Source of the DNA: Leptasterias polaris
Taxonomy: Eukaryota > Echinodermata > Asteroidea > Forcipulatida > Asteriidae
Assembly: GCA_037783415.1 (NCBI GenBank)
Contig: JAZGTN010000047.1
Location: 3,968,001 to 4,032,000 of the forward strand
Direction of reading: 5' to 3'
Length of the DNA stretch: 64,000 bases
The translations under genes were made by a program, and so were the position numbers. This document shows, piece by piece, positions 1 through 64,000 of the stretch. Numbering within the stretch: position 1 is the stretch's first letter; every line of letters starts with the position of its first letter. Under the pieces are notes generated by a model. It did not search any database, was not told the DNA's origin, and worked only from the letters and a program-made list of their open reading frames with translations.

Positions 1-633
1 CTAACACTATCAGGGGAGCATTGTACATGTATCACCTGTTGTTATTTAGATTACTCCAATAATGAATGGGTGCAGTAAACTGTAACACAAAGAAATCTTA
101 CCCTTTGTGAGTAGCTTCACAACACAATAATAACATCAATAACTGGCTTTTGGGATGTTTATTGTTTACCTTTGTGGATGCAGTTAACAGTTAGATCATA
201 AAGCAAGACAGTCATTGATGTAGGATTAGATCAAGGATGCCTCATGGGTGAATTTAATCACTGTACAATGTAGCTCGCAAGCTTCAGGAAACCTTTTTAA
301 ACAAGGGTGCTTGTTGTATGAACAAAACACACCAGTGTTAACCCCTACTCTTCCATAGTGTTCTTCTGGGTTCTTTTACATGCACTACCAATCCTGGTAC
401 ATGGGAAGTACAATGTACAGCTTAATGTCCCATTTGAAAGACAAAATTATCTTCCTTTTAAAACCACATAAGCCCTTTTCACACCACTCAACCAATTCCC
501 AGGGAATAAAACACTAGGAATCTCATGGGGAATGCTAACCCCACTGCCACCTGTGTTCATTTTACACCCTTAGGAGTGAATAGTAAGCAGATTTTTGATG
601 ACATTTTAATCATTTTTGTTCCACTTTGGTTGT
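1..633. other. non-coding stretch, no gene seen
   Basis: AT-rich sequence with no credible coding exon, RNA gene or repeat that I recognise. It may be intergenic or part of a 5' UTR intron of the PTPN13-like gene, because the first coding exon at 3567 is preceded by a splice acceptor and so has at least one upstream non-coding exon that I could not locate. Confidence 0.5.
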
Positions 634-1025
634 TTAAGGGTACTACAGGATTGGTAGAGCTGAAAAAACAGTCGCAGACAGTGTTACTAAAATATTTTAT
701 GTGATTTTATACACATTTTATACACATGTGGTTTATTATTTGATATAAAATAAACCTGTGAAAATTTGGGCTCAATCAGGAGAAAATAATGAAAAACCCA
801 TGCACAATTTGCTGCATACAATGTACAATGTAAGTTTTGTCCTTAGTTTTGGTTGGACCAACCAAAATCATCTGTTTGTAATAAGGTTTTCAGATAGGAC
901 CTACAGTTTTCACAAATATGACTTCATTTCAAAGGGATCTCACAGAAAAAGTGGCTCTAGATTTCAGACTAACATTTTAAAACAACAATGTTTTTATCCT
1001 TACCAATCCTGTATAATACCTTTAA
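634..1025 (+). mobile_element. TTAA-flanked MITE, copy 1 (family M1)
   Basis: A non-autonomous DNA transposon. Imperfect terminal inverted repeats start GGGTACTACAGGATTGGTA at the left end; the right end read in reverse gives AGGTATTATACAGGATTGGTA. TTAA lies at both edges (634-637 and 1022-1025), which fits a TTAA target-site duplication as made by piggyBac-type transposases. Two more copies lie in PTPN13 introns at 25804 and 32232. There is no transposase in the copy, and short open frames inside it are not genes. Confidence 0.75.
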
Positions 1026-2285
1026 ATAGTTAGAGTTGAGCTTGTCAATTATAAGAATTTATTGCTTTGAACTGTGAATGGAAAGTACAATTGAAGGACT
1101 TCTTTAATTATCAAAGATGAAGGTTTTGGGGAAACACCCAAATTAACATATTATACGCACACGCCCAAGTGTGTTAATCATAGTTGATTACACATATCCC
1201 ACACCACCCACCTACACGCACATAATTATTCAATCTGTTTGTGTTCGAAGGCTAGTGGTATTCCATTCATTGTGCATCATACCATAGAGCTACACACAAT
1301 TAAACTGAGCTGCATCTAACTAGCCATTGTAACTTATTGATTTGGCCACACAACAGCACACCAGTTTAATGTTATGTGTTTATTTACGTTGATTTACTAG
1401 GGACACAAAATGTACAGTTGGCCAGCGCAAATATAAACAGCTGTGCACGTGTTTGGTAATTTCAATTCTACAGTTCAAAAGGAAATTATGCCCACGAAAT
1501 GCACGTTTGATTGATCTAGACACTTACTTGGAAATTTATATTGTGTGGTTTGTCGACAATAAGCAAAAGATTTTTTTAAAGATACATTATTCCCAGTAAT
1601 GGCAGTTTGTTGTGACAGAGATGTACTGTACACTACATTGTACACACAATCAACAATACACCATGTGACCTATGACATCTCATGTTTACAAAAGAGCCAC
1701 AGAGCCTGGGATGTTGTTGGTACTGTTCTTAGTATGGAGTACTTAAAAGTGCATTACACTTGTGGAAATCCTATTGTAGTATATATTACAATATTGAGTC
1801 ATTTCTGAAATATTGTATGACTCAGTTACAAAACTATAAATTGCAACCAGATTTCCTTTTAACTTCTTCAAACAAAACCAGAATACTTTGTTACCCTCAA
1901 AAATTTAAGACAGGGTACAGTTTGCCTTTGCAGGATTAGTGGAACTCTCAGATTCCATCAACATTCCCTTCACTCAAAATAAACTAAACTTACACTTCCC
2001 AAATTATGGTAGCATTCTTGTTAACTCTTTCATGGACACCATGACAACCACAAACAATTTGGCAGTTGTTTATATTCAGTTCAAGCGTGACCGACCTTGA
2101 GGTCAAACGCAATCAGAATTCAGATAAAGCTTTCCATTGTATTGTGCATGTCTCTCTTGTAAGCCCAGCAACTCCAAAGCTGTATTTTAGGAGTCTTTTG
2201 TATTGATCAATAATGCAACCAATACATTTTTTGGAAATATATCACCAATACATGTGAAAATGTAGTAAATAGAAATAGTTTGGCA
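1026..2285. other. non-coding stretch, no gene seen
   Basis: No convincing exon. The stretch has several short GT/AC-rich segments (about 1140-1240) and nothing that looks conserved. A weak 69-codon open frame at 1599-1808 lacks recognisable similarity and splice context. Confidence 0.45.
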
Positions 2286-2638
2286 TTAAAGGGTGTACAA
2301 CATTGGTAATTGCCAAAGACCTGTATCCACACTTGATGTGACCCAACATATACATGAAATAACAAACCTGTGAAAGTTTTAAGCTCAATAGGTCTTTGGA
2401 GTCATGGGAAAACAGTGAAAAACCCCATTATATGTTTAAACTTTTTTTCAAACATCTGATTTTATCCTGCAGGATAAAGATTATTGTTTTACTCATTTCC
2501 TAAAAACTATGGCATTTCAAGCAAAACTATTTCAAGGGAAGTTTTCCACCATGGGACCATCTTTATACCGTGCAAGTTATGTGCAAATCTGTGAACATTT
2601 ATATTTTCAATCTTACCAATGTTGTACGCACCCTTTAA
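2286..2638 (+). mobile_element. TTAA-flanked MITE (family M2)
   Basis: A 353-bp element bounded by TTAA on both sides (2286-2289, 2635-2638). The left end reads TTAAAGGGTGTACAACATTG and the right end is its inverted counterpart with a 2-nt difference (CAATGTTGTACGCACCCTTT). The interior shares phrases with family M1, such as 'aacctgtgaaa' and 'gtgaaaaaccc', so the families are related. The clean TTAA duplication makes the boundaries reliable. Confidence 0.8.
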
Positions 2639-3557
2639 GACATACTTAAAACATACGGCCAAACATCCAAACGATTTTGGTCCAGAATGCCCCACAGTTT
2701 TGAAAAAAACATGGGGAGAACCCCGAGGGAAAAACTTGTGAGGGGCTTCAGAGGTAAATCCCCTCATTGAAACGAGCAGTGTGTCTACGTTAGGAATTAG
2801 TTCCTTTCTTTCGGTTAGCATTGGAAAGGTATTACTTCTTTGTAATGTTTCTTTGTGTTAGGATTTCAGCATCACCTTTATACAATGTGAGGCCTTTTGA
2901 ATACCCCATTGTCGGGTGCATTTTTTCGTGCATTGGCCAGTGAATTGAGCAAGTTATTTACAAGGACGCAATTGTACACCCGAGTATTAGAGATTCTACT
3001 GTGTAGTAAGATTTAAAATGTTTACATCAATGTCTCTGACATACTGTACATCCTATAATTAAACTGTTCAATAATTTTGGGTTGAACATAGACAAATTTA
3101 CTACATTCCAATCTTATACAAGTCTCAGGATTTTGGTGATGAGTTACCAGAAAATGGAGGATTTTGGAGGATTCTGGAGAATCTCAAACCAAAGAAGGTT
3201 AGAACAGCTAGAAAAGGCCCAACCAAAAGAGATCAAATGTCAATAGAACCAATAACATGAAAAACAAAAATTAAACGAGGCCCCCCAAAGTTGTCCAGAA
3301 AGTCAGATTGATGACCATGGTATTGTCCAAACTCTCCAAAAGACTGGATCTACTACCTCTGTTGCCCAATATCTTAGCCTTGGTGCCCCTTTAAAAGTTT
3401 CCCATGGAAGTGCCCTAGCTGCAAAATTAAAATAGCCTTGCCCTCCAAAGTTGAAATTCCAGGCCTGCATTACATTTTTGTCTTGTAATGTTGCTGTCCT
3501 GAGGAGCAATGGCATTTCCCTATCAAGATTTCATTTGTAGTTTTTGTTGTCTTTCAG
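2639..3557 (+). other. 5' non-coding region ending in splice acceptor
   Basis: No coding exon recognised. The segment ends in a pyrimidine-rich tract and CAG (acceptor at 3556-3557), followed nine bases later by the start codon of PTPN13 at 3567. At least one 5' UTR exon must therefore lie upstream, perhaps outside the window. Bases 3401-3475 resemble 46292-46360, so an old dispersed repeat lies here. Confidence 0.55.
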
Positions 3558-3566
3558 CAGGCAACC

Positions 3567-6500
3567 ATGCCTGTCTCCAAGCCTGTATCCCCAGGGGTAG
3601 TCAACGTGTCTCTCAGTGATGCCCTGGAGGTTCGTTGTGGTCCGCTGTACGAGGAGGAAGTATGGAGTGTGCTGTGCCAGAGTGCCAAGGCACTGCAGGA
3701 CATCTTCCTACGAGGTGAGTGGGGGGGGGGGGGGGGGGGTAGTAGGGAAGGTATCTTAAAGGTATCTTAAAGGGAGTATGTCACTTCTCGTCTAGACTAT
3801 TGTAACTCCCTGTTATCTGGAATCACCAAAGCACATCTTAAACGCCTCACCAGTATTCAATACAGAGCTGCCAAACTTGTTCTCACTGTTAACTGTTGGA
3901 GAGCTCATGGATCCCCCTTACTCGCTAAACTACACTGGCTACCCATGGAGAAACGCATCCAGTTCAAAACTCTTCTATATGTTTTTAAATGTTTGAAGGA
4001 CATTGCTCCACCTTATCTCTCTGATATGTTTCATCTTTGCCAAAGCAACCGTCAAGGACTCCGTTCTTCTTCTGATAGAACTCGGCTTAACACTCACAAG
4101 TCCAGATTATCTTATGGCAAACACGCCTTCTCACACTCTGCTGCTGAACTTTGAAACAGTCTCCCAATTAGTGTCCGTGATTCTTCTTGTGTTGTTACAT
4201 TTAAGAGGGCGCTATACGATGCAGTAACACGCTTTCTTACTGAGCTCCACAAATTAATTGTCATTTATTCATCAATTCTTGTTTTCACCGAAATCTTTGG
4301 GCAACTTCAAATCTACACCGCTCAAACTGCAGTAACAACCAACATGTCAGATAATCAGGAAACTAAAAAGACCAGAGCATCAAAGAGAAATGAAGGTAAA
4401 TCTAAGCAGGACCGGGCTGAATCTCCTCAGACTGAACAAAATGGCGGCCCGCAGAGTACAGTTAGCATACATGCAAAGCTTGACAAGATTTTGTCGTCTT
4501 TGGAACTTATGAATAAAAGGCTTACTCACCTTGAAGTTAAATGGGAAGAAATGAATGATTCCATCATTGACCAACGGAATGAGGTGAAAGATCTTACCGA
4601 TGCAGTGTCCTTTCTTGAAAATGAATATGAGCTGATGAAGAAAAAAATCGATAAACACGACAAGCAAGTTGATGACAGGGTGACTCCTCTGGAGTCGGCC
4701 ATTGAAGACCTTCAAAACCGTAGTCGCCGATGCAATATTGTTCTCCATAACATCCCAGAGGGTCATGAAGGCGATCAACCTTGTGAAGAGTTTGTGTCCA
4801 AGTTTCTTGCTGAGCATATGAACCTAAGTTCCACCATTGAGGTTGATAGAGCACATCGCACTGGCCGTAAACAACACCCAGGAGACGGGAGCGGTTTGAC
4901 TAAGCGCTCTAGACCAATTCACGTTAAACTCCTTCGGTACAGTGATAAGGTACTCATCCTGAAAAATGCACCCAAGCAGCTCAAGAACAATCCCCTTGCA
5001 GGATCAGCCATTTTTGTGTCTGACGACGTAACAAGAAAGGTGAGACAACAGAGAAAATTATTGCGAGAGAGACATCTTCCCGGGCTTCGTAAAGACACTA
5101 GAGTCAAATTTTCCTTCATCCCGTGGACTGTACCTGCAGTCATTCGCTATCAGCTAGTAACCGGTGAATTCAAAACATTCTCTTCAGTGGAGTCCAAGTA
5201 AAACCCAATGACCTCGCGCATTTACTGTTTATATTTATTTGCACCCAATGATTAAGTGCAAACTGTTAATTTATACTAAATGGCTGTTTTGTGTATGTCC
5301 TTTTATGTATGCAGAGTGAGACATGACAAAGTTTTTGTATATAAGATTAATTTATTAGTTTCAGTCGTTAACTGCTTCTTCTGTTGTTAATACTGACTTA
5401 GATCCTGACATTAATTTTCATGCTCCTGAAATTAATTGCGATTATTATAATGAAGATCAGTTTATTAAAAACTTTTCCTCAAATACAAACTTTAATCTCC
5501 TTCATATAAATGCTCGCAGCCTTGCGAGCAACATTTCCGATGTTCAACAGTGTGTCAGCGCTTTTGGTAATAATTTCTCTGTTATTGGGATTTCTGAAAC
5601 TTGGTTGAAAGAAATTGATAATCCTTTGATTAAACTTGATGGCTATGTCAAGGAGGGTGTATGCAGGCAACATAAAAGGGGAGGTGGGGTAGCGTTGTTT
5701 ATCAAAGAGCATTATCCTTACAGGACTCGTGGTGACATTTGTTTTAATACTGTAGACATAGAATCATGTTTTATTGAAATTGAAAATTCTTTATCAGGTA
5801 ACATTATTGTAGGTATTATTTATAAGCCACCTGACACTACTTGTATTAATTTTACAAACAGTTTCAATGAATTACTTGGTCGTATACAAGATGAAAACAA
5901 AAAAAGTTATATACTAGGTGATTTCAATATTAACCTTTTACAGCGTGATTTAAACAGTAATGTCCAAGAGTTTATTGACATGCTTTCTTCTAATTTCATT
6001 TTCCCCCTTATCAATAAACCAACTAGGATCACCGTCAATAGTGCCACGCTGATTGACAATATTTTCACAAATAATCTAGCTGATCATAACTCCGGTATAT
6101 TGATTAATGATACTAGTGACCATCTTCCTGTCTTTGCCATTGTCGACAATTATAATATCCACATACAGAAAAATTTGAATTTTATGAAACGTGATTTCAA
6201 GGATATAAATATCCAACGTTTTAATCATGGTTTGTATGACACTGACTGGAAATTTATTCACTCATTCGTTGATGTAAATGAATCATACTCTGCTTTTCTT
6301 GATTATGTCTTAAAATTATATGATTTTTATTTCCCTCAGGTTCAAACTAAATGCGGTTTTGATAAAATTAAATCACCTTGGTTAACTGAGGCCCTTTACA
6401 ATTCCATTAAAAGGAAAAACTACCTGTATAATAAATACTTGAAAAAACCCACTGTACGAAACAAATGTGTGTATTCCAAATATAGAAATACTCTCACTGG

Positions 6501-9500
6501 TTTAATTAAATCTGCCAAGAAAAAATATTTGACTACCAAGTTCTGTCAGCAGAAAAATAACATTAAAGGTACTTGGAAACTTATTAATTCTTTGTTGTCA
6601 AAAACAAAGCCTAAGACCAATCCGCCTTATTTTGTACATAATGGTGATAAGATAGACGATGATACAGTTATTGCAAATGCTTTTAATGATTACTTTGTGA
6701 ACATTGGTAACGAAGTAGCTGGTAACCTCCCTCCATCGGATACATTGTTTGGCTCTTTTATGGATGACAGATGCTCACATTCCTTTTATTTAAATCCCAT
6801 TACTGAGCTTGAAATTGTTGATGTTATTAACAAATTCCAGGCTGGTAAGGCTCTAGGTTGGGATGGTGTAAGCTCTTTTGTTATCAAGGAAGCAAGGAAT
6901 GCCCTTGCTAAACCTTTAGCCATGGTCTTCAATAAGTCTATTTCTTCTGGTGTTTTTCCGGATCGTTTAAAGACAGGGAGAGTAGTACCTATCCACAAAG
7001 GTAACAGTAAGAATGAAATATGTAATTACAGACCTATCAGCATTTTATCAATCTTTTCCAAAATTTTTGAAAAGCTTATCTTCAGCCGAATGATGTGTTT
7101 TATAAACAAGCATGGTCTTTTGTCTAAATCACAATATGGCTTTCGAGCTAAATGTTCCACCGAGATGGCTATTCTTGATGTTCTCAGTGAAATTATTGAT
7201 GCAATTGAAAAAAGACATTTTTCTGTGAATGTTTTCCTGGACCTGTCCAAGGCCTTTGACACAGTCAACCATGATATACTTCTTTCCAAATTAGAGCACT
7301 ACGGTGTGCGTGGATTGGCCCTGGACTGGTTCAGGAGTTACTTATCTAAAAGAAGGCAGTTTGTCTCCTATAACTCGCATCATTCCACTGAAAAAACTAT
7401 TACTTGCGGAGTTCCACAGGGAAGTGTGCTAGGGCCTTTGTTATTTATTATTTATGTTAATGATATTTGTAATTCTTCGGACAAGCTTTCCTTTTGTTTA
7501 TTTGCAGATGATACAAGTTTATCGTATGATCATCAGAATGTTGATAAGGCCATTCAAAATTTAAATTTTGAACTTGTTAAAGTTAGCAAATGGCTCTTAT
7601 CGAATAGATTGTGTGTTAATTTACTCAAGACCAATTATATTGTTTTCTCTGCACGACAACACATTTATAACCAAAATGCTTCACTTATTTTAAATAATAC
7701 AATCTTAACCAAAGTGAAGTTTACTAAATTCCTTGGCATTCTTATTGATGAAAATCTCTCTTGGAATGATCATATTAGTAGTTTGTGTACTAAGGTGTCA
7801 AAAAATGTTGGAGTCATGAGCAGACTTAAGTATTTTCTACCCAAACACATTTTGGTCACACTTTATAACTCATTTGTACTTCCTTATTTGAATTATGCTT
7901 CTCTTGCCTGGGGTTCATCAACATCAGGTTGTAATAAATTGTTTTTGTTACAGAAAAAGGCAATCCGTATTATTCATGGTGCTGGTTATCTAGAACATAC
8001 TTCCCCATTATTTGCCATGTCAAGTATTTTAAAACTTGGTGATATTCATTCACTTAATTTAGCAAATTTTATGTTTAAACAATCTCGTAATTTATTACCA
8101 CAAAAAATTCAAGGCTTCTTTTTAGCTAGTGCTTTAGTTCATACTCACCAGACCCGTAGTTTAGCCAGAGGGAATCTTTTTGTAAAACCAAGTAGAACTG
8201 AATTTTTTAGAAAGAGTGTCTTTCATAAAGGAGTCCTTTACTGGAATAATCTAAGTGCAGAACTTAAACAGTCAGCCAGTGTTTTATCTTTTCGTAAAAA
8301 ACTAAAGAATATATTGATTGATTTATACACCACTTAAATTATTTGTATCTTTTTGTATTATCTATTGTCTAGTCTCACTCATGCATAACATGTCCGTGTC
8401 CCGGTACTGTTTTCCTTGTTTTACGTTTCTTTTGTCTTTGTCTTTATAGGGAAGGGGAACAAAAAGCATTTGCTTCTTCTTTTTCCTACATGTTAATGTC
8501 ACATATTATCTATTTATTTTTCAATATTTTGTAATGAATGATGTTGACATGAAATAAATGTATCTGAAATGAACTTATCTCTTTCCTAAATAGTAGATTT
8601 AAGTTTTGTTCTTGCTTGTTTTAATTTATCCTTTTCTTTTGTTATGCGCTTTGATCATGTTTTGGAAAAGCGCAGTACAAATGCCTGTTATTATTATTAT
8701 TAGTATGAAGCATCTTACAAAGGCATGGACTAGGCTCTGTACGACAAGTAAAGTTTAGGGGGTAGGCATACAGGCATAGTACTCCACTAAGGCAATTGCC
8801 TCCATGCCCCTCTACATGCCCCTGGTCATTGCCTCCATGCCCCCGGTCATTGCCTCCATTCCCCCGGTCATTGCCTCCATTCCCCCGGTCATTGCCTCCA
8901 TTCCCCCGGTCATTGCCTCCATTCCCCCCGGTCATTGCCACCATGCCCCCGGTCATTGTTTCGATGCCCCTGGTCATTGTTTCGATGCCCCTGGTCATTG
9001 CCTTCCATGACCCTTGTCATTATTTATTATTAATTGTCATTCCATCCATGCCCCCTGGACATTCTCGCCATGTTCAGATGTTCCTGATCATTGCCTTGGT
9101 GCCCCTTGAAATGTTTACAGGAGAATTTGAAGTTTCCCTCATAGAGGTGCTTTTAATTAAGGAAAAAAATCAGGCCTGGGAGAGCTGGATATGCTGTGGC
9201 CCGCTTTATGAAAAGGAAGTGTGGATCATTCTAGATAGTCAAGGTTCTGAGAAATATCTTCTTGCGAGGTGAATTGAGAGAGTAGCATTGAAGTTTAGGG
9301 CGATGGGTATGGTGGCTACATTCCCTGACCAAACACAGTGAAGTTACACGATTGAAGGTGCCCAAACAGTATTCAAGGTATGAAGGTTTGGGGGCTGCTT
9401 TGTGGAAAGGAAGAAAGGAAGAAGTGCATTATACTCACATTTTTGAAATGTCTTCAGGCTGCAGTACATTGTATACGTCTTTCCAATTGAGAGGTACAGG

Positions 9501-10801
9501 TACAATACATGGAGTGAGCTTTTAACTCATTAAAACTTTCACTTTGTTCAAAGGTGAGAAACTAGATTTTTTTCTAAAAACAATCTTAATTCTTGTTATC
9601 TAACAGGGGAGGCGGTCGTGCAGGGTTCGCCCCGCTTTGTTCTGTGTCCATACACACTGCACTTCACACCAGGCGGGCGTGTCACGTTTGCCGAGACGAT
9701 TGACCCGACCCTCCCAAACATCCACAATTTCCTGTCTCCGGAGGTCATGTCTGGACAACTGAATCCATCCGATGCTGCCGTGGAAAAGGTCAGTCAGAAA
9801 TTAATTTCCTCTGAATAAAAAACTTTCATAATTGTTTCAAATGAATGCAAAGACGAAGGTTAAAGGGAAATTATGTTATTGGTAACTGTACTGTTTAAGA
9901 AAATTTGGTTTTGTGGGGTACGTAGGATTTAATATGAAATATTGTGCCATCGACCTGTTTACATGCAGCGTTCTCCCTTAACAGTGGTCCGCTGGCCAAA
10001 TGCCAGTTAAAACACCTGAGAGGACCAGTCAAAATTCACTCCAAGTGGTCCGACTGGCAAGTTCAGTGCTGAAAAGCATCCCTGTTTCTTGAACTACGGA
10101 CTTGTGAAAAAGCTGATGGACTAGTGAAATGACAAGCTAGCTTAAGTCCTGTTGAAAAGGTTAATGGCAAACCCTGTTGTGCATCCAATTTTAGGCTGAA
10201 AACTTCTCGATGTTCTTATTTTCCTGCAGATGTTGGTGTACTCTCTTGGGATGACATTGTTCTGGGCCGTGGAGTACGCTACATCACCGCCGAGCCGAGC
10301 GTCCTTGACTCATGACCTCCACTCTATCCTGCTAGCCATGACTAACAAAAATGCAGACTCCAGGGTGGCTCTTATACACATCTTAGAGGTAAAGGAGGCG
10401 GCCATCTTTATCTCTGAGTGAGGCTTGGGTCTCAAATGCACGTAAAGATATAGCCCCCTCATTAAGGTCAAAAGAAGGCCCCCTTATGTTTTGACTTGGC
10501 AATTAGATGCGTGTTTGCTGCAATGACAACGTTGAAGAATAGGATTCCTCAGGAGCCACTTACTAACGAAGGCGCTTTAGACAGACCTTTAGGTTTTGTT
10601 TTATATCATTAGAAGACTATTAGACTGTAGGTGGCAGCAGACGGGCTTGGTGACCTTTTTTTACTTCACGAGAACCGAAGCTAATACTTTGTTAATCTTT
10701 GACAGGCTTGTACGCTACATGCACGGCAGGCAAATACGGGGATTCCGTACTCACATCATGTGATGAAACTCAGCAAAATAGTCATGGGTAGTGTGTATGA
10801 G
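3567..10801 (+). CDS. PTPN13: PTPN13 exons 1-4: KIND domain
   Basis: Exons 3567-3714, 9607-9788, 10230-10388 and 10706-10801 encode about residues 1-195. This is a KIND domain, a non-catalytic kinase-like fold (related to the C-lobe) known from PTPN13, FRMPD2, Spire and Very-KIND. Visible landmarks are VSLSDALEVRCGPLYEEEVW in exon 1, FLSPEVMSGQL in exon 2 (resembling the kinase subdomain VIII region) and MLVYSLGMTLFWAVEYA in exon 3. Intron 1 is 5.9 kb and full of retrotransposons. The donor of exon 1 is followed within a few bases by a run of 19 G. Confidence 0.9.
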
Positions 10802-13800
10802 GTAAGTTAATACCAACGATCTGGGGAACAAACTAGATCTCTTTGGAACTCCTTTACTTGTGCATTTTTCCCTCCATCCCACAATCTACAATCCTGACCA
10901 TATATCATTGAAAACTTGAAGGCCACAAGGTAGGCCAATGTGAAATCCTAAAATTCATCAAATCCTGACAAATTACTGCTCATTATGAAATGAATGTAAA
11001 TGAAACCGGTTTTTTTGTGCAAAAGTTGACACCTCTTTTTCATCCCCCCCTCCCCAATATAATTAGCTGGACGCAATCATTGATGAAGTTGATGGAGACC
11101 TGAACAGCAGTAACCCTTTCAACGGAAGTGGTTCCCCCTCACAGAATGGTGTTACACTCGAACACAACAGAAACTCAGGTACAGCCATTGTTCGAAATAG
11201 TAGTTTTCTTTCCAAACTAATGTTTGCTTTATCTTCTTAATTTTTCGTCTTTTTGGGGTGATTGTTGAGACGCACTTATTCTAGCCTCCCAAATACATTT
11301 TCTCTTTTTTTAAAGTGGACTCCAGTTTCGCTGAACCAAAACAAGAACATGCCATGTACAGGAAAAGACTATTTTGGCAAAACCAAACGGTGACGAAAAA
11401 AACTGTATAATGTATGAAACGTGCCGCTGGTCGCGCTCTCATCATTCTTGGCATTTTGCAATCAAAGTTTACAAACTTTAGTTTAGCTTCATTAGGTCAA
11501 ACAGCGCCCTTACTGAGGTCAAAGGAAGACCTTTCACTGGCTAAGAAAAGTGCGTGGCACGTACAAGTTACCATTTTAATACAATAAATAGATGTTTGAG
11601 GAATTGTAGTCTGCTGCCCTCTTGTGGCAAAGCCGTCATTCCTTATGAGTATATTTTTCAACTTTGAGGTGGTGGCGTTTAACTCTACTAACCCTGATTT
11701 TGTTCTTGTGGTGTGCTAATATATTGATCTCACTGTGACACTCTTGTCTGACTCCTAGACTCTTTCTTCGCACTGCCGTACCTCTCGTATCACGACGTGC
11801 GCCCCTTCTATCAAAACTTCACCCCTCCTTACCGTTTCCAAGATTTCGGGCCGTGTTCCTGCAGTTTTCCTGCACCCTGTCCATGTAAGTTTTACTAATC
11901 AAACTATATGTGGTCTGTAAGCTCTATACTCTCATTCAAAGACTTGTGTGTGATAGATGTAAAGTTTGAAGGCACCAGTCTTATTTCGAATGGAGCATCA
12001 CTTTGTTTTGTGTAGTTGTGTACTTACTAAATATCAAAGTGTATGTTTTGTGAGAACTAAATTACTGAAAACTTTTGTTGTACTTCCTTTGACAAGTTTG
12101 TTCCAAAATGGTCTTCTTTTGTAGCACTTCCCTTAAAAATCTGTTTACAACTCATTCTAACCTCCTGTGTAACTAGTTACTAAAATTATGATCGCTGCAA
12201 AAGATGTTAAGCACCAAATTCAGAAGCACATTTGTAAAATTGTCGAAGTCGGAGAACCAAGCGAGAACTGAAAAAATCACAACTTTAGTCAAAGTGCGAT
12301 GAGTTTTTGTACGGATAGAATTACTGAAGTGCACGTTATTTATGAAGCCTTGTGTTTCTGTATGTTTGATGTTGCTGAACTTTTTAGGAAATTGAAACAA
12401 ATTCTTTCAGCCTTAAACCAATTATTTTGAAATTGAAAGTGATAATTTTATTAATGATAATCTGTAGTTTAAATTTGATGTATTAAATTTATATGTGAGT
12501 TTTGACAAAGTGAGTTTGATATTATGTTTCAGGTCGTTTAAGTCCAGCTAAAAGACAAAACCATTATCAGAACTCAAATAACAATCACTCGCCATCGAGC
12601 AAGCGCCCTCGCTCATCCAAAGATGGTCGTCATTACAACCGCGAGCCAGATGTCAGCAGTCATCACAGCAGGTCGAGATCTCTCAAACGAGACGCAAGCG
12701 TCTCGGGCAGACATCACCTGTCCAACATCAGCACGAGTACGGTGGACTCACGAGACAGCTATGATGAATGCGATACTCACCACCATCCTCATAGAACTCA
12801 GAAAACCACTGGGGTGGAGGAAACTGGTCGCTCGTACCATCTGTCCGATATCTTTACCCCAACCTTACCGCCATCAAGGGATCACTCTCGCGAAAGATCC
12901 AGGGATCGCTCTCGGTCGCAGGACCGCTCACGAGACAGGACGAGGGAGAACTCGCAGGAGCGACTCATCAAAAAGTCACAGCGTTCCTCGCCGGCTGGAG
13001 AGAGCAAACGCTCGCAAACCAATACTGTATACGACCGACTCAACGAGAGGCGGGATCGGTTACGACTCTTGAGGGAGCAACTAGGTATCAGGCACCGAGA
13101 CATTGATCTTAGGAGACCGTTGCTCGGTTACCATAGTGACAGTGGGACTATGAGCGATGACGGTGGTGAGGTCAGAAGTCAGAGGCCAGAGGTTAGAGCA
13201 AGGTCACTCAAGTCATTGACCTCTATGGAATCAGCTCAAGAAGGTCAGTAATGGATTGATTACAATCTACCTGCAGCCTAGGTATTCTTGTATTTAAATT
13301 TTATAGAAAGAAGTTTTAAACATTTTAGAAGAATAGCTCGCATACTGTGTATTGGCCCCCTGCTGCTATTGTCTGCCCTGCTTACCATTTCAGGAGACAA
13401 GTTGCATGTAAAAGTTATGGTAAGGCCATTTATTCTTGAATACTTGGATTACGGATTTCTAAGCTACAAATATGAGCGGGGACCGGAAAAAAAAAAAAAA
13501 AAACGAAAAAAAGAAGGCACGCGGGCGGCTTCTAAAACGAATGTAAACTATAGACCTTCATGTAAATATAAGGCCTTGCTCTAACTTTTTCACTTGACTA
13601 AACCGCCAGGCTTGTCAACATAACAGTACGTTTCTAGCTCGCACAATTTTTCACTAGCCGGAAATTCGAGACCAAAATTCTGAGCGCAATCAACCCGCAA
13701 AAAAACCCCCCAAAATACAACAAAACAAAACTAAAATAGAAAGAGAAAATCTTACATTATACAGTTAAATACTCTATCCTAAAGTGGTCATTTTTGTAGA

Positions 13801-16800
13801 ATGAAGCCGGAACGTTCTGTATTTTTGTAGAACAAGCTAAAATTTCCACGGAAGTGTGCTCTGTTTTGACCATGCTGCCGACGGAATGTGCGTGAGTACC
13901 AGTAACAACAATGCTGTTTAGATAGGTTAAGCGCACACCAGCGAATAATGTTATTGCAATGTCGGGGAATAACCGCTTTTGCTGAGCATGCGCAGATAGG
14001 TTAATTATTTGACAAATTTGTTAAAGGCGTTTGTAACTGGTTTTTGTATGCTACAGCGCAATTTCATTAATAGAGAGGGCGATTGCTTTCGCTCTATCGC
14101 ATTGTTGTGAAACGCCCTCTAGCGTTAAAATTTTCTTACATTTATTGTTGCACGAACAGTAACGAAATAGCGAAGACTACAAGCCTGTAAATTGGAAAAG
14201 ATTATGCTTGTGTGTGTCACACGCGGGATCGTGCGTTGTGTACATTGTGATCGCAATGTGGTCAGCGTTTCGCGGCACTTTTCGAGTGGATTTTTTTAAT
14301 TTGGTGTGTACCAATGGACAAGGTGTGCATAAATAAGATGTGAAATGCCCTTTGGATCGTTTTTTTTTTTTTTTTTTTTTTCAACACAAAATTGAATTTT
14401 TGGGGCGGGGATTTTTTTAATTTTTTTCCAAAACACGATTTTTTCGGGCGGCGATTCCGTAATCCAAGTAATCAAAAAAAAATGGCCTAAGCTTGTAAAC
14501 GCCACATCACCTAAAATGTGCACTGGACTGTATTACACAGGAACTTTGACTTCCAAAATGGTGCAACCAAGATTATTGTGATGAGGCCGTCAGGTGAATT
14601 GTGTCAATTGAAGGATTTATTTACTTGAAAAAAAATGTTCAGTTCACAAACTGTAGCTAAAATAGTTGTCAGAAGCCTACAGGTCTACTGTCTACAATGC
14701 AACGTATCTACCCTTCCCTTGGTTTTCATTACCAAAAAGATATGATGATAATTTGTTAATCATTTCTGTCATGATTTTTCCGTTTCTTTAGGGAGTTACT
14801 ATCCAGACCAGCACCAGTATGCCTCATCGGACTCCCTATCAACTGACCAGGGTAGGGTCAACGGTCAGAGAAATCCTAGAGTCAAGGAGCGTCGAGCCCA
14901 AGACCAGCCAGTCCAAGCTGCGTCGAAACCCTCATCACTGCGTAGAGTAGAGAATGCACAGAGGCAGAATAGTGGTGCCCCTGGGAGGGTACCGGTTAAC
15001 GGACAAGCACCTAACGGTACCAGGGACCCACCCAAGAAGAAACTCAAGGTAAAAAAATTTTCATAGAACAATTTGAATTGTAATTTTGATGATTTTTTTT
15101 TTCTGCACATTTTTCAACATTAATTAGCCACCTACTCGTGGTAACATTTTTCAGTGAGATGACTCTGATGATTTGAGACTTTAATATTTTAACAGAAATT
15201 CTTTGGGCCTGAGTTTGTGGTGATGAGCAGCACTGCTAATGAATCCTTGGATATGATGCCGTCAATATTGGTGAGTGCTGTCAAAAATAATCTGTAACAT
15301 TGTATGATCAGGTTGGCTTAGTGGGTTTTTTTCCTCTGCCTTTCACTTCTGTGGGCGTTGGTTTGAATCCCACCTCAGACCAGAGCTTTGCATGTGGATT
15401 GGGTTTTCAGTCCCTACCTGATTGCTTGTTTTTTCCTCTTTAGGGATTCTCCTCCCACATCGAAAAATGATTATTTTGCCTTACTTTTATGTGAGCGTAA
15501 CAAGCTATACAAATAGCAAACAATGTACTATACCTGTAGCAACCAGTGTACTATACCCATATCAACAGCAGCTACTTTGTACCTTGAGGTCTGGGCACAA
15601 TATGTATTTGGTTTTATAAAACAAATACTGACTGTTTTGAGTGCTATGGTTAAAAGCTACAACTTGCTCGGTGATCCGGGGACGATCTATTTTTCCTTTG
15701 CTTCGCCTCAGGAAAATAGAATGCGCCAAGGATCACCTCAGGAGTCGTATTTTTATCCATAGCATACGAAGCAGTCAATATTTGTATACAATCTTGCGCT
15801 CAAATTATTTCTCAAGAGGTAATTAATGATTTCTTGATTGAAACCGATGGCACCTTAATAATAACTATTTTTGTATATATTGTGCTTTATCTATGGGCAA
15901 CTCAAAGCGCTACCATTATTTATTTCCAGACAGGTTTTTGAAGTTTATGAAATATGAGCCCCATTTATGTAACACCTTGTAAGGGTGACATGGTACGACC
16001 CACTCAAGTTTACATTTTCCGTAGAGTTGAATACTTTGAATGGTTTGAAATTGTCCAGCCTAAATGCCTCAGAGGTTTCGTTAAATTATTTTTATTTTTT
16101 ATTTGCAGTGTAAAGCGGGGAAGATTCCACCAGATCGTAAAAAGGTCACAGTGGTCCTGCTTAATGGCCGACGACTTGACCTCATGTGTGACCTGGGGAT
16201 TAAAGGTCATGAGATGTTTGACCTCGTGGCGTCACATATTGGCCTCAGTGAGAGGGTTTACTTTGGGCTGACTTATATCAAAGGTGAGTGACGGCTAAGA
16301 TTCATCTAAAGATGAGTTGCCAATATCACCAAAATGATTCATATTATGACATCACACTTTGCTTAGCAATTAAGATTGATACACGTCTTAGCTTAAATCT
16401 TAACTCTTTATGAAATTGAGCCCAGGTTTTTGATTTGGATAGTCAATGTAACATTAGTCACCTAAAGCATTGTCTGTGTCACACCCCCCCCCATAAAAAA
16501 AGAACAAATTAAGGTGAAAATTAAGTTTTAGAAAGTAGATAGCCAGAGTTCTTGTTCTTGTTATCCACTTTTTAAAAGAAGTACAGAACAAGTTGACCCT
16601 TACACTAACAGTCTGCTTTTTTTGTCCGATCTTAAGATGGAGAGTATTTCTTCCTGGATTCAGACATCAAGCTGTACAAGGTCGGCCCGGACTCCTGGAA
16701 GGAGGAAGCCAAGAAAGGTTCTAAGAAGGCCGTCTCTACCGATAAATTCACTCTCTTCTTCCGCATCAAGTTTTATCTGGAGAATACCGCCTTGTTGAAG

Positions 16801-19800
16801 TGAGTTGGAAGTTGTCAGATTTAGAAGCAGTGTATTTTTAGGGAGGAGGTTGTTGATACACCAACGGAAACTTGATCTTTGAGCAAAGATGAGAAGTATA
16901 ATGTGCCTTATTTATATTTGCACTGCAAAAGTTGTTTCCATCAGGAAGGGATTGGCCATTTTGCAATCTATTGTACCTAGAAGACGCAGAAAACACGATG
17001 GATGACAATTTGAAGAAATGACTGAATTAGATTTTCTCATTTAAAGGCAGGGTATACTTTTGGTAATTGTCAAAGACCAGTCTCCTCACTTGGTGTATCC
17101 CAACATTTCCATAAAATAAAAAACCTGTGAAAATTTGGGCTCAATGCGTCATCGAAGTTGCAAGAAAAAAATGAAAGAAAAAACATCATTGTTGGCTAGA
17201 TTTGAGTGCTTTCAGATGCCTGAGAAAGACTTCATGCCTGAGGCCTTTCTCAGATTCAAATTTTTGGGTGAACAAATTTACCTCTTTCTTTAAAACTATG
17301 TTGCTTTTGAAGGGGGTTGTTACTAACAATGTTTTATACTATCAACAGCTCTCCAGTGCTCTGTACCAAGTAAGTTCTTATGTTCATTTACTTGTGAAGT
17401 AATTAGCAATAGCACACTCTGCCTTTCAGAAAATATTTGTCTGAGCTTGCTTTGTTTTTTGTGTGTGATTTTTATAGAGACCAACTTACACGCCACCAGT
17501 ACTACTTGCAGCTGCGCAGGGACATACTAGAGGAGAAGACGCGATGCGACGAGCAGGACGCTTTACAGCTTGCCTCCTTGGCCCTGCAGGCCGAGATGGG
17601 GGACTATCACGGCGAGACTATGGGCCGGAACTACTTTCTTCCCGAGCACTATGTTCCGTCGGAGTTCATTGATACGTTGGGTGTGCCGAGAATTCGTCAG
17701 ACGCTTCCTCCGATGCATGCCACGCATAACGGTATGGGAGAGCTGCAAGCAGAGATGGAATTCCTCATGGTATGCATAAAAAAAATTACCCAGTCAGTTC
17801 CCCCTGTGGTTTATTACTTGATAATAGAAATGTTGCATCCCCCGATCCCCCTGCGGCCACTTCCCAGGTTGTGTCATAAGCTTGGGTGTGATTGCTGGCT
17901 ATGCAGCACATGCAGTTTGAATGGCTAATTCTGACTGGCACCCTCAAACGAAGTTATTGACAAAATAGGTAGAGTGCTAGTTTTCTCAGTTGGTAGAGCA
18001 CCTCAAATTTAAACAGAATGTGTAAGTTGTCAACATGAAGCATCAGCTGAAAGACCACTCCAAGATCTCAATTTGAACTGTTTGTAACTAATATGCCATA
18101 GAGTCAATTCACTTGAACTCTCCAAAGTAGGAACTAAAAAATTGATAACAACTCTGATTTATTTGAAATGTTTTGGGACACAGGAAGCGAGGAAACTACA
18201 GGAGTACGGAATCCACTTCCATCGAGCGTCTCGCAGCAAGAAGGATCCCAGCGCCTCAATATGGCTTGGTATCTGCACTCGCGGCATCATCGTCTATGAG
18301 AAACGGGGCCGGACCAGGCAGCAGGTCCACGCCCACCCATGGCACCTGACTAGGAAGATTGCCTTCAATGTAAGGCTCACTAAAAATTTCTTTCCCCATA
18401 TTTACTTTTCTTAACCACTTAGTCTCGGTATTCCAACAAAAATTTGCATCATGGGGAAGTTTATTGGTGTCCTTCTATTTGAGGTAATTTGAAATCTTTT
18501 GTTTATTTAAAACAGAGGAAGAGGTTCACTGTCGAGGGAAACGACGGATCCAGCAATAAGAATATCCACTATACGGAGGACTACAAAAAGTTAGTAAATC
18601 CAATACCGTCGTTAGGAATGTTCGCTCAAAGAATGATGAAAACGTTAAGGGAAAGTCTGAGAAAAGGGCCCCTTGTGTTCCTATCTGTAATGCAAATTTA
18701 TGTAGTATTGCAATTAACGTCACAGCACCCTAATCGAGGTCAAATAGAGACCTATCATTGGCTGAGAGTTGTGCTTGCATAGATAAATAAATCAAACTAC
18801 TGTAGCTCATCACAGGGTCAGTCCAACCGATCGTATATCTGAGTCAAACCATGTTGGTTTGAAGTGACCATAGAGTGGAGGATAGAGGTCACCTGTAGGC
18901 AAGTGATCCTAGGGAGTAGGGGCTGTTAAGATAAGTTTTTTTTAAAGGCAAATTACGCTCGACACCGCTATTGCATGAAATGTTTTAACAAGAAGATTTA
19001 GTTAAATTTACTTTTGAAGGAGATCTAGATGTATGACAAGGTTTGAGTGTGTTCTCTGTTGCAATAATTGCTGTTTAGTATTGCTGTCGCCCCTTCATGG
19101 GATCTGGGGTTTGTTCATGCTTTCTAAAATGCAATATTTTTTGTTTTGTTTCAACAGAGGGCGCTATATGCTGCAGCTGTGCCAATCGCAACATAAGTTT
19201 CAGATGGCTATGAGACTGAAGGCTAACACATCGCAGAAGTTTGGCCAAGGTAAAAAAAACGTCACCTTCTCGATAAAATACTGCTGACGTTTGCGCATAT
19301 TTGTTGAGTCAGTGCATAACTCCGTTTTTGCTTTTTACTTCTGAAATATTCCAGATTTCCCTATGGAGGCTTCGGAGTCCTACACCGACTCTCTGCGCTT
19401 TTCTCCATACAACGACTACCAAGACGACGAACTGGACTTCTCTGATGACAACGAGGGCAGCGTGCAGAACTCGGTCCCCGAAAGTCTCTTCCAAGAGAAC
19501 AATGAATACCAAAACAATGGTCGGATGGTTTCTGATTATGAGGAAATCAGTCACAGAGAGCGAGGGTCATCTCCGGAGAGGAGACTTGGTCGAGAGAGGG
19601 AACCGCCGCCAGAGTACAACAATCAACCGGCATATCCGTATCATTCCAGAGAGAGGGATGATGAACAGACTGTGATGGCGGATGACAGACATATGCCAAG
19701 CCGCAGTAAAGATTATCACAGCAAAGAGACCATCCCCTATGATGAGTTGACGCCTGAGCGATCAGCGAGCCGAAGGTCACAAGGTCGTCGGGTGTCGGAC

Positions 19801-22800
19801 TCTCGTAGCAGTCGTCTGGAGAGACAGAACCAGCATCTTAGCTTCCATAGTGGGAGCTCCAACGAGACGAGTAACCACCGGACACCAAGCCAGGTTTCCC
19901 GCTACAAAGATGGCGAGCCTAGTAGGTCAGGGGTGAAGGGGCGTAACCCAGACCCCAGACAACAACCCAGCCGAGAAGACTTTGAAGATGAGCATCCGTA
20001 TGCCACTGTGGCAGATATGGAAAGAGAAATTAATCAGCATGCAAGGGAAGAAGATGAACTCGATGGGCGGCGGATATTGGGCTTGGATGAAGTAGATGCC
20101 CCCTTTGTCATAGGTAAACAACACAGACTTTAGTTAGAACAGTTTCAGCTAGCCTAGTTTTATCCATTTACCCTGTAACTGATTCCTCATGCCCTTCTGT
20201 TAACAAGTTGTGTACAATGTTGGATGAAAACATAAAGAGACCTTACCATCATGAAGATCTGACCACCAGTGTCTCGGGGATCCCATTGGTTGTCCTTTCT
20301 AAATTTTGTTGTGTTTGTGGTTTTGCATTTTGTAAGTCCTTCAAAATCCATTGTACCCAAAAGCTACTGGCACAAGGTCAAGCATACATATTTTACCCGA
20401 GTGTGGAGTATTTTGATTGCTCTTAGTACTTGTCAGGACTTGAATTTCTAAGTACTCTCACAGGTCTTAAAGCTCAGAGATTTTACCGGACCAGAAATAG
20501 ATTTTATGAGACCAAATGTATATCTTTCTCTTTCTCTTTCTATAAAATCTGTCGTTACCACATCAATCCTTTTCAGATGAGAGTATCAGAACTCATGAGC
20601 GTACCCGGCAGACCGCACTTAATGATCGCACTGAGGTGATTAGTGAGACACTGCAGGAGAGACTCGATGAGCTTCCCAGCCCGGAGAAACCTGAGAGAGA
20701 TATCAGTATCGTTACACTCAAGAAACACCCACAAGACAGGTTGGGTATGTCAGAGTTAATCTTTTCCCTCTTCCCCTCCTACCTCCCCTACCCCCGCCCC
20801 CCCCCCCCCCCCCCCCCCCATTAACACAGGGAACTTCACCAAACTTTTCAACCTCCTGCATCCTTTTTCATCCCCTTGCTTCTAAAGGTATCGCCATCGT
20901 TGGAGGTGAGAATTCCCGCAACCTTGATCTCGGTATCTTCGTCCAGTCGGTCATCCCCGGGGGGGCTGCAGACCTTGATAGTAGACTGCAGCCGGGGGAT
21001 CGTATTATCTCAATCAACGGTCAGAGTCTTGAGGGCGTCGGACATCGTGTTGCAGTGGACATCCTCAGTAATGCTCCCACCACTGTGCAGCTGATTGTAT
21101 CCCAGCCAAGATCATCAAGTCCAGGTTAGACCACTCAACAAATTGAACTAGTTATACAGTAAAGAGTAAAATTGAGCATTCCATAGCATTTCCTGACAGG
21201 CAAGAAACTGCTTCATTCATACAAGAAAGTTTCGCACTTGCGTCTTTTACCAGAATTTCCACATAAAAAAAACTAAGTATTGTTAGAAAAGCAGCTGAAT
21301 AAGTTATCAGGAAGTCCAGGCTCTGTGGCTCCTTGTTTAGCCTGGAAAAAAAAGCTTGTGTACTGTAATTTTCAGACTATAAGCTGCAGCACAGGAAAAC
21401 TCTGAAAAATTGTTCCGAGGTCAGTGTTTAAGCCGCCTAGAATATAAGTCGCGGAGCAAGTTGAAGGCCTGAAAATCAATTCATAAGCCGTAACGTATGA
21501 ATCGAAAGTTACAGTTCATTCATCCTTGCCTTCAAAAGATTATTGACAGAAATATTTTGGAGTAAAGTTTGCTCTATAGTATTTTCTAATTTACATATTT
21601 TACAGATTCTAAGCCGAGGCCTCATGTGGTAGAAGAAGAGTTGATAACACCAGCCCAAGCCAGTCAATCACACGCTCAGCTTTCTCTACCTACCCACAAT
21701 GCCCAGCCTGAGAGCCCAGCCACCCAGAAACGAAAAAGCACCCCTCCAAAGAAGCCACGCCGACGGCCGCAGAGTTTCGGCTCAAACTACAGCCTTGCCT
21801 TGTCGGATGCGAGTCATTTAAGCGACGGGAGTGGTTCCAAGACTCCCCCGCAGGCAATTCGTGCACGATATCTCTCAGCAGAGAACGCCAGACCACCCCG
21901 TGCAGTCAAATCAAATCAGGACAATCTACCGGAGCGAAGTACCACTAAACCAGAAGGTCAGGGGTCGGTTAGAGGTCAACGAAAGTCGCCGAGCATTGAC
22001 AGTGATATTCATTTCAGTTCTGATGCCAGTGATGATGTTCCAACCCCAGAAAGCTCCGACTTGGAGGACCTCTTCCCAGAAGAAAACCAAAAGTCGACAA
22101 AACCGAGTCTGATAAAACACGGGTCTCTTGCCACCTCCTTAAACTCTCCACTCAGTGGGTTTACCTCGCCGGGCGATGCCGCTGACTCCGCAGCAGACAT
22201 CAACACAGACAGGACGAGAACAGAAGAGGATGTTGGTAAGGATGAGGAACCCCAAAGGTCAGATGACGGTCACGCTGAGTTGAAGCTGGGAGAGGTGTAC
22301 AGAGTACATCTGAAGAAAACCAACAGCAGCCTTGGAATCAGTGTAACAGTGAGTCTCAAATTTGTCATTTAAGTTTTTTTTTTTTTAAACAAGATTTCTC
22401 TTTTAGCAATAGTTCACAACAGATCAACCCTCCTACTATCTGACCATTCAATTACCATCTTTTAGTGGATTTAAGGATAGGTAGCTTAGAATGAAAAGTT
22501 TTGCTGCCACCTAGTGTCTGAATGTCCCCATCTTTTAAAAATCATTTGCAACAAAGTCATGTGGATTGATACACTACTGTCTAGAATCTTTTAAATGGTG
22601 GTGTCTTCGTTCGTTGACTTGCAGGGCGGTGTTAATACCAGCGTAAAACATGGAGGGATTTACATCAAGTCTATGGTTAGAGGTGGAGCTGCAGACGTCG
22701 ATGGACGGATACAAATTGGTAAGTATCTTGATTATGACTGTAGGATGTGGATTCATCATCAGTAAGAATCGGATTTCTGCTTCATTTCTGCTTCAGGAGT

Positions 22801-25800
22801 TTTCATGATTGTAGCTTGTCATGGCCGAGCAGTTGAGAGCTTAAGACTCAAGTTCTGATGGCCGAGTCATGTTTGGGTTTGAATCCCAGTGGTGACTTTT
22901 ATGTTCTTGGGCAAGACACTTAACTCTTATTGCTTCTCATCACCCAGGAGTAAATGGGTACCTGTGAGGGTAGCATTTATTGTCACCCAGGAGTAAATGG
23001 GTACCTGTGAGGGTAGCATTTATCTTAAATGATTAGCAATCTTTGCACCGGTGCTGCATACTCCAAAGGAGTCGAGATGGTTTCAGGAAGACCCAGTGAA
23101 CTTGGGCAGTAGTGGTGGGACGGTTCTTTGATGTTTAAAAGCGCTTATTAAATGCCCTATTACTATTATTATTGTAGGAATTTTGTTTTAAAGATCTTTC
23201 TCTTTCCAATCAGGAGTGGATAGAGATAACCTTTACTATTTTTGTTGATCTCAGGTGATCGTGTCCTAGCAGTAAACTCAGAGAGTCTTGAAGGTGTGAC
23301 CCATCGTCAAGCTGTTGAGACACTCCGCCGAGCTCCTGAACAAAGCTTGCTGGTCATAGAGCGAGGCGTCCCCCCAGCACAGCCCAGCAACCTGCCTCCA
23401 ACCCCTGTGGCCTCTCCGATGGTTGCCCTGGGTGATAACGGGGAAGTGGTGACCATGTCCAGCACAAGGAATCAGTTGCATGCCAAACCGCCCTCTAGTG
23501 GCAACACAGAGCCAGATGTCCTAACCACTGACCGCCCAAGCAGCGTCGCCTCGTTCACTGACTACGACCGTCAGACGCCGCTGGACAGAGACCTGATCAC
23601 GCCCAGTGACACGCCCATCTTCAGTCGGGAGAGTGACTCCACCCCTATGCTCTCTTCAGCTATGGCAACTCCCATTGATGAGTTGATATCACCGGTTGTA
23701 TCACAGGCTCCCCCACCCCGTCTGTCACTGCTCGAAGACAACGAGGATTGGCCACACAGTATGTCCTCCAAAGGGTCAACTGTGAGAAAAGCTGATCTTG
23801 ACCCTCTGGAAAGGGAAAAGCCACATGAAGAAGAAGACGGCTACGATGATGATGATTATCTACTTCCTGTGCCATCGGACGGGCCTGAAGATTCCCGAGG
23901 TGCCACGCCTACCATTCAAGCATTTAAGGTAAGAATGATGGGGAACATTTGGTTTACACATTCACAGCTTTAACAGATAAAGAGAAACTGAGAGTGACTT
24001 TTAAGAAGTTTTTTCATAGTCTACTGACATTTGAAAAAGGTACGTTTCATTTTTACAACCCTCTTCTTTCAATATTCAGGATTTTGAGCTTCCAGATTCA
24101 GCCGCCTTGAGTGAGGCTGAGAGCGACGAACCTCAGGGAAGCAGCACAGGGTCAGAGTCTCCCCTCCCTAGTGATCACTCCATCATGGGGGTCCCCTTCC
24201 ACCCTGAGATCGCCTCACCGGTCCTTAGTACTCGCGAGGCTGACACCCTGACCCCAACCGCTCATTTGGACTGGAGGAACACCCCGACGAGTAGCCTGGA
24301 GAAGGGGATGTGGGGAGCCAAGGCTGCGTCATACCGCAGCAGCGCGCCTATAATGGAGCACAGCATGGATGATCAGAGGTCAAGTATCGGTCAGTGGACG
24401 GAGGATGATGAGCGGTCACTGACACCATCAACAGAGTATCGGTCACGATCGCCATCGCTAGATGGTCGCTCATTACAAGATCATGAGTTTTTGAGTGACG
24501 GTGAAGATATGATGCTGTCGGCCATCATGCATGACTCATTAGCAGCAGATGGGACCGTTGTAAGTGCTAAATCGCCCAACCTCCCTGATATCAACACTGC
24601 CATCATCGTGTCATCCCCAGCCGACCATAATGCTACTGTCAGCCCATCCGTCAACGACTCGCTTTCACCGTTTCCGTCACTGGACGGTTCTCTCCCCCTC
24701 CCGAGTGATGTCCCATCCAGTCGTAGCCCGACCCCCGATCTGCCACCATTGATAATGGGTCACGGTGGTCTGCTGTTACCAGATGACTCGATGCACTCGC
24801 CAACGTCTGAGATGAGTAGTGTTGGAGCACTCACTTTGACCCAGACAATGATGTCAACGATGGGATTAGAAAACAACATTGAGCTTCCAGACCTTCCTTA
24901 TGTCACTCCAGGTTTGGAAAATTTGTTTAGATAAAAATACTTATATTGAATACGTCAGATTTTCAATCAAATTTTGGGTTGAACAAAGACAAATTTACTA
25001 GAACCTGTGACCTCAGGATTATTAGGTACCAGTGCTCTATCAACTGAGCTATCTAGCCATAATGTTGGCCTTCTCCCTATTTTGTCAATACCTTTGTTCG
25101 GGGGTGCCAGTCAGAAGCAATACAACCCTTAGGTGCCGTTTAGCCAGGGATCACACACAAGTTTACGATACAACCCTCTGAGGTAGCCAGGGGATCACCT
25201 TAAGGGGATGAGATTTTTTTATTTTCAAATAGCTAGTCAATTTTTCTTTGTGCAACCAAAACTTATCTGAAATTTATCTAGTCAGTTTTTCTTGTGGTTT
25301 ATTTACAATGCATATTTACAATGCATGTCAGAGCTTTGAGTTGGCGTAGGGGTTGTGATTAGATTGGGTCAATGGATTAGTCTCTGAGGAGTTTTTGTCT
25401 TGATTTTGTTTTCCGTGCAGAGAACTGTTTTGAGGTTCAACTGTCCAAGGGGAACCAAGGCCTTGGCTTCAGTATCCAAGGTGGGAGGGGAACCCACAAG
25501 GATCCCAGGATGTGTCTGCTTCGCATCAAGAAAGTCTTTGCCGGTCAGAGAGCTGCGGCCAGTGGTCTGGTCGAAGAAGGAGATGTTATCTTGACAGTCA
25601 ATGAAGAGCCAGTTTATCATTTGACCCATGCGGTAAGATTGTTTTTCAAAAAATTATATTCCCCCAGCTTTCACAAAGTTCAGAAATTCAGCGGTCCTTA
25701 GAAAAGAAACAAGAAGTTATAAACTTTGTGGAAGCAAAGATACTCGTACGAGATACTAAATTATTGACATACACTTTTCACACCGAACTAGGAGAACCAG

Positions 25801-28800
25801 TTCTTAAAGGTATTATATAGGATTGGTAGAGCTGACAAAATAGTCGCAGACAGTGTTCATGTTTTGTGTGATTAAATACATGAAATGACAAACCTGTGAA
25901 AATCTGGGCTTAATCTGTTGTGTGAGTCAGGAGAAAATAGTGAAAAACCCATGCACAATTTCCAGCCTGTAAACACATGGTCCTTAATTTTGGTTGTAAC
26001 AACCGAAATCAGCTTTTGCTTTTTAGGGGTGAAGTATGAATATCATAATTAATAAACTTTCAGACTAAAATTAAACAATGATGTTTTTTATCCTTCCCAA
26101 TCCTGTGTATTGCCTTTACTTTTTTGCTCTCTAAAATTTTGCTGCTGTTTGTTGATTGATCGTAGGAGACTGTTGCAGTTCTTAGAGGAGCTCCTCAAGA
26201 TGTCCGTCTGCTTCTCTGTCGACCCAGCGATGAAGAACTTGATCTTATCACCCTTAAGGTTTGTTCCTTTTGTCCCCGCCCCCCATCTTTCAAATGTTCC
26301 TTCATTATCCAGCATGTGATTTGCCAGAGTTCTTCCTGATTTCAGGATTTTCTCAAAAAGGCCAGGGCGAGAGGGCCATGACCTCTGTGGCCTCCCTGTA
26401 ATTCTACGGCTGTTTTACATGTAGGATGGTCTCAAAATTTCCTTGAGTGTTTAAACAATTTTGAAAGAAGTAAACCAGTTATCAGAGGGAGAGAGAAATA
26501 GTCCACATTGTGTCCAAACCTGTAGTTTAAATTTTCAAGTGATGCATACACTGTATGTGTAACATCTGGTAGGTTCTAGGACAAAAGGGAACACAGGCCC
26601 TAAAGCCATTTTCAGGAATTTTCTCATTTGGCAAATCTCATCTAGGAGCAAGAGTCGACTAGACTTGACCATAGTCGATCTAGATGTCACTCGAACGCTG
26701 CATGGTTGAACTAGCTAGTCCAACTGGATCAACCTAGCTCCTGAGCATTGTTTCTCTAGTCAACTAGTCAACTATTCAATGTTACATCACTTTGTCAAGA
26801 TGGCGTTTTGGGCCAATATACTTGTCTCTCTTCGATACTTTGTCGCCATGTTGATTGCCAAATTTGCCAAATCATTCGACTAAACGCGTTTGAGTGAAAC
26901 ACACCACGCATGCATGATTTAAATGGCAAAGTGACTGAAGGGTAGCACCCAAACTTGCTCCCTGTTGAATTGAATGAATTGAATGAATTGAATGAATTGA
27001 ATTGAATAATTGATAATACATTTGACTCATAGGAGGATGAGAAACACTTTGAGCATGTCCTGAGCAGTCTGACCCAACCCATGAGTCCCAAAGCCACCAA
27101 GGAGATACAAACCCAAGACTTTGATATCACCCTACTGCCCTTATCTCCAACCCTGCTGGATACAACGGACCAGTTCTCACCCCCTCCCTCAACCTCCGAA
27201 CCCCACTCACCAGAGACTCAGTCACTCAAGCTGGTCCTTGGGTCAACACCTAAGGGGTCAGAGGTCAATGTAAGGTCACCTGTGACATCGCCAACGGATA
27301 GTCTGAACTCGCCGATGAAATCGCTCGGCGATACATGGAGTGGGGTAAGTGATCATGATCATTGATTAAATTCTGTTTAAACATTGGTTTTGGAAAGAGT
27401 ACATCAATTTCCTGCATCTTGTTTTATCAATCAACAAACCAAAGGTAAACAAAGTTAAAGCGAGCCCCGGACCCCACGCTGTCTGGGCTTTGCACTCGCG
27501 GTTCAGTTTTTTTTTAAACAGCCTGTCACATTCCTTTTTGCAGTATTGACTTCTTGCAATAACACGTGCAGCTACTGTCTGCCACGGTTGCCACTTTGGG
27601 AGTCAAATTTTGCGTAAAGATTATTGTAAGCGTGTAAATGCAACGTCCCCGGGGAGGGATACAAAACTAAAGAAGTGGTAACCCAAGGTTAGCCTTAAGG
27701 CTTGTTTAAGGTTTTCCAGGGGTTTAAGGTTTTCAGGGGTTAATGTTGGTAGTTCGCAAACTAGCCTCCATACATCCTCCTAAAGAAAATGCCCTTGGCT
27801 TCTGACTGGCACCCAGAACAAAGATATTGACACAATAGGGAGACTTAACATGGGGCTAGATAGCTCAGTTGGTAGAGCACCAGCACGTTAATCCGGAGGT
27901 CATTGGTTCAAATCCCTCTCCAGTCAAAATCAAAAGAAATTCGGCTGAGAAGATCATCCCATATGAAGCAGAAAATGTTTGCGTACAGGCTATTAAGAAT
28001 TGTTCTTTTTCTTTGTAGGAGTACTTTGAGGTGACTCTGACCAAGCCAGTGAGGGGTGGGCTGGGCTTCACTGTAGCAGGGGGAGCTAACTCTGGTGGAT
28101 GCTACGTAAAGGACATCATACAAGATCCAGCCAAGTCAGATGGTAGACTCAAGAAGGGAGACAAACTTGTCAATGTAAGTTACTAACTCCTCTTACTGTG
28201 AGACCAGTCAATATCACTGTGAATTTGAATGATGGATAAATTATGCCAGCCTGCAATATGATATCACATGCTTCAATCTATCATTCTGATGACATGTCTT
28301 GTGGTCTATTTTTTTCTCAGGTCAACGGCACCAGCATGCTTGACATGAGCCACTTTGATGCAGTCTCGTTCCTCCGTATGACACCTCAAGAGGTCACGAT
28401 TAAGATCCTACGCTACCAGCAACCCCTGGATACACCCTCTGCAACGCCCATTTCCACGCCCGTCCCCCCACCTATTCCCTCCTCCCCACTACCAGATTCT
28501 CCTACATTGTCGCATGAGAAGATTGCCGATCCGACCTCCGAAAGTACGCCTACTTCTTCGAGATCAGACGCAACAGCAATCGTCAATGTTAGAGAGCTTC
28601 CCATCATCCGAGTCCAGCGCAACCCCATGGGTCAGCTGGGGCTCTCACTGACGCTTGACCTCAAAGGCGGCAAGTCCGGGATTGTGGTGAGTGATGTCAT
28701 ACCTGGCCTTCCTGCAGCCGGCGAGGGCAGTATACAGGTCGATGATCTCATCCATGCCATCAATGGGAAGAATCTTCGGGGGATGAGCTTGATGCAAGCT

Positions 28801-31800
28801 AGACGTCTACTTGAGGTGGCTCCAAATACAGTAGAACTGAAACTAACAAGGTGAGCAAAACCACCCTCCAAATCATTTGGTAAATTAGAAATTCAAACCT
28901 TCGGGAACAACAACCGGAAAAATATAAATTGTCGCTGAGGGGTCTTGTCCACCAGACATCAAGTTTTGGAGCCCGAGTCTTCAGAGTGTGGGTTCAAATT
29001 CCACTCACTGCACTCGTTCTTTTTTTTTTTTTTTTTTTTTTTAATCATTTTTTTATGAGATATCGCCTAACATCACAAGGCGGGCGGCCACTTCAAGGTG
29101 AGGGTTACACTTAACTGATTTGGGCTGACGACCCAAATCAACTGTCACCAGGGGTCCATTGCCTTCTACTCTTGGGGCTGAAACAGGGTTACCACCTTCA
29201 CAGTCTGTGAGGATGTAGGCATGGGTATCATCCACTAGGAGCCTATCTGGTAGAGCATAATGCACTACCTTCCCAAATGTTTTCTTGAGCAAACACTCAT
29301 ATAGTTGCTTCTTATAACTCATGAGTAATTTTGAAACTTCAATGGTAGAGATTGTTATTGATGAATAGCATCAGGTCTAGGTGTTTGCTCATTAGAGGCA
29401 TGGTTGCACCCCCCCCCCCTTTATTGTGTCTTCACTGTGTGCTTGGAATCTCTCTTTATAGGATTTTAGGGGGGTGGGGTACTGTGTACAAGAGGAAAAA
29501 GTGTGTTAAAGTATTGGAACGCTAGGAGGACACCCTCTGCCCCGTATTGGGCACGATATACTTCAGATGTGCTAAATTGGCTGCTGGGGCTGCTTACTCC
29601 TAAGGAGTTGAAATGGTTTCTGGAATACCTTTGGCCTGACTGGGTATTATTAGTAAAGTTGTTTTTGATAGTTTGTTTAAAGGCACAAAGTAAATACAGG
29701 TAAAAAGTAAGACTTTAGGTTCTTTTTGTAACCAAACTCTTAACCATATATCCCAGGAATGGTGAACCAGTACACCCAAGCAGGGTGCTCACCTCGCCTA
29801 TCTCCCCAATCGGCTCCCCTATGATCCTATCATCAAGGGCTGAGCAGGTGGAGAGAGCCCCTTACCATCTTGAAGACGGTGAGTTGACGGTCGAGGAGGA
29901 AATGAAAGGTGTCATGGATTCACTTCATCTGGACCTCGGCGATCTGTCGTCGGAGCAGAATGAGGAGACCGACTGGGAGGTGGGTATTGAGTTGTTATTA
30001 ACAATGAGGGCGCTGTTAAAAAAAAATCTCTGATAGGAGGTCTAGCTTTGCCATTCGTTTTTGTGGCCACCTTTCTGAACTTACTCTTTTCAAAACGTTT
30101 TCCATTAAAATTGTTACCTCTGGAATGTTAAAAGGACAAACTTGTCCAAGCGTTCTTGTAAATGTTTTTACTTCCTCTGGAATGTTAAACAGGACAACTT
30201 TTCCAAGCTTTCCTTCTATTGTGTTTACTCCCTCTGGAATGTTATGCAGGATATTTCAGAGAGTGACGGGGAACATCTTGATGACGTGGAGGCCATCTTG
30301 GCATCATTGGAAGCCGAGCACGGCATCACGCTACCGGACGAGATCAAAGAGAATAGAGGAACACCGGTAGACACGACCCCCCATGTTGAAATGGTACAAG
30401 CCGTGGCCGTGACTGAAGTGCAACGTCAGAGTGTGCTCTTCGACAGCAATGAGATTGATGTTCATGAGCCGCCAGGCAGCCCATCTTCCCTCAACAGCAC
30501 TCCCATGCCAACCCCGCCCCTCACTCCAACCCCACCCGACAGTCCAACTCCCAGCCTCCCTGACTCAGAACCCCCTCTCCCATTATCACCCCCTCCGCGT
30601 GAAATGGAGTCACCCGTACCAGAAGTGGCTCCATCTGATGCTTCATCTTGGGATGTCGTGGACTCGCCGACCCCCAGCGAAGCCCCGACAGTTGACAGGG
30701 CAAGCACTCGGATCATCGAAAGGGCCTCAACTCCAGTGGAGTTTGATCGAGCCTCTGAGGGGAGGGTGGACAAATCCGAGGTAAGACAACCCCCGGTTGC
30801 AATGGAACATTCCAAATGAATATTGATGAATTTCTCTTCCCGATAAAAAACATTACCTGACAGCACAATTGATCAGTGGCCAATCCCCCACCCCTAGAAA
30901 AATACACCTCTTTGGATTGACCTCTGTTCACAGGATTTCATTTTTATTCCATTTAAACCCTTTTTTCTGAGTCAAATCTCAAAATGGTTCCTTGGTTTTA
31001 AATAATTCTTTGTGTTTACTCATTAATATTCATAAACTTTTAAATGGTATTTTCTATTGTTTTCCTTTAATGTAAGTAACCAATCAGATCATTAGTATCT
31101 GTCCTCATAAATATTCATGTCTCTTTCTCCCGTCCAATAGGGAGGTGTGATCTGGATTGAGCTAGAGAAACCAGCCAATGGCAGCCTTGGCTTTAGCCTT
31201 ACTGGAGCAATGAAAGGTGGGAAGACGAGCATCTTCATCAAAACTTTAACGCCGGCTGGAGTTGCCGAGATGGACGGCCGAATGCAGGTTGGAGATCGGC
31301 TGCTCCAGGTTAGTTACAATAAATTGTTAAATTATGAAAAATTAACTTCTAAAATGTGTCAAGTTTAAACCAGTACCAGTCCAGTGAACAATTATTGAAC
31401 TAAAACTATAAAAGTAAGAAAATGGCATTTTAAAATCTGCAAAGTCACTGTTGCTGATTCTGATGCCAGCAATCAAAATAAACATGTATGTGATTGTACC
31501 AAAGTCACTGAAAAAAACTTTAAAATATTTTTTCTTTGTTTTCTCCAAAACGCAACAACCCAACTCAAAGAAATTTGTACAGCTTGTTTGGATGGTTTGT
31601 TTATTGGAAATTAGAAGATGGGTGTAATATATAACTTGCCCTGTATTTTTTTCCTCCCCATTAGGTGAATGGAGAGAGCCTGGTTGGCATGACACAGAAT
31701 AAAGCTGTCGGACTATTGAGGAAGAGCAAAGGGGTGGTCAAACTGGCTGTAACAAGGTACTGTTGAAAACACAAATCTAGAAGATATTCTTGAAGGTTGG

Positions 31801-34800
31801 TTTTATCTACGGTTTCAGGCTGACTCGTTATTAATAAGTCTGTTTGTAGACTGAATTGTACAGTTAAATGACAACAGTATAACGCTTTAAAATTCATGGG
31901 AACCATGTTGACGTATGACCACCTTTTCTCGATGATGTTGTAGGCAACTTGCAAGATCCACCGTCGTTGCGACCCAGCAGATGAGAGAACCCAAGCGCCC
32001 TACCCCATCCCTCATTCATGAGTCCCCTGTGCCGACCCTCAATCTCCCTCACCACAGTGACAACGAAGAGGAGTCGCCGGTCCAGTCTTACACCGAGTCA
32101 GCCAGGGATGCTGAGCAGGATGATGCAGGTACGAAAACATTTCTAGAAAATCATTTATATAAAAAAAACACACACACTTGAAATGTTTTCTTTTGCCTTT
32201 TGTAACAATATTAAAAATCAGTTGGCACCTGTAGAGGTATTACACTGGATTGGTAGAGCTGACAAAATAGTCGCAGACAGTGGTCATGTTTTGTGTGATC
32301 AACCATGTACATGAAATAACAAACCTATTGGGCTCAATCCGATGTGTGAGTCAAGAGAAAATAGTGCAAACCAAGCACAGTTTTCAGCCTGTAAACACAT
32401 TGTCCCTAATTTTGGGTGTAACAACCGAAATCAGCCGTTGCGTTTTTTTACGTTTTCAGATACAGTTTTCTCGAATATGACTTCATTTCAGAAGGAAATA
32501 GTTTTTAATAGAAAGAAATGGTTCTAGTATGAAATTCATAATCAGTAAGCTTTCCAGACTAAAATTGAATGATGGTTTTTATCCTTACCAATCCTGTATA
32601 ATTACTTTTAATTTCGCACCAAATATTTGTTCCACCCTTTGACATCACCTTTAATTCACTTTTTTGCTGTTATTATTGTTGTCAGTTTGTAAATGTGATT
32701 TTCACTTGTGATTTTAGTTGTCGGGATTAAGTATTTTGCACAATTTGTTTTTGATGTTTTTTATAATTTGCACATTTTGTTTTACTCTTTATATCTTAAT
32801 ATCAATATTTTATTTGTCACATTTTGTTTTTTTCCTTCATCGTCACATTGTCTATTCATAAATATTCCTGATCATTCTTTCAATTAATGCCATCCACCAT
32901 TTTCAATAATGTTCATTCCCATCCTGTCATATAAACCTCATGTTGTTGTCTATGTTTACAAATGTTTTCTTTGAAACGTCTCTGACTTTCTAAAATGGTA
33001 TTTTGTTATACTCACTTAACGCTCCCTCCTCCTGCCCCTGTCTTTGTTACTCGGTTATTGTCAAATTGTGGTCCCATCTGTCTTTTTGTTCGGTTGTGTT
33101 CATGTATTTCTTATACTCCCCCACTACCCCTGTCTTTGTTACTCGGTTTTTCTGTCATATCCCTGTGCCCGCCCCCCCCCCCCTTCTGTCTTTGTGTCTT
33201 GTTGTATTATTCCTTTTGTTCCCACCAACCATTTTACTCTCTCTCTGTGTCTACCCTTTCCCCCTCTGGCTTTGCATTTGGTTATTTTCACCTGTTCCAT
33301 GTTCTCTCTGTCCCATCTCTATTCCTGCCCCCCCCTCTCGATCTATATATCACGGTGCCTCTTTCTACTTCAATTATTTTCTCCTTTGGTCTTCCTTTTT
33401 GTCTGTCCCTTCCTCATATCCTTTATCTTGTTATAACCACCTCAACTTCACTCTACATCCTCACATTTGAATCATTGCCACATATTAACACCCTCACCCC
33501 AAACTCATCACCAATCATGGACCCCTACATCATAACAACTCCCTACGTCTACCCCTCACCCCCCTCCACTCCACTCCACGGGTGATTCCATGGTGTGCAT
33601 GCAGATCTATCCGAGTTTGATATAAGCACAAGTCTCAACTTTGATTCTTACTCCTTGCCAATTGGTGGTGTGTCTTCCATTGCTTTTACACCTCCACCGC
33701 CCGGTTTCCGCACCGGCTACGTGTCAGGTAAATCTACAGACAAAAGCAGGTCTTAAGTTGGTATGCTGCTCCTTCCCTAACGCCTCCTCTCCTCCCAAAA
33801 AGAATAATGAAGGCCCTTTCATTCGCCTCCTCCACCATCCTAAGAGAAAATGTGGCCCTATCCATGTTCCAACCCAAACTGCGACTAGCCTCTTGCCTAC
33901 ATTTTTTCTTTTTTTACCCCAAAAGAAGAGGGAAACCACAAATAATAAGATTACCTTTGCCCAGAGCCCCCACCCCCCACATTCAAAAAACAAAAGATCA
34001 AAGTTCCCTGCCTTCTTACCCTAAAAATATCAGTCACCCTGAAAGTGTTAAGACACAGTCACTTGTATTTTTGTTTGTGTCAATGTTTAATTATTGACTC
34101 TTTGTTAAATCACAACTTTTGTGCCGATCAGTTTGTGAAATAAAGCATTTTGGGGTTTGGTATCAGAAGTGGTTACCAAAAGCAGTTTGCTTCTTGTAGA
34201 TAGTTAACCAATCACGGTCTGGTAACAGTTAATTATTCATCATGTGACTCCTAAAGGTCATGACACGGACGATGACATGAACTCTACCATGGATCTCCCA
34301 GATGACTCTACCGCTCGTCAAAATCACAAGGAGAGAAACTCAACCTCTGAGAGTAGAGGCACTAATGCTGCTGTGAAGTTTGGCCAAGCATTAAAGGTGG
34401 GTAGTTTTTTTGTAATGTTTTGTTTTGTTAGAGATCACCTACATCACAAGGCCACGGAGGGCCACTTTAAGGTTAGGGCTACACTTCACTGATAGTTGCC
34501 ACCTACTCCTGGGGCTGAAACAGGGTTACCCCTTCACAGTCGGTATAAGGATGTAGACATTGGTATCATCTACTAGGAGCCTGGCTGGTAGAGCATAATG
34601 CACTACCTTCCGAACTTTTTACGAAGCAGTTAAGTGCCTTGCTCAAGGGCACAAGTGTCATGACTGGGTATCGAACCCACACTCTGCTGCTGACAACACC
34701 AGAGCTTGCTGGGTCTGGTGAACGAGACTGCACGGCCACAACACGCCACAAACAAAGAGCCATTCCAACAGCTTCATTGCGTGCACTGCTTCTCTTTGGA

Positions 34801-37800
34801 ACTACTTGCCAGTTGCATGTTTCCCTCCATGAAATTCTCACCATCTGGAAAGCATTCATTCTGTTTCTGCCTACCTTTCCAACTAACTGCTCATGGTTCA
34901 GAGCAATAGGTGGCAATCAAAAACTAGTATGACCTTTATAATAAGTAAGCTGCCAAGTTTAAGCTAATTAGTGTTCATTGTTGTTGAACTTTTTTATATT
35001 GTACAACTGTTGGCAACTGATTTGATTTTCTATTCCTCCAAGGCTCGAGGTCAAATGCTACCCGACAGTGACGATTCCTGGGGATCGGACACCGACATCC
35101 CTCTCTCCACCGATCACGGCCACACCCCGACCCCACGGGCCACACCCAGCCACAAGATCCTGAGTGTGATCAGTGATGGTGAGTTGCGACGCTCTGCGCT
35201 GGTCAGACCAGCCGTTGGAGGGCGCTATTCAGGACGGCCGTTGAGGAACCTCATTGCGACGCTGCAGAAGCAGATGGACAAGCAGGACCCTGCTGAGGAG
35301 TTCAAGGTTTGACTAATCTGCAGAATAATCCAAAGAAACAGATTTACTGATTCTTTCCATTTTGGCTGCTAAATTGTTTTCATTTCATTCTAGTTATTTA
35401 AGCATTTTTGTTGCTGTTTGGAAGTTGTTTTGCACATATTTGTACTTTCTATGTTTGTTCATTTTTCTTGGCTGATTACTACAAGCCTTGACTTATCAAA
35501 TCAGCTTCCATACTGTGTTTCTTTGTCCGTTTGTCTTTGCATGTTCTAGCCTAACAACTACCTATTCCGTTAATTCTTACATTTGATACAATGTATAGAT
35601 CAGTAAGACCCAATGATTGCACTTTTTAGCATGCTTTGTTTTTGAATGACGGTTTTCACTGTACTCTCTTCCTCAGATGCTACGCAACGTCAAAATAACG
35701 GACAATTGCGAAGAAGCAAAGAGACCAAATAACAAAGACAAGAATCGGTATCGGAACGTCCTGCCATGTGAGTATACACAAACCTGAGGGTCTTAAAACT
35801 TGTTATAATAAGTGCACTGCTTACTGTCGATGTCAGCGTTGCGGCCCAGAGAGTCATGAACTTCACAAGGTGCCGTAAACGAAGAATTCTGTGGTAAAGC
35901 GTGCAATTTTTCAACTGGTAAGTTGATTTCCTCGTTCTTGGTACTCTCAGCTGTGCCATTGAATATTGAAAAACACAGTACAAAGTCTTGCTGTGTCTGG
36001 TGTGTTCTTCTTTTTGGCCATAGTGTTTTGTATTGTGACATCACACTTTGCGTAGCAATCAAGCGATCAGTCTTGGCTCCTTGTGAAATCGAGCCTGGTC
36101 TTAAACGTTAGGGGGATTTTGTTTAACTTAATTTTTATTTTTTTTACAGATGACAAGACAAGAGTTGTTATCCAGTATGCTGGAAACGCTGATTACATCA
36201 ACGCCAGCTTCATCAACGTCCAAGTGGGTAAAGATTTGTACCGTTACATTGCGTGTCAGGGACCACTCCCCCAGACCAACGGCGACTTCTGGCAGATGAT
36301 CTGGGAGCAGAGGTCAGATGTCATCGCCATGGTGACACAAGCAGTGGAGAGCGGCAAGGTAAAGGAGTTCAGTCAGCAAAAAGCTACCTCTTGTTTTGCT
36401 TTACGCAATGAGAGGAAACTTGTCCTAACCCAGCCTATTTTTGTTCTGAGATTTCCTACTAATTGGTTCTTTTTCATCACATGACCAGGTAAAGTGTGAC
36501 CACTATTGGCCGGACTCCATGGAGACCCCCATGATGGTAGCGGGACGATACCAGCTGAGACTGGACAGTATGCAGACCTTGGACAACTTTGACATTCGAA
36601 AAATATCCATGAGCGATACCAAGGTATTGAAACATTTGGCTCATTTGTGGGGATTTTCAATAGAGTAAGCCACCGAGAGCTTGTCCTGGTGGGGACGTTT
36701 TTAAATATCACAAGGGAAATGTTGCAATCTAAGTTTGAAAGTTGAGTTTTGTGCTTGGAGAGGCATTTTAAAACCTCATAAATAAACCTTTATAAATATT
36801 TATAAATATCATTGTTACCCGCACATTTGCAGAAAAACATATTAAGTTCCAAGTCTATTTCATTCACTTACCCAAATAGTTACTACTTATGCATATTCCT
36901 AGCCGGCAGGCTACTTCGCTAGAAAGATTGACAACCAATAGGGCGCCCTCTCGTGCCCACCCAGCATGCTACGCAGTAGCTCCGCCATCTTACGTCCTTC
37001 TTTTTCTAGCGACGGTACGGTGTACACGTGAGTTTTCACGCTCTTGTTTGGAAAAACCTGAGATTGTGCTTTCGCTTTTTTCCTATAAAGGATTAAGAAG
37101 ATTTTCAACAAGTTTGATTTGTAGAGTTCTTTAATTATTTTTGAGTGATAATTTGCGTTTTTTGGAAGATTTTGAGACGTTTTCTGTTGAGGCCAGACGA
37201 GCGCAAGTAGCACTCGCTGGTCTCGGGGATCGAACGTATCCTCTTGATATATAATACAAGTGTATTTTACTTAATTGTTGTGTCTCCTGTGTCTTCCTTA
37301 TTTTGATTTATAAATATATTAACTAGTGTCTCACTTCCGTGAGACTCCCTACTTCGGGAGCAGTACTCCCGGCCGTTGTAGGAGGCTAGTTAGAGTCGGT
37401 GTTCCACTTGTCTACACTCGTGGGACTCCCTACTCCGGGAGAAGTACTCCCGGCCGTTGTAGGAGACTGACTCCGAGGGCTCAGTACATTACGTTTTCTT
37501 GCTAGTGTTCTTCTGGTCGCGACCAGTTGAACTCCCTGCCCGGGAGAAGTACTCCCGGTTCGGTGCAGGAGGCTAGCAGAGAGAGAGCTTGGGTATACCG
37601 GTTAAATCCGTTCCCTTCCCCTGCTCGCTCCCCCCCTCGCTCCAGCGGAGAGCGGGGGGCCCAACGAAGCTATTATACGGGGTATACCGGCCTCTGGCCT
37701 CTCCCTTGCCCCGTCTGCTATCGTTACTGAGCCGGTCCCTGAACTTACGGGCTTGCCGTGGGTGATTTGCGCCGGTAAGGCCATTCAATTTCCCCGGTCA

Positions 37801-40800
37801 GTCTGTCTTCCCTCGCCACCGCGGTTGGCTTGGGTTGCGGGACCTTTTTTGAGAAAGCTGCTACGGGGAATATCGACCGTTCGGTCCTTCCCTTCCCCTA
37901 CAGTTACGGCTAGATTAAAAATAACTAGCCATCACGTAGAGCGAACTTTTCGCGGGAATCAACGACTCTGTCGTCTCCGATTTCACGCGAATTTACGCTC
38001 GGAGTGAAGTACAGTACCGAACATAACGAAGTCCACACTGTACGTACCTGCCCTAGCGTTTTAGTGATTTATCGGGATTATCGCGATTTATCGCGTTTTT
38101 AACACGATTTATCACGAAATATAATTCGCAATGAAAAAGGGCACAGCTAAGGGTCCGAGTGGTACCAAGGGTAAACCCATGAAAGGTACAACACACTCGA
38201 AGTCATCATCAGTCCTTGGACTCGTGACTTCACCCGGTCCTCAGGCGCGGGCTTCCTCAGGAAACTCAACGCCTCGAACAACCACTGGATTGCTAGCCCA
38301 GGCTACTCCAGGGAGTGAACTGGCGGGATCAGAGTTAGAGGCTTCAAGGGATCCTCCTCCCCTGCCCCATAGGGTGAGAGAATCCCAGTCAACTTCATTC
38401 ACTGATCGATGCTCAGGAGTACCGATGATTGACCCTTCATCGGAGTTCTCCCGGGGTAGTGCGACTGGCAGTCCTTCAGGCAAGAAGGCTAAGCAGAAAC
38501 GCCCAGTTTCCTCTTCTGATGATTCTTCAGCAACACCGAAGATCAAGAAGAAAAAGACAAAGGATACCATATCCTCTGCGGTTTTTATGAAGGCATTTGA
38601 TTCCATCAGTACTTCATTGGCCGCGATCGCCCAACAACAGTGGAGGGCGGCACCCGATTCACAACGGGCTCCCCCGCCATCCACCTTCCCGGACCCAGAC
38701 CCGGGGTTGATCATTCAGGGACCGATCATGGCAGCTCCACGCTATCCCAGCCTCCCAGACCCATCTGAGGTAGGCGGTAGTGAGCCAGAGGTGCCTCTCA
38801 CTCCAGGGCGTGCCCGTCGCCCACCAGGTTCACCAACGGCCATCTCACTACATCCCTCGACAACTTTTGGGGTCTCCGACAGTGAGGAACCCGAGGGGGA
38901 ACTGAGCTCACGTGAGTCACGTGTTTGCTCTGAGGAAGATGAGGCCGCGGACCCAAGCAGTTTTTCATCTTTTGAAACTCAGCTTAGGTTGATACAACGA
39001 GACATGGTACGTGTCCTTAAGCTACCGGCCGATGATACCCCAGAAGAGTCATCTGGACATCGTTCCTTTAAGACACGTACGGGAGGGGAGGAAACGCGTA
39101 GTACACCGTTCCCGACCCTTCCGCTAGATCGACTTTGTGTGGATCGCATTAAGAGCACAGCCTCTCTGAAGAAATGGATCCCGCACACGAGAAGATCGAA
39201 AAATTATTTTCAGTACCCACAGAAAGACTGTGAGGACTTTTTTACAGTTCCCACTATACCATCTACCGCTAAAGACAAGCTCTCGAGCGATGGAGGTAAG
39301 GCCTCGGCTAAGGCGATCTTCGCTGACAAGAGTAAAGCTCGATTGGAAGAGCAGATGAAGAAGATTGATGAGGCTGCTCGGTTTGGCGCCAAAACTAACG
39401 CCTTTCTTCTACTGCTGTCAGAGTATATTGTCTGCGCCTGTGAGGAGGGCGCTTCCACCCCAGCGGATATGCTTGCTGTAGCTTTTCGTTGTCTGGAGGA
39501 GGGCCTAAGGATGTCCCTAGAGCAGTTCACTCGGATCTCGCTCCAGGCTACACGATCCCGAAGGACAAACGTCCTGGAGACGTTGTACATCCCCTATGAC
39601 GGAGCAAAGAAAAAGTTGGAAGACATTTCTCTCCTTGGGAATGACCTCTTTGGAGGACAATTTCAAGAGGTCCTTGAGGCAGAGGCCAAGCGTCTGAAGA
39701 CAGCGGACAAACTGAACCTGCGGAAGCCAGTGGCGTCCAAGGCTAAGTTTGGAGGGAAGAAGACTAACAAGGTCAGCTTTACGCCACGTCCGGCGTTCCG
39801 TAAGGCCCTCAAGTCCTCTCACCAGCAGGCCCCTAGGGTATCTCCCAGCGCTGCTCCGGCAACACCTCGCTACTCCCAGCCTGTCCGTCAGAACTTCCAG
39901 ACGGGCGGCAGGGGCCGTGGCGCCGGTAGGCCCCCTCCCCCTCCCCGCTACTCGGGGGGGTGGAGGAGGTGACGTCCCACTCCCGACTCTGGCCCCCGAC
40001 CTGGGACCCGTCGGGGGCCGCCTCAGAGATTTCGCAGGGTCTTGGGACGCGATCACGTCCGACGCATGGGTGCTCGCAACGGTAAAACATGGCTACCGTC
40101 TGGAGTTCACGAGCACCCCTTCGTCGGACACCCTAGTTTGCGAAACGCCAGTTCCTGCAAACAGAGGAAAACGCCTGGCTCTAGAGAAGGAGATATCCTC
40201 CCTTCTAGAAAAACAGGCGGTGCGTCCGGTGACGGAATCAGAACAGTTCCAAGGGTTCCTTTCGACGTTTTTTCTAACGCCCAAAAAGGGAACCTCAGAA
40301 TGGCGACCAATCATAAATCTGAAACCGCTCAATCGGTTCATCAGACCGAGGCGCTTCCGGATGGAAACACTCAAAGTGATCCTGGAGTCGCTACCCAAGG
40401 CAGTGTGGGCAGCATCGATCGACCTAAAAGATGCGTACCTCCACATACCCATCTTGTCGGAACACTCCCAATACCTACGATTCAGGTATCGAGGGCACAC
40501 ATTGGAGTTCAAGGCTCTTCCTTTCGGACTCTCAACGTCACCAAGGGTGTTCACAAGAGTCACGCGAACAATCGCAGCCTATCTACGTCGTCGGAATATC
40601 ATGATTTATATGTATTTAGACGACTGGCTGGTTGTCGGCAGATCGGAAGAAGAAACGTCCCGAAATATACGGACTACCTGCGAGGTGACGAGGGCCGTAG
40701 GTTTCATCATAAACGAGGAGAAATCCCGTTTCATACCAACTCAGTCTCCGACATTCCTAGGCGCAGTTGTCGATCTTCAGAAAAGCGTGGTTTTTCCCAC

Positions 40801-43800
40801 AAAGGAACGCACCACAGCCCTGCTTCAGTGCGTGGACCTGTTCCTGTTCGGCACGACGGCCACAGCACGGGCTTGGTTAAAACTCCTGGGCCTCATGGCC
40901 AGTCTGGTAGACCTGGTTCCATGGTGTCGCCTTCGAATGCGACCACTTCAATTACATCTCCTGTCACATTACAGGCCGAGAAGGGACTGCATAACCATTC
41001 TTGTGCCAATCACCAATCACATTCATCTGCATCTTCGGTGGTGGCAACAAGAGGAAAATGTCAATTGCGGCCTGGGGATCCCTCAGAGGGCCCCACAGGT
41101 GACAATCTCAACCGACGCATCCAACAAGGGTTGGGGTGCGTCCCTGGGCCCGCGGCAGACAGCCGGAGAGTGGGGAACATTTTTCAGATCCCAACACATC
41201 AACATATTGGAGCTCCAGGCGGTCTTCAATGCTCTGCGACATTTTCGAACCGAGGTAAAAAACCGGACGGTTCTCATCAGAACGAACAACACGACAGTCG
41301 TGTCCTATATAAACAGGCAAGGGGGCACGCGGTCACCGCAGCTATGCCTCCTCACCTGGGATATATTTCGGTGGCTCATCCAGAACGAGGTAGTCCTGCG
41401 AGCAAGCCACATTCCAGGAGTGGAAAACACGGTGGCGGATGCATTGTCAAGGGGTACAGTGATCCCTACAGAGTGGACCCTGCACAACGGAGTAGCCCAA
41501 CAGATCTTCGCGACAGCGGGTCGACCACACATAGATCTCTTTGCGACAGAAATAAATGCCAAACTCCCGGTATTCTGCGCAAGGTTTCATCACCCCATGG
41601 CTTGGGCCACCGACGCCCTGGCCATAGACTGGACAGACATGTTCGCATATGCGTTCCCTCCGATATCCCTTCTCCAGAGAGTCATAGGGAAGATAGAGCA
41701 GGAACCGTGCCGAATTCTCCTGATCGCTCCCTTCTGGCCACGCCAGCCGTGGTTCCTGAGGCTAGTGAGACTCCTGATAGGGGATCCTTTAATCCTCCCG
41801 GATCGACACGATCTTCTATACCAACCACACTCCCGTCTACTGCACCCAGCGCCGGGAGACCTCCACTTGGCGTGTTGGCCACTGTCCAGCGATCCCTCAT
41901 TGCAGCAGGCCTTTCTAAGGAAGCTGCAGCCCTGGCAGCGAAGGGGCGTCGCCTCTCCACACGAAAGGTTTACGACAGTCGACTTCGACATTTTAGTCGT
42001 TGGTGTGCCGACCGATCGGTGGATCCGGTCACAGCATCTCTAGCAATGGTGTCGGATTTTCTGGTCCACCTCTTCAAATCCCAACTGAAGGTGGCAACGA
42101 TAAAAAAAATTACAGATCGGCCATTGCTGCGGTCCACGCGGGGTTCCCTGATAATTCCACAATCTCATCGAACCCTGTACTAACACAATTATTTCGGGGC
42201 ATGTTTAATGAAAGACCCCCAAGACAGAGGCTTGTCCCATCTTGGGACTTGGGGCGCGTGCTAGAGAACTTAGCAGCGCCTCCATATGAACCAGCGAACC
42301 TATCATCGCTGCTGCAACTTTCCACTAAGTTGGCCTTCCTTATAGCCGCAGCTTCGGCTAGACGGGGATGTGAAATCCAGGCACTAACAATCCACCCGGG
42401 TCACATCAGATGGGAACCGGGCGGGGTTCGTCTTGTGCCCAGGGCATCGTTCCTGACAAAGAATCAGACGGCAATCTTTACTCCGCCTGACATCTTCATT
42501 CCCGAAATTGCGTCGGTATCGTCGGTGCGATCAGACAGGCTCTGGTGCCCCGTACGTTGCCTCAAATGGTACCTGGAACGTACCAAATCACTTAGGGGGA
42601 ATTGCGATCAAATATTTATCTCAACTACTCCCCCACATGGTCCGGCCTCCAAAGATACAATCAAGCGATGGATTGTATCGGCGATAAAGTCGGCTAACCC
42701 CGACTGGCTGTCCGATAAGGACAAAGACAGTCAGGGAACCATACGTGCACACGACGTTCGCGCCGTGTCCACATCCTGGGCGTTCTTCAGAGGGATTTCT
42801 TTTGCAGAGATCTCACAAGCAGCTTGCTGGAAAGGCCCATCAACCTTTACCACCTGCTATCTGCGTGATGTGCTTCAGAACGAAGGTGCCTTTGGGAGAG
42901 CAGTGCTGTCAGCATCTCAACCCAGAAGGGAATCACAGCCAAGTGATCCCCCCAGGCGACGCCAGGACAAAACTTGAGGTGAGACCAAGAAAAAAAAGAG
43001 AAAAAAAAAAAAAAAAGGTGACTCGCCTACCCAACCTCCATGTTGCGGTGCTATTCTATGCATAAGTAGTAACTATTTGGGTAAGTGAATGAAATAGACT
43101 CCCCCACCACAGAAGTGTGGGATGAGTCTATGAATGATACTTACCCAAATAGCACCCCGCCCTCCTTCCCCACTCTTGGCTCGTAGTCAGGGTTACCTCT
43201 TAGATGATAAAAAGAAGGACGTAAGATGGCGGAGCTACTGCGTAGCATGCTGGGTGGGCACGAGAGGGCGCCCTATTGGTTGTCAATCTTTCTAGCGAAG
43301 TAGCCTGCCGGCTAGGAATATGCATAAGTAGTAACTATTTGGGTAAGTATCATTCATAGACTCATCCCACACTTCTGTGGTGGGGGAATTTTAAAGGTAA
43401 ACTTGATCAAAGCTCTCTTGTTCAACTAATAAAGGCAAACTCTATTAGTGTTCATTTCGACGAATGTCAACTTTTTCCCATCCAAGACAAAAGTCTTGGT
43501 AGTGGTTTGTGCTGTGAACTGCCCAAATAGGGCTAGTTCAGAAAAAAGAAAAATGATTCTGAAAAAGTTGGAATTCTGAAAATATGAAGAAATGAAATGT
43601 TTTATCACATCTTAACGTTATTTCATATAAACAAAATTAATCGATCGGACAAAGCTTATATTTTTAAGAACAACTTATACTTCTTGGTTTGAAACTAGTT
43701 TTGGTTCAGACTTGGCAAACTAATACCCCTCATTTTACGATTCAAATCAATTTAGTAATAATTGAAATGAAAAATAATTCATGAAGTCCGGCTTACATTT

Positions 43801-44517
43801 ATCTTTTAAATATTTGTTTTCTTTTAGACCAATACCATCCACTTTGTCACTCATCTCAACTTTACTGCCTGGACCGACCATGGTGTCCCTGCATCCTCCG
43901 TCCCACTTCTCCGCTACACCAAGTACATGCGGAAGATCCACGCCAACGGACCCATTGTGATTCACTGCAGTGCGGGGATCGGCCGTACCGGTACCCTGAT
44001 CACCATCGACGCCATGATGGGGTTGATCGATCGGGACGAGACGTTTAAGATTGGAGACATAGTGAGAGGGTTGAGATCTCAACGACAGGGCATGATTCAG
44101 ACGAAGGTCAGTGGTGGTTTATTTTTTGTCTTTAACCCCGATGATGCATAAAGAAATCGGCAGCGGTACCAACAGGGTTCCAATGGTTACCCGGCTCGCC
44201 CGGTGGTCTGTTGGTTGGATCCTTCCTCATTCTTAAGAGTAGGGTCATACTTTGGTAATGACCCTGAAAAGAAACTTTATCTGAAAACCTACTTGTTATA
44301 AAGATGGTAATGGCAGTGAGCATCCTGTAAAGTTATTTTGCATAGTGCAGTCCTCGTTCCAACCGAATCAAGCAAAACGTGCTGTTGGATTTTGATGGGT
44401 TCTGGATGGTTAGGGTTAGAGGAATTGAAGTTGATTGTTTTTCTCTCTGTGTCTCCATAGGATCAGTATTTATTCTGCTACAAGGCGGCCATTGAGCTTC
44501 TCAGGACTCTCATATAA
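3567..44517 (+). CDS. PTPN13: PTPN13-like non-receptor tyrosine phosphatase (whole coding span, 40 exons)
   Basis: A large cytoplasmic scaffold phosphatase that would hydrolyse phosphotyrosine on partners gathered by its PDZ domains beneath the plasma membrane. I assigned 40 coding exons by GT-AG borders and frame. All phases agree and the sum is 10,155 nt, or 3,384 residues. Order seen: KIND, Arg/Ser-rich linker, FERM, PDZ1-5, an extra PDZ6, then PTP. The start at 3567 has a fair Kozak context (gcaaccATG) nine bases after an acceptor. The protein is clearly longer than the roughly 2,490 residues known for the human protein; the excess lies mainly in Ser/Pro/Asp-rich linkers. FRMPD2 shares KIND-FERM-PDZ but has no phosphatase, so PTPN13 is preferred. 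No exon is broken. Linker exons could be partly alternative, and missed microexons are possible. Confidence 0.93.
3721..3739 (+). repeat. G19 homopolymer just after the exon 1 donor
   Basis: Nineteen consecutive G residues start six bases inside intron 1 (donor GTGAGT at 3715-3720). G-runs near 5' splice sites are known to bind hnRNP H/F and can affect splicing; any effect here is inference. Confidence 0.85.
3776..4300 (+). pseudogene. L2-like LINE, C-terminal ORF2 fragment (outer, older element)
   Basis: An open frame from 3786 translates to the conserved tail of L2/CR1-type reverse transcriptases: SRLDYCNSLLSG, then LHWLPMEKRIQFK and PPYLSDM. The frame stops at TGA (about 4152) where the family usually has Trp in the motif L-W-N-S-L-P, a TGG-to-TGA change, and then stays open to about 4260. 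The copy is 5'-truncated, as is usual for LINEs. Its probable 3' end is found again at about 8590-8704, on the far side of a second LINE, so this looks like an older copy split by a younger insertion. Confidence 0.75.
4344..5201 (+). CDS. LINE ORF1 protein (coiled-coil RNA-binding)
   Basis: A 285-residue protein. After a charged Lys/Arg/Glu-rich N-terminus (about 1-40), a heptad-like region (about 45-125) predicts a coiled coil. It is followed by RRCNIVLHNIPEG (about 130), which resembles the RRM-like domain start of LINE ORF1 proteins, and a basic C-terminus. ORF1 proteins coat element RNA and act as chaperones. The ATG at 4344 has a good context (ccaacATGt) and opens the frame. The ORF2 frame begins about 160 nt downstream. 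Confidence 0.8.
   Translation: MSDNQETKKTRASKRNEGKSKQDRAESPQTEQNGGPQSTVSIHAKLDKILSSLELMNKRLTHLEVKWEEMNDSIIDQRNEVKDLTDAVSFLENEYELMKKKIDKHDKQVDDRVTPLESAIEDLQNRSRRCNIVLHNIPEGHEGDQPCEEFVSKFLAEHMNLSSTIEVDRAHRTGRKQHPGDGSGLTKRSRPIHVKLLRYSDKVLILKNAPKQLKNNPLAGSAIFVSDDVTRKVRQQRKLLRERHLPGLRKDTRVKFSFIPWTVPAVIRYQLVTGEFKTFSSVESK
5359..8337 (+). CDS. LINE ORF2: AP-like endonuclease and reverse transcriptase
   Basis: The frame is open from 5359 to the stop at 8337 (about 990 codons). The endonuclease shows NLLHINARSL and GISETWLK near the start, YKPPDT, YILGDFNINL, and SDHLPVF near its end (catalytic Asp-His). The reverse transcriptase shows FLDLSKAFDTVNH (motif A), GVPQGSVLGPLLF and CLFADDTSLS (F-A-D-D active site). 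No RNase H is seen. The usual role is target-primed reverse transcription. Oddly, no ATG precedes the endonuclease in the open frame: an in-frame ATG at 5323 is followed by TAG at 5356-5358, and the next ATG lies about 119 codons after 5605, inside the domain. Either the start was lost by a nonsense mutation or translation needs readthrough or reinitiation. Confidence 0.85.
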   Translation, partial: FQSLTASSVVNTDLDPDINFHAPEINCDYYNEDQFIKNFSSNTNFNLLHINARSLASNISDVQQCVSAFGNNFSVIGISETWLKEIDNPLIKLDGYVKEGVCRQHKRGGGVALFIKEHYPYRTRGDICFNTVDIESCFIEIENSLSGNIIVGIIYKPPDTTCINFTNSFNELLGRIQDENKKSYILGDFNINLLQRDLNSNVQEFIDMLSSNFIFPLINKPTRITVNSATLIDNIFTNNLADHNSGILINDTSDHLPVFAIVDNYNIHIQKNLNFMKRDFKDINIQRFNHGLYDTDWKFIHSFVDVNESYSAFLDYVLKLYDFYFPQVQTKCGFDKIKSPWLTEALYNSIKRKNYLYNKYLKKPTVRNKCVYSKYRNTLTGLIKSAKKKYLTTKFCQQKNNIKGTWKLINSLLSKTKPKTNPPYFVHNGDKIDDDTVIANAFNDYFVNIGNEVAGNLPPSDTLFGSFMDDRCSHSFYLNPITELEIVDVINKFQAGKALGWDGVSSFVIKEARNALAKPLAMVFNKSISSGVFPDRLKTGRVVPIHKGNSKNEICNYRPISILSIFSKIFEKLIFSRMMCFINKHGLLSKSQYGFRAKCSTEMAILDVLSEIIDAIEKRHFSVNVFLDLSKAFDTVNHDILLSKLEHYGVRGLALDWFRSYLSKRRQFVSYNSHHSTEKTITCGVPQGSVLGPLLFIIYVNDICNSSDKLSFCLFADDTSLSYDHQNVDKAIQNLNFELVKVSKWLLSNRLCVNLLKTNYIVFSARQHIYNQNASLILNNTILTKVKFTKFLGILIDENLSWNDHISSLCTKVSKNVGVMSRLKYFLPKHILVTLYNSFVLPYLNYASLAWGSSTSGCNKLFLLQKKAIRIIHGAGYLEHTSPLFAMSSILKLGDIHSLNLANFMFKQSRNLLPQKIQGFFLASALVHTHQTRSLARGNLFVKPSRTEFFRKSVFHKGVLYWNNLSAELKQSASVLSFRKKLKNILIDLYTT
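8590..8704 (+). mobile_element. 3' tail of the outer L2-like LINE
   Basis: The phrase 'gcgctttgatcatg' followed by 'aaaagcgcagtacaaatg' and (TTA)n is the short hairpin and microsatellite end typical of L2-like LINEs and the SINEs that borrow it. It lies just after the 3' end of the inner LINE, so it probably belongs to the fragment at 3776-4300. Confidence 0.65.
8790..9012 (+). repeat. 21-bp minisatellite
   Basis: About ten tandem copies of a 21-bp unit such as ggtcattgcctccattcccc, more diverged toward both ends (variants with 'tgtttcgatgcccct'). As 21 is a multiple of three, all frames tend to stay open, which creates spurious repeat proteins on both strands. Sits in intron 1 of PTPN13. 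Confidence 0.85.
9129..9268 (+). pseudogene. decayed duplicate of PTPN13 coding exon 1
   Basis: Translation around 9190-9268 gives CCGPLYEKEVWIIL and ends KYLLAR followed by GTGAAT. Exon 1 gives RCGPLYEEEVWSVL and ends DIFLR followed by GTGAGT. Bases align as well, with one small in-frame deletion and a donor at the same place. The part before it (about 9129-9190) is only weakly similar and I see no good acceptor or start. It lies 340 bp upstream of real exon 2, so it could be a relic of tandem exon duplication or, less likely, a weak alternative exon. Confidence 0.65.
11067..15270 (+). CDS. PTPN13: PTPN13 exons 5-9: linker with Arg/Ser/Asp-rich segment
   Basis: Exons 11067-11178, 11759-11884, 12533-13243, 14792-15048 and 15196-15270 encode about residues 196-622 between KIND and FERM. 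Exon 6 holds an aromatic and Cys-rich patch (YLSYHDVRPFYQNF and CSCSFPAPC). Exon 7 (711 bp) is strongly basic with dispersed SR, RS, RD and RE dipeptides (for example SRDHSRERSRDRSRSQDRSR near 12,880-12,940) and then NERRDRLRLLREQLG, a likely short helix. Exon 9 ends MMPSIL just before FERM F1. The region is probably disordered and phosphorylated. All phases fit. Confidence 0.85.
13244..14791. other. PTPN13 intron 7, no gene
   Basis: Contains an A16 run near 13487, a T22 run near 14360 and AT-rich filler. A few short open frames on both strands lack any recognisable feature. Nothing else is supported. Confidence 0.5.
15300..15440 (+). repeat. degenerate tRNA-derived SINE head
   Basis: A box-B-like GGTTTGAATCCC follows a diverged box A (ggcttagtggg). 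It resembles the SINE heads elsewhere in the window but is too decayed to delimit. Confidence 0.4.
15642..15764. repeat. foldback element (imperfect long hairpin)
   Basis: TGCTATGG at 15642 pairs with CCATAGCA at 15757. Further in, ctcggtgatcc pairs imperfectly with ggatcacctc and ctatttttcc with ggaaaatag, leaving a loop near gcttcgcctc. The whole is a 123-bp imperfect palindrome in a PTPN13 intron, probably a small foldback transposon copy. Confidence 0.6.
15855..15925 (-). repeat. L2-like/SINE 3' tail fragment
   Basis: Read on the minus strand it gives 'agcgctttgagttgccca' followed by an AT-rich end, the short hairpin tail shared by L2-like LINEs and their SINEs in this window. Confidence 0.5.
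16109..19249 (+). CDS. PTPN13: PTPN13 exons 10-15: FERM domain
   Basis: Exons 16109-16283, 16637-16799, 17478-17769, 18184-18369, 18516-18589 and 19158-19249 encode about residues 623-949. F1 is the ubiquitin-like start (KKVTVVLLNGRRLDLMCDLG). F2 is the helical lobe in exon 12 (YYLQLRRDILEEKTRCDEQD then LASLALQAEMGDY). F3 is the PH-like lobe (IWLGICTRGIIVYEKRG and ending YMLQLCQSQHKFQMAMR). FERM modules bind phosphoinositides and membrane protein tails and would hold the phosphatase at the cell cortex. Phases 0/1/2/0/2/1 join without a stop. Confidence 0.93.
16920..17410 (-). mobile_element. MITE family M3 (TTAA-type), rearranged copy
   Basis: The right-hand part starts with TTAA at 17041 and ends near 17410. 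It contains an internal palindrome-like phrase (gcctgagaaagacttc / gaggcctttctcag). Much of 17160-17400 is the reverse complement of 45370-45560. The segment 16920-17005 is the reverse complement of 45577-45650. It lies in the intron before FERM exon 12. Confidence 0.65.
17925..18050 (+). repeat. tRNA-derived SINE fragment (family S1)
   Basis: A leader similar to 'tctgactggcaccc' and 'attgacaaaatagg' precedes a box-A segment (ctcagttggtagagcac). The same leader and head occur at 27790 (+) and 24985 (-), so this is a dispersed tRNA-derived SINE. This copy has lost a clear box B. Confidence 0.6.
19355..20113 (+). CDS. PTPN13: PTPN13 exon 16: acidic/Arg-rich linker after FERM
   Basis: A 759-bp exon (about residues 950-1202), phase 1 at both ends. 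The sequence is low-complexity and charged: DYQDDELDFSDDNEGS, several Ser/Arg-rich stretches and an acidic end (QHAREEDELDGRRILGLDEV). No domain is recognised. It links FERM to PDZ1 and is likely disordered. The symmetric phase means it could be skipped without a frameshift. Confidence 0.85.
20577..21124 (+). CDS. PTPN13: PTPN13 exons 17-18: PDZ1
   Basis: Exons 20577-20744 and 20888-21124. PDZ1 spans about residues 1240-1335: DISIVTLKKH, the carboxylate loop RLGIAIVGG, then DLGIFVQSVIPGGAADLDSR, LQPGDRIISINGQSLEGVGH with His at the start of helix B (class I ligand preference expected), and TVQLIVSQP. The short intron between them carries a C23 run at 20797-20819. Confidence 0.92.
20797..20819 (+). 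repeat. C23 homopolymer in a 143-bp intron
   Basis: A run of 23 C in the short intron that splits PDZ1, upstream of the acceptor. It is a simple repeat and prone to length error. Confidence 0.85.
21360..21500. repeat. possible MITE fragment (palindromic 'ataagccgc' type)
   Basis: Contains 'tttcagactataagctgc' and repeated 'taagccg/taagtcg' phrases similar to TIR motifs of widespread animal MITEs. The boundaries are not clear. Confidence 0.3.
21606..23928 (+). CDS. PTPN13: PTPN13 exons 19-21: linker, PDZ2, linker
   Basis: Exons 21606-22348, 22625-22718 and 23255-23928. Exon 19 is a Ser/Pro-rich linker ending in the start of PDZ2 (GEVYRVHLKKTNSSLGISVT). Exon 20 gives GGVNTSVKHGGIYIKSMVRG and exon 21 GDRVLAVNSESLEGVTHRQA, with His at the helix B start. 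PDZ2 is about residues 1564-1654 and is the most conserved PDZ compared with what I know of vertebrate PTPN13. The rest of exon 21 is a Ser/Thr/Pro/Asp-rich linker. Confidence 0.92.
22815..23176 (+). mobile_element. tRNA-derived SINE with L2-like 3' tail (family S2)
   Basis: The head has box A (tggccgagcagttgagagc) and box B (GGTTTGAATCCC), of a Ser/Leu type. The body contains 'cttgggcaagacacttaact' and 'aggagtaaatgggtacctg', a phrase known from deuterostome SINEs. The tail 'aaaagcgcttattaaatg' with (ATT)n matches the L2-like end at 8645-8700, so it could be mobilised by that LINE. A roughly 40-bp body segment is duplicated in tandem (about 22945-23025). Confidence 0.8.
24080..24911 (+). CDS. 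PTPN13: PTPN13 exon 22: Ser/Pro/Asp-rich linker
   Basis: An 832-bp exon (about residues 1842-2118) between PDZ2 and PDZ3. No domain is recognised. Many SP/TP dipeptides (for example SPSLDG, SESPLPSDHS, SRSPTPDLPP) suggest proline-directed phosphorylation. Starts in phase 0, ends in phase 1. Confidence 0.85.
24985..25140 (-). repeat. tRNA-derived SINE (family S1), minus strand
   Basis: The reverse complement reads a leader with 'gccagtc' close to the box-A segment ATAGCTCAGTTGATAGAGC. It matches the copies at 17925 and 27790. Inside an intron. Confidence 0.65.
25421..27344 (+). CDS. PTPN13: PTPN13 exons 23-25: PDZ3 and linker
   Basis: Exons 25421-25632, 26166-26258 and 27033-27344. PDZ3 covers about residues 2119-2210: NCFEVQLSKGNQGLGFSIQG, then CLLRIKKVFAGQRAAASG, EEGDVILTVNEEPVYHLTH, and in exon 24 ETVAVLRGAPQDVRLLLCRP. 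The His of LTHA lies at the helix B start. Exon 25 is a Ser/Thr/Pro linker. Phases 1/0/0 agree. Confidence 0.92.
25804..26119 (+). mobile_element. TTAA-type MITE, copy 2 (family M1)
   Basis: Same terminal repeats and interior as 634-1025. TTAA is intact at the left edge (25804-25807) and decayed at the right (TTAC). It lies in the intron that splits PDZ3, ending about 46 bp before the exon 24 acceptor. Confidence 0.75.
26963..27012 (+). repeat. (TTGAATGAA)n short tandem repeat
   Basis: About five units of a 9-bp motif in the intron just before exon 25. Confidence 0.75.
27790..27945 (+). repeat. tRNA-derived SINE (family S1), best copy
   Basis: The leader 'cttctgactggcaccca' is followed by a tRNA-like part at 27856-27927. 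It has box A (tagctcagttggtagagc), a D stem, box B (GGTTCAAATCC) and a 6/7 paired acceptor, but weak anticodon and T stems. The shared leader in three copies shows it is a SINE rather than a functional tRNA gene. Confidence 0.7.
28019..28850 (+). CDS. PTPN13: PTPN13 exons 26-27: PDZ4 and PDZ5
   Basis: Exons 28019-28174 and 28321-28850. PDZ4 (about residues 2325-2412): EYFEVTLTKPVRGGLGFTVA, GCYVKDIIQDPAKSDGR, LKKGDKLVN/VNGTSMLDMSH and VTIKILRYQQP. A short Pro/Ser linker follows. PDZ5 (about 2467-2552): QLGLSLTLDLKGGKSG, IVVSDVIPGLPAAGEG, IQVDDLIHAINGKNLRGMS and TVELKLTR. The tight PDZ4-PDZ5 tandem matches the order known in PTPN13. The PDZ5 carboxylate loop lacks the second Gly of the common GLGF pattern. 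Confidence 0.92.
28925..29042 (+). repeat. degenerate tRNA-like SINE head followed by T-run
   Basis: A box-B-like GGGTTCAAATTCC (about 28991) follows a Ser/Leu-type body similar to the reverse complement of 34660-34740. It ends in T23 (29020-29042). Confidence 0.5.
29050..29330 (-). repeat. SINE family S3, minus strand, copy 1
   Basis: Shares with 34425-34620 phrases such as 'ggggctgaaacagggttac', 'actaggagcct' and 'gtagagcataatgcactacc'. It lacks the tRNA head of the second copy. Lies in the intron after PDZ5. Confidence 0.65.
29500..29665 (+). repeat. decayed SINE/L2-tail relic
   Basis: Contains 'ctcctaaggagttgaaatgg', similar to the body of the SINE at 22815-23176 ('ctccaaaggagtcgagatgg'). 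Too diverged to delimit. Confidence 0.35.
29757..30780 (+). CDS. PTPN13: PTPN13 exons 28-29: acidic and Pro-rich linker
   Basis: Exons 29757-29979 and 30250-30780, about residues 2553-2804, between PDZ5 and PDZ6. The first is acidic (EDGELTVEEEMKGVMDSLHL). The second is rich in Pro/Ser/Thr (PTPPLTPTPPDSPTPSLPDS), a likely SH3/WW or kinase target. No fold is recognised. Phases 2/0/0 agree. Confidence 0.85.
31141..31756 (+). CDS. PTPN13: PTPN13 exons 30-31: additional PDZ6
   Basis: Exons 31141-31308 and 31665-31756, about residues 2805-2891. A complete PDZ fold is readable: VIWIELEKPANGSLGFSLTG, TSIFIKTLTPAGVAEMDGR, MQVGDRLLQ/VNGESLVGMT and VVKLAVTR. The S-L-G-F carboxylate loop is intact; helix B begins near TQNKA, with Thr/Gln rather than His, so ligand preference may differ from PDZ1-4. 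Vertebrate PTPN13 is described with five PDZ domains, so this sixth copy between PDZ5 and PTP is unusual. It is split at the LLQ/VNG position, like PDZ4, which suggests origin by exon duplication. Confidence 0.9.
31944..35306 (+). CDS. PTPN13: PTPN13 exons 32-35: linker before the phosphatase
   Basis: Exons 31944-32128, 33605-33727, 34257-34396 and 35043-35306 encode about residues 2892-3128. The content is acidic and Ser-rich (HHSDNEEESPVQSYTES; GHDTDDDMNSTMDLPDDS; LPDSDDSWGSDTDIPLS). The end LRNLIATLQKQMDKQDPAEE is probably the helix that precedes the PTP domain. Exon 33 (123 bp, phase 1 both sides, SLPIGGVSSIAFTPPPPGFR) is the least certain, but its acceptor, donor and frame are good; it could be alternative. 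Confidence 0.8.
32232..32611 (+). mobile_element. TTAA-type MITE, copy 3 (family M1)
   Basis: The same family as 634-1025 and 25804-26119. The left end reads GAGGTATTACACTGGATTGG and the right end is its inverted match. TTAA is intact only on the right (32608-32611). Lies in the intron after exon 32. Confidence 0.75.
32995..33600 (+). other. pyrimidine-rich intronic tract
   Basis: About 600 bp dominated by C and T with repeated 'cctgtctttgttactcgg' (twice) and C-runs, leading up to the exon 33 acceptor. Stop codons are scarce in all three + frames because of composition, which produces long open frames without coding character. Confidence 0.7.
34425..34745 (-). mobile_element. tRNA-derived SINE family S3, minus strand, copy 2
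   Basis: The reverse complement starts with box A (gtggccgtgcagtctcg), then box B (GGGTTCGATACCC), then 'cttgagcaaggcacttaa' and the body shared with 29050-29330. The head is of Ser/Leu type. It lies in the intron between exons 34 and 35. Confidence 0.75.
35677..44517 (+). CDS. PTPN13: PTPN13 exons 36-40: tyrosine phosphatase domain
   Basis: Exons 35677-35767, 36150-36358, 36489-36623, 43828-44106 and 44461-44517 (stop TAA at 44515) encode about residues 3129-3384. Landmarks: the phosphotyrosine loop KNRYRNVLPYD, YINASFINV, the Q-G-P-L-P motif, HYWPDSMETP, the signature HCSAGIGRTG (Cys about 3320, Arg about 3326) and the Q-loop R-S-Q-R-Q-G-M-I-Q-T. The mobile general-acid loop reads W-T-D instead of the usual W-P-D; its Asp (about 3290) is kept, so the enzyme is probably active. 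The intron before exon 39 is 7.2 kb because it holds the DIRS element. The protein ends 18 codons into exon 40. Confidence 0.95.
36852..37005 (+). repeat. DIRS left inverted terminal repeat, promoter-like
   Basis: About 140 bp (36867-37005) are repeated in inverse orientation at 43209-43353 with very few differences; the outermost bases diverge. Inside are an ATTGG/CCAAT box (caaccaataggg near 36937) and CCGCCATCTT near 36981, a match to the YY1 consensus that many retrotransposons carry near their start sites. A promoter role is inferred. Confidence 0.85.
37327..37585 (+). repeat. three tandem hairpin units in the DIRS leader
   Basis: Three copies of a unit of roughly 90-100 bp contain ctccctac...gggagNagtactcccgg...gtaggag. 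Each can fold into an inner stem CGGGAG/CTCCCG around a 5-nt loop (imperfect in copy 3) inside an outer stem CTCC/GGAG. Located between the left inverted repeat and ORF1, so they would lie in the leader of the genomic RNA. Function unknown: packaging, an IRES-like role or reverse-transcription priming are all possible. Confidence 0.7.
38131..39972 (+). CDS. DIRS ORF1, Gag-like protein
   Basis: A 613-residue protein from an ATG with context cgcaATGa. The N-terminal half is Ser/Pro/Lys-rich with a basic stretch (KIKKKKTKD). The second half (about 330-560) looks folded and helical (DRLCVDRIKSTASLKKWIPH; EEGLRMSLEQFTRISLQATR). The C-terminus is Gly/Arg/Pro-rich (GGRGRGAGRPPPPPRYSGGW), as expected for nucleic-acid binding. 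No zinc knuckle. By position and family order it is Gag-like. Its last 224 nt overlap the ORF2 frame in the +1 frame. Confidence 0.85.
   Translation: MKKGTAKGPSGTKGKPMKGTTHSKSSSVLGLVTSPGPQARASSGNSTPRTTTGLLAQATPGSELAGSELEASRDPPPLPHRVRESQSTSFTDRCSGVPMIDPSSEFSRGSATGSPSGKKAKQKRPVSSSDDSSATPKIKKKKTKDTISSAVFMKAFDSISTSLAAIAQQQWRAAPDSQRAPPPSTFPDPDPGLIIQGPIMAAPRYPSLPDPSEVGGSEPEVPLTPGRARRPPGSPTAISLHPSTTFGVSDSEEPEGELSSRESRVCSEEDEAADPSSFSSFETQLRLIQRDMVRVLKLPADDTPEESSGHRSFKTRTGGEETRSTPFPTLPLDRLCVDRIKSTASLKKWIPHTRRSKNYFQYPQKDCEDFFTVPTIPSTAKDKLSSDGGKASAKAIFADKSKARLEEQMKKIDEAARFGAKTNAFLLLLSEYIVCACEEGASTPADMLAVAFRCLEEGLRMSLEQFTRISLQATRSRRTNVLETLYIPYDGAKKKLEDISLLGNDLFGGQFQEVLEAEAKRLKTADKLNLRKPVASKAKFGGKKTNKVSFTPRPAFRKALKSSHQQAPRVSPSAAPATPRYSQPVRQNFQTGGRGRGAGRPPPPPRYSGGWRR
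39749..42043 (+). CDS. DIRS ORF2: reverse transcriptase, RNase H and methyltransferase-like domain
   Basis: The frame is open over 764 codons. Recognisable similarity starts near GPVGGRLRDF (codon about 87). RT: EWRPIINLKPLN, ASIDLKDAYLHIP (motif A), LPFGLSTSPRVFT and YMYLDDWLVVG (Y-L-D-D, codons 289-292). RNase H: VTISTDASNKGWG, NILELQAV, LIRTNNTTVVSY and VADALSR. The third catalytic Asp of the usual R-[ST]-D-N motif is Asn (codon 513, AAC at 41285-41287), predicting weak or no RNase H. A C-terminal module (HIDLFATEINAKL; FPPISLLQRVIGKI; LLIAPFWPRQPW) fits the methyltransferase-like domain of DIRS elements. The frame has no ATG before codon 205, so synthesis probably depends on frameshifting from ORF1 or a non-ATG start. 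Confidence 0.88.
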   Translation: MEGRRLTRSALRHVRRSVRPSSPLTSRPLGYLPALLRQHLATPSLSVRTSRRAAGAVAPVGPLPLPATRGGGGGDVPLPTLAPDLGPVGGRLRDFAGSWDAITSDAWVLATVKHGYRLEFTSTPSSDTLVCETPVPANRGKRLALEKEISSLLEKQAVRPVTESEQFQGFLSTFFLTPKKGTSEWRPIINLKPLNRFIRPRRFRMETLKVILESLPKAVWAASIDLKDAYLHIPILSEHSQYLRFRYRGHTLEFKALPFGLSTSPRVFTRVTRTIAAYLRRRNIMIYMYLDDWLVVGRSEEETSRNIRTTCEVTRAVGFIINEEKSRFIPTQSPTFLGAVVDLQKSVVFPTKERTTALLQCVDLFLFGTTATARAWLKLLGLMASLVDLVPWCRLRMRPLQLHLLSHYRPRRDCITILVPITNHIHLHLRWWQQEENVNCGLGIPQRAPQVTISTDASNKGWGASLGPRQTAGEWGTFFRSQHINILELQAVFNALRHFRTEVKNRTVLIRTNNTTVVSYINRQGGTRSPQLCLLTWDIFRWLIQNEVVLRASHIPGVENTVADALSRGTVIPTEWTLHNGVAQQIFATAGRPHIDLFATEINAKLPVFCARFHHPMAWATDALAIDWTDMFAYAFPPISLLQRVIGKIEQEPCRILLIAPFWPRQPWFLRLVRLLIGDPLILPDRHDLLYQPHSRLLHPAPGDLHLACWPLSSDPSLQQAFLRKLQPWQRRGVASPHERFTTVDFDILVVGVPTDRWIRSQHL
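41890..42977 (+). pseudogene. DIRS tyrosine recombinase, frame interrupted at an A8 run
   Basis: The core-binding half (LSTRKVYDSRLRHFSRWC; MVSDFLVHLF) lies in one frame from about 41890 to the run of eight A at 42102-42109. The catalytic half (AARRGCEIQAL-type Arg box near 42360, H-D-V-R near 42749, CWKG, and Y-L-R-D with the nucleophile Tyr near 42858) continues in the -1 frame to the stop at 42977. It would perform integration of the circular DNA intermediate. The break may be a true indel, a homopolymer sequencing error, or a -1 slip site. It overlaps the 3' end of ORF2 by about 150 nt. No ATG near the start of similarity is seen. Confidence 0.85.
43058..43152 (+). repeat. DIRS internal complementary region
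   Basis: Two adjoining blocks (43 and 52 nt) complement the left and right termini of the element exactly, with the junction at 43100/43101. In the DIRS replication model this region templates joining of the two ends. Perfect complementarity suggests recent insertion. Confidence 0.92.
43209..43386 (-). repeat. DIRS right inverted terminal repeat
   Basis: Inverse copy of the left repeat, carrying AAGATGGCGG and the CCCTATTGG box, followed by an additional 33 nt unique to the right end, which finishes in GTGGTGGGGG at 43386. Confidence 0.88.
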
Positions 44518-45175
44518 GGAGTAGGACATCAGGATGTGCGTTGTGTTATACTTGAGGGAACGAGAATGCTAGAGGGCGGTGTTTGGTAGGTAAAGTTGCT
44601 AATTGACAACTTATGCATCAAGCAGATACCCTGGCCAACATTGTATGAATGAAGCAAGGAGGAAGTTATGAATGATCATGAATGGTTCACCCTTTAAGTT
44701 GACTGATTGTTATTTTGTTTGCATGTACTTCTAATTCTATGACAATTCTTTTGTTTTTCAAATTTATCATATTTTCAAGATTCCCCACTTAAAAACTGCC
44801 GCACTAATTGTTAAAAATTAAATTATTTATTAAAGCCAAATATATAACGTATTTTATACAATTCAGCCATTGAGCTTCAGTGTTCGATTATTAATTAATA
44901 AATAATAGTATAAACTCCGTCCGGTTTTTTTCATCCAAGAAAAATGAAGTGCAAATTAGACCCAGCAAATTGGATTCCATAATAAATAGAGTTTCTTTGC
45001 TTTTGAGTTATATCCAAACTAAATTATTCCTTACTTAGAATGTATCGTCTACTTAATCATCCAATCTTTTTGGCAAAATCAAAACATTGATTTCAAATTT
45101 GTGAAACTCAATAATATGCCACCTTGAAAAACATAAAATAATGGTTTGTGTTAAAATTGTATTTTTAAAATGAAA
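44518..45175 (+). other. probable PTPN13 3' UTR / downstream DNA
   Basis: AT-rich sequence after the stop codon. AATAAA-like signals occur near 44899 and 44983, but no single cleavage site can be chosen. No other gene seen. Confidence 0.5.
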
Positions 45176-45330
45176 TTAATAATAATAATAATAATAATAT
45201 GGATTTATATCGCGCTTTATCACACCCAAGGGCGTCTCAAAGCGCTTCGAACATTATTACCCCTGGACACTGGGCCATTTATTTCATTCCTTAAACCATC
45301 TCAGCTCCCTGGGGAGTATACAGCTTCTTG
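45176..45330 (-). repeat. L2-like/SINE 3' end, minus strand
   Basis: (AAT)n followed by the reverse complement of the tail 'agcgctttgagacgccc...ataaagcgcgatataaatcc'. The same class of tail as at 8645-8700 and 23130-23170. Confidence 0.65.
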
Positions 45331-45331
45331 G

Positions 45332-45660
45332 TTAAAGGCACTGGACATGTTTGATAATTACTCAAAATATATATTAGCATAAAAACTTACTTGGTAACGA
45401 GCAACTGAGAGCTGTTGATAGTATAAAACATTGTGAAAAACTACTCGCTCTGAAGTAACGTAGTTTTTGAGAAAGGGGTAATTTCTCACTAAAATATTTG
45501 AATCTGAAAAAGACTTCAGGCCTGAAGCCTTTTTCAGGCATCTGAAAGCACACAAATTTGTGCAACAAGAGTGTTTTCTGCGTCTTCTAGGTACAATAGA
45601 TTGCAAAATGGCCAATCCCTTCCTGATGGAAACAACTTTTGCAGTCTGTGAAAAGATTTG
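45332..45660 (+). mobile_element. MITE family M3 (TTAA-type)
   Basis: Starts TTAAAGGCACTGGACATG at 45332 and contains a palindrome (aaaaagacttcaggcctgaa/gcctttttc). Parts are inverted relative to the copy at 16920-17410. I recall this family as abundant in echinoderm genomes. The right end is unclear and runs into a G-run near 45670. Confidence 0.65.
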
Positions 45661-47899
45661 TTTTTCTTGGGGGGGGGGGGGTCGGTGTTAATCATGTTAA
45701 AAGCTGCAAAAATATTATTATCCAGTTATTAATACAATACAAAAATATATGAAAAATAATAACAATTAAATTCACAAAATAGTAACTGAAATGAATCTAT
45801 GGCCCCCAAAGGACTTAAACTTTGTTTATATTCATTTACTTTAGAGTGACTTATACTTTTAACATTTTTGAAGTTTTCAAACATTGTTCGTATGATGTGT
45901 CAATTAACAACTATAGATTTGGAATGAATGTACTTTCCAAAAACCAATGATTCAATATGCCTTGAAACTTACAAATACAGTAAGAAATGTGGTTCAGTTT
46001 GTAAAAGCAGGCAATGTTTAATCTCCTTTTTTTTCGTTTGACTTAATTTAATTCCAGTATCATTCATTTTTAAGACGATTTTTAGTTTGACTATTAACCA
46101 CGTATTTTATTTTCATATCCCTGCCATTGCAATGCTATTTATTGTATTATAATCTTGCCTTGTGTCAGTGCGGGGCATTTGGCTTCAAGTTGTAAATATT
46201 TTAACAAGCAGGTATTCGACTGCAGTTTGATGAAAAAGATGAAAAGTGCCTGGTAAAACAAGACTTTGTACTGTGTTTTAAACAATTTTCAATGGAAGTG
46301 CCCTTGGCAAAATAAAAATGGCCTTGCCCTCTCGAATATGAAATTCCAGACATGCTGTGGATTTAGTCTCCACGGGGTCCTGTGGTATTTTGTGGCACGG
46401 GCCAGTTGGGCGGGAGAGTTTACCGATAGTAATAGTATGTTTTCACACCACAAATAAACAAATTTATTTGTACAAAGATTCTATCTGTACACACCAAAGG
46501 AGACAATGTAAATTTGTAATGACAGGGTTCAGGGTTGTCAGAAATGCCTGATTCTTAAAAGAAAATATGGTAGCAGCATTTTCTGTAAAAGTGCGGGAGT
46601 ATTATTCTAATATTTCATAATATCATTCCTATTTTATACTAATATACAACACATACATAGATACTACAAGTACTTTATATATGATATAGTTTGAGTATTT
46701 CACTAATAGCTTATCTTGATATAAGTATATATTTTTAAGGAACTATTTGATAAGAAGATTGATAATTTCAAATTTGTAAAGTATTTTGAAAGTGAGGCTG
46801 AGACTAAAAATTGCTAAGTACTGGATTCAACTTAATAGCGCTGCTAAGCAAAAATAAAACGAACAGGAAAAAACGAACCAGTCAAAAATGGTACATGTGA
46901 CATGGAAAATGGCTGGTAACCTTATTCTGGTAAGAATAATTTTGTTGTACTTAGCTGCTGTTTGTGCTTAAGCAGCTCTATGAAATTGGGCCCTGGTTGT
47001 ATTGGATATGTTTCTTACAATGTTTATGGAGTGGTTTTTATTTTAAGAATATTTGTTTTTGAAAGATGTCATCAATGTGAACTGGGTTCTGATTGGCATT
47101 TTGGATGCCAGTACGCTGGCGCACATGTCGTTCACAAGCTTGATCTCAATTGCATATAACAGGCATGATATTTTACACTTAGAAAACAAGTAGGACAGTT
47201 TTATTGAGTACAAATGCTCACCTACATGTACACATGGTACATGCTTTAATAGACTCTTCAAACTGTTGAATAACAATGTTGCTGTTTTTTCTGAAGGTTA
47301 ACAAAAAAATGGAAGACAAATTAAAGTAGAACAAATATTATGCCTGATACAATCTTCTGCTAAAATGAAAGCATGCCCAGCTGGATGGGTTAAGAAACTT
47401 ACATCCTTTGTCGAACACCCTCTTTTTTCTTAGGCCATGGTGCCTCTTTACAGGGTAAAGTATTATGTGCCTTGATCGTAGAAATAGGTTGTCACATCAA
47501 GCAATTTTATAACAGGATCTCTTTTTAAAAATCTGTTTTTCTTTGTAAATTACAATTCTGTTGGAGTAATTCATGTCGTTTATCATTCAGTTTTAGGTTG
47601 CTCGTTGTCTTTAATGCTTGTACAGATCGTATTTTTAATTATTGTTTAGTGTGTTGCCTTATAATAATTACCTTGTATATGTACTTGTACATTTTTTCAT
47701 TTATGTATTCAATTGTTTGTGATTTGGATAAATTTATTCTTTATTAATATTAATATTTTTACTTAATGATTTTATTTTACATGTGTGGCTGACAACTTTC
47801 CATTCCATCTGCATGTCTCTCGTTATTCAAGGATTATGCTTTTTTGAATATTTTCAAAATAAACCAGGTGAGGATAATAACCCATTGTAAAAACATTGT
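45661..47899. other. AT-rich intergenic or distal 3' UTR, no gene seen
   Basis: No exon with coding character on either strand. Bases 46292-46360 resemble 3401-3475 (an old dispersed repeat with 'gccttgccctc'). An AATAAA with a GT-rich follow-up lies near 47858. Confidence 0.45.
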
Positions 47900-48029
47900 A
47901 AGTTTGCATCGGCCAAACCATTGTTTATTAAGTTTGCATCAGCCTAAGGGGTACGTACGCCTAGCAGTTTTGTTGTAAATTGGCTTTAAAATGGGGTAAC
48001 ATCACAAGTCCTAACCATGTTGTAATAAT

Positions 48030-48570
48030 AATAATAATAATAAAGTCCTAAGCCTTGCAGTTTTGTTGTAAATTTGCTAAAATCGGATAAAGACACAAGG
48101 GGCAGTTAGTTAAACAATTTCTAAAATCGGATAAAGACACAAGGGGTAAGACTTGCAGTTTAGTTGAAAATTTGCTCAAATCGGATAAAGACACAAGGGG
48201 TAAGCCTTGCAGTTTAATTGAAAATATTTGGCTATAATCGGATAAAGACACAAGGGGTAAGCCTTGCAGTTTAGTTGAAAATTTGCTAAAATCGGATAAA
48301 GACAGTGTAGGGATAAGCTTTGCTGTTAATTACTTTTGACATCTCATGTCACTTAAGCCAAAATTACAAGAGGTAAGCCTTACTGTTCCTTCCTTTTGAC
48401 ATTTCATGTCATATGAGCCAAAATTACAAGGGGTAAGCCTATCTGTTCATTCCTTTTGGAGACTCGTGTAATTTGAGCCAAAATTACAAGAGGTAGCCTT
48501 TATACTGTTCCTTCCTTTTGACATCTCATGTCACTTTGAGCCAAAATTACAAGGGGTATCCTTGCTTTCT
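48030..48570 (+). repeat. tandem 60-bp repeats sharing a core 'acaaggggtaagcctt'
   Basis: About five units with 'cggataaagacacaaggggtaag' in parts (48060-48320) are followed by about four units built on 'gagccaaaattacaaggggta' (48320-48570). Both share a core 'acaaggggtaagcct'. Related units reappear at 49730-49810 and 51440-51860, so one old array has been split by later sequence. Confidence 0.75.
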
Positions 48571-48909
48571 TCATTACTAATAATTCATTTTATCGCATAC
48601 GCGATCAAAATGCTTTATGCGCCGCGACACGCAAACACTGCGGGCGCCCTCCTCTTGATTTGTCACTGCGCTGGATATCCAGGGTGGCTTTATGTCAATT
48701 TGCTTCCAGGTCTCGATATAGGCCGGCAAGCCTTTTCTGCCACTTTCCGTTGGCAGGCTGCCAATAGAGTTCGCGGGCTTTTTGGGGATTGGTCAGTTTC
48801 TTTTTCCTGGGATGGGCAAACAAAGTTTCATCCAATCAGAATTAAACTTGGCAGAGTAAGATTTAGGGGATGGGCGCCAGATTTGTGGTATTTGTCACTT
48901 TTGTTGTAG
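48562..48909 (+). promoter_or_regulatory. promoter-like block with CCAAT boxes and NFI palindrome
   Basis: GC- and CpG-richer than its surroundings. It contains TTGGCAGGCTGCCAA (48750-48764), an exact TTGGC-N5-GCCAA NFI site, plus CCAAT at 48761 (overlapping), ATTGG at 48788 and CCAAT at 48832. Spacing near 30-40 bp is typical of CCAAT promoters. A 115-codon open frame spans the block but has no recognised domain. I cannot say which transcript it would drive. Confidence 0.3.
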
Positions 48910-49239
48910 CTATCTATTAAACGGGAACAATTCAACCCGCCTCCACCCCTGCATAGAACCACCCTCTTTTACAGGAGTAAGTTCTAGATATATTGTATGG
49001 TAACCTGGCACACATTGTGTTGCATTACATGTGCCTGGCGTATTTTATGGGATAAGGTCTGACAATGCCTCTTTTTTGATTATTTTTCTGTTAAATTAAA
49101 GCCGAATTTGTAAGCATAGTTTGGGCGCCCATCAGTTCAGGTGGGGCTAATCCGACCGTGGGTACAAACGGTGGAATCGCACTGTGCATTTACGGCTTCA
49201 TTTGTAATACCAAATTTGCATTCATTTATTTACTGGGTA

Positions 49240-49550
49240 TATAGGCTTTGGCAAGCTGCCAAGTTAGGCCTAATGGACTTGTTGGCAAGCTGCCATTTTT
49301 TGAATTGACTTGTTGGCAAGCTGCCATTTTATGTACTGAGTTATTGGCCTTGGCAAGCTGCCAAGTATAGGCCTACTTGTTTATTTATAGGCCTTGGCAA
49401 GTGCCAAGTATAGGCCTACTTGTTATTTTATAGGCCTTGGCAAGTGCCAAGTTAGGCCTACTTGTTTTTATAGGCCTTGGCAAGTGCCAAGTATAGGCCT
49501 ACTTGTTATTTTATTGGCCTTGGCAAGTGCCAAGTCTAGGCCTAGTTAAT
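49240..49550 (+). repeat. cluster of about eight NFI-like palindromes
   Basis: Units of about 40-50 bp each hold TTGGCAAGCTGCCA(A/T) (first four, N5 spacing) or TTGGCAAGTGCCAA (last four, N4 spacing), and most also hold the palindrome TAGGCCTA. The first site is at 49248-49262. The N5 sites match the consensus for NFI/CTF dimers. It may be a simple satellite that happens to match. Confidence 0.7.
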
Positions 49551-49729
49551 GGGGAAATAATTGGGTACAGGAAAACCTGCCCCCAAAACTGTTTGGGCAA
49601 ACATGCCCCCTTTTTGGTTATAACTTTCCCGTTCATGCAAGGCCAAGTTTTGGTTTGAATAAAAGCAGCTTCAGCTGCAGCAAAAATGTCAATAAAGTAT
49701 CATGTCTTTTTCTTGTGTGTGTCGGTGTA

Positions 49730-50110
49730 TAACAAGGGGTTAGCCTTACTGTTCCTTCCTTTTGACATTTCATGTCATATGAGCCAAAATTACAAGGGGT
49801 AAGCCATGTTCAGTTCAAGTGAACCAGAGCAGTAATACAGCAGTGTTGGTCATGTTTGAGGCTATAGTAATGAGAACATGTTCACTTGAAGTGAACAAGA
49901 GCAGTAATACAGCAGTAGTGTTAGTTACGTTGAAGCAAATGTTCAGTTTAAGTAAACAAGAGCAGTAGTAATACAGCAGCATTGGTCATGTTTGAGGCGA
50001 GTAATAAGTACATGTTCAGTTTAAGTAAACAAGAGCAGTAATACAGCAGTGTTGGTCATGTTTGAGGCTAGTATGAGTTCATCATGTTCAGTTTAAGTGA
50101 ACATGAGCAG
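49730..50110 (+). repeat. one 60-bp unit, then diverged 70-bp satellite copies
   Basis: 49730-49805 is a copy of the 60-bp family. From 49806, units with 'gttcagtttaagtgaac', 'gagcagtaatacagcag' and 'gtcatgtttgaggct' are diverged relatives of the 70-bp satellite at 50681-51424. Confidence 0.7.
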
Positions 50111-50510
50111 TATAATATTATTTTTTTTATGGACAATAATGCATTGCTGTAGTCAGAGTTTTAAACTTCACAGAGAACTGCTTGTGCAAGACTATTTATG
50201 TATACTCGTTTATAGTTGCGCCTTATGTGCATTTTTAGAGGTAGCAAATTTACGTTTATACACATTATGTAGAAGACAGTCGCCAAGTTACAGGTGTTTG
50301 TGATAAGGGGTTGTGCATTTTAATCTTGATTTTGAGGGACCAGAATTTCATTTTAATCTGGATTATGAGGCATCGTTATATCGAAAATCAGGCAATATCT
50401 TAAAAAGTTGCCAACGTAGACAACTCAAACCAAGAATTTTCCGCTCTTCGCACTCCGTCTCGCATCTATACCAAATTTCAGTAATCCATCAGTGAGCAGT
50501 AGTACATCAG
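50111..50510. other. unrelated 400-bp insert between satellite blocks
   Basis: Sequence without satellite units, interrupting the 70-bp array. It has a short internal duplication ('attttaatcttgattttgag' / 'attttaatctggattatgag'). No gene recognised. Confidence 0.4.
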
Positions 50511-51424
50511 TGTATTAGTTATTTTTGAGGCTGGTAATGAGTTCAAATTCAGTTTAAGTGAAGAAGAGCAGTTATTCAGCAGTGTTGGTCATGTTTGAGG
50601 CTAGTAATGAGTATTTGTTAAGTTTAATTAAACAAGAGCAGTAATACATCAGTGTTGGTTATGTTTGAGACTAGTAATGAGTACATGTTCAGTTTAAGTG
50701 AACTTGAGCAGTAATACAGCAGTGTTGGTTATGTTTGAGACTAGTAATGAGTACATGTTCAGTTTAAGTGAACTTGAGCAGTAATACAGCAGTGTTGGTT
50801 ATGTTTGAGACTAGTAATGAGTACATGTTCAGTTTAAGTGAACTTGAGCAGTAATACAGCAGTGTTGGTTATGTTTGAGACTAGTAATGAGTACATGTTC
50901 AGTTTAAGTGAACTTGAGCAGTAATACAGCAGTGTTGGTTATGTTTGAGACTAGTAATGAGTACATGTTCAGTTTAAGTGAACTTGAGCAGTAATACAGC
51001 AGTGTTGGTTATGTTTGAGACTAGTAATGAGTACATGTTCAGTTTAAGTGAACTTGAGCAGTAATACAGCAGTGTTGGTTATGTTTGAGACTAGTAATGA
51101 GTACATGTTCAGTTTAAGTGCACTTGAGCAGTAATACAGCAGTGTTGGTTATGTTTGAGACTAGTAATGAGTACATGTTCAGTTTAAGTGCACTTGAGCA
51201 GTAATACAGCAGTGTTGGTTATGTTTGAGACTAGTAATGAGTACATGTTCAGTTTAAGTGAACTTGAGCAGTAATACAGCAGTGTTGGTTATGTTTGAGA
51301 CTAGTAATGAGTACATGTTCAGTTTAAGTGCACTTGAGCAGTAATACAGCAGTGTTGGTTATGTTTGAGACTAGTAATGAGTACATGTTCAGTTTAAGTG
51401 AACTTGAGCAGTAATACAGCAGTG
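50511..51424 (+). repeat. 70-bp satellite, 11 near-identical copies
   Basis: Exact 70-bp periodicity: the phrase (a/c)acttgagca recurs at 50701, 50771, 50841, 50911, 50981, 51051, 51121, 51191, 51261, 51331 and 51401. Diverged copies lie upstream. Three copies (51121, 51191, 51331) share the same A-to-C change. Each unit carries the near-palindrome GTTCAGTTTAAGTGAAC. High identity shows recent expansion or homogenisation. Confidence 0.92.
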
Positions 51425-51429
51425 TTTGA

Positions 51430-51865
51430 GGCTGGTTACTGAGTACAATTCCTTTTGATGTTTCATGTAATTTTAGCCAAAATTACAAGGGGTAAGCCTT
51501 TCTGTTAATTCCTATTGTCTTGACAACTCATGTCATTTGAGCTAAAATTCAGGGGGTAAGCCTTACCTTTTCCTTCCTTGTGACATATTATCATGTCATT
51601 TCAGCCAAATTTACAAGGGGTTAGCCTTACTGTTCCTTCCTTTTCCTTCCTTTTGATGTTTCATATAATTTGAGCCACATATTACAAGGGGTACCCCTTA
51701 TAATGAGCCTTAGCCTACAGTTCCTTCCCGGCCTGTTGACATCTCATGTAATTTGAGCCTTATTTTTAAGGGGCCGTAAGCCTTTCTGTTCATTCCTTTT
51801 GATGTGTCATGTATATTTGGAGCCAAAAACACAAGGGTTAAGCTTTGCTGTAAGTGTAAGGAACG
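51430..51865 (+). repeat. 60-bp repeat family, right-hand block
   Basis: About six to seven diverged units with 'ttttgacatctcatg' and 'gagccaaaattacaaggggt'. Same family as 48320-48570, closing the patchwork on the right. Confidence 0.7.
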
Positions 51866-51984
51866 TTCCAGAATATGACTAAATATAATACATTACGTCA
51901 TGTCATGCATGTCATGCCTGCGCGCAGCAAGCGAAAGTAGTCAATTTTGTGTCGCACTGAGTGTTCCTCTAGTCTCTAGCTGTC

Positions 51985-52371
51985 ATGGCGTCGCTCATGA
52001 GCTGTAGTACTACTACTACTAGTAGTGATGAACGCACAAGCATGTCAAGTCGTTTCGTAATTCTAGGTGTGAAGACATCAATAATAATTCATTACCTTAC
52101 CAGCGGGAGGTATGTGGAAGGCCTGACAGAGGGGGAAAAGAGGGCTGTATGTGCCCAATCTAAGAAATATTCTTACGACGCGGTATTGTCTGACAATTTT
52201 AGAGCACGAGAAAGGAGACCACGTCACCAACACGGCTGGAACGAACAGTACGGCCGCGCATGCGTACGTCACCTGGAACGCTCAGTACGCCGGAACGTCG
52301 AGGACGTGACACCGGCGAGACATTGCGGGAGCCAGTTGCGTAACCCTGTGGTCTTCGACAAGACCAGGTGA
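51985..52371 (+). CDS. possible short coding segment, unknown product
   Basis: A 128-codon frame from ATG at 51985 (context ctgtcATGG). The Ser/Thr-rich N-terminus (SCSTTTTSSDERTSMSS) is followed by IHYLTSGRYVEGLTEGEKRA, which faintly recalls the N-terminal part of some integrase-type retroelement proteins, then a basic tail. Upstream lie TTACGTCA (51893, CRE-like) and a GC-rich stretch that could be a promoter. I do not recognise the gene. It may be a first exon, a transposon relic or chance. Confidence 0.25.
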   Translation: MASLMSCSTTTTSSDERTSMSSRFVILGVKTSIIIHYLTSGRYVEGLTEGEKRAVCAQSKKYSYDAVLSDNFRARERRPRHQHGWNEQYGRACVRHLERSVRRNVEDVTPARHCGSQLRNPVVFDKTR

Positions 52372-52379
52372 TTGGAACC

Positions 52380-54619
52380 AGCCAAAGAAAACGACAGGTA
52401 CCTGATTACCACCTAACACCAGATAAACATATAGTAGGGTTTGGGTACTCGACGGCTTGATGCTAAGACGCGATATTCAAAATGGCTTCCAGCCATGCTT
52501 TATTTATGTTTTACACCGTGTATGTATTACGATCATTTGATGTGATTTATTGTCTCTAGAGGTAAGCTTTATCGTGTAGTTAATTTAAGTTTAAAATGTA
52601 GAATAGGAATAGGCCTCATGGAGGCCCCTCATCGAGCCCGTGTAAACACTAAGATTGTCATAAAAATGGTAATGTTGTCGTTTCTATTTCCACCTTCATG
52701 CACGTAAACAACGGCACTTGAAGGTAACAACACCCGGAAGTAAACGTTTGGCCCATCGTAGGTCATTGCACTGTGCCAGTCAATGGCAACTAACTGGCCG
52801 TCGATCAAATGAAACAATCGACTTTTCTTTTTAGAGTTTCTCGGTTACCTAATCTATTACCACTTGTACTATTGGGGTTTTCATAATTATTGTATTTCTT
52901 CCTCAATGCGTGGACTGGACAGCTAGTTGTAGACACAATCGGTGATCAATGTGAGGGCCCAGGCCTACATGGTTTCTAAAAAGGGAATTAGCCTTCATGT
53001 AACGCCAGCTGTTGTAAACCGCCTACCAACAAAATGACATGTTGTATCATCAACAGAAAAGGTAAGACGTTTTGACCTTTGCAGAGTCTTTCTCGAAGGC
53101 TGACGTTCTAAAACGGGTTAAAGTTTGGCACCTATACATTCATTCACCCTGAACTTAAGACACCGTAATTTTGGGTGGGTATCGATTTAAAAATAAAAGT
53201 TGATGATTTCAAGTTGTAAATTCTTTGAAACATTTACCGAATAAAGACAACGACGATACTGTGTAATTTTACTTCTGGTTGATAATGATATTCAATGTTG
53301 TATATGTTTGAACCTTGCCCAATTCAGTGTAAATAAATACAATAACGAAATGAAAACAAGAGTATTTATTCATAATCAAAGGAACTTTGGTACCAGTTCA
53401 AATTTTATTTGATATTTTAATCGTTCATCTTTGCTCGAATATGATAGAATATGCTCTTTATTAAAGGAACATGTACGACCCATAATGATAACAATGTTTT
53501 AAAATTTAGATTTTTCGACTTTTTCCTTGACGAAAATAATATAAATTTGGGAGTTCTATTTTCAGTTTAAAAATATAATAAAAAACCCCAGACGATTTCT
53601 TTTTTTAAATCGAAGGTCTGGTTGTGCGGGAGTTTCCAACAAAATTGTAGATGTTATTATTATTACTTGTATTATTATTCTTTTTCGACAACGATAATTC
53701 TAAATACCCCCAGACATGGACACCCAACTTTTGTTTGCCACACAAATCACTGTATTCCAAACCTTTATAAGATGATTTATGCAACGCCAAAATCCTTCTC
53801 ACAGACGCTGAATGCGCATCGCAAAGTATAACAACTAAAAGCAAGGCTGTACAAAAAATAAATCACAAATTATACAAATAGGACAATTTTACAATTTGTA
53901 CAGCAACAAAATAATAATAATAAAATGCTACAATCATTACTCCTGATGCTGTAGATAAATACGTATATAAGTTAATGCAAAACTATAAAGAAACTAAATA
54001 TTAAATAATTCTTGAACGATATTTATTTAAACAAAACAATAGACTTTTCAACGAATTCCTGCCCAAAATCCTAGCTGAAAAAAAAAATCCCGATATCGAC
54101 CATTTAAAGAAGCTGAATTCTTCGGCTAATTTTATGTTCACAGTGTGAGACGCAGCCACAAATGATGCATTTAACATCACAGGGAAAACTCCCCACACCA
54201 AACAGCTCTATCCAATTCCCCTTTTGTCCCCCCTAAACAATTATACAAACAAATAGGAAAATAAACAATAACTTCAGTTGAAAAAACACCTGTATACAAC
54301 TTAGTCCAATCATCCAGTCCATACCCGAACCCGGTCTCTTCCCGATGTATTTTTCAAACCCTAACGAAACCACTCAACCGAACTTCACGCAAAATCTAGC
54401 GAGAACACCGGTGAAATGTTCACTTCTTGCCCTTGCTACTAATTTCCACTCACCACGGCATGAACGAGCCTCTAAGACCCTTTAAATTCAAGCTCTAAGC
54501 ATTCCTTCGTTCCACAACGAGTACCACCGAGTCAGACACTCAAATATTATCCCATTAACTCCCATCCCATCAGTAGTCAGACCAATAATTCCATATACCG
54601 TTTCATATGTGCACTAATT
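52380..54619. other. AT-rich intergenic stretch, no gene seen
   Basis: No exon, RNA gene or tandem repeat recognised on either strand. Short open frames (for example 53605-53844 and 54001-54201 on the minus strand) are AT-rich and have no features. Confidence 0.45.
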
Positions 54620-55150
54620 TTCTATACCTACAGCGTGTGCCTTGAACCCACATATCTTTCAAGTCCGAACCTAACTCCATTATGCCTATGTTTCCTTAGT
54701 AAACTAATGGTCCATACTAAAAGCGTGTGTCTTCCCACTCGATTTTTTTTCTGAGTCGGAACCAAAGAGTCACCTGTATTATACCAATTCCTAAGTAAAT
54801 TAATGGTATAGCGTGTGCCTTCTACTCGCAAATTATTTACCAAGTATAAAGCAAGGATTTCCCTATGCCATAGTACCATGCGTACTCTGTTAACTAAATT
54901 AACTAGTAATGGTCTATACCTAAAGCGTGTGCTCCAATTCGAATTATTTTCTGAGTTCCCTGTATACTTATACCTACTCCTACCTACTCCTAAGTAAACT
55001 AATGGTATATCGTGTGCCTTCCACTCGCAAATTAATATTCACTACGAAGCACTGATTTCCCAATGCCATAGTATATGTGAAGTATTCCACTCGCGAATTA
55101 TTTACTAAGTATAAAGCACTGAATTCCCATGCCATAGTATCCAATGTAAA
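54620..55150 (-). repeat. degenerate spacer units at the edge of the tRNA-like array
   Basis: Four to six diverged copies of a unit containing 'agcgtgtgccttccactcgc', 'aattatttac' and 'atgccatagta'. The same words form the spacer of the main array (tatagcgtgtgcaaattatt). Here the tRNA-like parts are missing. Confidence 0.6.
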
Positions 55151-55194
55151 ATATGAACCGAAGGTTCATCAAGTTCAAAATGCATATGTTCCTG

Positions 55195-55383
55195 GGGGGG
55201 ACCCAAGTGGGTGTCGTGGAAGGGCGGTTGACTCCGAAGCCAGAGGTCCCCGGTTCGAGCCCCAGTGGTGACAAGGTTCGAGGCCGCGAAGAGAGTGGTG
55301 GCCGTGAGACTCACCGCGCGGTGTGACGCGCCGCCCATTCGAGGATGGGAAGGAAACTTAAAACTTAAAACGAACCTCTGCAC
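55195..55383 (+). repeat. tRNA-derived SINE-like element, plus strand
   Basis: A tRNA-like part with a very good box B (CGGTTCGAGCCCC at about 55252) and a poor box A is followed by a GC-rich body (aaggttcgaggccgcgaaga ... cgcgcggtgtgacgcg). It differs from the Gln-like units and points the opposite way to its neighbours. Confidence 0.5.
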
Positions 55384-55430
55384 TTTTTTTCAAAGATGGT
55401 TTTAAAAAAATAAAAGATGGTTCTTTAAAA

Positions 55431-56445
55431 CGCCTCGAATTTATATGCAAAGGGATTCGATCCCGGGACCTTTCGGTCCAGAGTCTGGAGCCCTTCCATT
55501 GGGCCACTGCTCCTCTTACTTAAGATGTGTTAGAGTTTAATTTTAAACCTTAGAATGAACAACTTTAGGTCAATAATGTACAAAAAGAACACCCGGGATT
55601 CGAACCCAACGGGATTCGATCCCGGGACCTTTCGGTCCAGAGTCTGGAGCCCTTCCATTGGGCCACTGCTCCTCTTACTTAAGATGTGTTTGAGTTTAAT
55701 TTTAAACCTCAGAATGAACAACTTTAGGTCAATAATGTACAAAAAGAACACCCGGGATTCGAACCCAACGGGATTCGATCCCGGGACCTTTCGGTCCAGA
55801 GTCTGGAGCCCTTCCATTGGGCCACTGCTCCTCTTACTTAAGATTTGTTTGAGTTTAAATTTAAACCTCAGAATGAACAACTTTAGGTCAATAATGTACA
55901 AAAAGAACACCCGGGATTCGAACCCAACGGGATTCGATCCCGGGACCTTTCGGTGCCGAGTCTGGAGCCCTTCCATTGGGCCACTGCTCCTCTTACTTAA
56001 GATGTGTTTGAGTTTAATTTTAAACCTCAGAATGAACAACTTTACGTCAATAATGTACAAAAAGAACACCCGGGATTCGAACCCAACGGGATTCGATCCC
56101 GGGACCTTTCGGTGCCGAGTCTGGAGCCCTTCCATTGGGCCACTGCTCCTCTTACTTAAGATTTGTTTGAGTTTAATTTTAAACCTCAGAATGAACAACT
56201 TTAGGTCAATAATGTACAAAAAGAACACCCGGGATTCGATCCCGGGACCTTTCGGTGCAGAGTCTGGAGCCCTTCCATTGGGCCACTGCTCCTCGTACTT
56301 AAGATGTGTTTGAGTTTATTTTTAAACCTTAGAATGAACAACTTTAAGTCAATAATGTACAAAAAGAACACCCGGGATTCGAACCCAATACCTTTGGGTT
56401 CAAAGTCCGGATCCCTACCACCAGGCCACTGGTCCTCTTACTTTA
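55431..56445 (-). repeat. tRNA-Gln-like array A, 159-bp units
   Basis: Units begin at 55452, 55611, 55770, 55929 and 56088 (period 159 bp), then 56231 (143 bp, without a 16-bp duplication), and end in a diverged unit near 56375-56445. On the minus strand each reads GGAGCAG, box A TGGCCCAATGG, an anticodon loop with CTG, box B twice (GGGATCGAATCC and GGTTCGAATCC, the T-arm region being duplicated) and a T5 run. The last unit has a TTG anticodon loop (ACTTTGAA). Since 159 is divisible by three, both strands stay open as false 53-residue repeat proteins. Confidence 0.85.
55586..55672 (-). tRNA. tRNA-Gln(CTG)-like unit with duplicated T arm (array A example)
   Basis: An 87-nt representative of array A. 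The acceptor strands GGAGCAG and GTGTTCT pair at six of seven positions with wobbles; the D stem GCCC/GGGC is complete. The anticodon stem is poor. The T arm occurs twice. Probably a pseudo-tRNA, but the Pol III control elements are intact. Confidence 0.35.
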
Positions 56446-57373
56446 AGTGCGTTCGAGTTTAATTTAAATCCTAGAACATTAAATCAACAAGGCCAAAAAG
56501 TAAACTACTTGTAATTAAAGCGTGTTCCTTCCAATCACAATTTGTTTACTAAGTGTAAAGCAAGGATTTCCATATGCCATAGTACCATGCGTAAACCCAA
56601 TGGTTTTACCTCGTACAAAAGAACACCAGGGAATTGAACCCAGGACCTTTGCGTTCAGAATCCGCAGCCTTACCACTATAGGCCAACGCTCCTCTTAATT
56701 TAACTGCATTCGAGTTTACTTAAATATCAAATCAAAAACGGCCAAGCAGGAAACATAAGTTTGAACAACTTTAAATCAACAACGTGTAAGAAAAGAACAG
56801 CCGGGTTTCGAACACAGTACCTTTGGGCTCAGAGTCCGCAGCCTTACCACTATAGGCCAACGCTCCTCTTAATTAAACTGCATTCGAGTTTGCTTAAATA
56901 TCAAATCAAAAACGGCCAAGCAGGAAACATAAGTATGAACAACTTTAAATCAACAACGCGTAAAAAAAACTGCCGGGTTTCGAACACAGTACCTTTGGGT
57001 TCAGAGTCCGAAGCCGTTGCGATGGGCCACTGCTCCTCTGAATCAAGAGGGCGTTCAAGTGTAATTTAGCCCCTAGAACATCAAATCAACAACGGCTAAA
57101 AGTAAACTGGTGTATAGCGTGTGCAAATTATTTACGTGTAAGTCAAGGATTTCTTTTTACCATTGTGCCCTGCAAATCCAATGGTTTTACCTCGTTCAAA
57201 AAGAACACCCGGGAATTGACCCCAGTACCTTTGGGTTCAGAATCCGTAGCCTTACCACTATAGGCCAACGCTCCTTTCAATTAAACTGCATTCGAGTTTG
57301 CTTAAATATCAAATCAAAAACAGACAAGCAGAAAACATAAGTATGAACAACTTTAAATCAACAACGCGTAAAA

Positions 57374-57444
57374 AGAACAGCCGGGTTTCGAACACAGTAC
57401 CATTGGGCTCAGAGTCCGAAGCCCTTCCGCTGGGCCACTGCTCC
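57374..57444 (-). tRNA. tRNA-Gln(CTG)-like, type B
   Basis: 71 nt. Acceptor GGAGCAG/CTGTTCT pairs 7 of 7 (two wobbles), D stem GCCC/GGGC 4 of 4, the anticodon loop holds CTG, box A TGGCCCAGCGG, followed by T5. The anticodon stem has two A-C mismatches, so the charge status is doubtful. An identical copy lies 407 bp downstream. Confidence 0.45.
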
Positions 57445-57780
57445 TCTTAATCAAGAGGGCGTTCAAGTGTAATTTAACCCCAGAACATCAAATCAACAAC
57501 GGCTAAAAGTAAACTGGTGTATAGCGTGTGCAAATTATTTACGTGTAAGTCAAGGATTTCTTTTTACCATTGTGCCCTGCAAATCCAATGGTTTTACCTC
57601 GTTCAAAAAGAACACCCGGGAATTGACCCCAGTACCTTTGGGTTCAGAATCCGTAGCCTTACCACTATAGGCCAACGCTCCTTTCAATTAAACTGCATTC
57701 GAGTTTGCTTAAATATCAAATCAAAAACAGACAAGCAGAAAACATAAGTATGAACAACTTTAAATCAACAACGCGTAAAA

Positions 57781-57851
57781 AGAACAGCCGGGTTTCGAAC
57801 ACAGTACCATTGGGCTCAGAGTCCGAAGCCCTTCCGCTGGGCCACTGCTCC
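57781..57851 (-). tRNA. tRNA-Gln(CTG)-like, type B (second copy)
   Basis: Exact copy of 57374-57444, displaced by 407 bp as part of the higher-order repeat. Confidence 0.45.
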
Positions 57852-58015
57852 TCTTAATCAAGAGGGCGTTCAAGTGTAATTTAACCCCAGAACATCAAAT
57901 CAACAACGGCTAAAAGTAAACTGGTGTATAGCGTGTGCAAATTATTTACGTGTAAGTCAAGGATTTCTTTTTACCAGTGTGCCCTGCAAATCCAATGGTT
58001 TTACCTCGTTCAAAA

Positions 58016-58089
58016 AGAACACTCTGGGAATTGAACCCAGTACCTTTGGGTTCAGAGTCCGCAGCCTTACCACTATAGGCCAACGCTCC
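58016..58089 (-). tRNA. tRNA-Gln(CTG)-like, type A
   Basis: T stem CTGGG/CCCAG is fully paired and box B is GGTTCAATTCC. D stem GCCT/AGGC is fully paired. The anticodon loop has CTG. The acceptor carries an extra nucleotide on the 3' side compared with sister units, so folding needs a bulge. Confidence 0.4.
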
Positions 58090-61000
58090 TCTTAATTAAA
58101 CTGCATTCGAGTTTGCTTAAATATCAAATCAAAAACGGCCAAGCAGGAAACATAAGTTTGAACAACTTTAAATCAACAACGTGTAAAAAAAGAACAGCCG
58201 GGTTTCGAACACAGTACCTTTGGGTCCGCAGCCTTACCACTATAGGCCAACGCTCCTCTTAATTAAACTGCATTCGAGTTTGCTTAAATATCAAATCAAA
58301 AACGGACAACCAGAAAAAATAAGTATGAACAACTTTAAATCAACAACGCGTAAAAAAGAACTGCCGGGTTTCGAACACAGTACCTTTGGGTTCAGAGTCC
58401 GAGGCCCTTCCGCTGGGCCACTGCTCCTCTTAATCAAGAGGGCGTTCAAGTGTAATTTAACCCCAGAACATCAAATCAACAACGGCTAAAAGTAAACTGG
58501 TGTATAGCGTGTGCAAATTATTTACGTGTAAGTCAAGGATTTCTTTTTACCAGTGTGCCCTGCAAATCCAATGGTTTTACCTCGTTCAAAAAGAACACCT
58601 AGGAATTGAACCCAGTACCTTTGGGTTCAGAGTCCACAGCCTTACCACTATAGGCCAACGCTCCTCTTAATTAAACTGCATTCGAGTTTGCTTAAATATC
58701 AAATCAAAAACGGCCAAGCAGGAAACATAAGTTTGAACAACTTAAAATCAGCAACGTGTAAAAAGAACAGCCGGGTTTCGAACACAGTACCATTGGGTTC
58801 AGAGTCCGAAGCCCTTCCGCTGGGCCACTGCTCCTCTTAATCAAGAGGGCGTTCAAGTGTAATTTAACCCCAGAACATCAAATCAACAACGGCTAAAAGT
58901 AAACTGGTGTATAGCGTGTGCAAATTATTTACGTGTAAGTCAAGGATTTCTTTTTACCAGTGTGCCCTGCAAATCCAATGGTTTTACCTCGTTCAAAATG
59001 AACACCCGGGAATTGAACCCAGTACCTTTGGGTTAAGAGTCCGCAGCCTTACCACTATAGGGCGAACGCTCCTCTTAATTAAACTGCATTCGAGTTTGCT
59101 TAAATATCAAATCAAAAACGGCCAAGCAGGAAACATAAGTTTGAACAACTTTAAATCAACAACGTGTAAAAAAAGAACAGCCGGGTTTCGAACACAGTAC
59201 CTTTGGGTTCAGAGTCCGCAGCCTTACCACTATAGGCCAACGCTCCTCTTAATTAAACTGCATTCGAGTTTGGTTAAATATCAAATCAAAAACGGACAAG
59301 CAGAACAAATAAGTATGAAAAACTTTAAATCAACAACGCGTAAAAAGAAATGCCGGGTTTCGAACACAGTACCTTTGGGTTCAGAGTCCGAAGCCCTACC
59401 GCTGGGCCACTGCTCCTCTTAATCAAGAGGGCGTTCAAGTGTAATTTAACCCTAGAACATCAAATCAACAACGGCTAAAAGTAAACGGGTGTATAGCGTG
59501 TGCAAATTATTTACGTGTAAGTCAAGGATTTCTTTTTACCAGTGTGCCCTGCCAATCCAATGGTTTTACCTCGTTCAAAAAGAACACCCGGGAATTGAAC
59601 CAAGTACCTTTGGGTTAAGAGTCCGCAGCCTTACTACTATAGGCCAACGCTCCTCTTAATTAAACTGCATTCGAGTTTGCTTAAATATCAAATCAAAAAC
59701 GGCCAAGCAGGAAACATAAGTTTGAACAACGTGTAAAAAAAGAACAGCCGGGTTTCGAACACAGTACCTTTGGGTTCAGAGTCCGCAGCCTTACCACTAT
59801 AGGCCAACGCTCCTCTTAATTAAACTGCATTCGAGTTTGGTTAAATATCAAATCAAAAACGGACAAGCAGGAAACATAAGTTTGAACAACGTGTAAAAAA
59901 AGAACAGCCGGGTTTCGAACACAGTACCTTTGGGTTCAGAGTCCGCAGCCTTACCACAATAGGCCAACGCTCCTCTTAATTAAACTGCATTCGAGTTTGC
60001 TTTAAAAAAAATATCAAATCAAAAACGGACAAGCAGAAAAAATAAGTATGAACAACTTTAAATCAACAACGCGTAAAAAGAACTGCCAGGTTTCGAACAC
60101 AGTACCTTTTGGCTCAGAGTCCGAGGCCCTTCCGCTGGGCCACTGCTCCTCTTAATCAAGAGGGCGTTCAAGTGTAATTTAACCCCAGAACATCAAATCA
60201 ACAACGGCTAAAAGTAAACTGGTGTATAGCGTGTGCAAATTATTTACGTGTAAGTCAAGGATTTCTTTTTACCAGTGTGCCCTGCAAATCCAATGGTTTT
60301 ACCTCGTTCAAAAAGAACACCCGGGAATTGAACCAAGTACCTTTAGGTTCAGAGTCCACAGCCTTACCACTATAGGCCAACGCTCCTCTTAATTAAACTG
60401 CATTCGAGTTTGCTTAAATATCAAATCAAAAACGGCCAAGCAGGAAACATAAGTTTGAACAACGTGTAAAAAAAGAACAGCCGGGTTTCGAACACAGTAC
60501 CTTTGGGTTCAGAGTCCGCAGCCTTACCACAATAGGCCAACGCTCCTCTTAATTAAACTGCATTCGAGTTTGCTTAAATATCAAATCAAAAACGGACAAG
60601 CAGAAAAAATAAGTTTGAACAACTTTAAATCAACAACGTGTAAAAAAAGAACAGCCGGGTTTCGAACACAGTACCTTTGGGTTCAGAGTCCGCAGCCTTA
60701 CCACCACTATAGGCCAACGCTCCTCTTAATTAAACTGCATTCGAGTTTGGTTAAATATCAAATCAAAAACGAACAAGCAGAACAAATAAGTATGAAAAAC
60801 GCGTAAAAAGAACTGCCGGGTTTCGAACACAGTACCTTTGGGTTCAGAGTCCGAAGCCCTTCCGCTGGGCCACTGCTCCTCTTAATCAAGAGGGCGTTCA
60901 AGTGTAATTTAACCCTAGAACATCAAATCAACAACGGCTAAAAGTAAACGGGTGTATAGCGTGTGCAAATTATTTACGTGTAAGTCAAGGATTTCTTTTT

Positions 61001-61849
61001 ACCAGTGTGCCCTGCCAATCCAATGGTTTTACCTCGTTCAAAAAGAACACCCGGGAATTGAACCAAGTACCTTTGGGTTAAGAGTCCGCATCCTTACCAC
61101 TATAGGCCAACGCTCCTCTTAATTAAACTGCATTCGAGTTTGCTTAAATATCAAATCAAAAACGGACAAGCAGGAAACATAAGTTTGAACAACTTTAAAT
61201 CAACAACGCGTAAAAAGAATTAACAGCCGGGATTCGAACACAGTACCTTTGGGTTCAGAGTCCGAAGCCCTTCCGCTGGGCCACTACTCCTCTTAATCAA
61301 GAGGGCGTTCAAGTGTAATTTGACCCTAGAACATCAAATCAACAACGGCTAAAAGTAAACTGGTGTATAGCGTGTGCAAATTATTTACGTGTAAGTCAAG
61401 GATTTCTTTTTACCATAGTGCCCTGCAAATCCAATGGTTTTACCTCGTTCAAAATGAACACCCGGGAATTGAACCCAGTACCTTTGGGTTCAGAGTCCGC
61501 AGCTCTACCACCAGGCCAGTGCACGTATTCACAAGTTTCCGTTGAGTTTAAATCTAATAAACCTTAGAATTAACAAAACTAATGAAACAAGGTACAAATA
61601 AAGAAGAACACATTACTGCAATTGCGTTTGCGTGTAAATTTAACCTCAGAAAGGACAGATTTATTTATTTGAATTTCAAAAAGAAATCTACAGAACCTGG
61701 GACCCATCGTTCAAGAAACCAAAGTCGTTCCACTAGGCTGTTGTGTTTGCCATCTCGTTGCCTTTGATAATAAGATATATACTTTTGAATAACTTACAAT
61801 GCCGAGGGGAACATGATTAAAAATATATGTTTCAGGGATTCGAACCCGG

Positions 61850-61908
61850 TACCATTGGGTTTGGAGTCCCGATCCTTGTCCACAAGGCCAGTGGTCCTCT
61901 GGCTAATT
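61850..61908 (-). tRNA. degenerate tRNA-like sequence, CCA anticodon loop
   Basis: The minus strand has box A TGGCCTTGTGG, an anticodon loop CTCCAAA (CCA, Trp-like) and a perfect box B GGTTCGAATCC, but the 3' acceptor strand does not pair. Lies in the unique spacer between the inverted arms. Probably a pseudogene derived from the same ancestor. Confidence 0.3.
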
Positions 61909-62083
61909 TGCATTTTTATTTGATGTAGAATCTCAGAATGAGTTGCCACCGTAGAGAATTATAAACTGATACGATGAAAGGAATGGGACTGGACATGCAC
62001 GACGGGGTTGTGGCATGCACGGATGTTTTGGGTGAATAAATGCACGGGACTAAATGTTAGGAGCCAAACTCCGGGACGAATCG

Positions 62084-62139
62084 GGGTGGGGTGGGGTGGG
62101 GTGGGGTGGGGTGGGGTGGGGTGGGGTGGGGTGGGGTGG
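62084..62139 (+). repeat. (GGGGT)n microsatellite, 11 units
   Basis: Eleven tandem GGGGT units close to the axis of the inverted array. Such tracts can form G-quadruplexes. It is not the animal telomere repeat (TTAGGG). Confidence 0.95.
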
Positions 62140-62724
62140 ATGTTCACGAGGAGGGCATGATGTGGCCAACAAAATTATTAAATATACAAGTATTTGATTT
62201 TTAAATAAAAACAACATGGACTCTTTCTTGCTTTTTTCTCTCCAATATTCGAGTTTATTAATTTTATATCGATAAGGTATTCCTTCCAAACACAAATCTA
62301 AATTAAAACATTTCAGACAATTAACACACTTTCAAGACTTATTTGCAACAAATTTCAACAGTTTGCCCCATACTAATTTACACGCAAACGCAATTGCAGT
62401 AATGTGTTCTTCTTTATTTGTACCTTGTTTCATTAGTTTTGTTAATTCTAAGGTTTATTAGATTTAAACTCAACGGGAACTTGTGAATGCGTGCACTGGC
62501 CTGGCGGTAGAGCTGCGGACTCTGAACCCAAAGGTACTGGGTTCAATTCCCGGGTGTTCTTTTTGAACGAGGTAAAACCATTGGATTTGCAGGGCACTAT
62601 GGTAAAAAGAAATCCTTGACTTACACGTAAATAATTTGCACACGCTATACACCAGTTTACTTTTAGCCGTTGTTGATTTGATGTTCTAGGGTCAAATTAC
62701 ACTTGAACGCCCTCTTGATTAAGA

Positions 62725-62795
62725 GGAGTAGTGGCCCAGCGGAAGGGCTTCGGACTCTGAACCCAAAGATACTGTGTTCGAATCCCGGCTGTTCT
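62725..62795 (+). tRNA. tRNA-Gln(CTG)-like, type B, GGAGTAG acceptor
   Basis: The acceptor pairs 7 of 7 (three wobbles), D stem 4 of 4, CTG loop, box B TGTTCGAATCC, T6 terminator. Anticodon stem mismatches as in the sister units. Confidence 0.45.
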
Positions 62796-62881
62796 TTTTT
62801 ACACGTTGTTCATACTTATGTTTCCTGCTTGTCCGTTTTTGATTTGATATTTAAACAAACTCGAATGCAGTTTAGTTAAGA

Positions 62882-62952
62882 GGAGCGTTGGCCTGGTGGT
62901 AGAGCTGCGGACTCTGAACCCAAAGGTACTGGGATCAATTCCCGGGTGTTCT
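62882..62952 (+). tRNA. tRNA-Gln(CTG)-like, type A
   Basis: The acceptor GGAGCGT/GTGTTCT pairs through wobbles. Box B GGATCAATTCC has one change. CTG loop and T5 terminator. Confidence 0.4.
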
Positions 62953-63090
62953 TTTTGAACGAGGTAAAACCATTGGATCCCGGCTGTTCTTTTTTACACG
63001 TTGTTGATTTAAAGTTGTTCATACTTATGTTTTCTGCTTGTCCGTTTTTGATTTGATATTTAACCAAACTCGAATGCAGTTTAATTAAGA

Positions 63091-63161
63091 GGAGGGTTGG
63101 CCTGGTGGTAGAGCTGCGGACTCTGAACGCAAAGGTACTGGGTTCAATTCCCTGGTGTTCT
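63091..63161 (+). tRNA. tRNA-Gln(CTG)-like, type A, GGAGGGT acceptor
   Basis: Same family with one change in the acceptor that reduces pairing. Box B GGTTCAATTCC is intact. Confidence 0.35.
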
Positions 63162-63324
63162 TTTTGTACGAGGTAAAACCATTGGATTTGCAGGGCCCTC
63201 GGTAAAAAGAAATCCTTGACTTACACGTAAATAATTTGCACACGCTATACACCAGTTTACTTTTAGCCGTTGTTGATTTAATGCTCTAGGGTTAAATTAC
63301 ACTTGAACGCCCTCTTGATTAAGA

Positions 63325-63395
63325 GGAGCAGTGGCCCAGCGGAAGGGCTTCGGACTTTGAACCCAAAGGTACAGTGTTCGAAACCCGGCTGTTCT
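63325..63395 (+). tRNA. tRNA-Gln(TTG)-like, type B
   Basis: The anticodon loop reads ACTTTGAA, so TTG (also Gln) instead of CTG. The acceptor pairs 7 of 7 and the D stem 4 of 4. The T stem has two mismatches. T7 terminator. Confidence 0.42.
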
Positions 63396-63493
63396 TTTTT
63401 TACACGTTGTTGATTTAAAGTTGTTCATACATATGTTTTCTGCATGTCCGTTTTTGATTTGATATTTAACCAAACTCGAATGCAGTTCAAAGA

Positions 63494-63564
63494 GGAGCGT
63501 TGGCCTGGTGGTAGAGCTGCGGACTCTGAACGTAAAGGTACTGGGTTCAATTCCCGGGTGTTCT
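63494..63564 (+). tRNA. tRNA-Gln(CTG)-like, type A
   Basis: Acceptor GGAGCGT/GTGTTCT, T stem CTGGG/CCCGG paired 5 of 5, box B GGTTCAATTCC, T5 terminator. The D stem has one mismatch. Confidence 0.42.
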
Positions 63565-63728
63565 TTTTGAACGAGGTAAAACCATTGGATTTGCAGGGCA
63601 CTATGGTAAAAAGAAATCCTTGACTTACACGTAAATAATTTGCACACGCTATACACCAGTTTACTTTTAGCCGTTGTTGATTTGATGTTCTAGGGTCAAA
63701 TTACACTTGAACGCCCTCTTGATTAAGA

Positions 63729-63799
63729 GGAGTAGTGGCCCAGCGGAAGGGCTTCGGACTCTGAACCCAAAGGTACTGTGTTCGAATCCCGGCCGTTCT
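63729..63799 (+). tRNA. tRNA-Gln(CTG)-like, type B
   Basis: GGAGTAG acceptor with one mismatch (A6-C). Box A TGGCCCAGCGG and box B TGTTCGAATCC are good. T6 terminator. Confidence 0.4.
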
Positions 63800-63885
63800 T
63801 TTTTACACGTTGTTCATACTTATGTTTCCTGCTTGTCCGTTTTTGATTTGATATTTAAACAAACTCGAATGCAGTTTAATTAAGA

Positions 63886-63956
63886 GGAGCGTTGGCCTGG
63901 TGGTAGAGCTGCGGACTCTGAACCCAAAGGTACTGGGATCAATTCCCTGGTGTTCT
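63886..63956 (+). tRNA. tRNA-Gln(CTG)-like, type A
   Basis: Last complete unit before the window end; CTG loop, box B GGATCAATTCC, T5 terminator. Confidence 0.4.
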
Positions 63957-64000
63957 TTTTGTACGAGGTAAAACCATTGGATTTGCAGGGCCCTCGGTAA

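Follow-up and report, generated by a model that had tools for sequence, protein, structure and literature searches.

An array of tRNA-like units in Leptasterias polaris is probably the core of a large dispersed palindromic, foldback-like element

Introduction

Towards the end of a 64,000-nucleotide stretch of the Leptasterias polaris genome (hereafter the window, the whole stretch of DNA that was analysed) lies a long row of units that resemble tRNA-Gln genes. Is this a genuine tRNA cluster whose anticodon stem is modified or edited, a tRNA-derived satellite or a source of small RNAs, the three options left by the original prediction? We find that the row is the core of a ~17-kb palindrome that recurs at dozens of places, and that it therefore looks like a spreading repeat of defective tRNA-like genes and not like a working cluster.

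Results

The array lies inside a palindrome

An nhmmer search of the window with three unit seeds reproduced the 42 predicted tRNA-like units, 34 on the minus and 8 on the plus strand, spanning positions 55,451–63,961. The units are arranged in tandem and end in a T run, their flanks differ from type to type, and mosaic (chimeric) units are present. The tandem layout, T-run ends and differing flanks bear on a possible reading as tRNA-derived SINEs, in which a tRNA head would be followed by a body and tail common to all copies, each lying singly between target-site duplications. The interval first assigned to the array, 55,431–64,000, proved too narrow, because the row of units reaches ~65,583 and mirror-image homology extends further both ways, from 51,951 to ~68,745. 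The whole is a palindrome of ~17 kb that has the array as its core and runs beyond the window end, with nine further units of the right array within the next 1.6 kb. Its parts are as follows.

51,951–55,450, no strand: left outer arm, with its mirror copy outside the window at ~65,583–68,745
55,451–56,293, minus strand: array edge, formed by six C-type units, of which four have a second T arm and the outermost is truncated at the arm junction
56,365–56,436, minus strand: D unit, anticodon TTG
56,617–61,291, minus strand: 25 units, A1m (9), A2m (7) and B (9), partly in a ~407 bp higher-order repeat
61,448–61,527, minus strand: F unit, the first unit of the left half, adjoining the centre
61,641–62,374, no strand: non-palindromic centre of ~0.7 kb, flanked by arm homology that ends at 61,640 and resumes at 62,375; a (GGGGT)n run and the E unit lie inside it
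61,833–61,898, minus strand: E unit, triplet CCA, the weakest unit of all
62,483–64,000, plus strand: window part of the right array, eight units, F (1), B (3) and A1p (4)

In the window copy (W), left and right arm pieces are 93.7–97.9% identical in the main blocks. The arms of the copy on contig C75 are identical over all 3,776 bases compared on both sides, including the start of what appears to be the same nested insertion, and in another copy, C1, the match of the right arm ends after 1,740 bases. Copies W, C1, C2 and C3 are alike in unit-type order and in their centres (90–98% identity), and unit number differs both between and within copies. No long reading frame was found in the arm sequence examined, the longest being 131 aa (L104, up to 4,110) and 143 aa (L106).

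The palindrome recurs on many contigs

The array-edge sequence has 115 matches in the genome (58 forward and 57 reverse), compared with 0 and 0 for a reversed control. Counts of edge pairs and arm positions are based on 100 listed places of these 115; the 100 fall on 31 contigs. Among edge neighbours within 30 kb in this set of 100, 26 pairs are in (−,+) order, one is in (+,−) order and 10 are on the same strand. The 26 (−,+) pairs, found on 16 contigs, are oriented as expected for opposite ends of a single array and span 3.1 to 26.4 kb from edge to edge; the 10 same-strand pairs are at odds with a simple, intact element. On three of three further contigs the array edge has a C unit and, after it, a Q-like unit. 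An arm piece of the C75 copy was scored at 40 places drawn from 380 candidates: 36 of the 40 lie 1.7–8.6 kb outside a same-strand edge, none lies only on the inner side, and the remaining four, having no listed edge, are a poor fit to a simple intact element. Both arms are present in 12 of 15 edge pairs examined, and arms and edges occur together on 13 contigs. The plan of a short non-palindromic centre, opposed tRNA-like arrays, a truncated edge unit on each side and mirrored outer arms of >3 kb thus recurs on many contigs with a variable number of units.

The outermost 401 bp are also dispersed without the array, with units adjoining at both of two C47 places and at none of six places on other contigs. 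A restriction of the array to C47, C123 and C71, as those six places had suggested, was overturned by the genome-wide edge matches. Searched as an exact match, the 23-base core pattern has no match in viral contigs and none in prokaryote contigs.

The main rival to a foldback-like element is segmental duplication, by which one inverted duplication at a tRNA-like satellite would have produced a palindromic amplicon and recombination would have copied the block with no transposition. Consistent with this, several C47 and C123 copies have common sequence past their mirror arms: within that group, which is the one the comparison covered, homology continues beyond the end of the arm match, to the right in W, C3, C2 and C6 and to the left in C1, C2 and C6. 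The C128 arm is similar to part of this shared sequence on the right (82% over 57 bases). Copies are also clustered on C47, C123, C75 and C87. However, 26 (−,+) pairs on 16 contigs among the 100 listed places of 115, together with arms and edges on 13 contigs, are many for such a process, and other copies of the C75 arm piece are 88–98% alike, although the two C75 arms are identical. We regard segmental duplication as a possible but unlikely origin.

Units behave as tandem repeats within the arrays

As in a satellite, the tandem repeats are homogenised inside arrays. Distances within a locus are smaller than those between loci for types Q (0.068 versus 0.081), B (0.046 versus 0.069) and A1p (0.038 versus 0.069). 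Purifying selection on the unit was considered and set aside, being weak at most as judged from unit versus flank diversity. In the window, P for a unit less diverse than its flanks is 0.93 for type B (n = 12), 0.50 for A1 (n = 13), 0.04 for A2 (n = 7) and 0.14 for C (n = 5); for distinct sequences from seven loci it is 0.04 for Q (n = 45), 0.02 for B (n = 95), 0.07 for A1p (n = 64) and 0.51 for A1m (n = 31).

Higher-order repeats, chimeric units and, in window types B and A1, units that vary about as much as their flanks would suit a plain tRNA-derived satellite in chance inverted orientation, with no larger element. That reading is already contradicted by the joint dispersal of arms and array edges, and it sits poorly with the fixed edge unit and type order, which make it very improbable. 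A tRNA-derived satellite was nevertheless the closest of the three options offered; what it misses is the larger dispersed palindrome, of which the array forms just the interior.

Units carry Pol III signals but have little likeness to functional tRNA-Gln genes

The anticodon triplets of the 42 units are CTG (33), TTG (2), CTT (3), CGG (2) and CCA (1), with the loop deleted in one. The two expected TTG units were recovered (56,436 minus and 63,324 plus), but CTG, said to occur in nearly all units, accounts for 79%. ARAGORN labels some units as Gln, Arg or amber-reading tRNAs. By simple consensus, box A is present in 31 and box B in 40 of the 42 units, and a T run of at least 4 lies within 30 nt after box B in 40. 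All three signals occur together in 29 of 42 units, in 0 of 2,100 shuffled units and, as a control from the same genome, in 22 of 32 tRNAs that ARAGORN calls in a Lys/Ile/Thr array. The Pol III signals are therefore as good as those of the control array, but not intact everywhere as had been proposed. Judged by their promoter sequences, the units may still be transcribed via box A and box B; they need not yield a usable tRNA.

Stem pairing was scored in 40 of the 42 window units, about six of which, carrying indels, have a misregistered acceptor or T arm. In all 40, the anticodon stem has 1–3 of 5 pairs, where ~2 are expected by chance. A parse of seven loci covered 330 of 373 units (unparsed: 15 C, 11 B, 7 Q, 4 E, 4 A1p, 1 A1m and 1 A2). 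For 164 distinct units from these loci, pairing of the anticodon stem is 45.1% versus 44.6% in shuffles, whereas the acceptor stem (84.8% versus 82.1%) and D stem (86.4% versus 83.8%) are somewhat higher than shuffles and the T stem (81.5% versus 82.1%) is not above them. Two-sided pair changes are common at the seven loci only at 7:66 and 13:22, where they distinguish unit types. The view that the fold has been kept is thus half upheld, by the acceptor and D stems but not by the T stem or by the narrow distribution of two-sided changes. In the 12 type B units, the predicted 4 of 4 D-stem pairs are present in 11, but the predicted 7 of 7 acceptor pairs in just five, as read by an automatic register that errs near indels. 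The two A–C mismatches noted in the type B anticodon stem are real, and the one at 31:39 occurs in 160 of 164 distinct units from the seven loci. A competing hairpin that joins the anticodon arm to the T arm, present in the consensus structure of the seven type sequences, was rejected, since folding is clearly better than in shuffles for just one sequence of the seven (z = −2.73; −1.20 to +0.66 in the other six). The minimum-energy structure is a cloverleaf in two of three real tRNA-Gln genes and in none of four unit types tried.

Against the tRNA covariance model, 24 of the 42 window units match at all, with scores of 19–36 bits; eight reach the Rfam cut-off (29 bits), the best at 36.1 bits. 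For reference, E. coli tRNA-Gln scores 62 bits, the Lys/Ile/Thr array 31.7–72.4 bits and Q units of copies outside the window up to 57 bits. Paired anticodon stems are seen in three real tRNA-Gln genes from other parts of the genome. Descent of the units from tRNA-Gln is unsupported: types Q, B, A and E are 55–63% identical to these three genes, and Q is equally near other tRNAs of this genome that were sampled, the nearest being a tRNA-Ile at 66%. From their sequences, the units do not have the appearance of functional tRNA-Gln genes.

Could they be functional genes for tRNA-Gln or a suppressor tRNA, with an anticodon stem restored by modification or editing? A C-to-U or A-to-I change could mend both A–C mismatches of the Q units, and this idea draws on the mainly paired acceptor, D and T stems, on the recurrent 31:39 mismatch and on Q units elsewhere that score within the Lys/Ile/Thr range. 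Yet the anticodon stem pairs at shuffle level, the top score in the window is 36 bits, the anticodons vary and separate real tRNA-Gln genes exist; 14 identical Q copies are explained by recent copying, because their flanks are also common to them. On the strength of the anticodon stem, the covariance scores and the separate tRNA-Gln genes with paired stems, we dropped the edited or modified tRNA cluster, which now seems hardly credible. Just as hard to credit is an assembly artefact, in which reads with a missed adaptor give false palindromes such as the identical C75 arms might suggest, since the window-copy arms differ by 2–6% plus indels and the many copies have unequal unit numbers.

Discussion

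The array probably supplies the tandem repeats of a large palindromic foldback-like element dispersed in the L. polaris genome. As in foldback elements, very long inverted repeats make up most of the element, and tandem repeats in variable number lie within the arms. The units would have originated from a Pol III tRNA-like gene, and the anticodon stem would have been lost before they spread. Inside the arms, unequal crossing-over and gene conversion could have multiplied them, and the whole palindrome would have been copied to new sites, the simplest route being mobilisation as a non-autonomous DNA element by a hypothetical transposase.

A bolder proposal, offered tentatively and in our judgement unlikely to be right, is that this giant palindrome is mobile, that its tandem tRNA-like Pol III genes serve it as a functional component, and that it regenerates both arms from one template. 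The units might then act as sites where a transposase binds or replication pauses, or might give rise to tRNA-like RNAs, of which many would carry an amber anticodon. Regeneration from one template would explain why the C75 arms are identical even into the nested insertion.

The foldback-like element can be set beside several known systems. Tetris, a foldback transposon of Drosophila virilis (PMC4079207), is described in the passages cited as having long inverted arms with an outer flanking domain, a middle domain and an inner domain of variable-number tandem repeats, whose long arrays grow within the element, and as lacking coding capacity. However, its repeats are ~220 bp, with the word tRNA absent from the text, whereas the repeats here are tRNA-like; its arms reach 1.7 kb, compared with >3 kb plus the array here; and its target-site duplications of 8–10 bp are known. 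Galileo of Drosophila (PMC3573991, PMC4168063) differs in having transposase-bearing relatives in the P superfamily, and the cited parts of these accounts do not mention tRNA-like units. Helenus LTR elements, as far as the cited text goes (PMC10886601), are likewise mobile and carry a tRNA-derived Pol III promoter for which a functional RNA is held unlikely, but they have two direct LTRs, a primer-binding site and target-site duplications of 4–5 bp, are not palindromic and are described there without tandem arrays. Animal tDNA clusters (PMC2888827) contain tRNA genes and pseudogenes <1 kb apart and mostly parallel, in huge numbers in some animals; they are defined by tRNAscan-SE calls and spacing, and the sections cited describe no dispersed palindromic element. 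Entamoeba tRNA gene arrays (PMC2652664) also have tandem units containing tRNA genes, but according to the extract cited these are genuine tRNA genes with short tandem repeats between them, in another branch of life.

Foldback elements with tandem-repeat arms and mobile elements with Pol III small-RNA sequences are already known separately; the combination of foldback arms with Pol III small-RNA units is absent among the matches listed in the open-licence full-text literature. If the foldback-like reading is true, such elements would be one source of the very large numbers of tRNA-like genes reported in some animal genomes. It would also be a warning for annotation, as automatic calls give some of the units as Gln, Arg or amber-reading tRNAs. 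Finally, the copies would form a natural family in which to test the role of Pol III units in palindrome formation, replication pausing and movement.

The unit array and its setting

The searches covered 334 contigs (630 Mb) of the genome, in which the window is C47:3,968,001-4,032,000. With three seed units we found 42 tRNA-like units in the window, 34 on the minus strand and 8 on the plus strand, confirming the array of the original prediction, although this array proved to be only the core of a larger structure. By type, the units are B (12), A1m (9), A2m (7), C (6), A1p (4), F (2), D (1; named by position) and E (1). The four A2 units examined are all chimeras; in m59247, for example, the 5' side agrees with A1 (90 and 91 of 95 sites), the 3' side with B (66/68 and 66/70). 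A second T arm is present in four C units. As to the anticodon, CTG is indeed in the majority (33 of 42) and two units carry TTG as predicted, but the remainder have CTT (3), CGG (2), CCA (1) or a deletion (1). Box A, box B and a T run, expected to be intact throughout, occur together in 29 of the 42 units and are not complete in every one. All three signals were found in 22 of the 32 tRNAs in a control array from the same genome, compared with 0 of 2,100 shuffled units. Other features of the window are listed below.

5,359-8,337, plus strand: 992-aa open frame with endonuclease and reverse-transcriptase domains, a non-LTR retrotransposon (nearest protein 69% identical)
About 17 to 37 kb: frames encoding FERM, PDZ and tyrosine-phosphatase domains, which look like a PTPN13-type gene, taken as a sign of an animal genome
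27,854-27,926, plus strand: 35.5-bit tRNA-like match between PDZ exons, resembling dispersed GGCTAGATAGCTCAG sequences from elsewhere in the genome; perhaps a SINE head
39,716-42,977, plus strand: reverse-transcriptase and RNase H domains, then a frame without a Pfam match, which may be the recombinase of a DIRS-type element
50,493-51,426: minisatellite, 13 copies of 70 bp, immediately outside the left arm of the array; a related stretch also lies outside the left arm of C2, another array copy
55,210-55,266, plus strand: weak tRNA-like stretch (9-11 bits) in the outer arm, adjoining the array edge

Fold and tRNA scores

The array is no ordinary tRNA gene cluster. In the 40 window units scored (of 42), pairing is mostly complete in the acceptor, D and T stems; the anticodon stem forms 1-3 standard pairs out of 5, about 2 being expected from base composition. 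The tRNA model is matched at E up to 10 by 24 of the 42 units (19.2-36.1 bits), 8 of which exceed the Rfam gathering score. E. coli tRNA-Gln genes, scored for comparison, reach 62 bits, and a Lys/Ile/Thr array of the same genome (contig C30, 5.813-5.821 Mb) gives 31.7-72.4 bits among 34 matches listed. With so poorly paired an anticodon stem and a best score of 36.1 bits, the units do not look like working tRNAs, and the proposal of a real tRNA cluster was abandoned. The C30 array (1561-7904 of fetched piece L046) consists of well-scoring tRNA genes in tandem, with a repeat of ~730 bp; ARAGORN made 32 calls there (Lys, Ile, Thr).

Of the places scored for true tRNA-Gln genes (best 40 of 149 candidates), 37 lie within C27:4.70-4.75 Mb, a tandem array of such genes with a CTG anticodon in the one read out. 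The anticodon of the three tRNA-Gln genes read (C27, C72, C110) is CTG or TTG, and their identity to the unit types is 55-63%, so that the label 'Gln' stands on the anticodon letters only.

Stem statistics were pooled from seven loci (330 of 373 units parsed, 164 distinct). Standard pairs in the distinct units amount to 84.8% in the acceptor stem (shuffles, 82.1%), 86.4% in the D stem (83.8%), 81.5% in the T stem (82.1%) and 45.1% in the anticodon stem (44.6%). The claim that the fold has been kept is thus supported in part: acceptor and D pairing exceed shuffles, while the T and anticodon stems stay at the shuffle level, and related sequences can show such an excess without selection. Compensatory changes had been proposed as a check: both sides have changed in 55 cells at the acceptor pair 7:66 and 27 at the D pair 13:22, changes that separate the types; elsewhere there are 7 anticodon-stem and 3 T-stem cells. 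The shared A-C mismatch was borne out at 31:39, which is A-C in 160 of 164 distinct units.

Between type representatives, unit identity is 63-89%, and the flanks are often no better than the shuffled level. Within types, unit variability is about equal to that of the flanks or slightly lower. Fourteen identical units of type Q (143-bp period) from six loci reflect recent copying, because their flanks are also nearly identical; for 8 of the 14 the flanks agree completely over 127 bases.

Related copies and the palindrome

The 44 matches to the B unit in a genome search (best 40 places scored of 924 candidates) fall on C47, C123 and C71, and the seven loci fetched from these contigs contain 373 units. 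The window copy (W, taken with its continuation to the right) and copies C1, C2 and C3 share one plan: an edge C unit, mostly Q units, alternating A and B units, one E beside the centre, and the mirror image. The left half of W departs from it, with C units and the D unit only where the other copies have mostly Q. The four centres are 90-98% identical. Copies C6 (both halves, no centre), C5 (right half) and C4 (inner repeats only) show part of this plan. Scores of the Q units reach 57 bits, and their triplets (n=59) are CTA (39), CTG (10), TTG (9) and TAG (1). The largest copy obtained (C123, 846.6-873.0 kb; pieces L039-L041) has 131 units over 26.4 kb edge to edge, in very unequal halves.

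Left-right homology extends >3 kb past the units. The mirror arms of the window copy run from 51,951 to about 68,745, with main blocks 93.7-97.9% identical; in this subfamily arms were directly observed at 11 ends of six loci, the C1 right arm matching over 1,740 bases only. The outermost 401 bp are a separate repeat (40 places scored, best of 337 candidates), which adjoins an array at both C47 places tested and has no array beside it at any of six places tested on other contigs. In the C47/C123 group, common sequence continues past the point where the arms cease to match.

Dispersal through the genome

A search for the 29-base array-edge sequence, allowing at most 2 mismatches, gave 58 forward and 57 reverse occurrences; the same pattern read backwards, as a control, gave 0 forward and 0 reverse in the genome. 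Among 100 listed places on 31 contigs, edges within 30 kb of each other form 26 (-,+) pairs, 1 (+,-) pair and 10 same-strand pairs. The (-,+) arrangement is that of the two ends of the window array, and its 26 pairs, on 16 contigs, span 3.1-26.4 kb. Both arms are present in 12 of 15 edge pairs inspected, and a Q-like unit comes after the C unit in all three edge pieces read from contigs C5, C25 and C30. At many edges TTACATAT stands in place of TTGCATAT.

One locus with a TTACATAT-type edge, C75:330,980-337,625, reads in its left half as a C unit, Q-like and B units, an A unit and then centre-like sequence. Its outer arms are identical across all 3,776 bases compared. For this single copy, the identity suggests arms homogenised or regenerated from one template; gene conversion could account for it, and an origin in assembly is less likely. 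A 601-bp segment from the C75 arm was scored at 40 places (best of 380 candidates). At 36 of them, distributed over 13 contigs, the segment lies outward of a same-strand edge by 1.7-8.6 kb; none of the 40 is on the inner side only, and the other 4 are without a listed edge in the vicinity. Past base 3,443 both C75 arms enter a stretch (in 1-665 of piece L104 and in L105 from about 3,570) that is absent there from the C128 arm. It carries repeated CACGAACTGACACA motifs in both arms, with inverted ends seen on the left, the right arm covering the first 330 bases or so; read by eye, it is possibly a nested insertion, perhaps of a small transposon. The C75 arms also hold weak matches similar to the tRNA-like stretch at 55,210-55,266 of the window.

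Relation to known elements

With its long inverted arms, variable tandem repeats and short centre, the palindrome family most resembles, in plan and working, a foldback element, and is probably one; against this, the stretches read showed no outer ends, target-site duplications or transposase, and the C47/C123 group shares sequence past the point where its arms cease to match. Tetris, a foldback transposon of Drosophila virilis, is similar in its long inverted arms, variable numbers of internal tandem repeats and middle domain (PMC4079207). Pol III small-RNA sequences in mobile elements are already known, for example in the Helenus LTR elements, which are built otherwise than the starfish palindromes (PMC10886601). 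What sets the starfish family apart is its tandem repeat, a tRNA-like unit of Pol III type.
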